Positions 1 to 64,000 of a stretch of DNA of 64,000 nt are shown one piece after another. Source of the DNA: Gonatopus flavifemur (lineage: Eukaryota; Arthropoda; Insecta; Hymenoptera; Dryinidae); contig JAFFJZ010000003.1 in assembly GCA_018340375.1 (NCBI GenBank), positions 50,809,006 through 50,873,005 on the forward strand, given 5' to 3'. The notes beneath the pieces are model-generated. The model saw nothing but the letters and a program-made list of their open reading frames with translations, was not told the DNA's origin and did no database searches. How positions within the stretch are numbered: position 1 is the first letter of the stretch; every line of letters starts with the position of its first letter. The position numbers and the translations under genes were made by a program.

Positions 1-3000
1 ACGTTGGGAAACAGCAGAATCTCGGATGTGAACTCTCATATCTCCACTCGGCAACATTCGTTTTCCTCCTGATTGATTCCGAACGCCGGAGAGACCACCG
101 GAGAAGACGCAGGAATGAATCTGTTAGGGATCGCGCTTTAGAACATTGTTCATTTAAGAATTCACGGTGGGAAACAGCGGAATCTTGGATAAAACTGTTA
201 TATCTCCTTTCGGCAACATTCGCTCTTTTCTAATCGATTCCAACTGACGGAGAGGACGCCGCAGAAGAAGCAGGAATGAATTCTGAGAGGAATCGCGGTT
301 TATAACATTGTTTATTCAACAATTTACGGTGGGAAACAGCAGAATCTTGGAGAAAACTGTTATATCTCCACTCGGCAACATTCGTTTCCCTTCTAATTGA
401 TTCCAAACGACGTTGAGAACACTGGAGAAGACGAAGGGATGAATTCTGTGAGGGATCGCGGTTTATAACATTGTGTATTGACCAATTTACGTTGGGAAAC
501 AGCAGAATCTTGGATGTAAACTGTTATATCTCTACTCGGCAACATTCGTTTTCCTCCTGATTGATTCCGAACGACGGAGAGACCACCGGAGAAGACGCAG
601 GAATGAATCTGTTAGGGATCGCGCTTTATAACATTGTTCATTTAAGAATTCACGGTGGGAAACAGCGGAATCTTGGATGAAACTGTTATATCTCCACTCG
701 GCAACATTCTCTCTTTTTCTAATAGATTCCAAATGACGGAGAGAACGCCGCAGAAGAAGCAGGAATGAATTCTGTGAGGGATCGCGGTTTATACCATTGT
801 TTATTCAACAATTTACGGTGGGGAACAGCGGAATCTTGGATGAAACTGTTATATCTCCACTCGGCAATATTCGTTCTCCTTCTGATTGGATCCAAACGAC
901 GGAAAGAACACCGGAGAAGATGCAGGGATGAATTCTGTGAGGGATCGCGGTTTATAACATCGTTTATTCAACAGTGTACGGTGGGAAACCGCGGAATCTT
1001 GGATAAAACTGTTATATCTCTACTCGGCAACATTCGTTCTCTTCCTGATTGATTTCGAACGACGGAGAGAACGCCGGAGAAGAAGCAGGAATGAATTCTG
1101 TGAGGGATCGCGGTTTATACCATTGTTTATTCAACAATTTACGGTGGGGAACAGCGGAATCTTGGATGAAACTGTTATATCTCCACTCGGCAATATTCGT
1201 TCTCCTTCTGATTGGATCCAAACGACGGAAAGAACACCGGAGAAGATGCAGGGATGAATTCTGTGAGGGATCGCGGTTTATAACATCGTTTATTCAACAG
1301 TGTACGGTGGGAAACAGCGGAATCTTGGATAAAACTGTTATATCTCCACTCGGCAACATTCGTTTCCCTTCTAATTGATTCCAAACGACGTAGAGAACGC
1401 CGGAGAAGACGCAGGAATGGATTCTGTGAGGGATCGCGGTTTATACCATTGTTTATTCAACAATTTACGGTGGGGAACAGCGGAATCTTGGATACAACTG
1501 TTATATCTCCACTCGGCAATATTCGTTCTCCTTCTGATTGGATCCAAACGACGGAAAGAACACCGGAGAAGACGCAGGAATGAATCTGTTAGGGATCGCG
1601 CTCTATAACATTGTTCATTTGATAATTTACGGTGGGAAACTGCAGAATCTTGAATAAAACTGTTATATCTGCACTCGGCAACATTCGTTCTTTTCTAATC
1701 GATTCCAACTGACGGAGAGGACGCCGCAGAAGAAGCAGGAATGAATTCTGAGAGGAATCGTGGTTTATAACATTGTTTATTCAACAATTTACGGTGGGAA
1801 ACAGCAGAATCTTGGAGAAAACTGTTATATCTCCACTCGGCAACATTCGTTTCCCTTCTGATTGATTCCAAACGACGTAGAGAACGTCGGAGAAGAAGCA
1901 GGAATGAATTCTGTGAGGGATCGCGGTTTATACCATTGTTTATTCAACAATTTACGGTGGGAAACAGCGGAATCTTGGATAAAACTGTTATATCTCCACT
2001 CAGCAACATTCGTTTCGCTTCTAATTGATTCCGAACGACGGAGAGACCACCGGAGAAGACGCAGGAATGAATCTGTTGGGGATCGCGCTTTATAACATTG
2101 TTCATTTAATAATTTACGGTGGGAAACAGCAGAATCTTGGATAAAACTGTTATATCTCCACTCGGCAACATTCGTTCTCTTTCTAATTGATTCCAAATGA
2201 CGGAGAGAACGCCGGAGAAGAAGCAGGAATGACTTCTGTGAGGGATCGCGGTTTATAACATTGTTTATTCAACAATTTACAGTGGGAAACAGCAGAATCT
2301 TGGATAAAACTGTTATATCTCCACTCAGCAACATTCGTTTCCCTTCTAATTGATTCCAAACGACGTAGAGAACGCCGGAGAAGAAGCAGGAATGAATTCT
2401 GTGAGGGATCGCGGTTTATACCATTGTTTATTCAACAATTTACGGTGGGGAACAGCGGAATCTTGGATAAAACTGTTATATCTCCACTCGGCAATATTCG
2501 TTCTTCTTCTGATTGGATCCAAACGACGGAGAGAACACCGGAGAAGATGCAGGGATGAATTCTGTGAGGGATCGCGGTTTTTAAAATCGTTTATTCAACA
2601 GTGTACGGTGGGAAACAGCGGAATCTTGGATAAAACTGTCATATCTCTACTCGGCAACATTCGTTCTCTCCCTGATTGATTCCGAACGACGGAGAGACCA
2701 CCGGAGAAGACGCAGGAATGAATTCTGTTAGGGATCGCGCTTTGTAACATTGTTCATTCAACAATTCACGGTGGGAAACAGCAGAATCTTGGATGAAACT
2801 GTTATATCTCCACTCGGCAACATTCGTTTCCCTTCTAATTGATTTCAAACGACGTAGAGAACACTGGAGAAGACAAAGGGATGAATTCTGTGAGAGATCG
2901 CGGTTTATAACATTGTTTATTCAACAATTTACGGTGGGAAACAGCAGAATCTTGGATGTAAACTGTTATATCTCTACTCGGCAACATTCGTTTTCCTCCT

Positions 3001-6000
3001 GATTGATTCCGAACGACGGAGAGACCACCGGAGAAGACGCAGGAATGAATCTGTTAGGGATCGCGCTTTATAACATTGTTCATTTGAGAATTCACGGTGG
3101 GAAACAGCGGAATCTTGGATGAAACTGTTATATCTCCACTCGGCAACATTCTCTCTTTTTCTAATAGATTCCAAATGACGGAGAGAACGCCGCAGAAGAA
3201 GCAGGAATGAATTCTGTGAGGGATCGCGGTTTATACCATTGTTTATCCAACAATTTACGGTGGGGAACAGCGGAATCTTGGATGAAACTGTTATATCTCC
3301 ACTCGGCAATATTCGTTCTCCTTCTGATTGGATCCAAACGACGGAAAGAACACCGGAGAAGATGCAGGGATGAATTCTGTGAGGGATCGCGGTTTATAAC
3401 ATCGTTTATTCAACAGTGTACGGTGGGAAACCGCGGAATCTTGGATAAAACTGTTATATCTCTACTCGGCAACATTCGTTCTCTTCCTGATTGATTTCGA
3501 ACGACGGAGAGAACGCCGGAGAAGAAGCAGGAATGAATTCTGTGAGGGATCGCGGTTTATACCATTGTTTATTCAACAATTTACGGTGGGGAACAGCGGA
3601 ATCTTGGATGAAACTGTTATATCTCCACTCGGCAATATTCGTTCTCCTTCTGATTGGATCCAAACGACGGAAAGAACACCGGAGAAGATGCAGGGATGAA
3701 TTCTGTGAGGGATCGCGGTTTATAACATCGTTTATTCAACAGTGTACGGTGGGAAACAGCGGAATCTTGGATAAAACTGTTATATCTCTACTCGGCAACA
3801 TTCGTTCTCTTCCTGATTGATTTCGAACGACGGAGAGAACGCCGGAGAAGAAGCAGGAATGAATTCTGTGAGGGATCGCGGTTTATACCATTGTTTATTC
3901 AACAATTTACGGTGGGGAACAGCGGAATCTTGGATGAAACTGTTATATCTCCACTCGGCAATATTCGTTCTCCTTCTGATTGGATCCAAACGACGGAAAG
4001 AACACCGGAGAAGACGCAGGAATGAATCTGTTAGGGATCGCGCTCTATAACATTGTTCATTTGATAATTTACGGTGGGAAACTGCAGAATCTTGAAGAAA
4101 ACTGTTATATCTGCATTCGGCAACATTCGTTCTCTTTCTAATTGATTCCAAATGACGGAGAGAACGCCGGAGAAGAAGCAGGAATGAATTCTGTGAGGGA
4201 TCGCGGTTTATAACATTGTGTATTGACCAATTTACGTTGGGAAACAGCAGAATCTTGGATGTGAACTCTCATATCTCCACTCGGCAACATTGGTTTTCCT
4301 TCTAATTGATTCCAAACAACGGAGAGAACGCCGGAGAAGACAAAGGGATGAATTCTGTGAGAGATCGCGGTTTATAACATTGTTTATTCAACAATTTACG
4401 GTGGGAAACAGCAGAATCTTGGATGTGAACTGTTATATCTCTACTCGGCAACATTCGTTTTCCTCCTGATTGATTCCGAACGACGGAGAGACCACCGGAG
4501 AAGACGCAGGAATGAATCTGTTAGGGATCGCGCTTTATAACATTGTTCATTTAAGAATTCACGGTGGGAAACAGCGGAATCTTGGATGAAACTGTTATAT
4601 CTCCACTCGGCAACATTCTCTCTTTTTCTAATAGATTCCAAATGACGGAGAGAACGCCGCAGAAGAAGCAGGAATGAATTCTGTGAGGGATCGCGGTTTA
4701 TACCATTGTTTATTCAACAATTTACGGTGGGGAACAGCGGAATCTTGGATGAAACTGTTATATCTCCACTCGGCAATATTCGTTCTCCTTCTGATTGGAT
4801 CCAAACGACGGAAAGAACACCGGAGAAGATGCAGGGATGAATTCTGTGAGGGATCGCGGTTTATAACATCGTTTATTCAACAGTGTACGGTGGGAAACAG
4901 CGGAATCTTGGATAAAACTGTTATATCTCTACTCGGCAACATTCGTTCTCTTCCTGATTGATTTCGAACGACGGAGAGAACGCCGGAGAAGAAGCAGGAA
5001 TGAATTCTGTGAGGGATCGCGGTTTATACCATTGTTTATTCAACAATTTACGGTGGGGAACAGCGGAATCTTGGATGAAACTGTTATATCTCCACTCGGC
5101 AATATTCGTTCTCCTTCTGATTGGATCCAAACGACGGAAAGAACACCGGAGAAGACGCAGGATTGAATCTGTTAGGGATCGCGCTCTATAACATTGTTCA
5201 TTTGATAATTTACGGTGGGAAACTGCAGAATCTTGAATAAAACTGTTATATCTGCACTCGGCAACATTCGTTCTCTTTCTAATTGATTCCAAATGACGGA
5301 GAGAACGCCGGAGAAGAAGCAGGAATGAATTCTGTGAGGGATCGCGGTTTAAAACATTGATTATTCAACAATTTACGGTGGGAAACAGCAGAATCTTGGA
5401 TAAAACTGTTATATCTCCACTCAGCAACATTCGTTTCCCTTCTAATTGATTCCAAACGACGTAGAGAACGCCGGAGAAGAAGCAGGAATGAATTCTGTGA
5501 GGGATCGCGGTTTATACCATTGTTTATTCAACAATTTACGGTGGGGAACAGCGGAATCTTGGATGAAACTGTTATATCTCCACTCGGCAATATTCGTTCT
5601 CCTTCTGATTGGATCCAAACGACGGAAAGAACACCGGAGAAGATGCAGGGATGAATTCTGTTAGGTATCGCGCTTTATAACATTGTTCATTTAAGAATTC
5701 ACGGTGGGAAACAGCGGAATCTTGGATAAAACTGTTATATCTCCTTTCGGCAACATTCGTTCTTTTCTAATCGATTCCAACTGACGGAGAGGACGCCGCA
5801 GAAGAAGCAGGAATGAATTCTGAGAGGAATCGCGGTTCATAACATTGTTTATTCAACAATTTACGGTGGGAAACAGCAGAATCTTGGAGAAAACTGTTAT
5901 ATCTCCACTCGGCAACATTCGTTTCCCTTCTGATTGATTCCAAACGACGTAGAGAACGTCGGAGAAGAAGCAGGAATGAATTCTGTGAGGGATCGCGGTT

Positions 6001-9000
6001 TATACCATTGTTTATTCAACAATTTACGGTGGGAAACAGCGGAATCTTGGATAAAACTGTTATATCTCCACTCAGCAACATTCGTTTCGCTTCTAATTGA
6101 TTCCGAACGACGGAGAGACCACCGGAGAAGACGCAGGAATGAATCTGTTGGGGATCGCGCTTTATAACATTGTTCATTTAATAATTTACGGTGGGAAACA
6201 GCAGAATCTTGGATAAAACTGTTATATCTCCACTCGGCAACATTCGTTCTCTTTCTAATTGATTCCAAATGACGGAGAGAACGCCGGAGAAGAAGCAGGA
6301 ATGACTTCTGTGAGGGATCGCGGTTTATAACATTGTTTATTCAACAATTTACAGTGGGAAACAGCAGAATCTTGGATAAAACTGTTATATCTCCACTCAG
6401 CAACATTCGTTTCCCTTCTAATTGATTCCAAACGACGTAGAGAACGCCGGAGAAGAAGCAGGAATGAATTCTGTGAGGGATCGCGGTTTATACCATTGTT
6501 TATTCAACAATTTACGGTGGGAAACAGCGGAATCTTGGATAAAACTGTTATATCTCCTTTCGGCAACATTCGTTCTTTTCTAATCGATTCCAACTGACGG
6601 AGAGGACGCCGCAGAAGAAGCAGGAATGAATTCTGAGAGGAATCGCGGTTCATAACATTGTTTATTCAACAATTTACGGTGGGAAACAGCAGAATCTTGG
6701 AGAAAACTGTTATATCTCCACTCGGCAACATTCGTTTCCCTTCTGATTGATTCCAAACGACGTAGAGAACGTCGGAGAAGAAGCAGGAATAAATTCTGTG
6801 AGGGATCGCGGTTTATACCATTGTTTATTCAACAATTTACGGTGGGGAACAGCGGAATCTTGGATGAAACTGTTATATCTCCACTCGGCAATATTCGTTC
6901 TCCTTCTGATTGGATCCAAACGACGGAAAGAACACCGGAGAAGACGCAGGATTGAATCTGTTAGGGATCGCGCTCTATAACATTGTTCATTTGATAATTT
7001 ACGGTGGGAAACTGCAGAATCTTGAATCAAACTGTTATATCTGCACTCGGCAACATTCGTTCTCTTTCTAATTGATTCCAAATGACGGAGAGAACGCCGG
7101 AGAAGAAGCAGGAATGAATTCTGTGAGGGATCGCGGTTTAAAACATTGATTATTCAACAATTTACGGTGGGAAACAGCAGAATCTTGGATAAAACTGTTA
7201 TATCTCCACTCAGCAACATTCGTTTCCCTTCTAATTGATTCCAAACGACGTAGAGAACGCCGGAGAAGAAGCAGGAATGAATTCTGTGAGGGATCGCGGT
7301 TTATACCATTGTTTATTCAACAATTTACGGTGGGAAACAGCGGAATCTTGGATAAAACTGTTATATCTCCACTCAGCAACATTCGTTTCGCTTCTAATTG
7401 ATTCCGAACGACGGAGAGACCACCGGAGAAGACGCAGGAATGAATCTGTTGGGGATCGCGCTTTATAACATTGTTCATTTAATAATTTACGGTGGGAAAC
7501 AGCAGAATCTTGGATAAAACTGTTATATCTCCACTCGGCAACATTCGTTCTCTTTCTAATTGATTCCAAATGACGGAGAGAACGCCGGAGAAGAAGCAGG
7601 AATGACTTCTGTGAGGGATCGCGGTTTATAACATTGTTTATTCAACAATTTACAGTGGGAAACAGCAGAATCTTGGATAAAACTGTTATATCTCCACTCA
7701 GCAACATTCGTTTCCCTTCTAATTGATTCCAAACGACGTAGAGAACGCCGGAGAAGAAGCAGGAATGAATTCTGTGAGGGATCGCGGTTTATACCATTGT
7801 TTATTCAACAATTTACGGTGGGGAACAGCGGAATCTTGGATAAAACTGTTATATCTCCACTCGGCAATATTCGTTCTTCTTCTGATTGGATCCAAACGAC
7901 GGAGAGAACACCGGAGAAGATGCAGGGATGAATTCTGTGAGGGATCGCGGTTTTTAAAATCGTTTATTCAACAGTGTACGGTGGGAAACAGCGGAATCTT
8001 GGATAAAACTGTCATATCTCTACTCGGCAACATTCGTTCTCTCCCTGATTGATTCCGAACGACGGAGAGACCACCGGAGAAGACGCAGGAATGAATTCTG
8101 TTAGGGATCGCGCTTTGTAACATTGTTCATTCAACAATTCACGGTGGGAAACAGCAGAATCTTGGATGAAACTGTTATATCTCCACTCGGCAACATTCGT
8201 TTCCCTTCTAATTGATTTCAAACGACGTAGAGAACACTGGAGAAGACGAAGGAATGAATTCTGTGAGGGATCGCGGTTTATAACATTGTGTATTCAACAA
8301 TTTACGTTGGGAAACAGCAGGATCTTGGATAAAACTGTTATATCTCTACTCGGCAACATTCGTTCTCTTCCTGATTGATTTCGAACGACGGAGAGAACGC
8401 CGGAGAAGAAGCAGGAATGAATTCTGTGAGGGATCGCGGTTTATACCATTGTTTATTCAACAATTTACGGTGGGAAACAGCAGAATCTTGGATGAAACTG
8501 TTATATCTCCACTCGGCAACATTCGTTTCCCTTCTAATTGATTCCAAACGACGTAGAGAACGCCGGAGAAGAGGCAGGAATGAATCCTGTGAGGGATCGC
8601 GCTTTATAACATTGTTTATCCAACAATTTACGTTGAGAAACTGCAGATCCTTGGATAAAACTGTTATATCTCCATTCGGCAACATTCGTTCTTCTCCCAA
8701 GTAATTCTCAACGACGTAGAGAATACCGGAGAAGATGCAGGAATGAATCCAGAGGGGGTTCGCGGTTTATAACATTGTTGGTTCAACAATTTACGGTGGG
8801 GAACAGAAGAATCTTGCATAAAACTGTTATATCTCTACTCAGCAACATTCGTTTTCCTCCTGATTGATTCCGAACGACGAGGAGACCACCGGAGAAGACG
8901 CAGGAATGAATTCTGTTAGGGATCGCGCTTTATCACATTGTTCATTCAACAATTCACGGTGGGAAACAGTATACTCTTGGATAAAACAGTTATATCCCCA

Positions 9001-9147
9001 CTCGGCAACATTCGTTGCCCTTCTAATTGATTCCAAACGACGTAGAGAACACTGGAGAAGACGAAGGAATGAATTCTGTCAGGGATCGCGGTTTATAACA
9101 TTGTGTATTCAACAATTTACGTTGGGAAACAGCAGAATCTTGGATGT
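1..9147. repeat. Satellite array, about 163-bp unit, left block
   Basis: Tandem units recur every 162-163 bp, about 56 in this block. Easy anchors in each unit are 'cggcaacattcg', 'ggtgggaaacagc' and 'agggatcgcg'. Units differ by point changes and fall into variants that recur at multiples of the unit, so the array has been rearranged in multi-unit blocks. For example, 532-1378 recurs 2442 bp downstream (15 units), 1825-2196 recurs 4072 bp downstream (25 units) and 2350-2848 recurs 5373 bp downstream (33 units). Both strands are open over long stretches because the unit has few stops and its length is not a multiple of three. I read these ORFs as non-coding. The block ends exactly at the LTR of the inserted retroelement. 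Confidence 0.97.
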
Positions 9148-10213
9148 TGTAACATCTTCGTTACATTCTCATAACTTTGTTTCTTTCATATATGCTACGT
9201 GCACATATACGTATAAATATTATATATACATGTAACATTCTTATTACATTTTCACAATGTTTTTTTCTCTTTCTCATTCATGAAAATATTACCTATCTTT
9301 AATTAGAGTTATGTGCCGTATATGTATTGTGCGTATGTATATATATGTATATGCACATATCTATGCACTATCTTAATCAGAAATATAATAATTGATGAAC
9401 CTTTTTAATACGTATATGTATCCATGGGACATTCTTGAAAGGAAAAATACTATTTTCAGATCACCCGTTATGTGCATAAACACTTCAAATTTAGTAAACA
9501 TATGGGTGACAGTTTCAGAAGGAAACTCCTTCGCACAAGGGAAAAACCACTCATAAAAAATTATGACGAGAACAAAGGTCTGTGTTGTTTCGCTACCTAA
9601 CTGCAACGCGAACCGACACACACCTTAACCCTATGTAGAAAAAACGTGGCCTACGTGCATTTTCAAGAATGACCATTGGTACAAATATAGTTTTTTTTTT
9701 TTTTTAAATATACTTATTTTATTCAAATGATTAGAAGACATACATGCATGTCTATTAGATGTCATCTACAATCAATGTTTGAAATTAGGAAATATTATCA
9801 AAGCATATTAAAACTTTACATTTTATACTAGAGAGATTTAATTGGTCAGTTAAATAATCTTATAAATTCGGATTTCAATTCAAACATTGACTGTAGTTCT
9901 TTCATATGACCAACCAAAATCACTGACCTTTTTAAACATTCTGTCAATTATAGACATTATCAACCCTTTTTTCTCTATACTTCGACAATATTATAAGACT
10001 AGAATTATTACAATAAACAATCAGACGAACTACAAGAATATTGGTTAAGTTTAATATTTTCAATTTCAATATTGTATTTCTTCTACATCTTTGAAAAATC
10101 ATGCGTAAGAAGGTACGTGTGAAAAAAATGCTGAAGTGCAAAGAAAGAAAGGAAATCTATTTCTTTCTTTCTCAAGTAATAGAACTCCCACTTTAGGTCC
10201 ACTGTCAGAATAG

Positions 10214-10253
10214 TATATAAGGACCAGAATGCATGACCCCTGACACATTCAGT
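10214..10253 (+). promoter_or_regulatory. LTR core promoter: TATA box and initiator
   Basis: TATATAA lies at 10214-10220. The arthropod initiator-like TCAGT is at 10249-10253, with its A at 10251 as likely +1. The spacing is slightly longer than the usual 30 bp. Two ATGs at about 10230 and 10234 fall upstream of this start and would not be in the RNA. The same block is present in the 3' LTR. Confidence 0.6.
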
Positions 10254-10337
10254 TTTCAAAGTCAAAACCAAACTATTCTTTCTTCAAACATCCAATTTAA
10301 GACTAAAATCAGCTAACTTCGACCAACACTTCTACCA

Positions 10338-11554
10338 GTAAGTATTACTAACCCCAATTCGTGACATCAAAGATCCTGCCTTCCTTATCGAAATACTGTG
10401 CATAGCCACTATATTTCAACCTCCTTTGGGATAATGTGCATAGTCGCTAATCCCAATTCATTTCCCAATTTCTCTTGGTTCTTGTAGAGATACTGTGCTC
10501 AGTCGCTATATCTCTATTCCTCTTTAGAGATCATGTGCAACAGCCACTAGTCTCTAAAATCCCTAACCAGTCTCTAAACAACTCTAATTTTTCAATTCGA
10601 GATAATGTGCTACAGTCACTAATCTCTAAAACTTTTTCTAATTCTTTCTAATTCTAATTTTTCAATTCGAGATAATGTGCATAGCCACTATATCTCGAAT
10701 CTTTCTTTAATTCATTTTTCCACTCTATAGAGATGATGTGCATAGCCACTAATCTCTAAAACTTTTTCTAATTCTTTCTAATCCATTCTAATTTTTCAAT
10801 TCGAGATAATGTGCATAGCCACTATATCTCGAATCTTTCTTTAATTCATTTTTCCACTCTATAGAGATGATGTGCATAGCCACTAATCTCTAAAACTTTT
10901 TCTAATTCTTTCTAATCCATTCTAATTTTTCAATTCGAGACAATGTGCATAGCCACTATATCTCGAATCTTTCTTTAATTCATTTTTCCACTCTATAGAG
11001 ATGATGTGCATAGCCACTAATCTCTAAAACTTTTTCTAATTCTTTCTAATCCATTCTAATTTTTCAATTCGAGATAATGTGCATAGCCACTATATCTCGA
11101 AACCTTCTTTAATTCATTTTTCCACTCTATAGAGATGATGTGCAATAGCCACTAATCTCTAAAAATTTACTAATCCTTTCTAATCCATTCTAATTTTTCA
11201 ATTCGAGATAATGTGCATAGCCACTATATCTCGAATCTTTCTTTAATTCATTTTTCCACTCTATAGAGATGATGTGCAATAGCCACTAATCTCTAAAACT
11301 TTTTCTAATCTCTCCTAATCCATTCTAATTTTTCAATTCGAGATAATGTGCATAGCCACTATATCTCAATTTCTTTTAGAGACATGACATCCTATGTATC
11401 CTCACCCGAAAACCTAATCCTTTGTCTTTGACATCCGAATAAACCACTAGTTTACTAACCATCATTGTTTAGAAAATACCCCTTTTTTTTTATTTACCAT
11501 CACCGTGTGGTTATCAATTAAACCTTCATTCCAAATTTCCGAATTTGCTTTCAG
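10338..11554 (+). other. Candidate intron inside the LTR (GTAAGT ... TTTGCTTTCAG)
   Basis: The donor CCA|GTAAGT is at 10338 and the acceptor TTTGCTTTCAG ends at 11554, with a TTACTAAC branch-like motif near 11451-11458 and a T-rich stretch between. Removing it joins the last exon base A (10337) to TG (11555-11556). This makes an AUG in frame with the ORF that follows. The exon from 10251 to 10337 contains no ATG, so that junction AUG would be the first in the message. The intron holds the complete 16-hairpin array. The same donor could also serve the acceptors at 22263, 23257 and 24285. Splicing is inferred from sequence only. Confidence 0.6.
10390..11371 (+). repeat. Array of 16 hairpins with constant loop and covarying stems
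   Basis: Each hairpin has a loop close to TGTGCATAGCCACTA flanked by complementary arms. Arms differ between copies yet stay paired: GAAATA/TATTTC (10390-10417), TTGGGAT/ATCCCAA (10426-10456), TAGAGATA/TATCTCTA (10485-10516), TTTAGAGA/TCTCTAAA (10522-10558), then alternating ATTCGAGATA/TATCTCGAAT and TAGAGAT/ATCTCTA types. From 10669 on, the alternating pair repeats every 134 bp (10669, 10803, 10937, 11071, 11205, 11340). The first four copies are not simple tandem duplicates. Paired changes across unlike copies argue for selection on folding of RNA or single-stranded DNA. In the 3' LTR, one copy (about 28190-28225) has several changes and pairs poorly. Confidence 0.85.
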
Positions 11555-12021
11555 TGCCGCGACCAATTATCAAAATCCTAAAGGAACTCGAAATAGAAAA
11601 GAATAGGATCCTCAGGAAACAAAAATTAATAAACACCGAGGGGAATAGATTAAGAAAAAATATCTTATATAGGACAAAAAAGGATATCGAGAGGCTCACG
11701 AGAAAATTCGAGCTCCTCTTGAAGGAACAGAAGGCAGCCCTCTCAGCCCTCCCCAGCCAACGTGTCCGAATTAATAGATCCAATCTATCGAATAAGATTG
11801 TTAAAACTTCCGATAGACCCCAGCTACCCAGGAGGTGTAGCATATGTATTGAATCTAAAAGAGAATTTTTAAGTTGCGTTAACTGTAAGGATTACGGTCG
11901 TTTGTATGCCGAACTAAGTGAGGCCGAAATAAATAAAGTTAAATTTACTGTAAATGAAAAGAAAGAAATCCTTTCGATTAAATATTTCGGTGATTCATAT
12001 AAAAATATATCGGAGTTATAA
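11555..12021 (+). CDS. LTR-encoded small zinc-binding protein, start codon made by splicing
   Basis: The frame is open from before the acceptor (11554) to the TAA at 12019-12021 and has no internal methionine codon. With the upstream exon joined, translation would begin at the junction AUG and give about 155 residues. The first two thirds are rich in Lys, Arg, Glu and Leu and look helical, probably coiled-coil. Then comes a four-cysteine pair C-x2-C ... C-x2-C (Cys98, Cys101, Cys111, Cys114, counted from the open frame start at 11545), of the treble-clef or zinc-ribbon kind, and a short charged tail. I do not recognise the family. The accessory ORF at 22269 has a similar plan. The 3' LTR copy is frameshifted. 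Role unknown; nucleic-acid binding or a regulatory function is a guess. Confidence 0.6.
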
Positions 12022-12042
12022 CCCTTTATATGTATAATTATC

Positions 12043-12052
12043 AATAAATAAA
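12043..12052 (+). terminator. LTR poly(A) signal
   Basis: Two overlapping AATAAA hexamers lie just after the LTR ORF stop. In the 3' LTR they are at about 29512-29521 and would end the element's transcripts, setting the R/U5 border at roughly 12065-12075 in this LTR. A run of A is not needed or seen. Confidence 0.6.
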
Positions 12053-12241
12053 ATTAACATTGTATTATACATTCTTGATCTTCATGAACTTAACCTACAT
12101 CTCACTTTCCATTCCTCTTAGTCCATGCATAACAAACCCTTTATTTTAGTCAGAAAGGAAATTTTATAAATTTCAATTCTGATTCATGTCAACGGAAAGG
12201 TATTTCGTACAGACGGAATCCCTGGACGTGACATAAATTTT

Positions 12242-12258
12242 TGGCGCAGTCGGTAGGA
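12242..12258 (+). other. Primer binding site, tRNA-Ser
   Basis: TGGCGCAGTCGGTAGGA is complementary to the 3' end of insect tRNA-Ser (…CCTACCGACTGCG plus CCA). It lies 8 bp after the LTR end. tRNA-Ser priming is known for the 17.6/297 branch of insect gypsy elements, which fits the family call. Confidence 0.88.
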
Positions 12259-15200
12259 CACGACGAATGGAATAGTGAGATTTCATCGACTTTCGGAGTT
12301 CCATTATCCAGGGTGAATGAAACCTTATTCATCAAATCTGAAAAGTACAAAAAATCAAGCTAAAAAAGACAAAAAATATTATAAATGTATCTAAAGTCTT
12401 TACGTATACCACTCATCTCCTTATAAATGTAGAATAGATGAAGAATTCACTTATCGTAGACCCAAAACATTCAGAATTATTAGATTATTTCCTTATCGTA
12501 GAAGGATCTAAACCATTCGGATGGATACCAAAAGTATCTAAAATATAAAGATCTTGGTTATTCGATTCAAATATCAAATACAGGTCAGTATTAAATTCAG
12601 ATGAAAAGGACTTACCTGATACATCCAGTTTTTGGTATTCGGTAACATAACTTTTCCATTTCTAACAGCAATTGCATATTGAAACGTTGATTTGACGATG
12701 GTCGCCAGAGCAAAACACAGTTGGCGGTACAGAATTTCAAACTCCCTAAGTGATAATCTAGAAAAACACACATAAAACAAGGAATCAAAACGCCAACATC
12801 ATCATAATACACTAACAAAACTGACGATTCAAGTCAGACACCATTATCAATATAGAATTCACACAAACCTGTCACTTCAAATTCATTAAAATCATGCATA
12901 CAATCTCCTATTGAACCATACGCAAGGATAAATATGACATGAAGGTTTACCGAACCATGAAAACTTGAAAATTTACACTTATGACTTGAAAAGTCGCAGA
13001 CCTGAAACACAGTCTCTTCCTTTTCTTCAAAACTGTCACTTCAAATTGACCAAGATTTGAACTTATAATTGAATTCACTTGCACAAAAAGACAAAACCAT
13101 TAAAACACTTCACAACACAAAACTTGAAAAATAATCTTAGCGACTCAACAATTTCAAAAACAAAATACACTTCCCTATAAAATCTATCACCTCAAATCTT
13201 TTGAGATTTGAACCACAAGTTTTAATTACACTACACAGTTGGAAAACACTATTAGAAACACTTCATGACATTAGAATAACTAAAAATTCAAAAATTATTA
13301 TAGCGGATCTGGTAACCGCAACCCAAAAGGACACTTTTCTACAATCCATCACCTCCAATCTTTCGAAATCTGATTTACGAGTCATAATCATTTTGCATAG
13401 TCAAAGAACACAATCAGAAGCACTTTATAACCTTAAAATCATTAACACTTGAGAAATTACTATAGTGAACTTATGAACCGCTACCACAAAATACACTTTT
13501 CTATGAAAATTTTACTTCAAATTCCTTGATATTTAAGAATTCTCACCCACAATACACTTCAAACACTAAACAGTCACTCATTTAATACAACACTACACAA
13601 AACAAACTTCACAGCATTCTGTTGTTGTTGTGACGACTCAGGCTGAACCGATGATTCCTACACCCTCTGTTTGACGGAACAAGGAAAACATCATCTTCTT
13701 CTTGTTTTGTCACCTGTTTGAGATGGATGACTCCTATTCATGTTGGCCAGAATCTTATAATATTGTCCCACGGAAGAGTGAACTTGAAATTTAATACTAG
13801 ATTTCTAAAGGTGATGAACTCTGGAACATGTTCTCTATCCGGTGAATACATTCTATTCAAAGAATCGAATACACTATCATCTGAAAAGTATAACCATATT
13901 AATCTTTCAAGTTAAGTGTTTGAAATTTATTAAAAATTGATACATAAACCTGGCTTAGATATATAGCACGACTTGTCATTATACAATTACCTGATTTAAA
14001 GAACTAAGTGTTGTTAGATGATATATATATATATATCATCCTTCCTTCTTGGCTGGATCATACGAGTTCCTCCTGGTATATTTTCCTCCTCGGTTTTGAT
14101 GGTATGTTCTGGATACCTTCTTTCCGAGACAAGCAATCTTTGGATTCAAATGCTGTGGACGATATACACGTGTGTTAGACTTACATTCAATGCATATTTT
14201 GTTTGACGTAATTCAATTTTTGACCAGGTGTGGATATACGCAGTTCATTTATATCAAACATACTACTTGTTCCACACTCGTTATATCATTAATTGAGATT
14301 ATTGGCTACACAATTACTTTGTTTTCTAATGTAAAAGAAAACAAATTAATAAATTACACACACCCTGTCCTGGTTTAAAGGTTGAAGTTTGACAAACTGA
14401 TATAAATATTTGGTGTTTAAAACACATGCATTTACTCACCGTATACACAATTTTTGGTCTTCCGTACTAGAGTTAAGGCGAATAAAGGTATTTCTCTTTC
14501 ATACATTGAGGTCCAATCTGAAATTTCTTCCATTTTTTTAGATCCTGAAAAGAAAGTAAAAACTTTCACACAAAGGAATAGTCCTTTCAATTATTATTAA
14601 ATTTTTATGAACTTATCTGAAAATAAACTCCTCGCGACGAAAACTACCCCGGTGTCCAGTCTTGAAATTTTTCACTCCGTATTTTATCAATGTTCAATAC
14701 GCTTCATTATTCCTGATAATTTACACTTCACTTAACTACACAATTACATTTGATTACATTGCCTGGTTTGTTTACACGTGCGTCCTGTGGAGGCCGCCAT
14801 CTTGTTTTCTTCTGCTAGCTGAGTCCACGCGCTTGAGAGCGAGAGTGTTCAAAGAAGGTGTATTCGCACCACTGCGGTGTGTTCACGCACCATGAAAGAA
14901 TCTAGTTACTTATAGGGTTTTACTAGCACATGGCCTATCACGTTACGGATGTTATCGGTGATTGTTCGAGGACCTTGAACGTTACTATTCTAATGATATA
15001 CTCTTTTCAAGAAACAAATAACACGAAAATAATATGAGACAAATCTCGGCAAATTAAAATGAGTTAATCATTTCTTTTATACTAGTGCGAAATAACCCTA
15101 ATTCTTGATCTCTTCTGAGTATTGTAAAAATTGTAGTCAAACATACCGCGGCGAAAGGTCAACTTATGATACGGGAAGGATGATGATCATTTATGTTTAA

Positions 15201-15366
15201 TATTGGCGACCTCAACGACAGGTTAACTTTTATAATTCTAAATGTTCCTTGGAAATAATAATTAACGCTAAACAACCACACGAAAGGTTAAATTATATAA
15301 ATGATTCACAAGAATTAGAATTGCACGCGATCAAAACTAGAATCTTTCATAAAAACCTCTACAAAA
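12259..15366 (+). other. Long leader between primer site and gag, no convincing gene
   Basis: About 3.1 kb, followed by the second hairpin set and then gag. It holds only short ORFs without recognisable motifs, on both strands. Many ATGs precede gag, so scanning from the cap could not reach gag easily. Either an unidentified intron removes them or entry is internal. A perfect alternating AT palindrome of about 26 bp (GATGATAT...ATATCATC) lies at about 14016-14041. Packaging and dimerisation signals would be expected here but I cannot locate them. Confidence 0.6.
12860..13600 (+). repeat. Degenerate tandem repeat in leader, about 161-165 bp
   Basis: Related blocks start near 13005-13030, 13168, 13333 and 13494. 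Each begins with a 'cacttttctat'-like word, then 'tcacctcaaatctt' and 'agatttgaa' variants. Copies are strongly diverged with indels. The short ORF at 13201-13452 is a by-product. The spacing resembles that of the flanking satellite, but the sequences are not alike. Confidence 0.45.
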
Positions 15367-15699
15367 CACAGATGTTTTATCCTGTGGTGAAAAAAAAACG
15401 TATAAATTTATACTCCATAAAAAAACGCAGACGTTTTTATCCTGCGGTGAACAAAGAAACGCATAGAATCAAATCTACAAAACGCAGACGGCTTATCCTG
15501 CGAAAAAATTAAATTCCACAAAAAAAAACGCAAACGGTTTATCCTGCGTAAAAATCAAGAATAAGGAAAACGCAGACGTTTTATCCTGCGGAAAAGCAAG
15601 TAAAATAAAAAACAACACACAGACATTACTATCTGTGGAAAATCAAAAAATTTGCAAAAAACGCACACGCACAAAAAAAACGCATGCGGTATTTCTGCG
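15367..15699 (+). repeat. Second hairpin array, seven copies, just upstream of gag
   Basis: Seven short hairpins at 15367-15386, 15426-15446, 15483-15502, 15529-15548, 15571-15590, 15618-15637 and 15681-15699. The usual form is CGCAG-ACGTTTTATC-CTGCG set in A-rich spacers. Two copies switch both arms together to CACAG/CTGTG, one is CGCA/TGCG with a changed inner base, and the last has an altered loop with a kept stem. Paired changes indicate that folding matters. The position, 100-430 bp before the gag AUG, suggests a packaging or translation role. The loop differs from that of the LTR array. An overlapping 87-codon ORF (15249-15512) is best ignored. Confidence 0.75.
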
Positions 15700-15798
15700 G
15701 AAAATAAAGGAACACCAAATTATAAAGACGCATAAAAACCAAAATTTATGACTCATTTAAGAAGAGACGAAAATAAATGTAATAAATAAAGGAACTAA

Positions 15799-17664
15799 AT
15801 GTCGAAATATAATACTCGTAGTCAAACAAAAAATCCACGAGATCAAACCAAAGATACGGACCCTTCCGGAGACCTTACATTAGTTGACGAAACAGAGAAA
15901 GAAACTCTCGATTTTTCTTTAGTCGAGGATCCTTTCAAACCACAAGGATCATTACTACATACTCCTAAAAAGAACCCTTTATTCCTTTCATCAACAGGCC
16001 AATCTTTTTCTGAATTGGATAGTACAATCCAAAACAACTCACAATTGAATGTCACTGTATTCAATAATTCCTCAAAGAATAAAACTTTGATAGATAACTC
16101 ATCGGAAAGTAAAATTACGTCAGATAATTCACCAGACGATCAAGTTTCGTCACAGAAGAATCAGACCTTACCAAATAATTCTCGACATAGAGACTTACTT
16201 GGAGGAAGTTTCATCCATACAACCATTCAAACGAAAGAACCACCAAACGAAATGGCAAATGCATTGAAAGTCCGTGACGTAGTAGGAATGATTCCTATTT
16301 TTTCCGGTTCCCGGAAAGATTGTAATTATAGGGAATTCGCTGCTGCTTGCTTAGACGCGAGGGATATGCTCCCAGCAGATGCCGAAATAGATCTCACAAA
16401 TTTGATTAGAACGCGTTTACGCGATGGTGCACTACAAATAATTAGGAGCGGAAAGCCGACTAACGTGAATGGACTTTTGAAACTTTTGAAGGGAATATAC
16501 GACCCTCAAGATTCGAGTTTAGTATTGAGTGGAGAATTAACTAAATTATGCCAAAAACCGAATGAGGACGTAGCAGATTATTTCAATCGTGCTAGAATGT
16601 TAGGGAATCAAATCATAGAAGCATACAAAGCCGAAAACAATAATGAAATATTGGAAGGGAAAAAGTTAGAAATTGAAGAGGTTTGTTGTAGAGCATTTAT
16701 TCTCGGATTGAATAGCGAAATCTTTCCTTTAATGAAAGAAGGGCTGAATTTCAGTCAAGCTGGTCCAGAAGCCATCAACATAGAAAAGAAATTAGCCACC
16801 CAAAAGGCCCTACGTTCAGCTGCGTTAAAAAACGAATGTTGCGTTCTATGCGAAGATCATAGACATAGATCAAAGGATTGTCCATTGATTGATAAGAACA
16901 CTGTAGAGAAACCTCGGTGTCAAGTTTGTGATCGTAATGGACATGTTGCAAAGGATTGTAGAAGTAACGTGAATAAAATAAACGGGAATCCCGCCAAATG
17001 TCAAATTTGCGATAAAGTAGGACATGAGGCTAAAAATTGCAGGAATCTGAATCAAAATAATCTCAGTTCACTGAATCGTAGCAGAAATATTTGCCAAATA
17101 TGTAAGAAAATTGGACACATAGCCGATGAGTGTAGGTTTTACGCTCCTATTAAAATGACACAAGTCATACGAAAATGCCAACTTTGCGGAATGAATAATC
17201 ATGAAGCGAAAGATTGTAGAGTTTCGAGACCATGCCCTAGATGCGGCATCGCGGGTCACTTAGCAATGAATTGCAATTCTTCAAAAAAATGTCAATTTTG
17301 TCAAAACACTGGACATTATGCCGATACCTGCCCTCAAATTCGAAGTCAAAGAGGACCTCAGTGTCAATTTTGTAAAATTTCGGGACATACCGCAGACATA
17401 TGTCGAAAGTTACAATTCCAAATGAGGAATCAAAATAATTATCAACCTAATAATTCGAATCAAAATAACAATTATCGCGTGAATACTCAAAATCAAAATA
17501 GTAATTACCGTCCGATTAATCAAAATCAACCTAATCATTCACAAAATGTTCAAACCTCGGGAAACTCGCGAGGCCTCCCTACGAGGGAGGCTGGGAATTC
17601 AACAATGAACCCAATACGATCAATTCAGGGAGAGGAAATTTCAGGACAACAAATGTCAAATTAG
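15799..17664 (+). CDS. gag: Gag polyprotein with eight CCHC zinc knuckles
   Basis: 621 residues. The N-terminal 150 are polar and rich in Ser, Asn and Thr. Residues about 150-340 fit a retroviral gag capsid region (helical; 'LLKGIYDP', 'CRAFILGL'). Residues 348-535 hold eight C-x2-C-x4-H-x4-C knuckles in series. All eight have intact ligands. Typical gypsy gags have none to three, so this is an extreme array that resembles CNBP-type proteins. The last 85 residues are Asn/Gln-rich. The AUG follows an A-rich leader with a two-codon upstream ORF (ATG TAA at about 15776). The ORF overlaps pol, which is reached by a -1 shift at residue 588. The protein should bind and package the genomic RNA. Confidence 0.93.
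   Translation: MSKYNTRSQTKNPRDQTKDTDPSGDLTLVDETEKETLDFSLVEDPFKPQGSLLHTPKKNPLFLSSTGQSFSELDSTIQNNSQLNVTVFNNSSKNKTLIDNSSESKITSDNSPDDQVSSQKNQTLPNNSRHRDLLGGSFIHTTIQTKEPPNEMANALKVRDVVGMIPIFSGSRKDCNYREFAAACLDARDMLPADAEIDLTNLIRTRLRDGALQIIRSGKPTNVNGLLKLLKGIYDPQDSSLVLSGELTKLCQKPNEDVADYFNRARMLGNQIIEAYKAENNNEILEGKKLEIEEVCCRAFILGLNSEIFPLMKEGLNFSQAGPEAINIEKKLATQKALRSAALKNECCVLCEDHRHRSKDCPLIDKNTVEKPRCQVCDRNGHVAKDCRSNVNKINGNPAKCQICDKVGHEAKNCRNLNQNNLSSLNRSRNICQICKKIGHIADECRFYAPIKMTQVIRKCQLCGMNNHEAKDCRVSRPCPRCGIAGHLAMNCNSSKKCQFCQNTGHYADTCPQIRSQRGPQCQFCKISGHTADICRKLQFQMRNQNNYQPNNSNQNNNYRVNTQNQNSNYRPINQNQPNHSQNVQTSGNSRGLPTREAGNSTMNPIRSIQGEEISGQQMSN
17559..17591 (+). promoter_or_regulatory. -1 ribosomal frameshift signal between gag and pol
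   Basis: The heptamer GGGAAAC at 17559-17565 is in the right phase of the gag frame (G_GGA_AAC). It is followed after 7 nt by a hairpin with stem GCCTCCCT/AGGGAGGC (17573-17580 and 17584-17591) and a 3-nt ACG loop. The pol frame is open from the slip site onward. G_GGA_AAC is a known retroviral slippery heptamer. Confidence 0.85.
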
Positions 17665-18743
17665 CGTTAGAACGTCATTCACCATCGATTATTGCACAAA
17701 TATTTAAACCCACTAAATTTCTAATAGATTCAGGTGCAGGACCTTGTTTAATAAAAGAAAATGCCATAGGAAATAAAATCAGAATCAATAAAGACGAAAT
17801 ATTACTTTTATCAGGTATTTCTTCCGAAACAGTACCAACGTTAGGAGAAATAATTTTGAACTTTCTAGGGAACATAACTAAGTTTCATGTCGTACCCGAC
17901 GATTTCCCAATAGAACAAGACGGAATTGTTGGAGCTTCTTTTCTCGCTAAACACCGAGCCAAACTCAACTGGGAATCGAATTGCTTGGAAATAGATGATT
18001 CAAAAATTCCCTTCTATATCGAAACTAAAATATATACTATAGCCCCTCGCAATAGAGAAATTATACATGTGAATTTGAAGGAAAATTCTTCGAAAGAAGG
18101 ATATATCCCAAAGTTGAATGCAGGTGAGGGACTCCTCATAGGAAACTGTGTAGTTAAAAACCATAATGGTCAAGCTTTCCTACCAATAGTAAATACCACT
18201 AACGAGAAAATTCGTGTATCAGTTCCAGAATTAAATTTACAAGAAATAGAACAAATTCAAAATTACATTCCTGACAGTAATATTTCGAACAGAAAAGCTG
18301 GCAGAAAGAAAAGGAATCTATTGAAAATCAAGAAAGCAAAGATATGTACAGTTCAAGAAAATGATCGATTCAAACAAGTGATTGATTTGTTGAGGTTAGA
18401 TCATCTGGATACTGAAGAACGAAAGGAAATTGAAATTCTCATCCACGATACCTTGGATCTTTATCATATTCCCGACGAAAAATTAACTTGTACTGAAGTA
18501 CTAGAACATACGATATCCACAACTGATGAAAATCCGATTCATACTAAACAATACAGATTTCCCCCTCTGTTGAAAAATGAAATTATAAAACAAGTCGATG
18601 ATTTATTGAATGACGGAATAATCCAACCCTCACAATCCCCATATAATACTCCAGTATGGATAGTTCCAAAAAAGGCAGATTCACAAGGCAATAAAAGATG
18701 GCGAATGGTCTTAGATTTTCGTACATTAAATGAAAAACAATAG
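17562..18743 (+). CDS. pol: Pol, first part: protease and start of reverse transcriptase
   Basis: The frame is open from the slip site and has no need of its own AUG. The aspartic protease active site Asp-Ser-Gly-Ala is at 17727-17738. The region 'GIVGASFLAKH' (about 17919-17951) is the second protease strand of gypsy elements. From about 18490 the RT fingers begin, with 'VWIVPKKAD' and 'RWRMVLDFRTLNEK'. The frame ends at a TAG (18741-18743). This directly follows a five-A run (18733-18737), and RT homology continues without loss in the frame two positions on. The break is therefore a one-base loss in this copy or in the read, not a true gene end. Confidence 0.85.
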   Translation, partial: KLARPPYEGGWEFNNEPNTINSGRGNFRTTNVKLALERHSPSIIAQIFKPTKFLIDSGAGPCLIKENAIGNKIRINKDEILLLSGISSETVPTLGEIILNFLGNITKFHVVPDDFPIEQDGIVGASFLAKHRAKLNWESNCLEIDDSKIPFYIETKIYTIAPRNREIIHVNLKENSSKEGYIPKLNAGEGLLIGNCVVKNHNGQAFLPIVNTTNEKIRVSVPELNLQEIEQIQNYIPDSNISNRKAGRKKRNLLKIKKAKICTVQENDRFKQVIDLLRLDHLDTEERKEIEILIHDTLDLYHIPDEKLTCTEVLEHTISTTDENPIHTKQYRFPPLLKNEIIKQVDDLLNDGIIQPSQSPYNTPVWIVPKKADSQGNKRWRMVLDFRTLNEKQ

Positions 18744-21700
18744 GGAACGCGTATCCCTTACCAAATATCACCGAAATATTAGATCAATTAGGTGGAGCTA
18801 AATACTTTAGCACTTTCGATTTAGCTTCTGGTTTTCATCAAATCAAAATGAGCGAGAAGGATAGACATAAAACTGCATTTTCAACTCCCCACGGTCATTA
18901 TGAGTTTTTGAGAATGCCTTTCGGGCTTAAAAATGCTCCTGCTACCTTCCAACACTTGATGGATATAGTTTTGACCGGATTACAAGGAATCGAATTATTT
19001 GTTTATTTAGATGACATAGTTATTTACGCGAAAACACTTTCCGAACATAGGAAAAAATATTTAAATTTAGCTCATAGATTACGTCAAGCAAATCTCAAAT
19101 TACAGCCTGATAAATGCGAATTTTTACGACATGAAGTTTCGTACTTAGGACATCAAATTACCGAGAACGGATTAAAACCAAATGATAAAAATATCGAAGC
19201 AGTCAAAAAATTCCCGCGACCTAAGAACGTGAAAAATATCAAACAATTTCTGGGTTTAGCCGGATATTATAGGCGATTCATACATAATTTCTCAAAAATC
19301 GCTTTACCATTGACTAAACTTTTGAAAAAGGATGCCCCTTTTTCATGGAACGAAGAGCAAAACGAAGCTTTCGAAATACTAAAAGACAAATTATGTCAAG
19401 AACCCGTATTGCAATACCCAGATTTTGACAAACCCTTTTTACTTACAACAGACGCTAGTGGCTATGCCATTGCTGGTATATTAAGCCAAGGGCCTGTAGG
19501 TAAAGATAAACCTTGTGCGTACACATCTAGATTATTGAATGAAAACGAACGTAAATATAGCACTTATGAAAAAGAGGCACTCGCTATCCTATACAGTGTT
19601 TCTCAATTTCGACCATATCTTTATGGACGAGAATTCACAATAGTAACCGATCATAGACCTTTAGTATGGATGCGTACGGCAAAAGACCCTACGTCTAGAC
19701 TAACTAGGTGGCGTTTGAAATTGGAAGAGTATGACTTTGATATACTCTACAAAGCGGGCAAAACCAACGTAAACGCCGACGCCCTGTCTCGTAATCCATC
19801 TGATGATTCTGAAAAAATTATTGAAGAGACAAAAGATGAAATGACTGTCAGAGAGAGACAAAACATCCTGGAGAAAAGAGAAAATCGCGATTGTATGCTT
19901 GAAAACATTAAAACAATTTATACCCATGAAAATACGCCAAGACGATCCACAAGAACTCCAAGATTAACGGAGAAAGGTTGTCAATACCGCGAAGAGATTA
20001 TAAGGAAAAAGAAGAGACGCTTAACCAACAACCATGAAAATAATGATTATTCCGATTCGACTGAAGACGAACTCGTTGAGAACGACAAACACGATAAATC
20101 GACTCCTAAAAACACGAAAAAACCACCCGATAAAAGAATAACAGAAAACGATAATTCATCATCTAGTGAATTCGGGACAACACGCGATAATGATAATAAA
20201 CTAAAACTTGAAACCTCTAATGGAACAAACGATGGGGACATAATATCGGAAAATAATGATCCAATTCCCCACAATATTGAAAATTCTCATGATTTTTCAT
20301 CAATAAACGCTGAACAACCACTAAATACAACAAATTCTCTACAACAGGAACATAGTGACTTAACGCCAAAATCTCTCAAAAAACCCCCTGATAAAAACGT
20401 TATTTTTCATGAAGGAAATGATGACCGACTAAATTTAGAGAACAATTGGGACCCTTTGGATAACATTAAAGATACTGAAGAATCTGATACGGATGAATCA
20501 ATAATCGATAGGGAAATTGAAAATTTTGAGGCATCTAAAGGGAAATTGCGATACGGGAATAATATTTTCGAAAATCGAGATCAACTGTGGATGAAGAGAG
20601 ATAATTACTTGTTCTTTCTTGACGATGAAGGAAAGCCCATTGATAGTATCACAGAATTGTTTGCAAAACAACACTATATAGATTACTTTGGAAAACTTGA
20701 TATAGGAACTTGCAAAATGATAAATAAGAGTAATAGATGGTATATCGGGTTATGTCTGGTGCCCTCAAAGACAATATTGAATCCTGAAGAAATATTCGAA
20801 AATTTAGGAAACTCATTGTTAGAGCTGAGAAAATTACTCCAAGAAAATAGAATTACCAGCTTTAGTGCCTCTGTATTAGAACTAGCAAATATATCTTGGA
20901 TCAGAATACTCGATAAATTTAGACTAATTCTTGGAAAATCCAACATCAAAATAACCTTCTGTTTGGGAATAGTGGAAAAACCATCGGTGTCACGTAGAAG
21001 TTCAATAATTGAAGAGGCGCATTCTTCGCCCATAGGTGGACATAAGGGAGTCACAAAAATTTATAAAAGAATCAGAACAAATTATTTCTGGGAATATATG
21101 AAAGAAGATATTCAAAATTTCATACAACAATGTTTACAGTGTAAATTAAAGAAACTGATGAGACATAAAATTAGGCAACCCATGACAATTACTGACACCC
21201 CAGGTTCAGCTTTTGAAAAATTAGCTCTCGATGTTGTCGGGCCTTTCTACCCCGAAACAAAAAAGGGAAATCGTTATATTTTAACGATGCAATGTTTACT
21301 TACTAAACATTGCACAGCCGCTGTTATGAAAGATGCAACAGCGCCTTCAATCGCTGATGCTTTTTTGAAGAGGTTCGTTTGCATCTATGGAACTCCGAAA
21401 ATCGTACTAACTGATCAAGGAACAAATTTCTTATCCAAATTAATGAAAATTCTCGCGAAAAAATTGGATATCAGACAAATTAAAACAACTGCTTTCCACC
21501 CTCAAACAAACGGCTCACTCGAAAGAACACATATAGTTCTTGTAGAATACTTACGACAATTTATCGACAAGGATTCTGAATGGGATGATTGGGTAGAACT
21601 AGCGATGCTTTCGTACAACAGTAGTGTTCATGAAGGTACACAGAGAACACCCTATGAATTAGTTTTCGCGAAAATTCCAACTCTTCCCTCCAATCAACCT

Positions 21701-22036
21701 TTACCTGAATATGAGCGTTTGGATACATACGATGACTATTTAATACGACTTTTATCTAGGTTAGATAGTTTACAAAAAGAGGCGAAACTAAACTTAGAGG
21801 CAGCAAAACGAAAATCTAAGGAATATTATGATAGGAAAATAAATCCCATAACACTGGAAGCAGGTAATTACGTATTCATCAGGAAGGGAATGAAAACGGG
21901 AAAATTAGGGGATCCAAATGAAGGACCGTATAAAATTTTAGAAGTGATTGATGACAAAAACGTAATACTGGAAATTGGAAGGAAGGAAAGATTGATATCC
22001 ATCGATAGAATCATACCCACTAAAATACATCAGTGA
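18737..22036 (+). CDS. pol: Pol, second part: RT, RNase H, integrase
   Basis: The conserved frame starts just after the A-run; the first ATG is at 18848 and residues here count from it. The RT catalytic Tyr-Leu-Asp-Asp is at 54-56, RNase H 'TDASG' at about 201-205, and the thumb and 'FLGLAGYYRRFI' lie between. Residues about 320-640 form an unusual long linker. It is charged and rich in Ser, Asp, Glu and Asn, contains two 'KKPPDK' copies, and ends in a poorly conserved stretch. Integrase follows: His/His/Cys/Cys zinc region at about 725-765, then catalytic Asp795, Asp856 and Glu892 (D-61-D-35-E). A C-terminal beta domain (GPYKILEVIDD) ends it. No chromodomain is seen. The linker adds roughly 300 residues compared with usual insect gypsy pol. 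Confidence 0.93.
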   Translation, partial: TIGNAYPLPNITEILDQLGGAKYFSTFDLASGFHQIKMSEKDRHKTAFSTPHGHYEFLRMPFGLKNAPATFQHLMDIVLTGLQGIELFVYLDDIVIYAKTLSEHRKKYLNLAHRLRQANLKLQPDKCEFLRHEVSYLGHQITENGLKPNDKNIEAVKKFPRPKNVKNIKQFLGLAGYYRRFIHNFSKIALPLTKLLKKDAPFSWNEEQNEAFEILKDKLCQEPVLQYPDFDKPFLLTTDASGYAIAGILSQGPVGKDKPCAYTSRLLNENERKYSTYEKEALAILYSVSQFRPYLYGREFTIVTDHRPLVWMRTAKDPTSRLTRWRLKLEEYDFDILYKAGKTNVNADALSRNPSDDSEKIIEETKDEMTVRERQNILEKRENRDCMLENIKTIYTHENTPRRSTRTPRLTEKGCQYREEIIRKKKRRLTNNHENNDYSDSTEDELVENDKHDKSTPKNTKKPPDKRITENDNSSSSEFGTTRDNDNKLKLETSNGTNDGDIISENNDPIPHNIENSHDFSSINAEQPLNTTNSLQQEHSDLTPKSLKKPPDKNVIFHEGNDDRLNLENNWDPLDNIKDTEESDTDESIIDREIENFEASKGKLRYGNNIFENRDQLWMKRDNYLFFLDDEGKPIDSITELFAKQHYIDYFGKLDIGTCKMINKSNRWYIGLCLVPSKTILNPEEIFENLGNSLLELRKLLQENRITSFSASVLELANISWIRILDKFRLILGKSNIKITFCLGIVEKPSVSRRSSIIEEAHSSPIGGHKGVTKIYKRIRTNYFWEYMKEDIQNFIQQCLQCKLKKLMRHKIRQPMTITDTPGSAFEKLALDVVGPFYPETKKGNRYILTMQCLLTKHCTAAVMKDATAPSIADAFLKRFVCIYGTPKIVLTDQGTNFLSKLMKILAKKLDIRQIKTTAFHPQTNGSLERTHIVLVEYLRQFIDKDSEWDDWVELAMLSYNSSVHEGTQRTPYELVFAKIPTLPSNQPLPEYERLDTYDDYLIRLLSRLDSLQKEAKLNLEAAKRKSKEYYDRKINPITLEAGNYVFIRKGMKTGKLGDPNEGPYKILEVIDDKNVILEIGRKERLISIDRIIPTKIHQ

Positions 22037-22263
22037 AAATCGAATTCATTTCCATTTGAACATCATCGGATGGATGTTGCATGAATTTTACGTGGACATT
22101 ACAAGATGTTACAGAAAAGTTATATGTTATATAACATTTTATATTAAATAGATTTGTGATTTCCATGTCGTGTAACATCTGCATGTAATGCTTACGAAAA
22201 TTTACACCCCATACACTCCCATTTTCAATATGAAATTTTGAAAAATTTCTCCTTTTCTTTTAG
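22037..22263 (+). other. Spacer with splice acceptor before accessory ORF 1
   Basis: AT-rich, with no gene. It ends in a strong acceptor: a pyrimidine run CTCCTTTTCTTTTAG, with AG at 22262-22263, six bases ahead of the ATG of the next ORF. This is the pattern expected for a spliced subgenomic mRNA. Confidence 0.6.
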
Positions 22264-22268
22264 AAAAG

Positions 22269-22844
22269 ATGTCTCAACAAAACATTATGCCTGCAGAGGA
22301 ATTCCCACCTCTATCAAGACGAGCACAACAGCTACACAAATGGCATTTATTGCACTTATTGGGCCAGCCCAAAGCTGTCCAAAAGGCTGCAATTGCCGAG
22401 GCAGTAGCTCGCGATCAATATTTCAAAAGAAACCAAAAAATTGCCAAACTCGCTGCTCAAGAGCAACGGGAAACCGAAGCTTATGTAGCGAAATTGAAGG
22501 AAAATCAAGGCCCAAAACCCGAGGGAACCGAAGGGGAATCCTCTGTTGATCGCCCGAAGGTCCTCTCCAAGGTCCAAATTCCGGAACCTGGAACTAGCTC
22601 TACCAATAAAATGGAAGAATACGATCCACTCGACAACTGGAGGGTCAATACTACCGTCGCTTGCAAATCAAAGAAATCTATCTACCCGCTAATGTCACTT
22701 AAGATCTCTAAACCAATTGTCAATCGCACCAAATTTTGCAATTATTGCGGCATTAATTTGAAAAGCATTAGAGATTATATCGGAATTTTCGATTTTTGTC
22801 CCAAGTGCGGCCGTGATAGCCGCGCGTATTTACAAACCGCGTGA
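22269..22844 (+). CDS. Accessory ORF 1: coiled-coil plus zinc-ribbon protein
   Basis: 191 residues from the first ATG after the acceptor at 22263. Residues about 15-85 are Ala/Gln/Lys/Glu-rich and look helical. Residues 85-110 are Pro/Gly/Glu-rich. The C-terminal end has a zinc-ribbon pattern, C-x2-C (157, 160) ... C-x2-C (177, 180), then ten residues. The plan (helical basic N-part, C-terminal four-cysteine module) matches that of the LTR ORF, so the two may be ancient duplicates, though I see little direct identity. I do not recognise the family. It lies where complex retroviruses keep regulatory genes, between pol and env. An overlapping 103-residue ORF in another frame is a shadow. Confidence 0.65.
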   Translation: MSQQNIMPAEEFPPLSRRAQQLHKWHLLHLLGQPKAVQKAAIAEAVARDQYFKRNQKIAKLAAQEQRETEAYVAKLKENQGPKPEGTEGESSVDRPKVLSKVQIPEPGTSSTNKMEEYDPLDNWRVNTTVACKSKKSIYPLMSLKISKPIVNRTKFCNYCGINLKSIRDYIGIFDFCPKCGRDSRAYLQTA

Positions 22845-23257
22845 GAAAAAAAACACAATATATACATATATTTTTTTTTTCCTTTCTCTTCATTTTTTCA
22901 TATATATATACATATATGCTATATTTTACCTTTCTTTTTTTATATATATATATATATTAGTGTTTCTCATTTTGATATATGATATAAATATATATACTTT
23001 TAAGCTCTTATATAATTTCATACAATTTACACGCTTTATGTATAAATGTTCATAAAAAGCAAGCATTTTTTTTTTAATAAACCTCACATTTTGCCTCTAA
23101 ATGTTTCTTGTTCATGTTATTCAAAACCTAACACGGCCCAAACCATTTCCTGCCATAGCTCTAACCATGTGTTAATGTTTTTGAACAATAACATGATTTA
23201 GTGAATGACAATATATAGCTATTTATTTATTTCTTTTCTCTTTCTTTTGTTTACTAG
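22845..23257 (+). other. AT-rich spacer with TA microsatellite and splice acceptor
   Basis: It contains runs of T and (TA)n, especially 22895-22960. A T-run and an AATAAA (about 23078) could end a transcript. It ends in TTTCTTTTGTTTACTAG with AG at 23256-23257, a good splice acceptor for the next ORF. The ORF frame continues upstream of the acceptor only by chance. Confidence 0.5.
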
Positions 23258-23468
23258 AAAAAAAAAAACACAAATAGTCACACGAATAAACCGACCAAAG
23301 ACCACCGACTCAAACCCGAGACACATATTGAATACATATTCGAGGGACAAGCCCTGGAAGCCCAAACCCTGCTCTCGAATATTTTCAACTGATCAACGAA
23401 AACTTCGTTCATCACATCTCCACGCTTACCGTTCATCATTCAAATACTGTAAATCTGATACTGATATT

Positions 23469-23747
23469 ATGGAAACTGAATACTGTAGAAAACTCATCTG
23501 GAGAGGAATAAATATTAAAGGGATGAACAATAGAGAATTCAATACACTGAGATGTACCAATGAAGATCATAATGATTGGACAAAATTACAAAATCAAGCT
23601 AATCATCATGATCTAGATGCATATGATTTTTGCTTCAAATGTGTATGTGGAGAGGATCCACAAGAGTGGGAATTTCGCAAAGAAGTTCTATCAATAGCAA
23701 TCGCTCGTACTTACCATTTGAAAACTCAACGATTCATCAACAATTGA
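23469..23747 (+). CDS. Accessory ORF 2: small cysteine-containing protein
   Basis: 92 residues from ATG 23469. This is the first ATG in the 211 bases after the acceptor at 23257, and this choice avoids the hydrophobic stretch read from 23205. The frame is open upstream as well, so a longer product through another start is possible. Cysteines cluster as 'CFKCVC' near residues 55-60, with others at about 6 and 29. No signal peptide or membrane segment remains with this start. The family is not recognised. Its place between accessory ORF 1 and env suggests a third spliced product of the element. Confidence 0.5.
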   Translation: METEYCRKLIWRGINIKGMNNREFNTLRCTNEDHNDWTKLQNQANHHDLDAYDFCFKCVCGEDPQEWEFRKEVLSIAIARTYHLKTQRFINN

Positions 23748-24285
23748 CTCGAGTTGATTATTAGAAATAGATTGAACATGAATTAGAGTATGATTTATAC
23801 ACGTATTTTAGGAAAGTTTTTATATATAAACAACCTCTTCTTTTCTCTGAAATTCATTGAAAGACATGTATATATTCGTAACGATCAATGAACTTGAGTC
23901 CAATATCGGCCCAAATCTGGCCCTGTATTGGTCAGAATGACAGAAATGAATCATTTAGAATATAGAACCCAACTCTCTTTGGAAATGCATATTCACGTAT
24001 ATATGATTGGTATATATGTGGGTATCGTGACCCAAATAGGGCTTAGAAACTAATTTAAAACATAGATATATAGATTTACTTTTAATATATATTATACAAA
24101 CTTTGGTCCAGCGTCGGCCCAAGACCGATCCAAAATAGGCCCAATTGTAGCTCAAACGCAAATCATAGAGAAATTAATCAGTTAAGTCGGATATATTTCT
24201 CGTCCAGATATTCTATCTAAATTCATCATTAAATGAAAAATTTTCTTTTCTCTCTTGGAAAATATTCTTTTTATTATATTTTTAG
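23748..24285 (+). other. Spacer before env, with splice acceptor
   Basis: AT-rich, without a gene. Two short stretches, near 23900 and 24105, share 'ggcccaa' motifs. A candidate acceptor TTTTTATTATATTTTTAG ends at 24285, and the first ATG after it is the env start at 24317. Confidence 0.45.
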
Positions 24286-24316
24286 CCACAACAACGAGTC
24301 TCCACCAATCAACATC

Positions 24317-25225
24317 ATGTTGTCATCATGGACAATACTCATTCTCATCTCAACGAGATTCCTGCTTACCCAATGCCTAGTTGGATATGATTGTGGAACT
24401 CCGAATCTGAATATTACGACCCTATCATTACTCAATGTAGGAGAATGTTCTATTCCCCAGATACAACCGAATATTACCCGAACAAACGTCCAACTACTCC
24501 AGTTATCAAAATTCGAAAAAACCCTTGTACGTCAGTGTAAAATCACTATTCATCGAACAATACAGAGATGTGGAATGTTTTCACATACTTCTGCTGTTCA
24601 TAATGGTATTGCTGAATACATCACCGAAATTGGCAAAACAAAATGCGAAGAAATGCATAAACTCGGAACACTTTATCTCTCGCATAACAATATCATTGCG
24701 GGACTAAGAGTCAATGCAACTAGTATCAGACAAACTCTATTGGCAGGAAGCGTAAATTCCGATGGAAAGTGCGACGGATCCTCCTATTCCGACCCATATG
24801 GCTCCTGGGATGACGTAATCGTGCAAGCCCTGATAAAAGTCACGCTAAAATCTTATCAAACACCTGTAAATTTAGAAGATGACAAAATTCACCTACAATC
24901 CAATGTGATTTGTCAACATAGTGAAGGAAGTTGTATTGATAGCGAAGGAGGTTACACGTTTTGGGACCCTATCCCACGAGACACTTGTCATTTCAACGAT
25001 TACGACATCATATATGAAGGACCTGCTCATAAAATGAAAGACGAAACTACCGATGGTACTCAAACCATCTATTCCTTAACAGCAAAAGACACCACCTTCG
25101 CGTTAGCGAAACCGGCGAAGAAATGCTGTGTGGATATACCCTTATCAGAACTGAACATCCAAAGCTCTTCTTCTTGGAAGGAAGTAATCTACTCACAACG
25201 AAACGACTTGGAACCAAAGACTTAG
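24317..25225 (+). CDS. env: Envelope glycoprotein, N-terminal part
   Basis: Starting at 24317, the first ATG after the acceptor at 24285, gives a clean signal peptide (LSSWTILILISTRFLL), which the in-frame ATG at 24233 would not. The mature start 'GYDCG' followed by an Asn-Ile-Thr-Thr glycosylation site, many further Cys and several N-x-S/T sites mark a viral surface protein. From memory, the Tyr-Asp-Cys ... Asn-Ile-Thr-Thr start resembles glycoproteins of chuviruses (Jingchuvirales) and related captured env genes, not the baculovirus-F type normal in errantiviruses. The conserved frame leaves this ORF near 25121, after a short A-run; the tail to 25225 is out of frame. Confidence 0.7.
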   Translation: MLSSWTILILISTRFLLTQCLVGYDCGTPNLNITTLSLLNVGECSIPQIQPNITRTNVQLLQLSKFEKTLVRQCKITIHRTIQRCGMFSHTSAVHNGIAEYITEIGKTKCEEMHKLGTLYLSHNNIIAGLRVNATSIRQTLLAGSVNSDGKCDGSSYSDPYGSWDDVIVQALIKVTLKSYQTPVNLEDDKIHLQSNVICQHSEGSCIDSEGGYTFWDPIPRDTCHFNDYDIIYEGPAHKMKDETTDGTQTIYSLTAKDTTFALAKPAKKCCVDIPLSELNIQSSSSWKEVIYSQRNDLEPKT

Positions 25226-25560
25226 ATATGTTCGCATATATAAATTCGAAATTTGTATATGTCGAAAGGCATATTCGAACCCAAATGAATAACTTGTATA
25301 CCGATATACTTGCACACCGTTGTCAATTAGAACAACAGGTGTTAAGAAATTCATTGACTAATGCAATTCACACACCTGATGAATTCGCGTACCATTTGAT
25401 GAAAGGACCCGGTTATATGGCCGTACCGTCTGGAGAAGTTATCCACATCATAAAATGCACTCCAGTGGATACAAAAACCCGACGCTCGACCACCTGTTAT
25501 AACGAATTACCAATCACGGTTGGAAATCATAGTTTTTCCTTAAACCAAGGACACATGTAA
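25123..25560 (+). CDS. env: Envelope glycoprotein, middle part (shifted frame)
   Basis: It carries on the env protein one frame over: 'CGYTLIRTEHPKLF', then helical sequence with 'YVERHIRTQMNNLYTDILAHRCQLE', and 'MKGPGYMAVPSGEVIHIIKCTPV' with a paired Cys in 'TCYNELPI'. These are the segments that made me think of the chuvirus-type fold (class III fusion-like). The frame is lost again at a five-T run (25533-25537). The ATG at 25123 is not a real start. Confidence 0.65.
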   Translation: MLCGYTLIRTEHPKLFFLEGSNLLTTKRLGTKDLDMFAYINSKFVYVERHIRTQMNNLYTDILAHRCQLEQQVLRNSLTNAIHTPDEFAYHLMKGPGYMAVPSGEVIHIIKCTPVDTKTRRSTTCYNELPITVGNHSFSLNQGHM

Positions 25561-26303
25561 TCACCAAAACTGGAACTCAAATCGATTGTAATTCTTTTCT
25601 ACCACCAATGTATTATATCGAAGATGGATGGTACCAGATGATCCCAACACCTACGAGAACATTACCACCAATAACTATCAAACCAATGACGGAACCCACG
25701 TGGAAATATATCAGCCCGAAATACCTGGCAAATAGTGGAATTTATTCCGATAAAGATCTTGAACGATTGAGAAATAACATAATGTTTCCAATCGAACGAC
25801 CAGCGGTACTTAATACAATTGCACGGGGCCTAACGGGACAACCAACTATCATCAAAGGGATTTCCATGATGAACTTACTAGACGAAGAAGCCTTGCAAAA
25901 AATAGCACGAACCACATTTAATAAAATTTGGGGATCGTTCATTACTTTTGGATCAGCAACAGCTGGCATATTCGGCATTTACCTGTGTTTTAAAGCCATT
26001 AAAGCAGCTGTGGACACTCTAATACATGGATACACTTTACATGCTTTCTATGGTTGTTCCTTCGTCCTGATTGGAGCGATTTGGGACTCTGTCACAAATT
26101 TACTCCTCCACCTTGGACAACGACGAGGAAATGAAAATAAAACACACCAAGAAGTACCACAAGAAGATGGAAATGATGACAGAAAAGATTCAAGCCCACC
26201 CACAATCTATCCTACCTTAACTGAGAATATAACATTGGAACCTTTAACATCGACATCAAAAGGAACTGAACAACATCACAAGCGACCTTATGGATTAGAT
26301 TAA
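25536..26303 (+). CDS. env: Envelope glycoprotein, C-terminal part with membrane segments
   Basis: The conserved frame resumes at the T-run and contains 'QIDCNSFLPPMYYIEDGWYQ', an ectodomain stem rich in Pro, and two close hydrophobic stretches near 25930-26000 and 26030-26090. At least one of these should be the transmembrane anchor. A charged cytoplasmic tail of about 60 residues ends at TAA 26301-26303, 32 bp before the polypurine tract. With the two earlier parts, env would be about 660 residues, a normal size for such glycoproteins. Confidence 0.65.
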   Translation, partial: FLKPRTHVITKTGTQIDCNSFLPPMYYIEDGWYQMIPTPTRTLPPITIKPMTEPTWKYISPKYLANSGIYSDKDLERLRNNIMFPIERPAVLNTIARGLTGQPTIIKGISMMNLLDEEALQKIARTTFNKIWGSFITFGSATAGIFGIYLCFKAIKAAVDTLIHGYTLHAFYGCSFVLIGAIWDSVTNLLLHLGQRRGNENKTHQEVPQEDGNDDRKDSSPPTIYPTLTENITLEPLTSTSKGTEQHHKRPYGLD

Positions 26304-26335
26304 CTCTTGTGCCAAATCTCCCCTGAAGATTTGTC

Positions 26336-26350
26336 AAAAAAGGGGGGAGG
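26336..26350 (+). other. Polypurine tract
   Basis: AAAAAAGGGGGGAGG directly precedes the first LTR start (TGTAAC at 26351). It marks the plus-strand priming point and shows that 26351, not 26612, is the original start of the 3' LTR. Confidence 0.9.
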
Positions 26351-26611
26351 TGTAACATCTTCGTTACATTCTCATAACTTTGTTTCTTTCGCTTTATCAC
26401 ATTGTTCATTCAACAATTCACGGTGGGAAACAGTATACTCTTGGATAAAACAGTTATATCCCCACTCGGCAACATTCGTTGCCCTTCTAATTGATTCCAA
26501 ACGACGTAGAGAACACTGGAGAAGACGAAGGAATGAATTCTGTCAGGGATCGCGGTTTATAACATTGTGTATTCAACAATTTACGTTGGGAAACAGCAGA
26601 ATCTTGGATGT
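26351..26611 (+). other. Truncated LTR start plus copied satellite flank
   Basis: The first 40 bp of the LTR (26351-26390) follow the polypurine tract. They are then broken by 221 bp of satellite (26391-26611), and after that the complete LTR begins again. The satellite piece is the same as 8927-9147, the DNA immediately left of the 5' LTR. It includes private variants such as 'cagtatactc' and 'cgttgccctt' and the ATGT. It therefore comes from the 5' flank and not from another unit. The join shares at most one base. Confidence 0.9.
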
Positions 26612-29600
26612 TGTAACATCTTCGTTACATTCTCATAACTTTGTTTCTTTCATATATGCTACGTGCACATATACGTATAAATATTATATATACATGTAAC
26701 ATTCTTATTACATTTTCACAATGTTTTTTTCTCTTTCTCATTCATGAAAATATTACCTATCTTTAATTAGAGTTATGTGCCGTATATGTATTGTGCGTAT
26801 GTATATATATGTATATGCACATATCTATGCACTATCTTAATCAGAAATATAATAATTGATGAACCTTTTTAATACGTATATGTATCCATGGGACATTCTT
26901 GAAAGGAAAAATACTATTTTCAGATCACCCGTTATGTGCATAAACACTTCAGATTTAGTAAACATATGGGTGACAGTTTCAGAAGGAAACTCCTTCGCAC
27001 AAGGGAAAAACCACTCATAAAAAATTATGACGAGAACAAAGGTCTGTGTTGTTTCGCTACCTAACTGCAACGCGAACCGACACACACCTTAACCCTATGT
27101 AGAAAAAACGTGGCCTACGTGCATTTTCAAGAATGACCATTGGTACAAATATAGTTTTTTTTTATTTTTTTTTTAAATATACTTATTTTATTCAAATGAT
27201 TAGAAGACATACATGCATGTCTATTAGATGTCATCTACAATCAATGTTTGAAATTAGGAAATATTATCAAAGCATATTAAAACTTTACATTTTATACTAG
27301 AGAGATTTAATTGGTCAGTTAAATAATCTTATAAATTCGGATTTCAATTCAAACATTGACTGTAGTTCTTTCATATGACCAACCAAAATCACTGACCTTT
27401 TTAAACATTCTGTCAATTATAGACATTATCAACCCTTTTTTTTCTATACTTCGACAATATTATAAGACTAGAATTATTACAATAAACAATCAGACGAACT
27501 ACAAGAATATTGGTTAAGTTTAATATTTTCAATTTCAATATTGTATTTCTTCTACATCTTTGAAAAATCATGCGTAAGAAGGTACGTGTGAAAAAAATGC
27601 TGAAGTGCAAAGAAAGAAAGGAAATCTATTTCTTTCTTTCTCAAGTAATAGAACTCCCACTTTAGGTCCACTGTCAGAATAGTATATAAGGACCAGAATG
27701 CATGACCCCTGACACATTCAGTTTTCAAAGTCAAAACCAAACTATTCTTTCTTCAAACATCCAATTTAAGACTAAAATCAGCTAACTTCGACCAACACTT
27801 CTACCAGTAAGTATTACTAACCCCAATTCGTGACATCAAAGATCCTGCCTTCCTTATCGAAATACTGTGCATAGCCACTATATTTCAACCTCCTTTGGGA
27901 TAATGTGCATAGTCGCTAATCCCAATTCATTTCCCAATTTCTCTTGGTTCTTGTAGAGATACTGTGCTCAGTCGCTATATCTCTATTCCTCTTTAGAGAT
28001 CATGTGCAACAGCCACTAGTCTCTAAAATCCCTAACCAGTCTCTAAACAACTCTAATTTTTCAATTCGAGATAATGTGCTACAGTCACTAATCTCTAAAA
28101 CTTTTTCTAATTCTTTCTAATTTAATTTTTCAATTCGAGATAATGTGCATAGCCACTATATCTCGAATCTTTCTTTAATTCATTTTTCCACTCTTTAGAT
28201 ATGCTGTTCATAGCCTCTAATCTCTAAAACTTTTTCTAATTCTTTCTAATCCATTCTAATTTTTCAATTCGAGATAATGTGCATAGCCACTATATCTCGA
28301 ATCTTTCTTTAATTCATTTTTCCACTCTATAGAGATGATGTGCATAGCCACTAATCTCTAAAACTTTTTCTAATTCTTTCTAATCCATTCTAATTTTTCA
28401 ATTCGAGACAATGTGCATAGCCACTATATCTCGAATCTTTCTTTAATTCATTTTTCCACTCTATAGAGATGATGTGCATAGCCACTAATCTCTAAAACTT
28501 TTTCTAATTCTTTCTAATCCATTCTAATTTTTCAATTCGAGATAATGTGCATAGCCACTATATCTCGAAACCTTCTTTAATTCATTTTTCCACTCTATAG
28601 AGATGATGTGCAATAGCCACTAATCTCTAAAACTTTTCTAATCCTTTCTAATCCATTCTAATTTTTCAATTCGAGATAATGTGCATAGCCACTATATCTC
28701 GAATCTTTCTTTAATTCATTTTTCCACTCTATAGAGATGATGTGCAATAGCCACTAATCTCTAAAACTTTTTCTAATCTCTCCTAATCCATTCTAATTTT
28801 TCAATTCGAGATAATGTGCATAGCCACTATATCTCAATTTCTTTTAGAGACATGACATCCTATGTATCCTCACCCGAAAACCTAATCCTTTGTCTTTGAC
28901 ATCCGAATAAACCACTAGTTTACTAACCATCATTGTTTAGAAAATACCCCTTTTTTTTTATTTACCATCACCGTGTGGTTATCAATTAAACCTTCATTCC
29001 AAATTTCCGAATTTGCTTTCAGTGCCGCGACCAATTATCAAAATCCTAAAGGAACTCGAAATAGAAAAGAATAGGATCCTCAGGAAACAAAAATTAATAA
29101 ACACCGAGGGGAATAGATTAAGAAAAAATATCTTATATAGGACAAAAAAAGGATATCGAGAGGCTCACGAGAAAATTCGAGCTCCTCTTGAAGGAACAGA
29201 AGGCAGCCCTCTCAGCCCTCCCCAGCCAACGTGTCCGAATTAATAGATCCAATCTATCGAATAAGATTGTTAAAACTTCCGATAGACCCCAGCTACCCAG
29301 GAGGTGTAGCATATGTATTGAATCTAAAAGAGAATTTTTAAGTTGCGTTAACTGTAAGGATTACGGTCGTTTGTATGCCGAACTAAGTGAGGCCGAAATA
29401 AATAAAGTTAAATTTACTGTAAATGAAAAGAAAGAAATCCTTTCGATTAAATATTTCGGTGATTCATATAAAAATATATCGGAGTTATAACCCTTTATAT
29501 GTATAATTATCAATAAATAAAATTAACATTGTATTATACATTCTTGATCTTCATGAACTTAACCTACATCTCACTTTCCATTCCTCTTAGTCCATGCATA

Positions 29601-29702
29601 ACAAACCCTTTATTTTAGTCAGAAAGGAAATTTTATAAATTTCAATTCTGATTCATGTCAACGGAAAGGTATTTCGTACAGACGGAATCCCTGGACGTGA
29701 CA
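26612..29702 (+). repeat. 3' LTR (3091 bp)
   Basis: A full copy of the 5' LTR with a handful of differences: length changes in T and A runs, scattered substitutions, and a cluster of changes in one hairpin near 28190-28225. The donor equivalent is at 27807, the acceptor ends at 29022, and the poly(A) signal is at about 29512. It is followed by ATGT, then by the satellite in the phase expected for a simple insertion. Confidence 0.93.
29023..29490 (+). pseudogene. 3' LTR copy of the LTR ORF, frameshifted
   Basis: It is the same ORF as in the 5' LTR, but the A-run is seven long (29144-29150) instead of six (11676-11681). This breaks the frame about 40 codons in; the four-cysteine half stays open in the shifted frame to 29490. 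If the ORF is used from the 3' end of the genomic RNA, as a spliced last exon, this copy would be the relevant one and is broken unless the extra A is a read error. Confidence 0.75.
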
Positions 29703-32700
29703 ATGTGAACTCTCATATCTCCACTCGGCAACATTCGTTTTCCTCCTGATTGATTCCGAACGCCGGAGAGACCACCGGAGAAGACGCAGGAATGAATCTG
29801 TTAGGGATCGCGCTTTATAACATTGTTCATTTAAGAATTCACGGTGGGAAACAGCGGAATCTTGGATAAAACTGTTATATCTCCTTTCGGCAACATTCGT
29901 TCTTTTCTAATCGATTCCAACTGACGGAGAGGACGCCGCAGAAGAAGCAGGAATGAATTCTGAGAGGAATCGCGGTTTATAACATTGTTTATTCAACAAT
30001 TTACGGTGGGAAACAGCAGAATCTTGGAGAAAACTGTTATATCTCCACTCGGCAACATTCGTTTCCCTTCTAATTGATTCCAAACGACGTAGAGAACGCC
30101 GGAGAAGAAGCAGGAATGAATTCTGTGAGGGATCGCGGTTTATACCATTGTTGATTCAACAATTTACGGTGGGAAACAGCGGAATCTTGGATAAAACTGT
30201 TATATCTCCACTCAGCAACATTCGTTTCGCTTCTAATTGATTCCGAACGACGGAGAGACCACCGGAGAAGACGCAGGAATGAATCTGTTGGGGATCGCGC
30301 TTTATAACATTGTTCATTCAACAATTCACGGTGGGAAACAGCAGTATCTTGGATGAAACTGTTATATCTCCACTCGGCAACATTCGTTTCCCTTCTAATT
30401 GATTCCAAACGACGTAGAGAACACTGGAGAAGACGAAGGAATGAATTCTGTGAGGGATCGCGGTTTATAACATTGTGTATTGACCAATTTACGTTGGGAA
30501 ACAGCAGAATCTTGGATGTGAACTCTCATATCTCCACTCGGCAACATTGGTTTTCCTTCTAATTGATTCCAAACAACGAAGAGAACGCCGGAGAAGACAA
30601 AGGAATGAATTCTGTGAGGGATCGCGGTTTATAACATTGTTTATTCAACAATTTACGGTGGGAAACAGCAGAATCTTGGATGTAAACTGTTATATCTCTA
30701 CTCGGCAACATTCGTTTTCCTCCTGATTGATTCCGAACGACGGAGAGACCACCGGAGAAGACGCAGGAATGAATCTGTTAGGGATCGCGCTTTATAACAT
30801 TGTTCATTTAAGAATTCACGGCGGGAAACAGCGGAATCTTGGATGAAACTGTTAAATCTCCACTCGGCAACATTCTCTCTTTTTCTAATCGATTCCAAAT
30901 GACGGAAAGAACGCCGCAGAAGAAGCAGGAATGAATTCTGAGAGGGATCGCGGTTTATACCATTGTTTATTCAACAATTTACGGTGGGAAACAGCGGAAT
31001 CTTGGATAAAACTGTTATATCTCTACTCGGCAACATTCGTTCTCTTCCTGATTGATTCCGAACGACGGAGAGACCACCGGAGGAGACGCAGGAATGAATC
31101 TGTTAGGGATCGCGCTTTATAACATTGTTCACTCAACAATTTACGGTGGGAAACAGCAGAATCTTGGATAAAACTGTTATATCTCCACTCGGCAACATTC
31201 GTTCTCTTTCTAATTGATTCCAGATGACGGAGAGAACGCCGGAGAAGAAGCAGGACCGAATTCTGTGAGAGATCGCGGTTTATAACATTGTTTATTCAAC
31301 AATTAACGGTGGGAAACAGCAGAATCTTGGATAAAACTGTTATATCTCCAATCAGCAACATTCGTTCCCCTTCTCATTGATTCCAAACGACGTAGAGAAC
31401 ACTGGAGAAGACGAAGAAATGAATTCTGTGAGGGATCGCGGTTTATAACATTGTTTATTCAACAATTTACGGTGGGGAACAGCAGAATCTTGGATAAAAC
31501 TGTTATATCTCCACTCGGCAACATTCGTTCTCTTTCTAATTGATTCCAAATGACGGAGAGAACGCCGGAGGAGAAGCAGGAATGAATGCTGTGAGGGATC
31601 GCGGTTTATAACATTGTTTATTCAACAATTAACGGTGGGAAACAGCAGAATCTTGGATAAAACTGTTATATCTCCACTCAGCAACATTCGTTCCCCTTCT
31701 CATTGATTCCAAACGACGTAGAGAACACTGGAGAAGACGAAGGAATGAATTCTGTAAGGGATCGCGGTTTATAAGATTGTGTATTCAACCATTTACGGTG
31801 GGAAACAGCAGAATCTTGGATGTAAACTGTTATATCTCTACTCGGCAACATTCGTTTTCCTCCTGATTGATTCCGAACGACGGAGAGACCACCGGAGAAG
31901 ACGCAGAAATGAATCTGTTAGGGATCGCGCTTTATAACATTGTTCATTTAACAATTTACGGTGGGAAACAGCGGAATCTTGTATAAAACTGTTATATCTC
32001 CACTCGGCAACATTCGTTTCCCTTCTAATTGATTCCAAACGACGTAGAGAACGCCGGAGAAGAAGCAGGAATGAATTCTGTGAGGGATCGCGGTTTATAC
32101 CATTGTTTATTCAACAATTTACGGTGGGAAACAGCGGAATCTTGGATAAAACTGTTATATCTCCACTCGGCAACATTCGTTCTCTTTCTAATTGATTCCA
32201 AATGACGGAGAGAACGCCGGAGGAGAAGCAGGAATGAATGCTGTGAGGGATCGCGGTTTATACCATTGTTTATTCAACAATTTACGGTGGGGAACAGCGG
32301 AATCTTGGATGAAACTGTTATATCTCCACTCGGCAATATTCGTTCTCCTTCTGATTGAATCCAAACGACGGAAAGAACACCGGAGAAGATGCAGGGATGA
32401 ATTCTGTGAGGGATCGCGGTTTATAACATCGTTTATTCAACAGTGTACGGTGGGAAACCGCGGAATCTTGGATAAAACTGTTATATCTCTACTCGGCAAC
32501 ATTCGTTCTCTTCCTGATCGATTTCGAACGACGGAGAGAACGCCGGAGAAGAAGCAGGAATGAATTCTGTGAGGGATCGCGGTTTATACCATTGTTTATT
32601 CAACAATTTACGGTGGGGAACAGCGGAATCTTGGATGAAACTGTTATATCTCCACTCGGCAATATTCGTTCTCCTTCTGATTGGATCCAAACGACGGAAA

Positions 32701-35700
32701 GAACACCGGAGAAGATGCAGGGATGAATTCTGTGAGGGATCGCGGTTAATAACATCGTTTATTCAACAGTGTACGGTGGGAGACAGCGGAATCTTGGATA
32801 AAACTGTTATATCTCTACTCGGCAACATTCGTTCTCTTCCTGATTGATTTCGAACGACGGAGAGAACGCCGGAGAAGAAGCAGGAATGAATTCTGTGAGG
32901 GATCGCGGTTTATACCATTGTTTATTCAACAATTTACGGTGGGGAACAGCGGAATCTTGGATGAAACTGTTATATCTCCACTCGGCAATATTCGTTCTCC
33001 TTCTGATTGGATCCAAACGACGGAAAGAACACCGGAGAAGACGCAGGAATGAATCTGTTAGGGATCGCGCTCTATAACATTGTTCATTTGATAATTTACG
33101 GTGGGAAACGGCAGAATCTTGAATAAAACTGTTATATCTGCACTCGGCAACATTCGTTCTCTTTCTAATTGATTCCAAATGACGGAGAGAACGCCGGAGA
33201 AGAAGCAGGAATGAATTCTGTGAGGGATCGCGGTTTAAAACATTGATTATTCAACAATTTACGGTGGGAAACAGCAGAATCTTGGATAAAACTGTTATAT
33301 CTCCAGTCAGCAACATTCGTTTCCCTTCTAATTGATTCCAAACGATGTAGAGAACGCCGGAGAAGAAGCAGGGATGAATTCTGTTAGGGATCGCGCTTTA
33401 TAAAATCGTTCATTCAACAATTCACGGTGGGAAACAGCAGAATCTTGGATAAAACTGTTATATCTCCACTCGGCAACATTCGTTTCCCTTCTAATTGATT
33501 CCAAACGACGTAGAGAACGCCGGAGAAGAAGCAGGAATGAATTCTGTGAGGGATCGCGGTTTATACCATTGTTTATTCAACAATTTACGGTGGGAAACAG
33601 CGGAATCTTGGATAAAACTGTTATATCTCCACTCGGCAACGTTCCTTTCCCAAGTGATTCCAAACGACGGACAGAACGCCGGAGAAGACGCAGGATCGAA
33701 TTCTGTGAGGGATCGCGGCTTATAACATTGTTTATTCAACAATTTACGGTGGGAAACAGCAGAATCTTGGATGTAAACTGTTATATCTCTATTCGGCAAC
33801 ATTCGTTTCCCTCCTGATTGATCCCGAACGACGGAGAGACCACCGGAGAAGACGCAGGAATGAATCTGTTAGGGATCGCGCTTTATAACATTGTTTATTC
33901 AACAATTTACGTTGAGAAACAGCAGATCCTTGGATAAAACTGTTATATCTCCTTCCGGCAACATTCGTTCTTCTCCCAAGTAATTCTAAACGACGTAGAG
34001 AATACCGGAGAAGATGCAGGAACGAATCCAGAGGGGGTTCGCGGTTTATAACATTGTTGGTTCAACAATTTACGGTGGGGAACAGAAGAATCTTGCATAA
34101 AACTGTTATATCTCTACTCGGCAACATTCGTTTTCCTCCTGATTGATTCCGAACGACGAGGAGACCACCGGAGAAGACGCAGGAATGAATTCTGTTAGGG
34201 ATCGCGCTTTATAACATTGTTCATTCAACAATTCACGGTGGGAAACAGTAGAATCTTGGATAAAACTGTTATATCTCCACTCGGCAACATTCGTTGCCCT
34301 TCTAATTGATCCCAAACGACGTAGAGAACACTGGAGAAGACGAAGGAATGAATTCTGTCAGGGATCGCGGTTTATAACACTGTGTATTTAACAATTTACG
34401 TTGGGAAACAGCAGAATCTTGGATGTGAACTCTCATATCTCCACTCGGCAACATTCGTTTTCCTCCTGATTGATTCCGAACGCCGGAGAGACCACCGGAG
34501 AAGACGGAGGAATGAATCTGTTAGGGATCGCGCTTTATAACATTGTTCATTTAAGAATTCACGGTGGAAAACAGCGGAATCTTGGATAAAACTGTTATAT
34601 CTCCTTTCGGCAACATTCGTTCTTTTCTAATCGATTCCAACTGACGGAGAGGACGCCGCAGAAGAAGCAGGAATGAATTCTGAGAGGAATCGCGGTTTAT
34701 AACATTGTTTATTCAACAATTTACGGTGGGAAACAGCAGAATCTTGGAGAAAACTGTTATATCTCCACTCGGCAACATTCGTTTCCCTTTTAATTGATTC
34801 CAAACGACGTAGAGAACGTCGGAGAAGAAGCAGGAATGAATTCTGTGAGGGATCGCGGTTTATACCATTGTTTATTCAACAATTCACGGTGGGAAACAGC
34901 GGAATCTTGGATAAAACTGTTATATCTCCACTCAGCAACATTCGTTTCGCTTCTAATTGATTCCGAACGACGGAGAGACCACCGGAGAAGACGCAGGAAT
35001 GAATCTGTTGGGGATCGCGCTTTATAACATTGTTCATTTAATAATTTACGTTGGGAAACAGCAGAATCTTGGATAAAACTGTTATATCTCCACTCGGCAA
35101 CATTCGTTCTCTTTCTAATTGATTCCAAATGACGGAGAGAACGCCGGAGAAGAAGCAGGAATGAATTCTGTGAGGGATCGCGGTTTATAACATTGTTTAT
35201 TCAACAATTTACGGTGGGAAACAGCAGAATCTTGGATAAAACTGTTATATCTCCACTCAGCAACATTCGTTTCCCTTCTAATTGATTCCAAACGACGTAG
35301 AGAACGCCGGAGAAGAAGCAGGAATGAATTCTGTGAGGGATCGCGGTTTATACCATTGTTTATTCAACAATTTACGGTGGGGAACAGCGGAATCTTGGAT
35401 AAAACTTTTATATCTCCACTCGGCAATATTCGTTCTTCTTCTGATTGGATCCAAACGACGGAGAGAACACCGGAGAAGATGCAGGGATGAATTCTGTGAG
35501 GGATCGCGGTTTATAACATTGTTTATTCAACAATTAACGGTGGGAAACAGCAGAATCTTGGATAAAACTGTTATATCTCCAATCAGCAACATTCGTTCCC
35601 CTTCTCATTGATTCCAAACGACGTAGAGAACACTGGAGAAGACGAAGGAATGAATTCTGTGAGGGATCGCGGTTTATAACATTGTTTATTCAACAGTGTA

Positions 35701-38700
35701 CGGTGGGAAACAGCGGACTCTTGGATGTAAACTGTTATATCTCTACTCGGCAACATTCGTTTTCCTCCTGATTGATTCCGAACGACGGAGAGACCACCGG
35801 AGAAGACGCAGGAATGAATCTGTTAGGGATCGCGCTTTATAACATTGTTCATTTAAGAATTCACGGTGGGAAACAGCGGAATCTTGGATGAAACTGTTAT
35901 ATCTCCACTCGGCAACATTCTCTCTTTTTCTATTCGATTCCAAATGACGGAGAGAACGCCGCAGAAGAAGCAGGAATGAATTCTGAGAGGGATCGCGGTT
36001 TATACCATTGTTTATTCAACAATTTACGGTGGGAAACAGCGGAATCTTGGATAAAACTGTTATATCTCTACTCGGCAACATTCGTTCTCTTCCTGATTGA
36101 TTCCGGACGACGGAGAGACCACCGGAGAAGACGCAGGAATGAATCTGTTAGGGATCGCGCCTTATAACATTGTTCATTTAACAATTTGCGGTGGGAACCA
36201 GCAGAATCTTGGATAAAACTGTTATATCTCCATTCGGCAACATTCGTTCCCTTTCTAATCGATTCCAAATGACGGAGAGAACGCCGCAGAAGAAGCAGGA
36301 ATGAATTCTGAGAGGGATCGCGGTTTATAACATTGTTTATTCAACAATTTACGGTGGGAAACAGCAGACTCTTGGATAAAACTGTTATATCTCCACTCGG
36401 CAACATTCGTTTCCCTTCTAATTGATTCCAAACGACGTAGAGAACGCCGGAGAAGGAGCAGGAATGGATTCTGTGAGGGATCGCGGTTTATAACATTGTT
36501 TATTCAACAATTCACGGTGGGAAACAGCAGAATCTTGGAGAAAACTGTTATATCTCCACTCGGCAACATTCGTTTCCCTTCTAATTGATTCCAAACGACG
36601 TAGAGAACGTCGGAGAAGAAGCAGGAATGAATTCTGTGAGGGATCGTGGTTTATACCATTGTTTATTCAACAATTTACGGTGGGAAACAGCGGAATCTTG
36701 GATAAAACTGTTATATCTCCACTCAGCAACATTCGTTTCGCTTCTAATTGATTCCGAACGACGGAGAGACCACCGGAGAAGACGCAGGAATGAATCTGTT
36801 GGGGATCGCGCTCTATAACATTGTTCATTCAATAATTTACGTTGGGAAACAGCAGAATCTTGGATAAAACTGTTATATCTCCACTCGGCAACATTCGTTC
36901 TCTTTCTAATTGATTCCAAATGACGTAGAGAACGCCGGAGAAGAAGCAGGAATGAATTCTGTGAGGGATCGCGGTTTATATCATTGTTTATTCAACAATT
37001 TACGGTGGGGAACAGCGGAATCTTGGATAAAACTTTTATATCTCCACTCGGCAATATTCGTTCTTCTTCTGATTGGATCCAAACGACGGAGAGAACACCG
37101 GAGAAGATGCAGGGATGAATTCTGTGAGGGATCGCGGTTTATAACATTGTTTATTCAACAATTAACGGTGGGAAACAGCAGAATCTTGGATAAAACTGTT
37201 ATATCTCCAATCAGCAACATTCGTTCCCCTTCTCATTGATTCCAAACGACGTAGAGAACACTGGAGAAGACGAAGGAATGAATTCTGTGAGGGATCGCGG
37301 TTTATAACATTGTTTATTCAACAGTGTACGGTGGGAAACAGCGGAATCTTGGATAAAACTGTCATATCTCTACTCGGCAACATTCGTTCTCTTCCTGATT
37401 GATTCCGAACGACGGAGAGACCACCGGAGAAGACGCAGGAATGAATTCTGTTAGGGATCGCGCTTTATAACATTGTTCATTCAACAATTCACGGTGGGAA
37501 ACAGCAGAATCTTGGATGAAACTGTTATATCTCCACTCGGCAACATTCGTTTCCCTTCTAATTGATTCCAAACGACGTAGAGAACACTGGAGAAGACGAA
37601 GGAATGAATTCTGTGAGGGATCGCGGTTTATAACATTGTTTATTCAACAATTTACGGTGGGAAACAGCAGAATCTTGGATGTAAACTGTTATATCTCTAC
37701 TCGGCAACATTCGTTTTCCTCCTGATTGATTCCGAACGACGGAGAGACCACCGGAGAAGACGCAGGAATGAATCTGTTAGGGATCGCGCTTTATAACATT
37801 GTTCATTTAAGAATTCACGGTGGGAAACAGCGGAATCTTGGATGAAACTGTTATATCTCCACTCGGCAACATTCTCTCTTTTTCTATTCGATTCCAAATG
37901 ACGGAGAGAACGCCGCAGAAGAAGCAGGAATGAATTCTGAGAGGGATCGCGGTTTATACCATTGTTTATTCAACAATTTACGGTGGGAAACAGCGGAATC
38001 TTGGATGAAACTGTTATATCTCTACTCGGCAACATTCGTTCTCTTCCTGATTGATTCCGAACGACGGAGAGACCACCGGAGAAGACGCAGGAATGAATCT
38101 GTTAGGGATCGCGCTTTATAACATTGTTCATTTAAGAATTCACGGTGGGAAACAGCGGAATCTTGGATGAAACTGTTATATCTCCACTCGGCAACATTCT
38201 CTCTTTTTCTATTCGATTCCAAATGACGGAGAGAACGCCGCAGAAGAAGCAGGAATGAATTCTGAGAGGGATCGCGGTTTATACCATTATTTATTCAACA
38301 ATTTGCGGTGGGAACCAGCAGAATCTTGGATACAACTGTTATATCTCCATTCGGCAACATTCGTTCCCTTTCTAATCGATTCCAAATGACGGAGAGAACG
38401 CCGCAGAAGAAGCAGGAATGAATTCTGAGAGGGATCGCGGTTTATACCATTGTTTATTCAACAATTTACGGTGGGAAACAGCAGACTCTTGGATAAAACT
38501 GTTATATCTCCACTCGGCAACATTCGTTTCCCTTCTAATTGATTCCAAACGACGTAGAGAACGCCGGAGAAGGAGCAGGAATGGATTCTGTGAGGGATCG
38601 CGGTTTATATCATTGTTTATTCAACAATTTACGGTGGGAAACAGCGGAATCTTGGATAAAACTGTTATATCTCCACTCGGCAACGTTCCTTTCCCAAGTG

Positions 38701-40740
38701 ATTCCAAACGACGGACAGAACGCCGGAGAAGACGCAGGATCGAATTCTGTGAGGGATCGCGGTTTATAACATCGTTTATTCAACAATGTACGGTGGGAAA
38801 CAGGAGAATCTTGGATGTAAACTGTTATATCTCTATTCGGCAACATTCGTTTTCCTCCTGATTGATCCTGAACGACGGAGAGACCACCGGAGAAGACGCA
38901 GGAATGAATCTGTTAGGGATCGCGCTTTATAACATTGTTCATTTAAGAATTCACGGTGGGAAACAGCGGAATCTTGGATGAAACTGTTATATCTCCACTC
39001 GGCAACATTCTCTCTTTTTCTATTCGATTCCAAATGACGGAGAGAACGCCGCAGAAGAAGCAGGAATGAATTCTGAGAGGGATCGCGGTTTTCACCATTG
39101 TTTATTCAACAATTTGCGGTGGGAACCAGCAGAATCTTGGATACAACTGTTATATCTCCATTCGGCAACATTCGTTCCCTTTCTAATCGATTCCAAATGA
39201 CGGAGAGAACGCCGCAGAAGAAGCAGGAATGAATTCTGAGAGGGATCGCGGTTTATACCATTGTTTATTCAACAATTTACGGTGGGAAACAGCAGACTCT
39301 TGGATAAAACTGTTATATCTCCACTCGGCAACATTCGTTTCCCTTCTAATTGATTCCAAACGACGTAGAGAACGCCGGAGAAGGAGCAGGAATGGATTCT
39401 GTGAGGGATCGCGGTTTATATCATCGTTTATTCAACAATTTACGGTGGGAAACAGCGGAATCTTGGATAAAACTGTTATATCTCCACTCGGCAACGTTCC
39501 TTTCCCAAGTGATTCCAAACGACGGACAGAACGCCGGAGAAGACGCAGGATCGAATTCTGTGAGGGATCGCGGTTTATAACATTGTTTATTCAACAATGT
39601 ACGGTGGGAAACAGGAGAATCTTGGATGTAAACTGTTATATCTCTATTCGGCAACATTCGTTTTCCTCCTGATTGATCCTGAACGACGGAGAGACCACCG
39701 GAGAAGACGCAGGAATGAATCTGTTAGGGATCGCGCTTTATAACATTGTTTATTCAACAATTTACGGTCAGAAACAGCAGAATCTTGAATAAAACTGTTA
39801 TATCTCCATTCGGCAACATCCGTTCTTCTCCCAAGTAATTCTAAACGACGTAGAGAATACCGGAGAAGATGCAGGAATGAATCCAGAGGGGGTTCGCGGT
39901 TTATAACATTGTTGGTTCAACATCTTACGGTGGGGAACAGAAGAATCTTGGATAAAACTGTTATATCTCTACTCGGCAACATTCGTTTTCCTCCTGATTG
40001 ATTCCGAACCACGGAGAGACCACCGGAGAAGACGCAGGAATGAATTTTGTTAGGGATCGCGCTTTATAACATTGTTCATTCAACAATTCACGGTGGGAAA
40101 CAGCAGAATCTTGGATAAAACTGTTATATCCCCACTCGGCAACATTCGTTCTCCTTCTAATTGATTCCAAATGACGGAGAGAACGCCGGAGAAGACGCAG
40201 GAACGAATTCTGTGAGGGATCGCGGTTTATAACATTGTTTATTCAACAATTTACGGTGGGAAACAGCAGAATCTTGGATAAAACTCTTATATCTCCACTC
40301 GGGAACATTCGTTTTCCTTCTAATTGATTCCAAACGACGTAGAGAACACTGGAGAAGACGAAGGAATTAATTCTGTGAGGGATCGCGGTTTATAACATTG
40401 TTTATTTAACAATTTACGGTGGGAAACAGCAGAATCTCTGATGTAAATTGTTATATCTCCATTCGGCAACATTCGTCCCCTTCCCAAGTGATTCCAAACG
40501 ACGGACAGAACGCCGGAGAAGACGCAGGAATGAATTCTGTAAGGGATCGCGGTTTATAACATTGTGTATTCAACAATTTACGGTGGGAAACAGCAGATTC
40601 TTGGATAAAACTGTTATATCTCCACTCGGCAACATTCGTTTTCCTTCGGATTGATTCCAAATGACGGAGAGAACACCGGAGAAGATGAAGGAAAGAATTC
40701 TGTGAGGGATCGCGGTTCATGACATCGTTCATTCAACAAT
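29703..40740. repeat. Satellite array, right block
   Basis: About 68 more units of the same 163-bp satellite, continuing the left block after the insertion. Recurring blocks: 35282-35611 and 36910-37239 (1628 bp, 10 units), 35743-35943 and 37697-37897 (1954 bp, 12 units), and 38418-38861 and 39229-39672 (811 bp, 5 units). The stretch 32192-33178 matches units from the left block near 3491-5292. Units near the right edge (39730-40740) are more varied. Confidence 0.96.
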
Positions 40741-40751
40741 TATAATTCATA

Positions 40752-41240
40752 AGATATAACAGTTTTATCCAAGATTCTGCTGTTTCCCACCGTGAATTGG
40801 TAAATAAACAATGTTATAAACCGTGATCCCTCTCAGAATCCATTCCTGCGTCTTCTCCGGTGTTCTCTGCGTCGTTTGGAATCACTTGGGAAAAAAACGA
40901 ATGTTGCCGGTTGGAGATATAACAGTTCTTTCCAAGATTCTGCTGTTCCCCACCACGAATCGTTCAATAAACAATGTCATAAACCGCGATACCTGACAGA
41001 ATTCATCCCTTCATCTTCTCCGGTGTTCTCTCCGTCGTTCGGATACAATTAGAAGGAAAACGAATGTTGCCGAGTGGAGATATAACAGTTCCATCGAAGA
41101 TTCTGCTGTTCCCCACCACAAATTGTCAAGTAAACAATGTTATAAACCGCGATCCCTCTCCGAATTGATTCCTGCATCTTTCCTGGTGTTCTCCTCGTCA
41201 TTTGGCATCGATTAGAGAAAAAACGCATGTTGCCATGATG
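40752..41240 (-). repeat. Three diverged satellite units in opposite orientation
   Basis: From about 40752 the sequence reads as the reverse complement of the unit ('agatataacag', 'ctgctgtttcccacc', 'gcgtcttctccgg'). These copies are clearly less like the consensus than the main array, as expected for old edge units. About 11 bases of unrelated sequence lie at the switch point. After 41240 no satellite is seen. Confidence 0.9.
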
Positions 41241-41914
41241 AGACATGGGTCTTCATATTTGATGGTTCCTATCCCACTCTTTTTTCCTGAATAAACATTT
41301 TTATGGGTCTTGCGCTACATAAAACTCTTCATGGGTTCCCAAACGATCAATCTAATATGCAACAATAATCTTATCAACCTCGTTCCAGTCTGAAACACTC
41401 TTTTCCTGTTTTCCCATATGCGGTACAGTCTGTGTCAAAAATCTCAAAAGTGGCCGCTAGGAAACTGGCCGCTAGATACCATTCTATGACTTAGACTATT
41501 CCCGTAGTTGCAGTCGCATACAGTCATCCTATCAGTTGCGTAGAGTTACAGTTATAGCAGTTCTTCAGATTAGCCGACAGAAACAGATGCTATTCAATTC
41601 CGGAATTTGCGTATGAAAACCGACAAAAAATTTTTTTTGAATGCCATTGATTCCAGTCAAAAAATTCAATTCAATTGTACCATTTGATTTGCTGAACACT
41701 AATTACATATTTTTCGTTTTGAACACTAAAACGAAACTCAAAGCTGACATCAAATCATAATTGCTCCAAAAGTAGAATCAATTTGACAATTATGTTTGTT
41801 ATATCAGCAGAAACATTATCGAAAACATTTTTATAACCACAATTTATAACCGTCTAAAAGCGAATTGAAATTCGAATTCATTATAAACAAAGTGATATAT
41901 TAATGATATCTTAC
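41241..41914. other. Unique flank right of the satellite
   Basis: AT-rich sequence without a recognisable gene or repeat. A small direct repeat 'ggccgctag' at about 41452-41476 is the only pattern noted. It may include intron sequence of the minus-strand exon that follows. Confidence 0.5.
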
Positions 41915-42083
41915 CTTCAACGAAAAGCACCAAGACAGTGCATTTAGTAGTTCCAGAAGTGATTCTGTACTTTTTATTGCGAGGACTTGTTACCGGATTG
42001 AAATGTTCAATCTCCGACACAGGTAATATAAATTTTTCCTTATGCCGGTCACACTTCTTTTCGCAATGTACATAGGCAAACAT
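41915..42083 (-). CDS. Possible first coding exon, MFAYV-type insect protein
   Basis: On the minus strand an ATG at 42083 opens a 56-codon stretch ending in GAAG|GTAAGAT, a good donor at 41914. The start Met-Phe-Ala-Tyr-Val, then 'FILPVSEIEHFNP' and 'CTVLVLFVEG', is like the N-terminal module of large multi-copy insect families, well known in ants and wasps, whose later exons carry BEN or DUF4806-type domains. The next exon would lie to the left of 41914 but I cannot find it in or before the satellite. It may be a stranded fragment or an exon with a distant partner. Confidence 0.35.
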
Positions 42084-43133
42084 TATTATCTTACTTTAAA
42101 ACCCACTTCCTTCTTAAACCAAACCACTTTCGAATAATAAATAGAATCACTTTATCACTTGCGAATAACAAATAAAATCTGAAAACCGGACATACAGCAC
42201 CGTTACTAATATTGATGTTCTTGTAACAAATCTGAATGTTTGCGTCTTTGCGTTCAAGAACACTAGAAAGGGGAAGAAAGCAGCGCGCGCACTGATCAAC
42301 CAATTGTAATTGGCGATCACAACGGACTCCGTGAATAATGCGCGCCAATCATCGTCATGTGTATATACACATGACGAAAGCTCTCACCCTCTCGCTCTAT
42401 CACTCGTTCGAGTTGAACACGTTCTGCCGCGCTTACTGTCTTGTTTATGCTATCAATGTTTACCTTGTTTTCTTTGAAGCGTAAAAGAAGTTTTGACCAG
42501 CATATTCTCTGATCTTCATTTGAAATATAAAATATTTTTTAAAACTATAATAAATATAAGTGCGTTGAGAAAGTAAGTTATTTTTATAATACTGGTTATC
42601 CATTGATTGCTTTGGGAAATGTAATGTAATTTATATCATTTACGTAAAGTAAAATGCGTCGTATTTAGTATTCACTAAACATCGATAGTGAAAAAACATC
42701 GATAGTAAAAAAACATCGAACCCATGTATTTAAGTGAAAAACATATTGAATTTGCTAAATATTGTGGAAATATTTACAGCCCATGTTAATTCATATTTAA
42801 TTACGTAAAATAATACTTGATACGTAGTTACGTAAAATAATATTCAACACGTAATTCATATTTGTACAGCGACGTTTGTAATATATCCGATAGGTTCACA
42901 CTCAGGTAAGTGAGCCCGATGTTTTCCACTAGTGATGTTTACTGAACACAACGTCGGATTGGAATAAATTTATTGTAACTTTGAAACAATTTCTAAGAAT
43001 ATCTTGATACTATTCCTCAGTAAATACATAGGTGGAAAGACATATTTATTTGGATTGAAAGAATGTTGTTTTGTATACAGAAAGAAGTTGACTTCATCCA
43101 ACAATCGGTGTTTCATGTATGTAACGGAAACAA
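42084..43133. other. Upstream region of the minus-strand exon
   Basis: No gene seen. A short ORF at 42091-42348 on the minus strand has no recognisable motif. Near 42380-42500 the sequence is less AT-rich and could contain the promoter. Short repeats of 'acatcgatagt' (about 42680-42715) and 'tacgtaaaataata' (about 42803-42845) are present. Confidence 0.4.
42353..42376. promoter_or_regulatory. 24-bp perfect palindrome
   Basis: It is CGTCATGTGTAT followed by its exact reverse complement. It lies about 270 bp upstream of the candidate minus-strand exon, in a less AT-rich stretch. It could be a dimer-binding site or a remnant of an inverted-repeat element; the sequence alone does not decide. Confidence 0.4.
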
Positions 43134-44165
43134 CCCTGGTGAAAATTTTTCTTTGAAAATATCTGAATTATTCCAAATATCTGCATTTATTTTCTCTCAA
43201 TTTCTCTTGCTTATCGAGCATGTTGTTTTGCTGCAGTTTTCCATATTTCCCATGATACTTGATAAATTAAATTGACAAACTTTTAATTACTGTGAGTAAC
43301 TTCGCACAAGCTTTGAATAATAACTCTGAATAATATAGACTAAATTTCATAGTTATTCAAGAAAATTCAAAATATTTCAGAGACAATGTAGAAAGATATA
43401 GAGAAATTCAGCGAGAAAACAGCTCCAACCCAAATAACAGAAGAATTTCTAAGAATGTGCTCGAACATTCTAAGAACGTTCTGGGACATTCTTAGCATGT
43501 TCAAGCACATTCTCAGAACTTCCTGTGTTACTCGAGAATTAGTACGAGAAATTCAGAGAAATGATCTTCGCTAGGGAATACTTTTTTCCAACAAAATTCT
43601 CTTTGAATAAAGGAAATATTTTTTAATTCAAATTACGTTTTAAATCCATTCTTGAGGCTAAACAGCATTCTTCCTATCCAGACAGCACAGGAATTCCAGT
43701 AGAGTTCCATTCGAATTTGTTGTATTCATTATGAATTCTTTCAGAACTCTTGTGTTGTCTAGGTATTTAAAGCAAATTTTCTTAGAAGGTGAACAAGTAT
43801 TCTTATTGTTATATGTATACCCTTGCGAAAATAATCTATCTGAATTTCTCCTACTTATTGGGCCTGTTGTTTTGCTAAATTTCTCTATATTTCTGTATAT
43901 TGTGTCTGAAATTTAAAGAAAATCTTTAAAATATTTTGAATTTTCCTGCCTAACTATGTAATTTTTTTCAAATTCCTTAATGGTTTCCATAGTGATTTAA
44001 AGCTTGTGCAAAGTTATTTACAGGAATTAAAAGTTTTTCAATTCAATTCTTCAAGCACCATGGAAAATATGAAGAAGTGCAGCGAAAAACACCTGTTCAA
44101 TAAGCAAGGAAAATTAAAAGGAAGTCCGTGATGTTCGGAATAATTCAGAGATACTCGGGAAGAAA
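43134..44165. repeat. Element with diverged long inverted arms
   Basis: The left arm, about 43134-43325, and the right arm, about 43990-44165, are reverse complements with many differences. Shared words are 'ctgaattattcc', 'cacaagcttt' and 'ttttaatt'. A smaller palindrome lies inside: 43452-43476 pairs with 43489-43513 (25 bp, two mismatches), with weaker pairing extending to about 43434-43533. It looks like an old non-autonomous DNA transposon with a second foldback nested in it. Small ORFs here are by-products. Confidence 0.6.
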
Positions 44166-44821
44166 AGATTGGATCCAATCGGATCCAATCAGGTCCGCCA
44201 CTTCATCCGATCAGATCCGAACAGATCTGATCGGACATGGTCTTAGTTTCACAAATATTCATTTCTTGATATGAATGAACCTCACTAGATCTGGTCAGAT
44301 CTAATAGGATCTGATTGGATCTGTTCAGATCCTATTGGATCCGACATCAGGTCTGATCGGATCTGACAGAATATGGACTTAGTTCCACAAATATTCATCT
44401 CTTTTCCCGCCAAATCTGTTCAGACCTAACAGGATCCGATGGGATCTATTCAGATCTGATGAGATGTAGACTTTCTTCCGAAAATTTTAATTTGCTGTTA
44501 TAAATCAAAATCCACTAAATGTGATTATAGATCTCAATGGTTTCGACAATTGATCCGATCAGATCTGATTCGATCCTATAGAATATGGAATCCCTAATAA
44601 AAATGATTTCCGCATTCCTCTACATTTTTCTGAAAGTGTCCGAAATTTGACAGCAATGAAGAGAAATGCGAAGGTTCCTGTCAGATTTGACCAGATCTAG
44701 TGGGGTTCATTCATATCAAAGAATGAATATTTCTGAAACTAAGTCCATTTCCGATCAGATCTGTCCGGATCTGATCGAATGAAGTCGCGGACCTAATTGG
44801 ATCTAATCTTTTTTCCCCGGG
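44154..44821. mobile_element. GATC-rich inverted-repeat element with TA ends
   Basis: Left about 44154-44300 and right about 44680-44821 are reverse complements, sharing for instance the 'attcatatcaa' and 'cttagtttcac' segments. TA flanks both outer ends (44152-44153 and 44822-44823), as in mariner-type insertions. Inside, the words GATCTGATC, GATCCGAT and GATCCAATC recur densely. There is no transposase. Confidence 0.6.
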
Positions 44822-44824
44822 TAA

Positions 44825-45560
44825 GTTCTTGGGTTGGATCGAATCGGATTTTGATCGGTAGGTTCGATCAGATCCATGGTTTGACGATATCTGGCCGCAT
44901 TCAACTAAATCCCGAACAAATTCAATTGGATTCAAAAAGATATGGGTCAGATACGGATTTGGTCAGAACCATCAATTCAAATCTGATTGGACCCAAACAT
45001 ATCAAATTGGGTTCTAGCAGATGTGAGTCAAATACGGACTCAAGTAGATGCACTAATTTAGATCTGACTGAATCCGATGAGATGCAATGATTTTCTTTCC
45101 AGAATGCTCAGATCCGATTATATCCAAGTATTTCCTTCTAAAATGCTTGTATCCTATTGGATCTGATCAGATCCGATTGGATCCAGACAAAATACGGATC
45201 TGATCAGATCCAATAATTTAGATTCGATTGGATCCAATCATTTTCCGCTTCGTATGCGCTTCCTTCGCGTTTTATGCATACGCTTCATTTTCGCCAGGGT
45301 ATAATCGAAACAATCTCAAACTTTTAACGTGTATTTGAAGTAAGAAACTCGTATACGAAATATTCGAAGATTTCGAATCGCTATGATTCGATTTCGAATT
45401 GCCAAAGGCAGTAAGCCCTTTTGAATCGATTGAGCTCGATTTAATGCGAAAAATTTGATTCGTTTCGGTTCCAATCAATTTTATCCGATTTGATTCGATA
45501 TTAACTCTTCAAATTCGCTTTGATTCGAATTCGAGAAAATAATGAGGAATTCGATTCGTA
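44825..45560. repeat. Degenerate GATC and GATTCG word repeats
   Basis: GATC-containing words continue to about 45240, then give way to GATTCGA/TCGAATC words to 45530. Units are short, about 8-12 bp, and irregular. The ORF at 44797-45090 is a by-product. Confidence 0.55.
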
Positions 45561-45568
45561 GGTCAAAA

Positions 45569-45718
45569 CCCTGGTTGAAGAAACCCATTCATTTCCATCA
45601 AAAGTGCAGATTTGCGATTTTAATTCAATGGGTTTTAATGGGAGCCGAAGGAAGCCCATTGAATTTCAATCGGAAATCTGCACTTTTAATGAGAATGAAT
45701 GAGTTTTTTCAACCAAGG
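45569..45718. mobile_element. Foldback (MITE-like) element, 150 bp
   Basis: It opens CCCTGGTTGAAG and closes TTCAACCAAGG. The two 65-70 bp arms are reverse complements with few mismatches and share the words 'aaaagtgcagattt' and 'ttcaatggg'. The single ORF across it (45542-45742) is a by-product of the palindrome. Confidence 0.75.
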
Positions 45719-46254
45719 AAAGTACGATTCGCACCTCTCTAGTTGAGTTATGATGCAATGTAAAGAAAGATAACTTTGAAATTGAATAACTTTTTCTTTC
45801 ACTTGTGGATGTTTTTGAAATTTATGTCTACCAGCACTTGGAGGTTTTTAAAGCGTTATAAGACCCCTAGTAGAAATTTCATCATGTATTCCCTATCTTC
45901 AATTAGGTACTGATCAGGTGAGAATGCGGGAACGGTGAATAAGGAAAATCTTATCAGGCCCTTACGAGGGGCTAATCTAATTCCCCTAATAGGATTCAAA
46001 TGGGAAATCATCGTTGAATCATAAAGTATTGATGCGTTTAGAGAGCGAATCGAATTTACGTTTTTTTTTTCTCTTTTCAGATACGTAACAACTTTTCAAA
46101 ATACTTGAAATAATTTATATCGATCATACAGCTTATATGTCAGTTTGATTAAGGGTTGTTGTTATTTTCATGTCCCTTTGTTTACATCATCCAATAAGCA
46201 TTTGTTGATGGTTTTCTTTATGTCAGTCGGTGAAATAAGTATTACAATTATATC
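45719..46254. other. Left flank or leader of the first BEL/Pao element
   Basis: No gene. No match to the LTR at 51466 is seen, so the 5' LTR is either missing, truncated or too diverged to see. A pyrimidine-rich TTTTTTTTTCTCTTTTCAG ends at 46080 and looks like a splice acceptor; the gag ATG follows at 46255. Confidence 0.4.
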
Positions 46255-46494
46255 ATGGATGAATTAAGGTTAGCTACGAACAAGCGTGCGGCAATAAAGG
46301 GAAAATTGACTAGATTCAAAACTTTTCTTGAAGCTTATGCTACAAAGCCAAATATTATTGAATTAACTGAACGCACAAACAAGTTTGAAAATTTGTTGAA
46401 TGAATTTGAATCTATTCAATGTTCAATCGAGACATTATCAGAAACAGATGTTGATGATAGAGTAAGGCAGGAGTTTGAGAATTATTATTTTTAA
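46255..46494 (+). CDS. gag: BEL/Pao element 1 gag, N-terminal part
   Basis: 79 residues, helical and charged, typical of the start of BEL gag (DUF1759 type). The stop TAA at 46492-46494 is followed in the same frame by further gag codons, so this is a nonsense change and not the end of the gene. Confidence 0.75.
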   Translation: MDELRLATNKRAAIKGKLTRFKTFLEAYATKPNIIELTERTNKFENLLNEFESIQCSIETLSETDVDDRVRQEFENYYF

Positions 46495-48441
46495 TTATTA
46501 GCGATTGCAAAAAATTACTTAGCTCCTCCTCCGAATGAACCAGATCCTGTCAATCCAGGACCAGGAGCAGGACTTGTTCAAGAACAAAATGTAGAAATAC
46601 CAAATGTAATAAATAATGTTAAACTTCCGATTATCAAGTTACCCAATTTTGATGGTAGTTACGGTTCATGGTATAATTTTTATAATACGTTTCAATCAAT
46701 CATTCATAACAATCAGGCTATTCTTCCAGTGCAAAAGTTACATTATTTACGGTCTTACTTAACAAGCGTAGCAGCTCAGGTTATAGAATCTTTAGATGCA
46801 ACACCTGACAATTACAATGTAGCGTGGGGATTGTTGAAAGAGCGGTTTGATAATCGAAGGTTAATTGTACAAAATCATGTAAAAGCTTTGTTTGGATTAC
46901 CTGCCATGAGTAAAGATTCTGCCAATCAATTGCGTGCGTTGTTAGATGAAGCATTGAAGCACATTCGTGCACTTACAGCATTAGGGCAAGCTACAGGAAC
47001 ATGGGATACCATGATTATACATTTGGTTACAGGTAAATTATCAAAGGCTACACACAAAGAGTGGGAAAAAGCAAATGAGGGGAACCGATTGCCAACAGTT
47101 GAAGAATTGTGGCGATTTCTGAGAAATAGAGTTCAAGTTTTAGAAAATTTAGAGAATCATGAGGCAGCCGGAACCTCCAAGCCTATGAATCGAAATTATA
47201 ACACACGTCCTGGTGGTACTTCGAAGGAAAAACATCAGTTCGTTAATTTAGCTGCAAGTTCGAAAACCTTATGTCCGATATGCAAACAAGAACATTTCAT
47301 TCATAATTGCCAAATGTTTTTGAAACAAAATCACAATGACAAAATTTCAACAGTTAAGAGCCACGGATTGTGTTCCAATTGTTTAAAGCTGAATCACAAA
47401 AGTACAGATTGCAAGGCTGGCACATGCAAAAAATGTCATAAAAGACACAATACACTTTTACACCCTTCTAATAGATCAAGTGATGCCAACCCAATCGAAA
47501 GTAACAGACAGTCTTCAACTGGAGCAAGTCAAAATCAGGAAGTAATTACATTGGTTAGTACTAATTTGCATAGTACTAACGTCAATTCTGAAACATCGGA
47601 TGTTTTATTAGCAACAGCTAGGGTGGAATTTATTGACCAACAAGGAATGGCGCATCAGGCGAGAGTTTTACTGGATCCAGGATCTCAGTCAAATTACATA
47701 ACAGATTATTTTGCAGGATTATTGAATATTGAAAGAGAATCAGTAAATATATCAGTTTCCGGTTTCGCTCAATCGAAACCAACTATTGTTGTAAAGCAAG
47801 CAATTACTGTCGTCATGAATTCTTTGGATAAGAGGTTCTCAACTAAGTTGAAATTTTTCATTGTACCACAAATTACTGGTTTCTTACCTACCAATACGAT
47901 TGATAGAGGTAGACTTAAAATGCCCAGGATAACATTAGCTGATCCAGATTATTGGAAACCAGGACCCATAGATGCTCTTATAGGAGCAGAGTTATTTTAT
48001 TCATTGCTTTGCGTGGGGCAGATATCCATTGATTCTTCAAAGGGGATACTGCAGAAAACTAAATTAGGTTGGGTAATTTCTGGACGAGTATTTACCCATC
48101 ATTCAGGAATTCAGCGAACTTCGTGCAATTTAGCTATTGGTAGCTTAGAAGAACAGTTATCCAGATTTTGGACTTTAGAAGAAGTTCCCAATGTCGAATA
48201 TTTGTCTGAAGAGGAGAAGAAGTGTGAAGCACACTATGTTGAACATACAAGGCGAAATCACGAAGGAAGATACGTTGTGCGTCTACCATTCGAAGATACC
48301 AATTGGGCATTAGGCGAGTCATATCAAATGGCTCGAAGACGATACTATTCTTTAGAACGTAAACTGCAGCGTGATATAGAATACGGTGACAAATATAATC
48401 GATTTCTGCAGGGATACCTTAAGTTGGGCTACATCCATTAG
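46495..48441 (+). CDS. BEL/Pao element 1 gag C-part and protease
   Basis: It continues the gag frame; the first ATG is at 46729 but homology ('KLPIIKLPNFDGSYGSW') begins earlier. Counting from 46729: gag helices to about 150, zinc-knuckle-like Cys/His sets at about 185-245, then an aspartic protease region with 'LLDPGSQSNYI' at about 315. The start of pol follows ('GRYVVRLPFED'). The frame runs out at 48441, just after the junction of an internal deletion. Beyond it, the protein resumes one frame away at a point that belongs about 85-90 codons later in RT, judging from the second BEL element. Confidence 0.8.
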   Translation, partial: LLAIAKNYLAPPPNEPDPVNPGPGAGLVQEQNVEIPNVINNVKLPIIKLPNFDGSYGSWYNFYNTFQSIIHNNQAILPVQKLHYLRSYLTSVAAQVIESLDATPDNYNVAWGLLKERFDNRRLIVQNHVKALFGLPAMSKDSANQLRALLDEALKHIRALTALGQATGTWDTMIIHLVTGKLSKATHKEWEKANEGNRLPTVEELWRFLRNRVQVLENLENHEAAGTSKPMNRNYNTRPGGTSKEKHQFVNLAASSKTLCPICKQEHFIHNCQMFLKQNHNDKISTVKSHGLCSNCLKLNHKSTDCKAGTCKKCHKRHNTLLHPSNRSSDANPIESNRQSSTGASQNQEVITLVSTNLHSTNVNSETSDVLLATARVEFIDQQGMAHQARVLLDPGSQSNYITDYFAGLLNIERESVNISVSGFAQSKPTIVVKQAITVVMNSLDKRFSTKLKFFIVPQITGFLPTNTIDRGRLKMPRITLADPDYWKPGPIDALIGAELFYSLLCVGQISIDSSKGILQKTKLGWVISGRVFTHHSGIQRTSCNLAIGSLEEQLSRFWTLEEVPNVEYLSEEEKKCEAHYVEHTRRNHEGRYVVRLPFEDTNWALGESYQMARRRYYSLERKLQRDIEYGDKYNRFLQGYLKLGYIH

Positions 48442-49304
48442 ATGTCCAGTATCAGCAAATTCTATGGCGCAGGAAGCAGGATGAACCATTGAAGAGATTT
48501 TATCTTAATACAGTAACTTACGGTACTACCCCTGCATCATTCTTGGCAATTCGTAGTCTCGTTCAATTGGCTCGTGATGAAGAAAAATTATTTCCTCAAG
48601 CTGCTGCACTTATTCAAAGAGATTTTTATGTAGACAACTTGATGAGTGGTGCTGATAATATTGGAGAAGCGATAGTGTTGCGTGATCAACTCATCAATTC
48701 ATTAAAGAAGGGAGGATTCCATCTTCGACAGTGGAGTTCTAATGAAGCTACCATTTTGAAAGGCATTCCCAACCCCAATTCAGATCCCTTACTATGTCTG
48801 GATAAAACTGACAACGTGAACGCACTGGGGATATGCTTGAATGTACAAAATGATGAGATTTTTTACAAGGTAAGAGCTCCACGCGCATTTCAGACTGTAA
48901 CTAAGCGAAACATGCTGGGTGAAATTGCGTCTCTATTTGATCCGTTGGGTCTACTTGCTCCAGCAATCGTCAAGGCAAAGATTTTATTACAAGAGGTTTG
49001 GAAGTGTGGATTACATTGGGACGAGTCAGTACCATTTGTCATCGTAACGGCATGGAAAAGATTTCAGTCGGAATTGGTCAAATTAAGTACATTGAAAATA
49101 CCTCGTAGAATCGTTCTGGATAATTACAATAACATTCAGGTACACGGATTTTCCGATGCCAGCGAAAGCGCTTACGCGGCATGTATTTACATGAGATCTT
49201 CGAATGGATCAAGCGCAACATCAAGACTTGTGTGTGCCAAAACAAAGGTAGCTCCATTGAAGAGATTGTCTATCCCCAGGTTGGAGCTATGTGGGGCTGA
49301 ATAG
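48432..49304 (+). CDS. BEL/Pao element 1 RT (partial) and RNase H start
   Basis: It begins in mid-RT at 'PLDVQYQQILW'. The first catalytic Asp of RT is in the deleted part. The usual Tyr-Val-Asp-Asp is Tyr-Val-Asp-Asn here, so the second catalytic carboxylate is lost too. 'LFDPLGLLAPAIVKAKILLQ' and 'GFSDASE' (RNase H) follow. It ends at a TAG inside the conserved 'RLELCGA' motif, and reading continues in frame afterwards. Confidence 0.8.
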   Translation, partial: HPLDVQYQQILWRRKQDEPLKRFYLNTVTYGTTPASFLAIRSLVQLARDEEKLFPQAAALIQRDFYVDNLMSGADNIGEAIVLRDQLINSLKKGGFHLRQWSSNEATILKGIPNPNSDPLLCLDKTDNVNALGICLNVQNDEIFYKVRAPRAFQTVTKRNMLGEIASLFDPLGLLAPAIVKAKILLQEVWKCGLHWDESVPFVIVTAWKRFQSELVKLSTLKIPRRIVLDNYNNIQVHGFSDASESAYAACIYMRSSNGSSATSRLVCAKTKVAPLKRLSIPRLELCGAE

Positions 49305-50357
49305 TTGGCTCAATTATGCGAAGTTACTTTGGAGGCGCTTTCGTGTGGGATAGATGATGTGATATTGTGGACGGATTCAACTATAGTATTACATTGGCTC
49401 CGAACGTCTCCTCATAGATTACAAACATTTGTGGCTAATAGAGTTGTAAAAATCAACGAGTTTTCATTCGCAAAACAATGGAGATATGTTCCTACACAAG
49501 ACAACCCAGCTGACTTTGTTTCCAGAGGTGAAATGCCACGCGAACTATTAAAAAACCGTATGGGAATTGAAGGGCCGGAATGGCTGATCAACAGCGATAT
49601 TAATTGGCCTGAGAACAAAATCGCAGACGTTGAAGTTCCCGAATTACGTCCTACCATTGCCTTAAGTTCTACTAATGTTTCAATCGACATTCTACCCAAG
49701 GTTTCATCTTGGAGGTCAACACAAAGGACTATTGCATACTGTTTTAGATTTGCACGTAACTGTCGTATTGGAAAGGAAAAAGTAATAACTGGTCCACTGG
49801 AAGTGGAAGAGATTCAGAGATCAACCAAGACAATTCTCAAACTAATACAGTCCGAATTTTTCGTGAAGGAAATTCAAGCTTTATCGTCAGGTCACGAAAT
49901 CCAAGTTAAGAGCAAGCTATTACCTCTACATCCGTTTCTAGTTGAGGACGATATATTGCGAGTTGGTGGAAGACTCAGAAACGCACCTATTATATTCGAT
50001 AGACAACATCCAATACTATTACCTCGACAGCATTTTGTGACTTCTCTAATTGTCGAAGAAGTTCATGAGCGTAATTGGCATTCCGGGGTACAAACTACAC
50101 TAAATTTGATTCGAAAAAACTTTTGGATTATTGATGGCGAGAACTTCATCAGAGGCATCATACGAAAATGTGTCCGATGTATTCGATTCAACCCTAAAAC
50201 TATCGATTACGTGATGGGCAATTTAACAGTCGAGAGATGTTCTTTCAACAGGCCATTTGAGAATGTTAGAGTAGACTTTTGCGGTCCGTTTTTCATCAAA
50301 CAAAAGCGGTATAGAAATCGAGGTAAAGACAAGGTTTATGTCGCTATATTCATATGA
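49305..50357 (+). CDS. BEL/Pao element 1 RNase H end and integrase N-part
   Basis: It starts in mid-gene after the TAG at 49302. 'WTDSTIVLHWL' and 'NPADFVSRG' belong to RNase H. The integrase His/Cys zinc region lies near 50060-50180, and 'VRVDFCGPF' holds the first catalytic Asp. The ORF ends in a TGA where BEL elements normally have Cys, and the frame continues in the next ORF. Confidence 0.8.
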   Translation: MAQLCEVTLEALSCGIDDVILWTDSTIVLHWLRTSPHRLQTFVANRVVKINEFSFAKQWRYVPTQDNPADFVSRGEMPRELLKNRMGIEGPEWLINSDINWPENKIADVEVPELRPTIALSSTNVSIDILPKVSSWRSTQRTIAYCFRFARNCRIGKEKVITGPLEVEEIQRSTKTILKLIQSEFFVKEIQALSSGHEIQVKSKLLPLHPFLVEDDILRVGGRLRNAPIIFDRQHPILLPRQHFVTSLIVEEVHERNWHSGVQTTLNLIRKNFWIIDGENFIRGIIRKCVRCIRFNPKTIDYVMGNLTVERCSFNRPFENVRVDFCGPFFIKQKRYRNRGKDKVYVAIFI

Positions 50358-51173
50358 TTGGCGGTGAAGGCTGTCCACATTGAGCTCGTAGGTGATCTTA
50401 CTACTGAAGGGTTCATTGCTTGTTTGCGTAGATTCATTGCTCGACGTGGTCAACCTAAAATAATCATGTCAGACAATGCGACAAATTTCATAGGATGTAA
50501 TAATAGTTTCAAAGAACTCTATGAATTATTCAATTCTCAGACTTATCAAGAAAGAGTGAAGCGCTTTCTCAGTGAGCGAGAAATCATTTGGAAATTTATC
50601 CCTCCCCGAGCCCCACATTTTGGCGGACTCCGGGAGGCTGCAGTTAAGAACTTGAAATATCATCTGATTCGTACGGTTGGAGATGAATTATTTTCGTTTG
50701 AGGAATTCAATACTTACCTAATTGAAATTGAATTAATAGTGAATTCTCGACCTATCACGCCGTTAAGTAGCGACCCAAATGATTTGCAAGCTCTGACTCC
50801 TGCACATTTTTTATTTGGCGCATCCTCTTCTCAAGCACCTGAAGTTGATTTACAGGAAACTGCTTACAAATATTTATCAAGTTGGCAGCACATAACGAAA
50901 GTCAGACAACATTTCTGGAACAGGTGGTATAAAGACTACCTAAATGAATTACAACAAAGAACGAAGTGGTTTAGAGGAGGATCGCATGATATTCAATTAG
51001 ATTCATTAGTTATTATGAAAGAGGACAATTGTGCCCCTCTACATTGGCCTATTGGCAGAGTGGTAGCGTTACATCCTGGAGATGACAAAATTGTGAGGGT
51101 GGTGAGCGTAAAAACCCCCACTGGAACATATAAGCGAGCTATAAAGAAAATAATACCTTTATTCATCGATTAG
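50358..51173 (+). CDS. BEL/Pao element 1 integrase core and C-terminal part
   Basis: It continues from the TGA at 50355: 'VKAVHIELVGDLT', 'SDNATNFIG' with the second catalytic Asp, and 'GGLREAAVKN' with the catalytic Glu. The last third is the BEL-type C-terminal domain ('LVIMKEDNCAPLHWPIGRVV'). The natural stop TAG is at 51171-51173. Confidence 0.85.
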   Translation: MAVKAVHIELVGDLTTEGFIACLRRFIARRGQPKIIMSDNATNFIGCNNSFKELYELFNSQTYQERVKRFLSEREIIWKFIPPRAPHFGGLREAAVKNLKYHLIRTVGDELFSFEEFNTYLIEIELIVNSRPITPLSSDPNDLQALTPAHFLFGASSSQAPEVDLQETAYKYLSSWQHITKVRQHFWNRWYKDYLNELQQRTKWFRGGSHDIQLDSLVIMKEDNCAPLHWPIGRVVALHPGDDKIVRVVSVKTPTGTYKRAIKKIIPLFID

Positions 51174-51465
51174 TATTTAAGAGTTATGATGTAATATAAA
51201 GTAGGAAATTCAACTTGCATTACAATGATAATTATTGTCTAAAGTTTTTTTTTTTTTTTTTTGTCAACGGAGGCGCAGTTCCTTTCAATTTCTATAATTT
51301 AAGCGAACAGATTAATGTATAAGCATACGTTCATTAAAAAGTGAACATGATGATACTGTGGAAATAATCTGAATGTGTCCTAGCGTTATTGCAGATACGA
51401 ATTCTTTTCATAATTGTTCCTTTATTATTTATTTGAACGCCTGGGACCGTTCAAGGGGGGCGGTA
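51174..51465 (+). other. 3' untranslated part and polypurine tract, BEL element 1
   Basis: Non-coding. A 16-18 base T-run is near 51247-51263. The purine stretch CAAGGGGGGCGGTA ends at 51465, directly before TGTTGTGACG, as in BEL/Pao elements. Confidence 0.7.
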
Positions 51466-51641
51466 TGTTGTGACGTAGCATATGAGAACGATTTATTTGT
51501 TTCTTATTTGATCTATATTTCGTAACTTTACGCATGCGCGGCGTTTTGGACCGCTAGCCGATGTAACGGTAGTTTTTAGTATGGCGTCAGATCTCGAAAT
51601 GTAATGATCGCTTTGAATAAATGAGTTCCAAAAAAAAAAAA
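51466..51641 (+). repeat. BEL element 1 right LTR or transcript-like end
   Basis: It starts TGTTGTGACG. AATAAA is at 51616-51621 and a 12-base A-run at 51630-51641. Either the LTR continues further right with an unknown end, or the copy ends in a poly(A) tail like a processed transcript. With no 5' LTR to compare, the end cannot be fixed. Confidence 0.5.
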
Positions 51642-51865
51642 TGTAGTGAGTTCTATTGAAGATAATCATCAATAGAATTCATATTCCCAAGAACCAGCGG
51701 AAATCAAAACCAAAGAGCCTAGTTGGGAATCAGCACAATGCGTACGTTACAAATACGCATATAAAATTCTTCACATGTTATTTATTCACTTTTAATGCTC
51801 CAATCGACGTTTATTACTCAACAATTGCTGTATCCAGAATATCGGCCTCACCCCAGTTCACGGTA

Positions 51866-53233
51866 CACTGTAAAAACAGCAGTATCGAAGCGGTGTCTGA
51901 ATTGACCATTAATTGATACTATGCGGATTTTATACGAGTCCACCCCGAAATCAGTATCATAATGACACCAAACGGTGTTAAAATGCCACCATGCGGTGTT
52001 AAAAAAACACTGCATGGTGTGAACTTTTTCTAAAACCGCCCATTTTTTTACAGTAAACGTCTAAGACATCTGTAAAAGACAAATTTTCCATGTACAATGC
52101 GCTCTCTTAGAGACTCTCTAGGGAGAGATAAGCCAAAGAGTGAGTGATTTTTTATTGGTTGACGTTATTTCGGCAAAATCGGAAGTGTGAGAAGGACATT
52201 ATGATATACATCTATGAAAGCAGAAAAGGACGTAGTTCATCCTGATTGCCCCCTCCAAAACAAAGTATTTCCGGTTCTGCCGAAACAGCACAATATGGCG
52301 GAGTTTTGGCTTATCTCTCCCTAGAGGGTCTCTACTAGGGATCCTTGAATGAGGGATCGGACAATCGGCCACCATTAATGGGATAACCTAAAAATCAATA
52401 CTTGATGTTTCCGTCATCCAATGAATAAAACTGAATAATCCATTAGAAATATGATATAAATTCCCCTTTCCCGTTATATTTGAAAAGAATTATTTAGTTT
52501 TATTCATTGAATGACAGACAAACCAACTCCTATCCCATTAATGGCGGACAAGTAAAAAGCTGATTGTTCGATCCCTCATTACAGGATCCCTAGTATCTAC
52601 GCTCTCTCAATAATGCCGCGGACCTCTTTCTCGCTTGGATGCCTACCCTTGATAGAGTGAGGGAGACACCATTCGGCACTATTGAGAGAGGTGCACTGTA
52701 TCTTAATTGTGTATTTTAGCGGATAATTTTCAGATATATATGCTTGAAATATCTGAACAATTTCTGGAAATGTTGTTTATACACAACATTGTAAAAAAAT
52801 TGACGGTGTCAAAAAAATTTCACACCAAACAGTGTTTGTTTTAACACCGCATAGTGTCATTGTAACTGCCTTTTGGAGTTATTCTGACACCGATTTCGCA
52901 GTGAACTCCTATAGAATCCACGTGATGTTAATTAGTGGTTAATTCGGACACCGTTTTGAGAATGTTGTTGAAGTTTCAATCGTTCATGGAAACGAAATGA
53001 ACATTTATTTTGATATATATGGGCAAAACAATATACTGGAATTATTTAACTCACAAAATCTACTGCATTTTTGTTATCTATCGTGTTAAACTAAATCTTT
53101 GGAACTGCAAACATCGTTTCAAGAACGTGATGCAAGATTTTGCATCCTGAATATTCCGTCATCGATTACCAATTCGTTTGAATGAACGATCTAAACTTCA
53201 GCAACATGTTTTGACACCATTTTTTCTACAGTG
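51866..53233. mobile_element. Composite of nested inverted-repeat elements, TA-flanked
   Basis: The outer ends are CACTGTAAAAA (51866) and TTTTCTACAGTG (53233), both flanked by TA. The left block (51866 to about 52055) and right block (about 52790-53233) are related in inverse orientation and share 'cggtgtc', 'ggtgttaaaa' and 'atgcggtgtt' words. Between them lie three further inverted pairs: 'ctctagggagagataagcc' at about 52117 with its complement at about 52304; 'actagggatcc...gagggatcg' at about 52335 with its complement at about 52570; and 'ctctctcaataatgcc' at about 52605 with its complement at about 52673. There is no transposase ORF. Several MITEs seem to have inserted into or beside each other. 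Confidence 0.65.
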
Positions 53234-53280
53234 TAAGACACATTAAACGTGTCTAATAAATATCTGACCGCACAAAATAT

Positions 53281-53831
53281 TTGCTGGGCATTGTATCCAC
53301 GAAGAAGAATAATGAAATTGAGTACTTTTACCGATGTATTTCAGATTCAAGCGAAGATAATGCACTACTCCAAGCGATTTCTGGATCAAGTTCTCCGCAT
53401 CACGTATCTTCAGTACATCATGATGACAGTGATGATAAAGACGAAAATGATGTTAGATTTGAAGACTGTTGCTTTGAGCATGCTGAAGAAATGTCCGAAA
53501 GTGCAAATGCTGAACTTGAAGATAGCGAAGAAGATGAGGAATGGTTTGTCGAACATGGTGATCAGGATTCCTCAGACCATGAAAATAATGATTCTTCAAT
53601 CATGTTTGATGGGTCTGGATTGACCGTTACTGAAGTAATGAACATGATAAACGGTTTCAGCATACGATTCGATCAATCATATGAAGCACGACAAGCACTT
53701 GTAGATATGGTCAAATGTTTCGCCGGACCACAGTTTGCCGATTTACGCGTGACCAAGCACACATAAGAAAGAGCATATGACCTCCCTGATGGAATATTCA
53801 ATTACACATTTATTTGTGTTTTTTGCAAAGA
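53281..53831 (+). pseudogene. tnp2-like transposase gene, N-terminal piece
   Basis: The ORF 53281-53766 is acidic (Asp/Glu/Ser runs) and then 'VTEVMNMINGFSIRFDQSYEARQALVDMVK'-like, the N-terminal region of a multi-copy insect family whose later part is tnp2-like. A TAA at 53764-53766 interrupts it. In the same frame, the next codons to 53831 still read as protein ('CVFCKEP'), and the gene is then cut by BEL element 2. Its remainder is at 61579-63474. The true start is not identified; an upstream exon may be missing. Confidence 0.6.
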
Positions 53832-53836
53832 ACCCT

Positions 53837-54469
53837 TGTATACGTTCCTTCGAACAAAACGATATACATTCAACTTATATGAAAAATATATACAATACGC
53901 AACGATCACGGGATTTTATAATCATCGCGTACGATGCATATAGATATAGAAAATTACCGGTGAACCGAACTCACGAGCACGTCGCTTAGTCGGAGGTGTG
54001 AGAAATAAAACCGACACGTGTTATAGTTAATGACTATATAATGATTAATTAAATCAATTGAACCACTGCACACGCGTACATACTAAGCGATGAGAATTTG
54101 GATATTATAAGAAAATACGTGGGGAAACGTATAAAGAGCCCGGATGGTAGAAATCGCGGGAACTCGAAGGTTTTTCTTAAATGATGATGGCTACAGGGCC
54201 GTTGACGTTAACGATGTGTTAATTTGTTTCTTCTTCCTTATTCAAAAGATGCATCGTTGCGCAGAATCAATGACGCGAAGATCAAGTGATCTACTTTCGG
54301 CGTCAATGATAGGTCAACGATGATCAGTCGATCAAGGGACCAATTAGGTACTCGGATAAGGCTGAACTACGTACCGGGTAGGCCTGAAGTACGTATTTTT
54401 TCTATATGCCCGGCGACCGGGAAGTAACAATTCATTATAATAAATTCATTGAATGAGTAATTCGAAACA
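53837..54469 (-). repeat. BEL element 2, 3' LTR (633 bp)
   Basis: In element orientation it starts TGTTTCG and ends TATACA. Same length and apparently the same sequence as 60941-61573. Confidence 0.93.
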
Positions 54470-54482
54470 TGCCGCCCACCTT
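54470..54482 (-). other. BEL element 2 polypurine tract
   Basis: On the minus strand AAGGTGGGCGGCA directly precedes the 3' LTR, where plus-strand synthesis starts. Confidence 0.75.
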
Positions 54483-54696
54483 GCAACAACCCGTTGCGAA
54501 AAGATAACATAACAATAATAACCTAGCGTGTGCAGGATAATACAATGAGCGGAACAATAATGATCATCATGTGTGCTAACAATTCGAGTGCACGTTTAGT
54601 GTTACAATTTTCCTTACATAGTAACAAATTTTGCATCACAGGGCAGTAGCTTAACTTATTTACAATATGAAGAACACTTAGAAAGTAACTTAGAAA

Positions 54697-55521
54697 CTAA
54701 TGAGAGACAGGCAAAAGGCAAATCTGGGTGATGGGTCGCTTTACAATTCCTTTTGCCGTTCGAACAGTGACCACGCGAGCGATGCCATCAGCACCAGGAT
54801 GTGTCTCGACGATACGAGCTAGCTCCCATTTCGCTGGAGGAAGCAAGTTATTTTTAATTAATACTAGTGCGCCGATTGGAATAGGCGGGTTGGCGGTTTG
54901 CCATTTACGTCGCTGCTGCAGAGTATGCAGGTAATCGCGTTGCCACGCGCGCCAAAAATGGTCTCGCATGGCCTGAACGTGTTGCCAGCGAGTCAATCGG
55001 TTCTCCGAATACTCGAGTAAAGACGGCTCAGGAACGCTGATCAACGGTCTACCAATCAAGAAATGACCTGGGGTAAGTGGAGAGCAATCGCTTGGGTCAT
55101 CTGACAGAGGGCCTATTGGTCTCGAATTAAGGCACGCCTCGATCTGACAGAGTAAGGTGGAAAACTCAAGTTGTGACAGAGTGTGATTGCCCACTACACG
55201 TCGAAGGTGATGTTTAAAACTTTTCACCCCAGCTTCCCACAGACCGCCAAAGTGAGGAGCGGCAGCTGGAATGAAGTGCCACTGGGTACCCTCGTTCAGT
55301 AACGTAGACTCAATGGCAGGATCTTGGCTAACCTGATGAAAAGCTAGACGTAACTCACGCTCAGCACCGTGAAAATTAGTACCATTGTCGGAATAAAGAT
55401 CCGATGGGACGCCACGCCTGCTTGCGAAGCGTTTATAGGCGGCGATGAAGGCTGAAGCGGTATAATCGTCGACGTACTCTAAGTGAATAGCCTTGGTGGA
55501 AAGGCAAATGAACAAGGACAC
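54697..55521 (-). CDS. BEL element 2 integrase core and C-terminal part
   Basis: 274 residues in the visible frame. It contains 'CLSTKAIHLEYVDDYT', 'YSDNGTNFHG' (second catalytic Asp) and 'GGLWEAGVKSFKHHL' (catalytic Glu), then the BEL C-terminal domain to the natural stop. The first catalytic Asp, in a 'VDYAGP' motif, lies just upstream near 55590 in the same frame, so coding really begins before the first Met. The frame break with the preceding piece is at about 55605-55620. Confidence 0.9.
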   Translation of the reverse strand: MSLFICLSTKAIHLEYVDDYTASAFIAAYKRFASRRGVPSDLYSDNGTNFHGAERELRLAFHQVSQDPAIESTLLNEGTQWHFIPAAAPHFGGLWEAGVKSFKHHLRRVVGNHTLSQLEFSTLLCQIEACLNSRPIGPLSDDPSDCSPLTPGHFLIGRPLISVPEPSLLEYSENRLTRWQHVQAMRDHFWRAWQRDYLHTLQQRRKWQTANPPIPIGALVLIKNNLLPPAKWELARIVETHPGADGIARVVTVRTAKGIVKRPITQICLLPVSH

Positions 55522-55586
55522 ATAGTATTTACTGGGCCGTTGTCCCCGACCGACCTTAGCTAAAATTTGGAAAGGGCCAGCGTAAT

Positions 55587-56795
55587 CTACTCCCGTGTGG
55601 GAGAAAGGCAGGATTTCGTCACCCTGGCTTCAGGAAGATCGCCCATTTGTTGCGTGTGGATGGCTGCGCGGTGACGAACACACACGACACATTGGTGAAT
55701 ATGGCTCTTTACAAGTGTCCGAGCTCGTAATATCCAATAATTTTGACGGAGGATACTCAACGTGAGTTGAGTCCCCCCGTGTAACGCCCTGAGATGAGCT
55801 TGGGCAATGAGTAGTTCACTGACGCGATGTTTAGGGAGAATGATAGGGCATTTTTCATCGTGAGGCAATTCCGAGTGCTTCAACCGCCCACCAAGACGGA
55901 GCAATTGATCTTCGCCGAGGAAGGGGTTGAGCGAAAATAGGCTGCTGGAATTTTTGATGGATAGTTGATTTTTCAAGGCGCGGATTTCTGAAGCAAAGGC
56001 TTTATCCTGGACGGAACGAATCCAAAAGTTTCGAGCGTAAGTGAGATCTTCTCGAGTTAGGGGGCCTATATCCTTATCGGATTTGAATCTAGGGAATGTA
56101 TATTGGACGAATTTGATGAGGTAGGCGGTGACTTTTAGGAGCTTCGGCCACGTGGAAATCAGATCTGGTAATTCCCATTCCGGTGTTGACTCTACGTGGT
56201 GGATGGGAATGTGTTTAGCTTCCGCTTGTACTCCTTTTTGGGAAACTTCTATCTCGCTAGGGAGAGTCGATGGCCAATGAATGGAGTGTTGGCGAAGCCA
56301 CGAAGGCCCGGACCACCACAGCGGATGATGAACTAGTTCATCAGCCGAAATGCCTCTAGAGGCGCAATCAGCGGAATTAGAAGTGGTTGGTACGTGCTTC
56401 CATCTCAAGTTGGGAAGTCGAGTCTGTATTTCTGAGACGCGATTCGCTACAAAAGTCGACCATCTGGATGGGTGTTGGTTTATCCACGCAAGCGCTACCG
56501 TACTGTCGGACCAGCCGTACATCGGAATTACTTCTAATCTTAAACTAATCTTAACACTATCTAATAATTTAGTAAGTAAGAGCGCCCCGCACAATTCCAA
56601 TCTAGGAACGCTGATCGTTTTTACTGGCGCTACTTTAGTTTTTGCCGCGATTAAGCTCACTCGGATATTATCAAAAGAATGAATTATGCGAAGATAGACT
56701 ACTGCGGAATATGCACGTGTCGACGCGTCGCAAAAGCCGTGTAACTCTAAGCCCAAAAATTCGGTAGGATAACCAGTCCAGCGAGGGATATGCAA
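55587..56795 (-). CDS. BEL element 2 RNase H and integrase zinc region
   Basis: It contains 'LHGFCDAST' and 'WSDSTVALAWI' (RNase H Asp residues), 'SADCASRG', and near the end the integrase His/Cys set ('HLRALHGGTQ', 'CVVCVRH'). The frame joins the RT piece at an A5 run (56841-56845 on the plus strand), so the visible Met is not a start. The tail after about 55615 is out of frame. Confidence 0.88.
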   Translation of the reverse strand: MHIPRWTGYPTEFLGLELHGFCDASTRAYSAVVYLRIIHSFDNIRVSLIAAKTKVAPVKTISVPRLELCGALLLTKLLDSVKISLRLEVIPMYGWSDSTVALAWINQHPSRWSTFVANRVSEIQTRLPNLRWKHVPTTSNSADCASRGISADELVHHPLWWSGPSWLRQHSIHWPSTLPSEIEVSQKGVQAEAKHIPIHHVESTPEWELPDLISTWPKLLKVTAYLIKFVQYTFPRFKSDKDIGPLTREDLTYARNFWIRSVQDKAFASEIRALKNQLSIKNSSSLFSLNPFLGEDQLLRLGGRLKHSELPHDEKCPIILPKHRVSELLIAQAHLRALHGGTQLTLSILRQNYWILRARTLVKSHIHQCVVCVRHRAAIHTQQMGDLPEARVTKSCLSPTRE

Positions 56796-57886
56796 TTTTT
56801 CCAGTACTGAGAGTTGGCTATAATAGCGTTTCCAGGAACTAAAAATTCAGGAGACAAGTTGTCATCCCAATCCAATTTACGCAACCAGAGATCTTGCATT
56901 AAGATCTTGGCCGAAATTATAACAGGGGCCGCCCACCCTAGCGGATCGAACAATTTGGCAATAAACGACAACACTGACCTCTTAGTATGACGATCGATTG
57001 GAACCGTAGTGATCTTAAATTTGAGGACATCCTCGCTTGGAATCCATACTAGTCCTAAGACTTTAAGAGAATCAGTATCGTCGAAAGAGCGTGTGGCCTT
57101 CATCTCGCGATCTTCAATCGGAATTTTTCCCATTAACTGGGCCGAATTAGACGCCCATTTTCGCAGATGAAATCCTCCTTGCGATAACAAGGAAATTAAT
57201 TGATCTCTTTGATCCGCTAGAGATAATGGGTCATTATTACTGATTAAAACGTCGTCTATGTACATACAATTTCGCAATATATACATGGCATCGGGATAAC
57301 GATGCCCTTCATCTGAAGCTAATTGATGGAGAACTCGCTTCGATAAATAGGGCGCTGAGGCCGTGCCGTAAGTAACGGTGAGTAACCGATAAGCATTAAC
57401 GGAGCCCTCTTCACGAGAACGCCATAATATGCGTTGATAATCAACGTCATCAGGATGAACTAATATTTGCCGGAACATCTTTTCGATGTCGGCTGTGCAA
57501 GCAAAACGACCTTGTCGCCATCGCATGATAGTAGCCCCCAAGTCTTCTTGTAGTTTCGGTCCTACTAGCAAGTGACTATTCAACGTAGTGCCGTTGGAGG
57601 TGGTGCTCGAAGCATTAAAAACGACGCGAAGTCGCGTGGTCGTACTACTCTCTCGAATAACAGGGTGATGGGGTATATATACAGGGGAATACTGACTGAC
57701 GTCGGTAGGTGGAACCATTTTCATATGATTCAGTGATTCATATTCGGAAAGAAATGAATTATAATCCGCAGACAGCGTGGGATTGTTTTTCAAACGCTTC
57801 TCTAATTTGTTATAAAAATTAACGGCCATTGGCAGGGTTTCTCCTATGTTAATCGGCGGATCGGTGCGGAATGGCAGTCGGACCAC
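56747..57886 (-). CDS. BEL element 2 reverse transcriptase
   Basis: A complete RT palm: 'LRVVFNASS', 'TADIEKMFRQI' with the first catalytic Asp, 'YGTASAPYL', and 'MYIDDVLI' with the Asp pair, then 'KLFDPLGWAAPVI'. All catalytic residues are present, unlike in BEL element 1. The frame is lost on both sides, at a GA/CT run near 57953-57966 and at 56841-56845. The first Met at 57886 is inside the polyprotein. Confidence 0.9.
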   Translation of the reverse strand: MVRLPFRTDPPINIGETLPMAVNFYNKLEKRLKNNPTLSADYNSFLSEYESLNHMKMVPPTDVSQYSPVYIPHHPVIRESSTTTRLRVVFNASSTTSNGTTLNSHLLVGPKLQEDLGATIMRWRQGRFACTADIEKMFRQILVHPDDVDYQRILWRSREEGSVNAYRLLTVTYGTASAPYLSKRVLHQLASDEGHRYPDAMYILRNCMYIDDVLISNNDPLSLADQRDQLISLLSQGGFHLRKWASNSAQLMGKIPIEDREMKATRSFDDTDSLKVLGLVWIPSEDVLKFKITTVPIDRHTKRSVLSFIAKLFDPLGWAAPVIISAKILMQDLWLRKLDWDDNLSPEFLVPGNAIIANSQYWKNCISLAGLVILPNFWA

Positions 57887-57918
57887 ATAACGACCGTCTG
57901 CGGAGCGCGAATGAGTAT

Positions 57919-59169
57919 TTACAAAATGATTTTCGCAGCGCTGTTCGTCTTCGGAGAGAGGGTCTTGGAAGAAATTTCCTCAATTTCCCAAAACTTTCGC
58001 AAAAGCGTATTGCATTCAGAAGTTTCCACGCAATTAAGAACAGTGGTATGTGGAGAGTGATCGTTCGAATCTTGGGGACCTACTGGGCCGGAGAGGACCC
58101 AACCGAATATGGTGAGTTGAGCTGTAGGGGTACCGAGAGGACCTTGCCGGAGCTGATCGAGCAGTAGATGTCCATAGAGGTCAGCCCCAATCAGTAATTG
58201 AATTTGCTCTCCCTTTTCAGGGCTAGAGTCGGCAAGGGACAGGCCTTGAAGATGAGGCCACGAACTGATCGATCTTATCTTTGAGGCCGCATATGCGGTG
58301 ATCTTCTGGAATACATACACGGATAGAGGAAGCCTGGGTCCATTGCCATGACATGGCTCAATGGAAAGCTGCAGTCTTGACTTTACAGATCCCGTATAAA
58401 GTTCACCGAACCCGGTGATATGCAAATCTGCGCGGTATTTTCGAGTTTGCATGCGTTGGGCCAATGCTTCGGAAACGAAACTATAGACAGAGCCCTGATC
58501 GAGAAGAGCGCGCACGCGAAATGTTCGACCTTCTTCAGTGCGCAGCAACACCCACGCGGTTGGCAATAAAATATTCGCGGGCTTACCAATCGTCGAATGG
58601 CACGTAGAAGTTGAAACCGTATTATTGAGATTACCGGTGGCTGAAGGTGAAGGCATATAAGAAGCCTGCGCAAGATTGTGATTATTATCGGATCTTTGAA
58701 TATTTGATTCGCCGTTGAGCGCGCTATTAATATTCGCGTGAACTTCCTGACTGACAGAGTTATTTCTATTCTGAGGAACTGTGGCTTCCCGATGGAGCAA
58801 ACTATGGTGTGGCCGTTGGCAACGACTACAACGTTTTTCCGAAGGACATTGATTAGGAACATGACCCAGCCGCAAGCAATTGAAACACGCTCTAGCTTGT
58901 TTCACAATTTGAAAACGACGATCAATGTTCTGCCTTTGAAATTTTTTACATTTCCATAAGGGATGCGCTGTCGGACATAATGAACACTTATTACTAACTG
59001 AAAACGTATTATTTACAACAGTATGGTTTTTACTACTAGGAATCAAATTTTTTGAAGTTTTATTTACATCTGAATCCTTATCGGCTAATCCGCGGATTCG
59101 AATTGTCATAAATTCAGAGATCTGTTTATAAGTGGGTGCTGCGGTCGAACCCCCAAATGTAAATTCCAT
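57919..59169 (-). CDS. BEL element 2 gag C-part and protease
   Basis: It has a gag helix end, then Cys/His knuckle sets ('CSLC', 'CFNCLRLGHVPNQC', 'CSRCQRPHH') at about residues 62-128, a Ser/Asn-rich linker, and an aspartic protease with 'LLDQGSVYSF' at about 222. Asp-Gln-Gly is a usual form in Pao-type proteases. The N-side frame break is at a five-C run (59150-59154 on the plus strand). Confidence 0.85.
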   Translation of the reverse strand: MEFTFGGSTAAPTYKQISEFMTIRIRGLADKDSDVNKTSKNLIPSSKNHTVVNNTFSVSNKCSLCPTAHPLWKCKKFQRQNIDRRFQIVKQARACFNCLRLGHVPNQCPSEKRCSRCQRPHHSLLHREATVPQNRNNSVSQEVHANINSALNGESNIQRSDNNHNLAQASYMPSPSATGNLNNTVSTSTCHSTIGKPANILLPTAWVLLRTEEGRTFRVRALLDQGSVYSFVSEALAQRMQTRKYRADLHITGFGELYTGSVKSRLQLSIEPCHGNGPRLPLSVYVFQKITAYAASKIRSISSWPHLQGLSLADSSPEKGEQIQLLIGADLYGHLLLDQLRQGPLGTPTAQLTIFGWVLSGPVGPQDSNDHSPHTTVLNCVETSECNTLLRKFWEIEEISSKTLSPKTNSAAKIIL

Positions 59170-59993
59170 TCATGCCGCGTTCGATCGCTGAATTTCTCCG
59201 ATATCACGTATACTAACCAATCGTCCCAGTGGTTTGTAGGACGCTCTAAATTCTCAAGGGCCGATAAAGATGAACTAACTTTATCACGTAAATATTTCAA
59301 TTCTTGCTTATTTTCTTTTTTCATGACGGGAATTTCAGCGAACGACTGAATGTGAGAATGAATTAACAGACGCGGATTTTCATATTCATTATTTAGAATT
59401 TTCCAAGCGCCGTCAAAATTGGCATCCGAAATTCTGATGTTATTAATAAGCAAGCTAGCATCCCCGCGTACAGCGGACTTCAAGAAATGCAGCTTTTGCG
59501 CGTTAGAAATATTTTCGCGTTTGATAATTAAGGAGTCGAACAGATCTCTGAAACTTTCCCATTCGTTGGGATCACCAGCGAAGGTAGGCAATTGAACCTT
59601 TGGCATAGACATTAAAAAGGCATCATGCTCATCGGCGGCGTTGGTATTGGATTTTACCTGAGACGCAGTACCAGGTATAGATACTTTCCGTTCTTGAGCC
59701 GCTAACAATTCAGTCAATTCATCTAAGGAAGTCGTGTAGAGCTCCTCCGCGTCCAGAATCTCATTATTTTTAAAATAATCCAGGTCCTTTTTTTTGTCGT
59801 CGGTAGCAGTCTGCAGCAGCTGTACGTTTAGCGCGTTACACTCCTCCCACAATTTCTTCAAATCGTCGATACGATTTTGGGTGCGAATGGCCGAAAAATT
59901 CGCTTTTCCTTTCTTCTTATAATTCGGAACAATGCGACCGATGCGACCGACGAGCACCTGTTGCTGAATTAGCAAATCATCTAAATCACTCAT
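59106..59993 (-). CDS. gag: BEL element 2 gag, N-terminal part
   Basis: The start is chosen at 59993, because the in-frame upstream Met (60122) would add a Phe run translated from the poly-A/T tract at about 60035-60059. The sequence is charged and helical and carries 'MPKVQLPTFAGDPNEWESFRD', the BEL gag signature (DUF1759). The frame is lost near 59150, where homology passes to the next piece. Confidence 0.88.
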   Translation of the reverse strand: MSDLDDLLIQQQVLVGRIGRIVPNYKKKGKANFSAIRTQNRIDDLKKLWEECNALNVQLLQTATDDKKKDLDYFKNNEILDAEELYTTSLDELTELLAAQERKVSIPGTASQVKSNTNAADEHDAFLMSMPKVQLPTFAGDPNEWESFRDLFDSLIIKRENISNAQKLHFLKSAVRGDASLLINNIRISDANFDGAWKILNNEYENPRLLIHSHIQSFAEIPVMKKENKQELKYLRDKVSSSLSALENLERPTNHWDDWLVYVISEKFSDRTRHEWNLHLGVRPQHPLINRSLNL

Positions 59994-60917
59994 GATCGAA
60001 TAACACACGCACACAGAAACGTGTAAATCAAATGAAAAAAAAAAAAAAAAAAAAAAAAAGGGGAAAAAATAAACTCCGAGGAAAAGAGAAGAAAACCCGT
60101 ATCGGCGTGGCCGTGAATACAAGCACGGTGAGCTAAATTATCGCTAACACACGCACTTTCACTAGATGTCCGCACTAAAAACTCCGGAACTGTTTTTTTT
60201 TGTTTAAGTGCACTAGCTATTCACGCTCTTGAGCACGTCGATACCATTGATAGTAAGAAAAAAAATGATTTCAAACATCCTCGCGAACATAGGACGCGTA
60301 AGAGTTGACGAATTGACCAGTTGTTCAATGTTCGACGGACTTCATCGTATAAATTAACACACTCGTGAAATCATATACAAATTCGATATTATAGCACTCT
60401 ATGAATTATATATAATCGAGATCGTATCCTTCGTAGAAATATGTTCGTTTTAGTTCAATGTTACAAGCGCGCACAAAACCAACTTCAACGTGTCGCGTGA
60501 TATAGCGTATATATCAGACACGAACAAAATTCACATGAACTCTTTTTTGAGTTAACATTTGAAAAACACTATTCACTATCAGCTGGAAAGTGCTTTCGTA
60601 TCAGAGACGCGCGATATTCGAAACAAACTCCGAAAGTATTGTTCGCGCTCGTGAGGATATGAACTCGCGTCCGACGGAACGAGAACTTTTCAAACTATAA
60701 CGTTTATAACGATGGATGTGTGTGTTTCAGCGCGGTTACATTGTAACAAGAATCGGTCACGAATCACTGATTGATTATACCGCACTGAAAAAACTCGTAT
60801 TAGCATGGAATGACGAGTAATTTCCATATGAAACAAAACGGAAGATGTTTTCTCCAAGGAATTTCGCGTGACGATGATCTACACGAAATTTATTTCACGC
60901 ACTCGCGACTTCGAGCC
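59994..60917 (-). other. BEL element 2 leader
   Basis: Non-coding leader between primer site and gag, including a run of about 25 A/T at 60035-60059. No other structure is recognised. Confidence 0.6.
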
Positions 60918-60935
60918 ATCCGGCTCGAAGGACCA
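60918..60935 (-). other. BEL element 2 primer binding site, tRNA-Tyr
   Basis: On the minus strand TGGTCCTTCGAGCCGGAT, complementary to the 3' end of insect tRNA-Tyr including CCA. It lies 5 bp from the LTR. Confidence 0.85.
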
Positions 60936-60940
60936 TTAAA

Positions 60941-61573
60941 TGTATACGTTCCTTCGAACAAAACGATATACATTCAACTTATATGAAAAATATATACAAT
61001 ACGCAACGATCACGGGATTTTATAATCATCGCGTACGATGCATATAGATATAGAAAATTACCGGTGAACCGAACTCACGAGCACGTCGCTTAGTCGGAGG
61101 TGTGAGAAATAAAACCGACACGTGTTATAGTTAATGACTATATAATGATTAATTAAATCAATTGAACCACTGCACACGCGTACATACTAAGCGATGAGAA
61201 TTTGGATATTATAAGAAAATACGTGGGGAAACGTATAAAGAGCCCGGATGGTAGAAATCGCGGGAACTCGAAGGTTTTTCTTAAATGATGATGGCTACAG
61301 GGCCGTTGACGTTAACGATGTGTTAATTTGTTTCTTCTTCCTTATTCAAAAGATGCATCGTTGCGCAGAATCAATGACGCGAAGATCAAGTGATCTACTT
61401 TCGGCGTCAATGATAGGTCAACGATGATCAGTCGATCAAGGGACCAATTAGGTACTCGGATAAGGCTGAACTACGTACCGGGTAGGCCTGAAGTACGTAT
61501 TTTTTCTATATGCCCGGCGACCGGGAAGTAACAATTCATTATAATAAATTCATTGAATGAGTAATTCGAAACA
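60941..61573 (-). repeat. BEL element 2, 5' LTR (633 bp)
   Basis: Same as 53837-54469. In element orientation it lies upstream of the primer site and gag, so it is the promoter-bearing LTR. Confidence 0.93.
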
Positions 61574-61578
61574 ACCCT

Positions 61579-63474
61579 TGTTAGGTCCTATTTAAAAAAA
61601 GAATTTTCGGAATCAGTATTTGGTTTGCCACAACTGCGAGCATGAAAATAAATTGACCATGCAATCCGATAATAAGTTTGTGCACATAGACTTTGAATAT
61701 CAGTTAAAAAAATTACTGAATAATAAAATAATTCAGGAGCAATTGTTGAAGCACATTGGGAATCGCGATGACCGACTAAATTCAGATGCAAGTAATAGTA
61801 TAACGGATATAAGCGATGGTGAATCATACAAGACAATAAATTCGCATTATTCATCTGGATCACAGCACATCATAACATACAATTGTAATACAGATGGTAT
61901 GCCTATTTTCAATAGTTTGAAACGGAGCAGTTGGCCAATTCTCGTCACCATCAATGAATTACCTCCCCACCTACGATTCAAAAATATCATATTATGTGCT
62001 TTGTGGATTGGAGATAAAGAACCTACTCCAAAAATAATGAACAATTTTCTGAAAGAATTTGTTCAACAAACTCTGAAACTGTTTGAAAATGGTGTAAGAA
62101 TTCGAACTGATGAAGAGGAGTCTATAGTTTTCAAAATAGTACCCTTGTGCTTTATCCACGATTCGGTAGCGAGGCCTATAGTACAAACACAACGCATATT
62201 ATGGTTGTAGCTGGTGCTACGCTCATGGCAAATACTTGCAGGGAACTGTACGGTTCCTATACAACAATACATCGGAAAGGATAAGAACTCACGAATCACA
62301 TGCGGCCGACATCACAGAATGTGCGAAATTAAATAAACCTGTAAGAGGAGTCAAGGGAGAAACCATTCCAACAGAGTTACCACATTTCAATGTAGTTTGG
62401 GGATTTCCATGCGAATTCATGCACTCTGTAACATTGGGAGTGACAAGACAGTTGTGGGACATTTGGACCACCGCGAATTCTCCAATTCATCTGAGTGCAG
62501 CTCAAAGAACCGAGATTAACCAAAGATTAGAACATTTAACGCCAATACGAAAGATCCAACGATTACCGAGACTCTTAACCCACGAATACAAATGGAAGGC
62601 TTCAGAGTGGTGATCTTGGTCACTGTTTTACAGTTTGCCTTGTTTGAATGGCGTGATACAGGATGAGGTTCTAGCACATTTATCTCTTTTAGTGGGAAGT
62701 ATTTATACGTTGTTGAAATGCCGTATTACTCAAGATGAACTGAACAAGTGCGAAGCCAATTTACAAAGTTTTGTGAGAGACTTCGAACGTATATACGGAG
62801 AAAAGTATGTGACATTCAACATTCACAGCCTACTTCACATCGTGCAATCGGTACGAATGTCTGGACCATTATGGGCTACTTCCGCGTTTTGCTATGAGAG
62901 TGCAAACTACCATTTGAAATAACAAATCTGTGGACCAAAGGGCGTATTGGATCAAATTGCAGCAAAATTTGTGTATAAAAATGTATCTCAGTGGCAGAAA
63001 GATCAAACATTTGATAATTCGGAAATATGCAGGGACTATTGCAATGACTTATTTTCAAATGTATGTCACAAATCTTGGACAAGAACAATAGACAATGTTG
63101 TATTACTCGGCATAGGGCAGCAAACATTAGACGATATTGGTCCTGTGAAATATAATCGGTGTATTTATAATGGAAATATATATCATACGACTGAATACAG
63201 ATCACATAAAAAAACCAATGATTCTGTAGTCCAGCTGATGACAGGTGATGTTACTGAGATAATAAATATTTTGGGGTTGAATGAACAGTGCTTTATTGAG
63301 GTACGAAAAATGAACACGGAAATGGTGTTTGATACACCACACATATTAAAAATTATAGACCATGATGTCACTAAAATGAGTATTAAATTCGAAGATATTA
63401 AAGAGAAAATTATAATTATGAAGATCGAAGACGATACGTACGTTGCTCGAATTCCGAATATCTTTAATTTATAA
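61579..63474 (+). pseudogene. tnp2-like transposase gene, main piece
   Basis: It continues in frame from the piece ending at 53831, once the BEL element and one duplication are set aside. Segments: 61620-62210 with 'NTDGMPIF', 'WPILVTINELPPHLRF' (tnp2-family core); 62236-62613 with 'VVWGFPCEFMHSVTLGVTRQLWD'; 62635-62922 with 'HSLLHIVQSVRMSGPLWATSAF'; and 62947-63474, the C-terminal region. It is broken by a TAA near 61590, a one-base frame change near 62180, a TGA at about 62611 and a TAA at about 62920. tnp2 is found in CACTA-like transposons; in insects related genes are multi-copy. It cannot code as it stands. Confidence 0.75.
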
Positions 63475-64000
63475 TTGTACTTTCAATTATAGTGTAGGAA
63501 TGATTGATGGTACATTTCAACGTATTTTTTGTTTAAGTACATATATATTCCTCAACTCATTGAGATGATATCAGCGACTGTTGAGGATGCAAGCAGAATC
63601 CATTGGTGAGAAATATAGACGGTCAAAACTATTGTAACAAATTATTCAAAAACGAAGCAATGAAATAAAAATATCACTGCTCATAGACCATGTTTAGTTG
63701 ATAAAGATGGGCTGTACGGGGCGATTTTTGAATTTTATTGCTTCATTTTTGAATGGTCTGTCAGGAAAGATTTGGCCCGGGTTGCATCGTCAGGGATCGC
63801 TGGGATCCCTCGAACGCTCACAGGATGGAATTCCAATACAAGTTGAAGCTGCCGCTATGTGATTGATTAGAAAACAAAAAAAAATCGGGAATCACTGTTC
63901 CTTGTGTTGCCGGAGATTTTTTCCCGATGGGGATGGTTGGAAGTCCCCCCCAAAAAAGCTTGGAGAAGACTTGGAGCTTTTTTGCGACAACTATGAACTT
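63475..64000. other. Right-hand edge, short inverted repeat
   Basis: No gene. 'ttcaaaaacgaagcaatgaaat' -like sequence at about 63646-63668 and its near complement at about 63729-63751 form an imperfect foldback, perhaps a small MITE. Nothing else is recognised up to the window end. Confidence 0.45.

Follow-up and report, generated by a model that had tools for sequence, protein, structure and literature searches.

A predicted two-exon gene within a long terminal repeat of an endogenous retrovirus (Ty3/gypsy type) in Gonatopus flavifemur

Can a reading frame that lacks a methionine codon obtain its start codon by splicing? The question is raised by an open reading frame (ORF) in the long terminal repeat (LTR) of an endogenous retrovirus, found in the 64,000-nucleotide stretch of Gonatopus flavifemur DNA that was analysed here (the window). 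The frame extends over 182 codons from stop to stop (11473-12021) and contains no ATG, as the original prediction had said. Our best reading of the sequence, and one which we hold to be fairly probable, is that the LTR carries an accessory gene whose protein would be made only from spliced RNA, with an AUG made by the splicing itself.

According to this reading, the RNA would start near 10251, and a leader exon without AUG would be spliced from 10337 to 11555, where its terminal A and the TG of the second exon would complete the AUG. The AUG so formed would open a basic protein of 155 aa, and the RNA could end by way of AATAAA, which starts 22 bases past the stop. The same leader may also be joined to other acceptors, giving ORF-A, ORF-B and env. 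Unspliced RNA would retain the intron, with its 21 AUGs and 16 hairpins, and would have no AUG for the LTR protein. We infer that the splice occurs, that the protein is produced and that it has the role of an accessory regulator. The coordinates of the features are collected in Table 1.

Table 1 Features of the element and of the predicted LTR gene (positions in the window)
Feature	Positions	Strand	Remarks
5' LTR	9148-12233	+	3086 bp, TG...CA; preceded by target duplication ATGT (9144-9147)
TATA-like TATATAA	10214-10220	+	Read by eye
Initiator-like TCAGTT	10249-10254	+	Read by eye; predicted transcription start 10251
Predicted leader exon	10251-10337	+	No ATG; 3' end TCTACCA, last base A
Predicted intron	10338-11554	+	GTAAGT...TTTCAG; 21 ATGs
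16-hairpin array	10385-11372	+	Near-constant core TGTGCATAGCCACTA, outer stems vary; inside the predicted intron
Exon 2, coding part	11555-12021	+	TG would complete the AUG; then 154 codons and stop
AATAAA signals	12043-12052	+	At 12043 and 12047, 3' of the stop
ORF-A with acceptor 22264	22264-22844	+	Acceptor 3rd of 922; ATG 22269, 191 aa; sub-threshold zinc-ribbon matches
ORF-B with acceptor 23258	23258-23747	+	Acceptor 8th of 922; first AUG 23469, 92 aa
env with candidate acceptor 24286	24286-26303	+	Acceptor 91st of 922; first AUG 24317, 302-codon env frame
3' LTR	26612-29702	+	3091 bp
3' LTR copy of exon 2	29023-29241	+	Junction bases identical; frame closes after 72 codons

The element and its internal genes

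The endogenous retrovirus is of Ty3/gypsy type, measures about 20.5 kb and carries accessory genes. As in the Metaviridae (Ty3-gypsy), its LTRs have TG...CA ends and are accompanied by a short target duplication (ATGT), and protease, RT, RNase H and integrase follow each other in this order. When aligned, the 5' and 3' LTRs differ by nine substitutions and by seven gap positions in three gaps. The surroundings of the LTRs consist of a 163-bp satellite. The segment 26351-26611, which adjoins the 3' LTR, comprises the first 39 bp of an LTR followed by a 222-bp satellite stretch that is identical to 8926-9147 in the left flank; a copy of the left flank together with the 5' LTR may have entered the 3' LTR, or the assembly may be at fault here. 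Two more retroelement coding regions, BEL/Pao-like by eye, lie at 46495-51173 (+) and 54697-60137 (-). Rfam gave no match within the window.

The domains RVT_1, RT_RNaseH, Integrase_H2C2 and rve were predicted in separate open frames, and a match to RVP (19.2 bits) was just below the cut-off of 20.7. Among the 120 pol matches listed, the best had 79 % identity and some were named 17.6 or 297; 21 of the 24 with organism names were, by name, from ants, bees, wasps or sawflies, and the remaining three, from frogs or a pseudoscorpion, had 43-49 % identity. On the strength of these names a hymenopteran host was judged likely. With RT as bait, used as a single sequence or as an alignment, no match was obtained in viral contigs. 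Pol is split between two frames, the change of frame falling within RT, and env is broken into pieces; the copy is thus either defective or affected by base-run errors in the assembly.

Gag (15799-17664) has eight zinc knuckles by the pattern C..C.{3,4}H.{4,5}C and none by a stricter pattern, and Pfam scores three stretches; eight knuckles seems many for a Gag protein. A leader of about 3.5 kb (12242-15798) separates gag from the presumed primer binding site. A set of six hairpins, different from that of the LTR, is situated just upstream of gag (15367-15637; stems such as CGCAG/CTGCG and CACAG/CTGTG), and a minimal ATG-TAA frame (15777-15782) is directly 5' of the gene. In unspliced RNA, 75 ATGs would precede the gag start at 15799, and the best AG that would make the gag ATG the first of the message scores -8.7.

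Env (24233-26303, in pieces) matches PF24664, the Monjiviricetes fusion glycoprotein, with E values of 3.6e-94 and 1.8e-79, and by sequence its product is a chuvirus-like glycoprotein. One study did not find that Gypsy elements had clearly captured such glycoproteins (PMC10084718), and a later paper mentions type III fusion glycoproteins in elements of the gypsy and BEL groups (PMC13172572); for the latter reason the env is not claimed here as new.

When the LTR leader is joined on paper to the acceptors at 22264, 23258 and 24286, the first AUGs of the resulting messages are the starts of ORF-A, ORF-B and the env frame, respectively. The AG at 24208 outscores that at 24286 and would make 24233 the first AUG of env. 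Among the four ORFs predicted to be joined to the leader, the LTR ORF is the only one that takes part of its AUG from the acceptor. None of 42 candidates proved to be a relative of ORF-A, which gave no real match to the LTR protein either.

The splice junction and reading frame of the LTR

A single LTR contains the TATA-like and initiator-like sites, both predicted exons, the stop and AATAAA; the initiator-like site is TCAGTT at 10249-10254. In a scan of 10251-11554, the donor CCA/GTAAGT at 10338 scored 3.4 compared to -0.7 for the next GT, in agreement with the proposal that it is the only good upstream donor and that it leaves an exon ending in A. The acceptor TTTGCTTTCAG ends at 11554, and exon 2 opens with TG at 11555, these two bases being the second and third of a codon in the frame 11473-12021. 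Joined, A and TG give an AUG that spans the junction, as in splice-made start codons of the gypsy env type, and that is in frame with the ORF. With no ATG in 10251-10337, it is also the first AUG of the predicted message, as had been anticipated, and it opens 155 codons. The junction bases recur in the 3' LTR (27806/29023), where the copy of the ORF is closed early because an A run differs in length by one base.

The weights used for scoring splice sites are rough. By these weights, donor 10338 shares rank 11 with its twin in the 3' LTR among the 677 GTs in 10251-29700. The original prediction had placed an acceptor directly before the ORF; it is present there, but its score is mediocre (40th of 922 AGs in 10400-29540, and 44th of 932 in another scan), and the AGs scoring above it in the same stretch include 11757, 10528 and 10488. 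It is conceivable that this acceptor serves a different purpose, i.e. that a longer protein has the ORF as its last exon, with the donor and AUG of an internal gene joined to the acceptor of the 3' LTR and the A+TG being incidental. The internal region does have better-scoring donors, e.g. 18124, 14228 and 12584, and the acceptor, which is in frame with the ORF, requires a single base from whichever exon is joined to it. However, the 5' LTR copy, in which the frame is open, has the leader as its sole upstream exon, and the 3' copy is frameshifted. We regard a last exon of this kind as unlikely.

How readily an in-frame A+TG arises by chance depends on which sites are counted. In 10251-12021, TG follows the AG at 2 of 88 AG sites, and a single one of the 88 (11555, with 155 codons) gives a first AUG that opens at least 100 codons, the next best opening 27. 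Over the longer stretch 10400-29540, a junction AUG is possible at 36 of 922 AG sites, and three junction AUGs open at least 90 codons, two of them inside pol (18379 and 20973). In-frame A+TG was found at 3 of 487 AG sites of seven other frames, which overlap so that some of these AGs are counted twice, compared to 1 of 36 in the frame of the LTR ORF. The chance of an in-frame A+TG is about 0.6-1.3 % for one fixed acceptor and nears 20 % if any of the 36 AGs of the LTR ORF frame may serve. For the absence of Met from the ORF by itself, P is about 0.08. Donor, acceptor, phase and lack of other AUGs had been said to agree in a way that is hard to ascribe to chance. The donor, the phase, the AUG-less leader and the Met-less ORF are indeed present, but the wording on chance was too strong, since the acceptor is mediocre and junction AUGs are not rare (36/922).

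The same frequency of junction AUGs speaks for a rival explanation, in which translation begins at a non-AUG codon, or another leader is used, and the A+TG is fortuitous. Unspliced RNA has a GTG exactly at the junction (11554-11556), which might serve as such a start. However, 21 intron AUGs precede this GTG in unspliced RNA, and scanning to a non-AUG start is therefore unlikely; taken as a whole, we consider this explanation very unlikely.

The frame of the LTR ORF is non-random. Its 182 codons were reached in none of 1000 shuffles of 11372-12070 and in none of 500 shuffles of the whole LTR. The codon score per codon was +0.15 in the ORF frame, compared to -0.35 and -0.63 in the other two frames, and +0.18 and +0.21 in the env piece and ORF-A, respectively. 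In 90-nt windows the score was about 0, 0 and -0.12 from 11473, 11503 and 11533, and +0.13 from 11563. The pre-acceptor stretch 11473-11553 alone scored +0.07; within the ORF some middle windows were at zero and the final window at -0.31. The ORF is also overlapped by an antisense frame of 121 codons, which speaks against the reading; the codon scores of this antisense frame range from -0.39 to -0.01. Past the junction, the 154 codons contain no Met, and the three ATGs of exon 2 before the stop are all out of frame.

Alternatively, the ORF may be unexpressed, as a relic in decay or as a frame that arose by chance; this would be consistent with the pieces into which pol and env of this copy have fallen, with the frameshift of the ORF in the 3' LTR and with the lack of relatives of the LTR protein among 106 candidates and in viral contigs. 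The shuffles, of which 0 of 1000 attained the length of the ORF, and a codon score near those of env and ORF-A argue against it, and we find such a relic or chance frame rather unlikely. The accessory gene with a splice-made AUG remains our preferred reading, and its predicted product is considered below.

The predicted protein and the hairpins of the intron

The LTR protein would have 155 aa and be basic, with a pI of 10.0 and 37 K+R compared to 19 D+E. Its single-sequence structure model has a mean pLDDT of 68 and a pTM of 0.34. Counting from the junction, residues 2-63 are confidently modelled as a helix, which speaks for the reading (the block pLDDT is 88 over residues 1-10 and 95-98 over 11-60), and the weak C-terminal part of the model contains two Cys pairs, CSIC and CVNC. 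Matches to an export-signal pattern, which is common in helices, are found at residues 4, 5 and 44.

In the protein database, none of 106 candidates was a relative of the LTR protein at E <= 0.1; solved structures, viral contigs and NCBIfam gave no relative, and Pfam gave one sub-threshold match (E 0.73). The same protein database yielded 7908 scored relatives of the pol region, and as it is rich in pol relatives yet has none for the LTR protein, there is some evidence that the latter is not widespread, although a fast-changing relative without a common five-residue word would escape the protein search.

All 16 hairpins of the intron fold singly, with energies of -5.7 to -13.7 kcal/mol. Base pairing was scored in a manually set register, MAFFT having misplaced one arm. 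In the 11 distinct hairpins, two-sided changes that keep the pair are found at outer-stem positions 3, 4 and 6, those at 3 and 4 in one hairpin each; pairing is kept in 8 of 11 at stem position 6 and in 10 of 11 at position 1. When the 3' arms were re-dealt, the observed sum was reached in 1 of 5000 cases with 16 rows and in 25 of 5000 with the 11 distinct rows, the changes not being independent, since the copies arose by tandem duplication. A folding scan (200-nt windows every 150 nt) gave z of -3.2 or lower in six windows of the two LTR arrays and likewise in windows elsewhere (e.g. 26901, 21201 and 16851), so that a low z is not specific to the arrays.

The TGCATA core of the hairpins presumably resembles the motif of the gypsy insulator. 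In the insulator a short motif, repeated 12 times within the 5' UTR, is bound by Su(Hw) (PMC4276936), whereas the present repeats are hairpins with some compensatory changes and lie in the predicted LTR intron. The array as sole packaging signal was set aside, as the 3' LTR repeats it and it would mark spliced RNAs too.

Compared to Rev, Rex and Rem, the predicted anatomy has an ORF whose AUG exists only after splicing and hairpins in the intron; the array is also in the 3' LTR. By analogy with Rev/Rem-type systems, the array would be retained only when the 5' intron is unspliced, in an RNA unable to make the LTR protein, which suggests a feedback. Against a simple feedback, the 3' LTR repeats the array, so that other RNAs would carry it unless they were spliced there too. 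In a still more specific form, the LTR would be a self-contained gene of the Rev/Rex type, the basic coiled-coil protein with its two Cys pairs binding the 16-hairpin array of the removed intron and favouring export, translation or packaging of unspliced RNA. We consider this form quite unlikely; if it were true, every solo LTR would be a working copy of a regulator gene.

Comparison with known systems and meaning of the finding

MMTV sag is an accessory protein coded in the LTR. The present ORF is similar in this respect; MMTV belongs to another virus family. Rem of the Rem/RmRE system of MMTV derives from doubly spliced RNA and enhances the export of unspliced RNA. The Ty3/gypsy element Cer1 is a further parallel: its CERV is a novel protein from spliced mRNA, with a predicted leucine zipper in the N-terminal half, and is required for the export of unspliced RNA (PMC10309623). 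CERV differs in having five exons and frames in common with the polyprotein (PMC10309623).

The creation of a start codon by splicing is known in kind. In the Drosophila errantivirus gypsy, also a Ty3/gypsy element, the AUG of env is made by splicing: the 5' site in gag contributes the AT, and the 3' site in env the G (PMC2585583). In the present LTR gene, by contrast, the AUG would be divided as A and TG, the donor lies in a leader without AUG, the donor, intron and ORF are within one LTR, and the protein is not env. The errantivirus Springer has, in an excerpt of PMC13097621, the same GTAAGTG donor and a spliced 297-nt fragment without AUG, but there the donor is 43 nt downstream of the 5' LTR, and the excerpt makes no mention of an LTR gene. 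Among the matches listed from the open-licence literature, no insect LTR-internal ORF with a splice-made AUG was found.

What is unusual in the element of G. flavifemur is that the donor, the intron and the ORF for a basic non-env protein are all in one LTR, and that the intron has 16 related hairpins. If the reading is true, a repeat that is copied at each insertion, and possibly left behind as a solo LTR, would be a complete spliced gene, and the start codon of this gene would exist only in the spliced RNA. In its layout the insect element would then match complex retroviruses, and it would offer a defined protein and a defined set of RNA hairpins for tests of one against the other.
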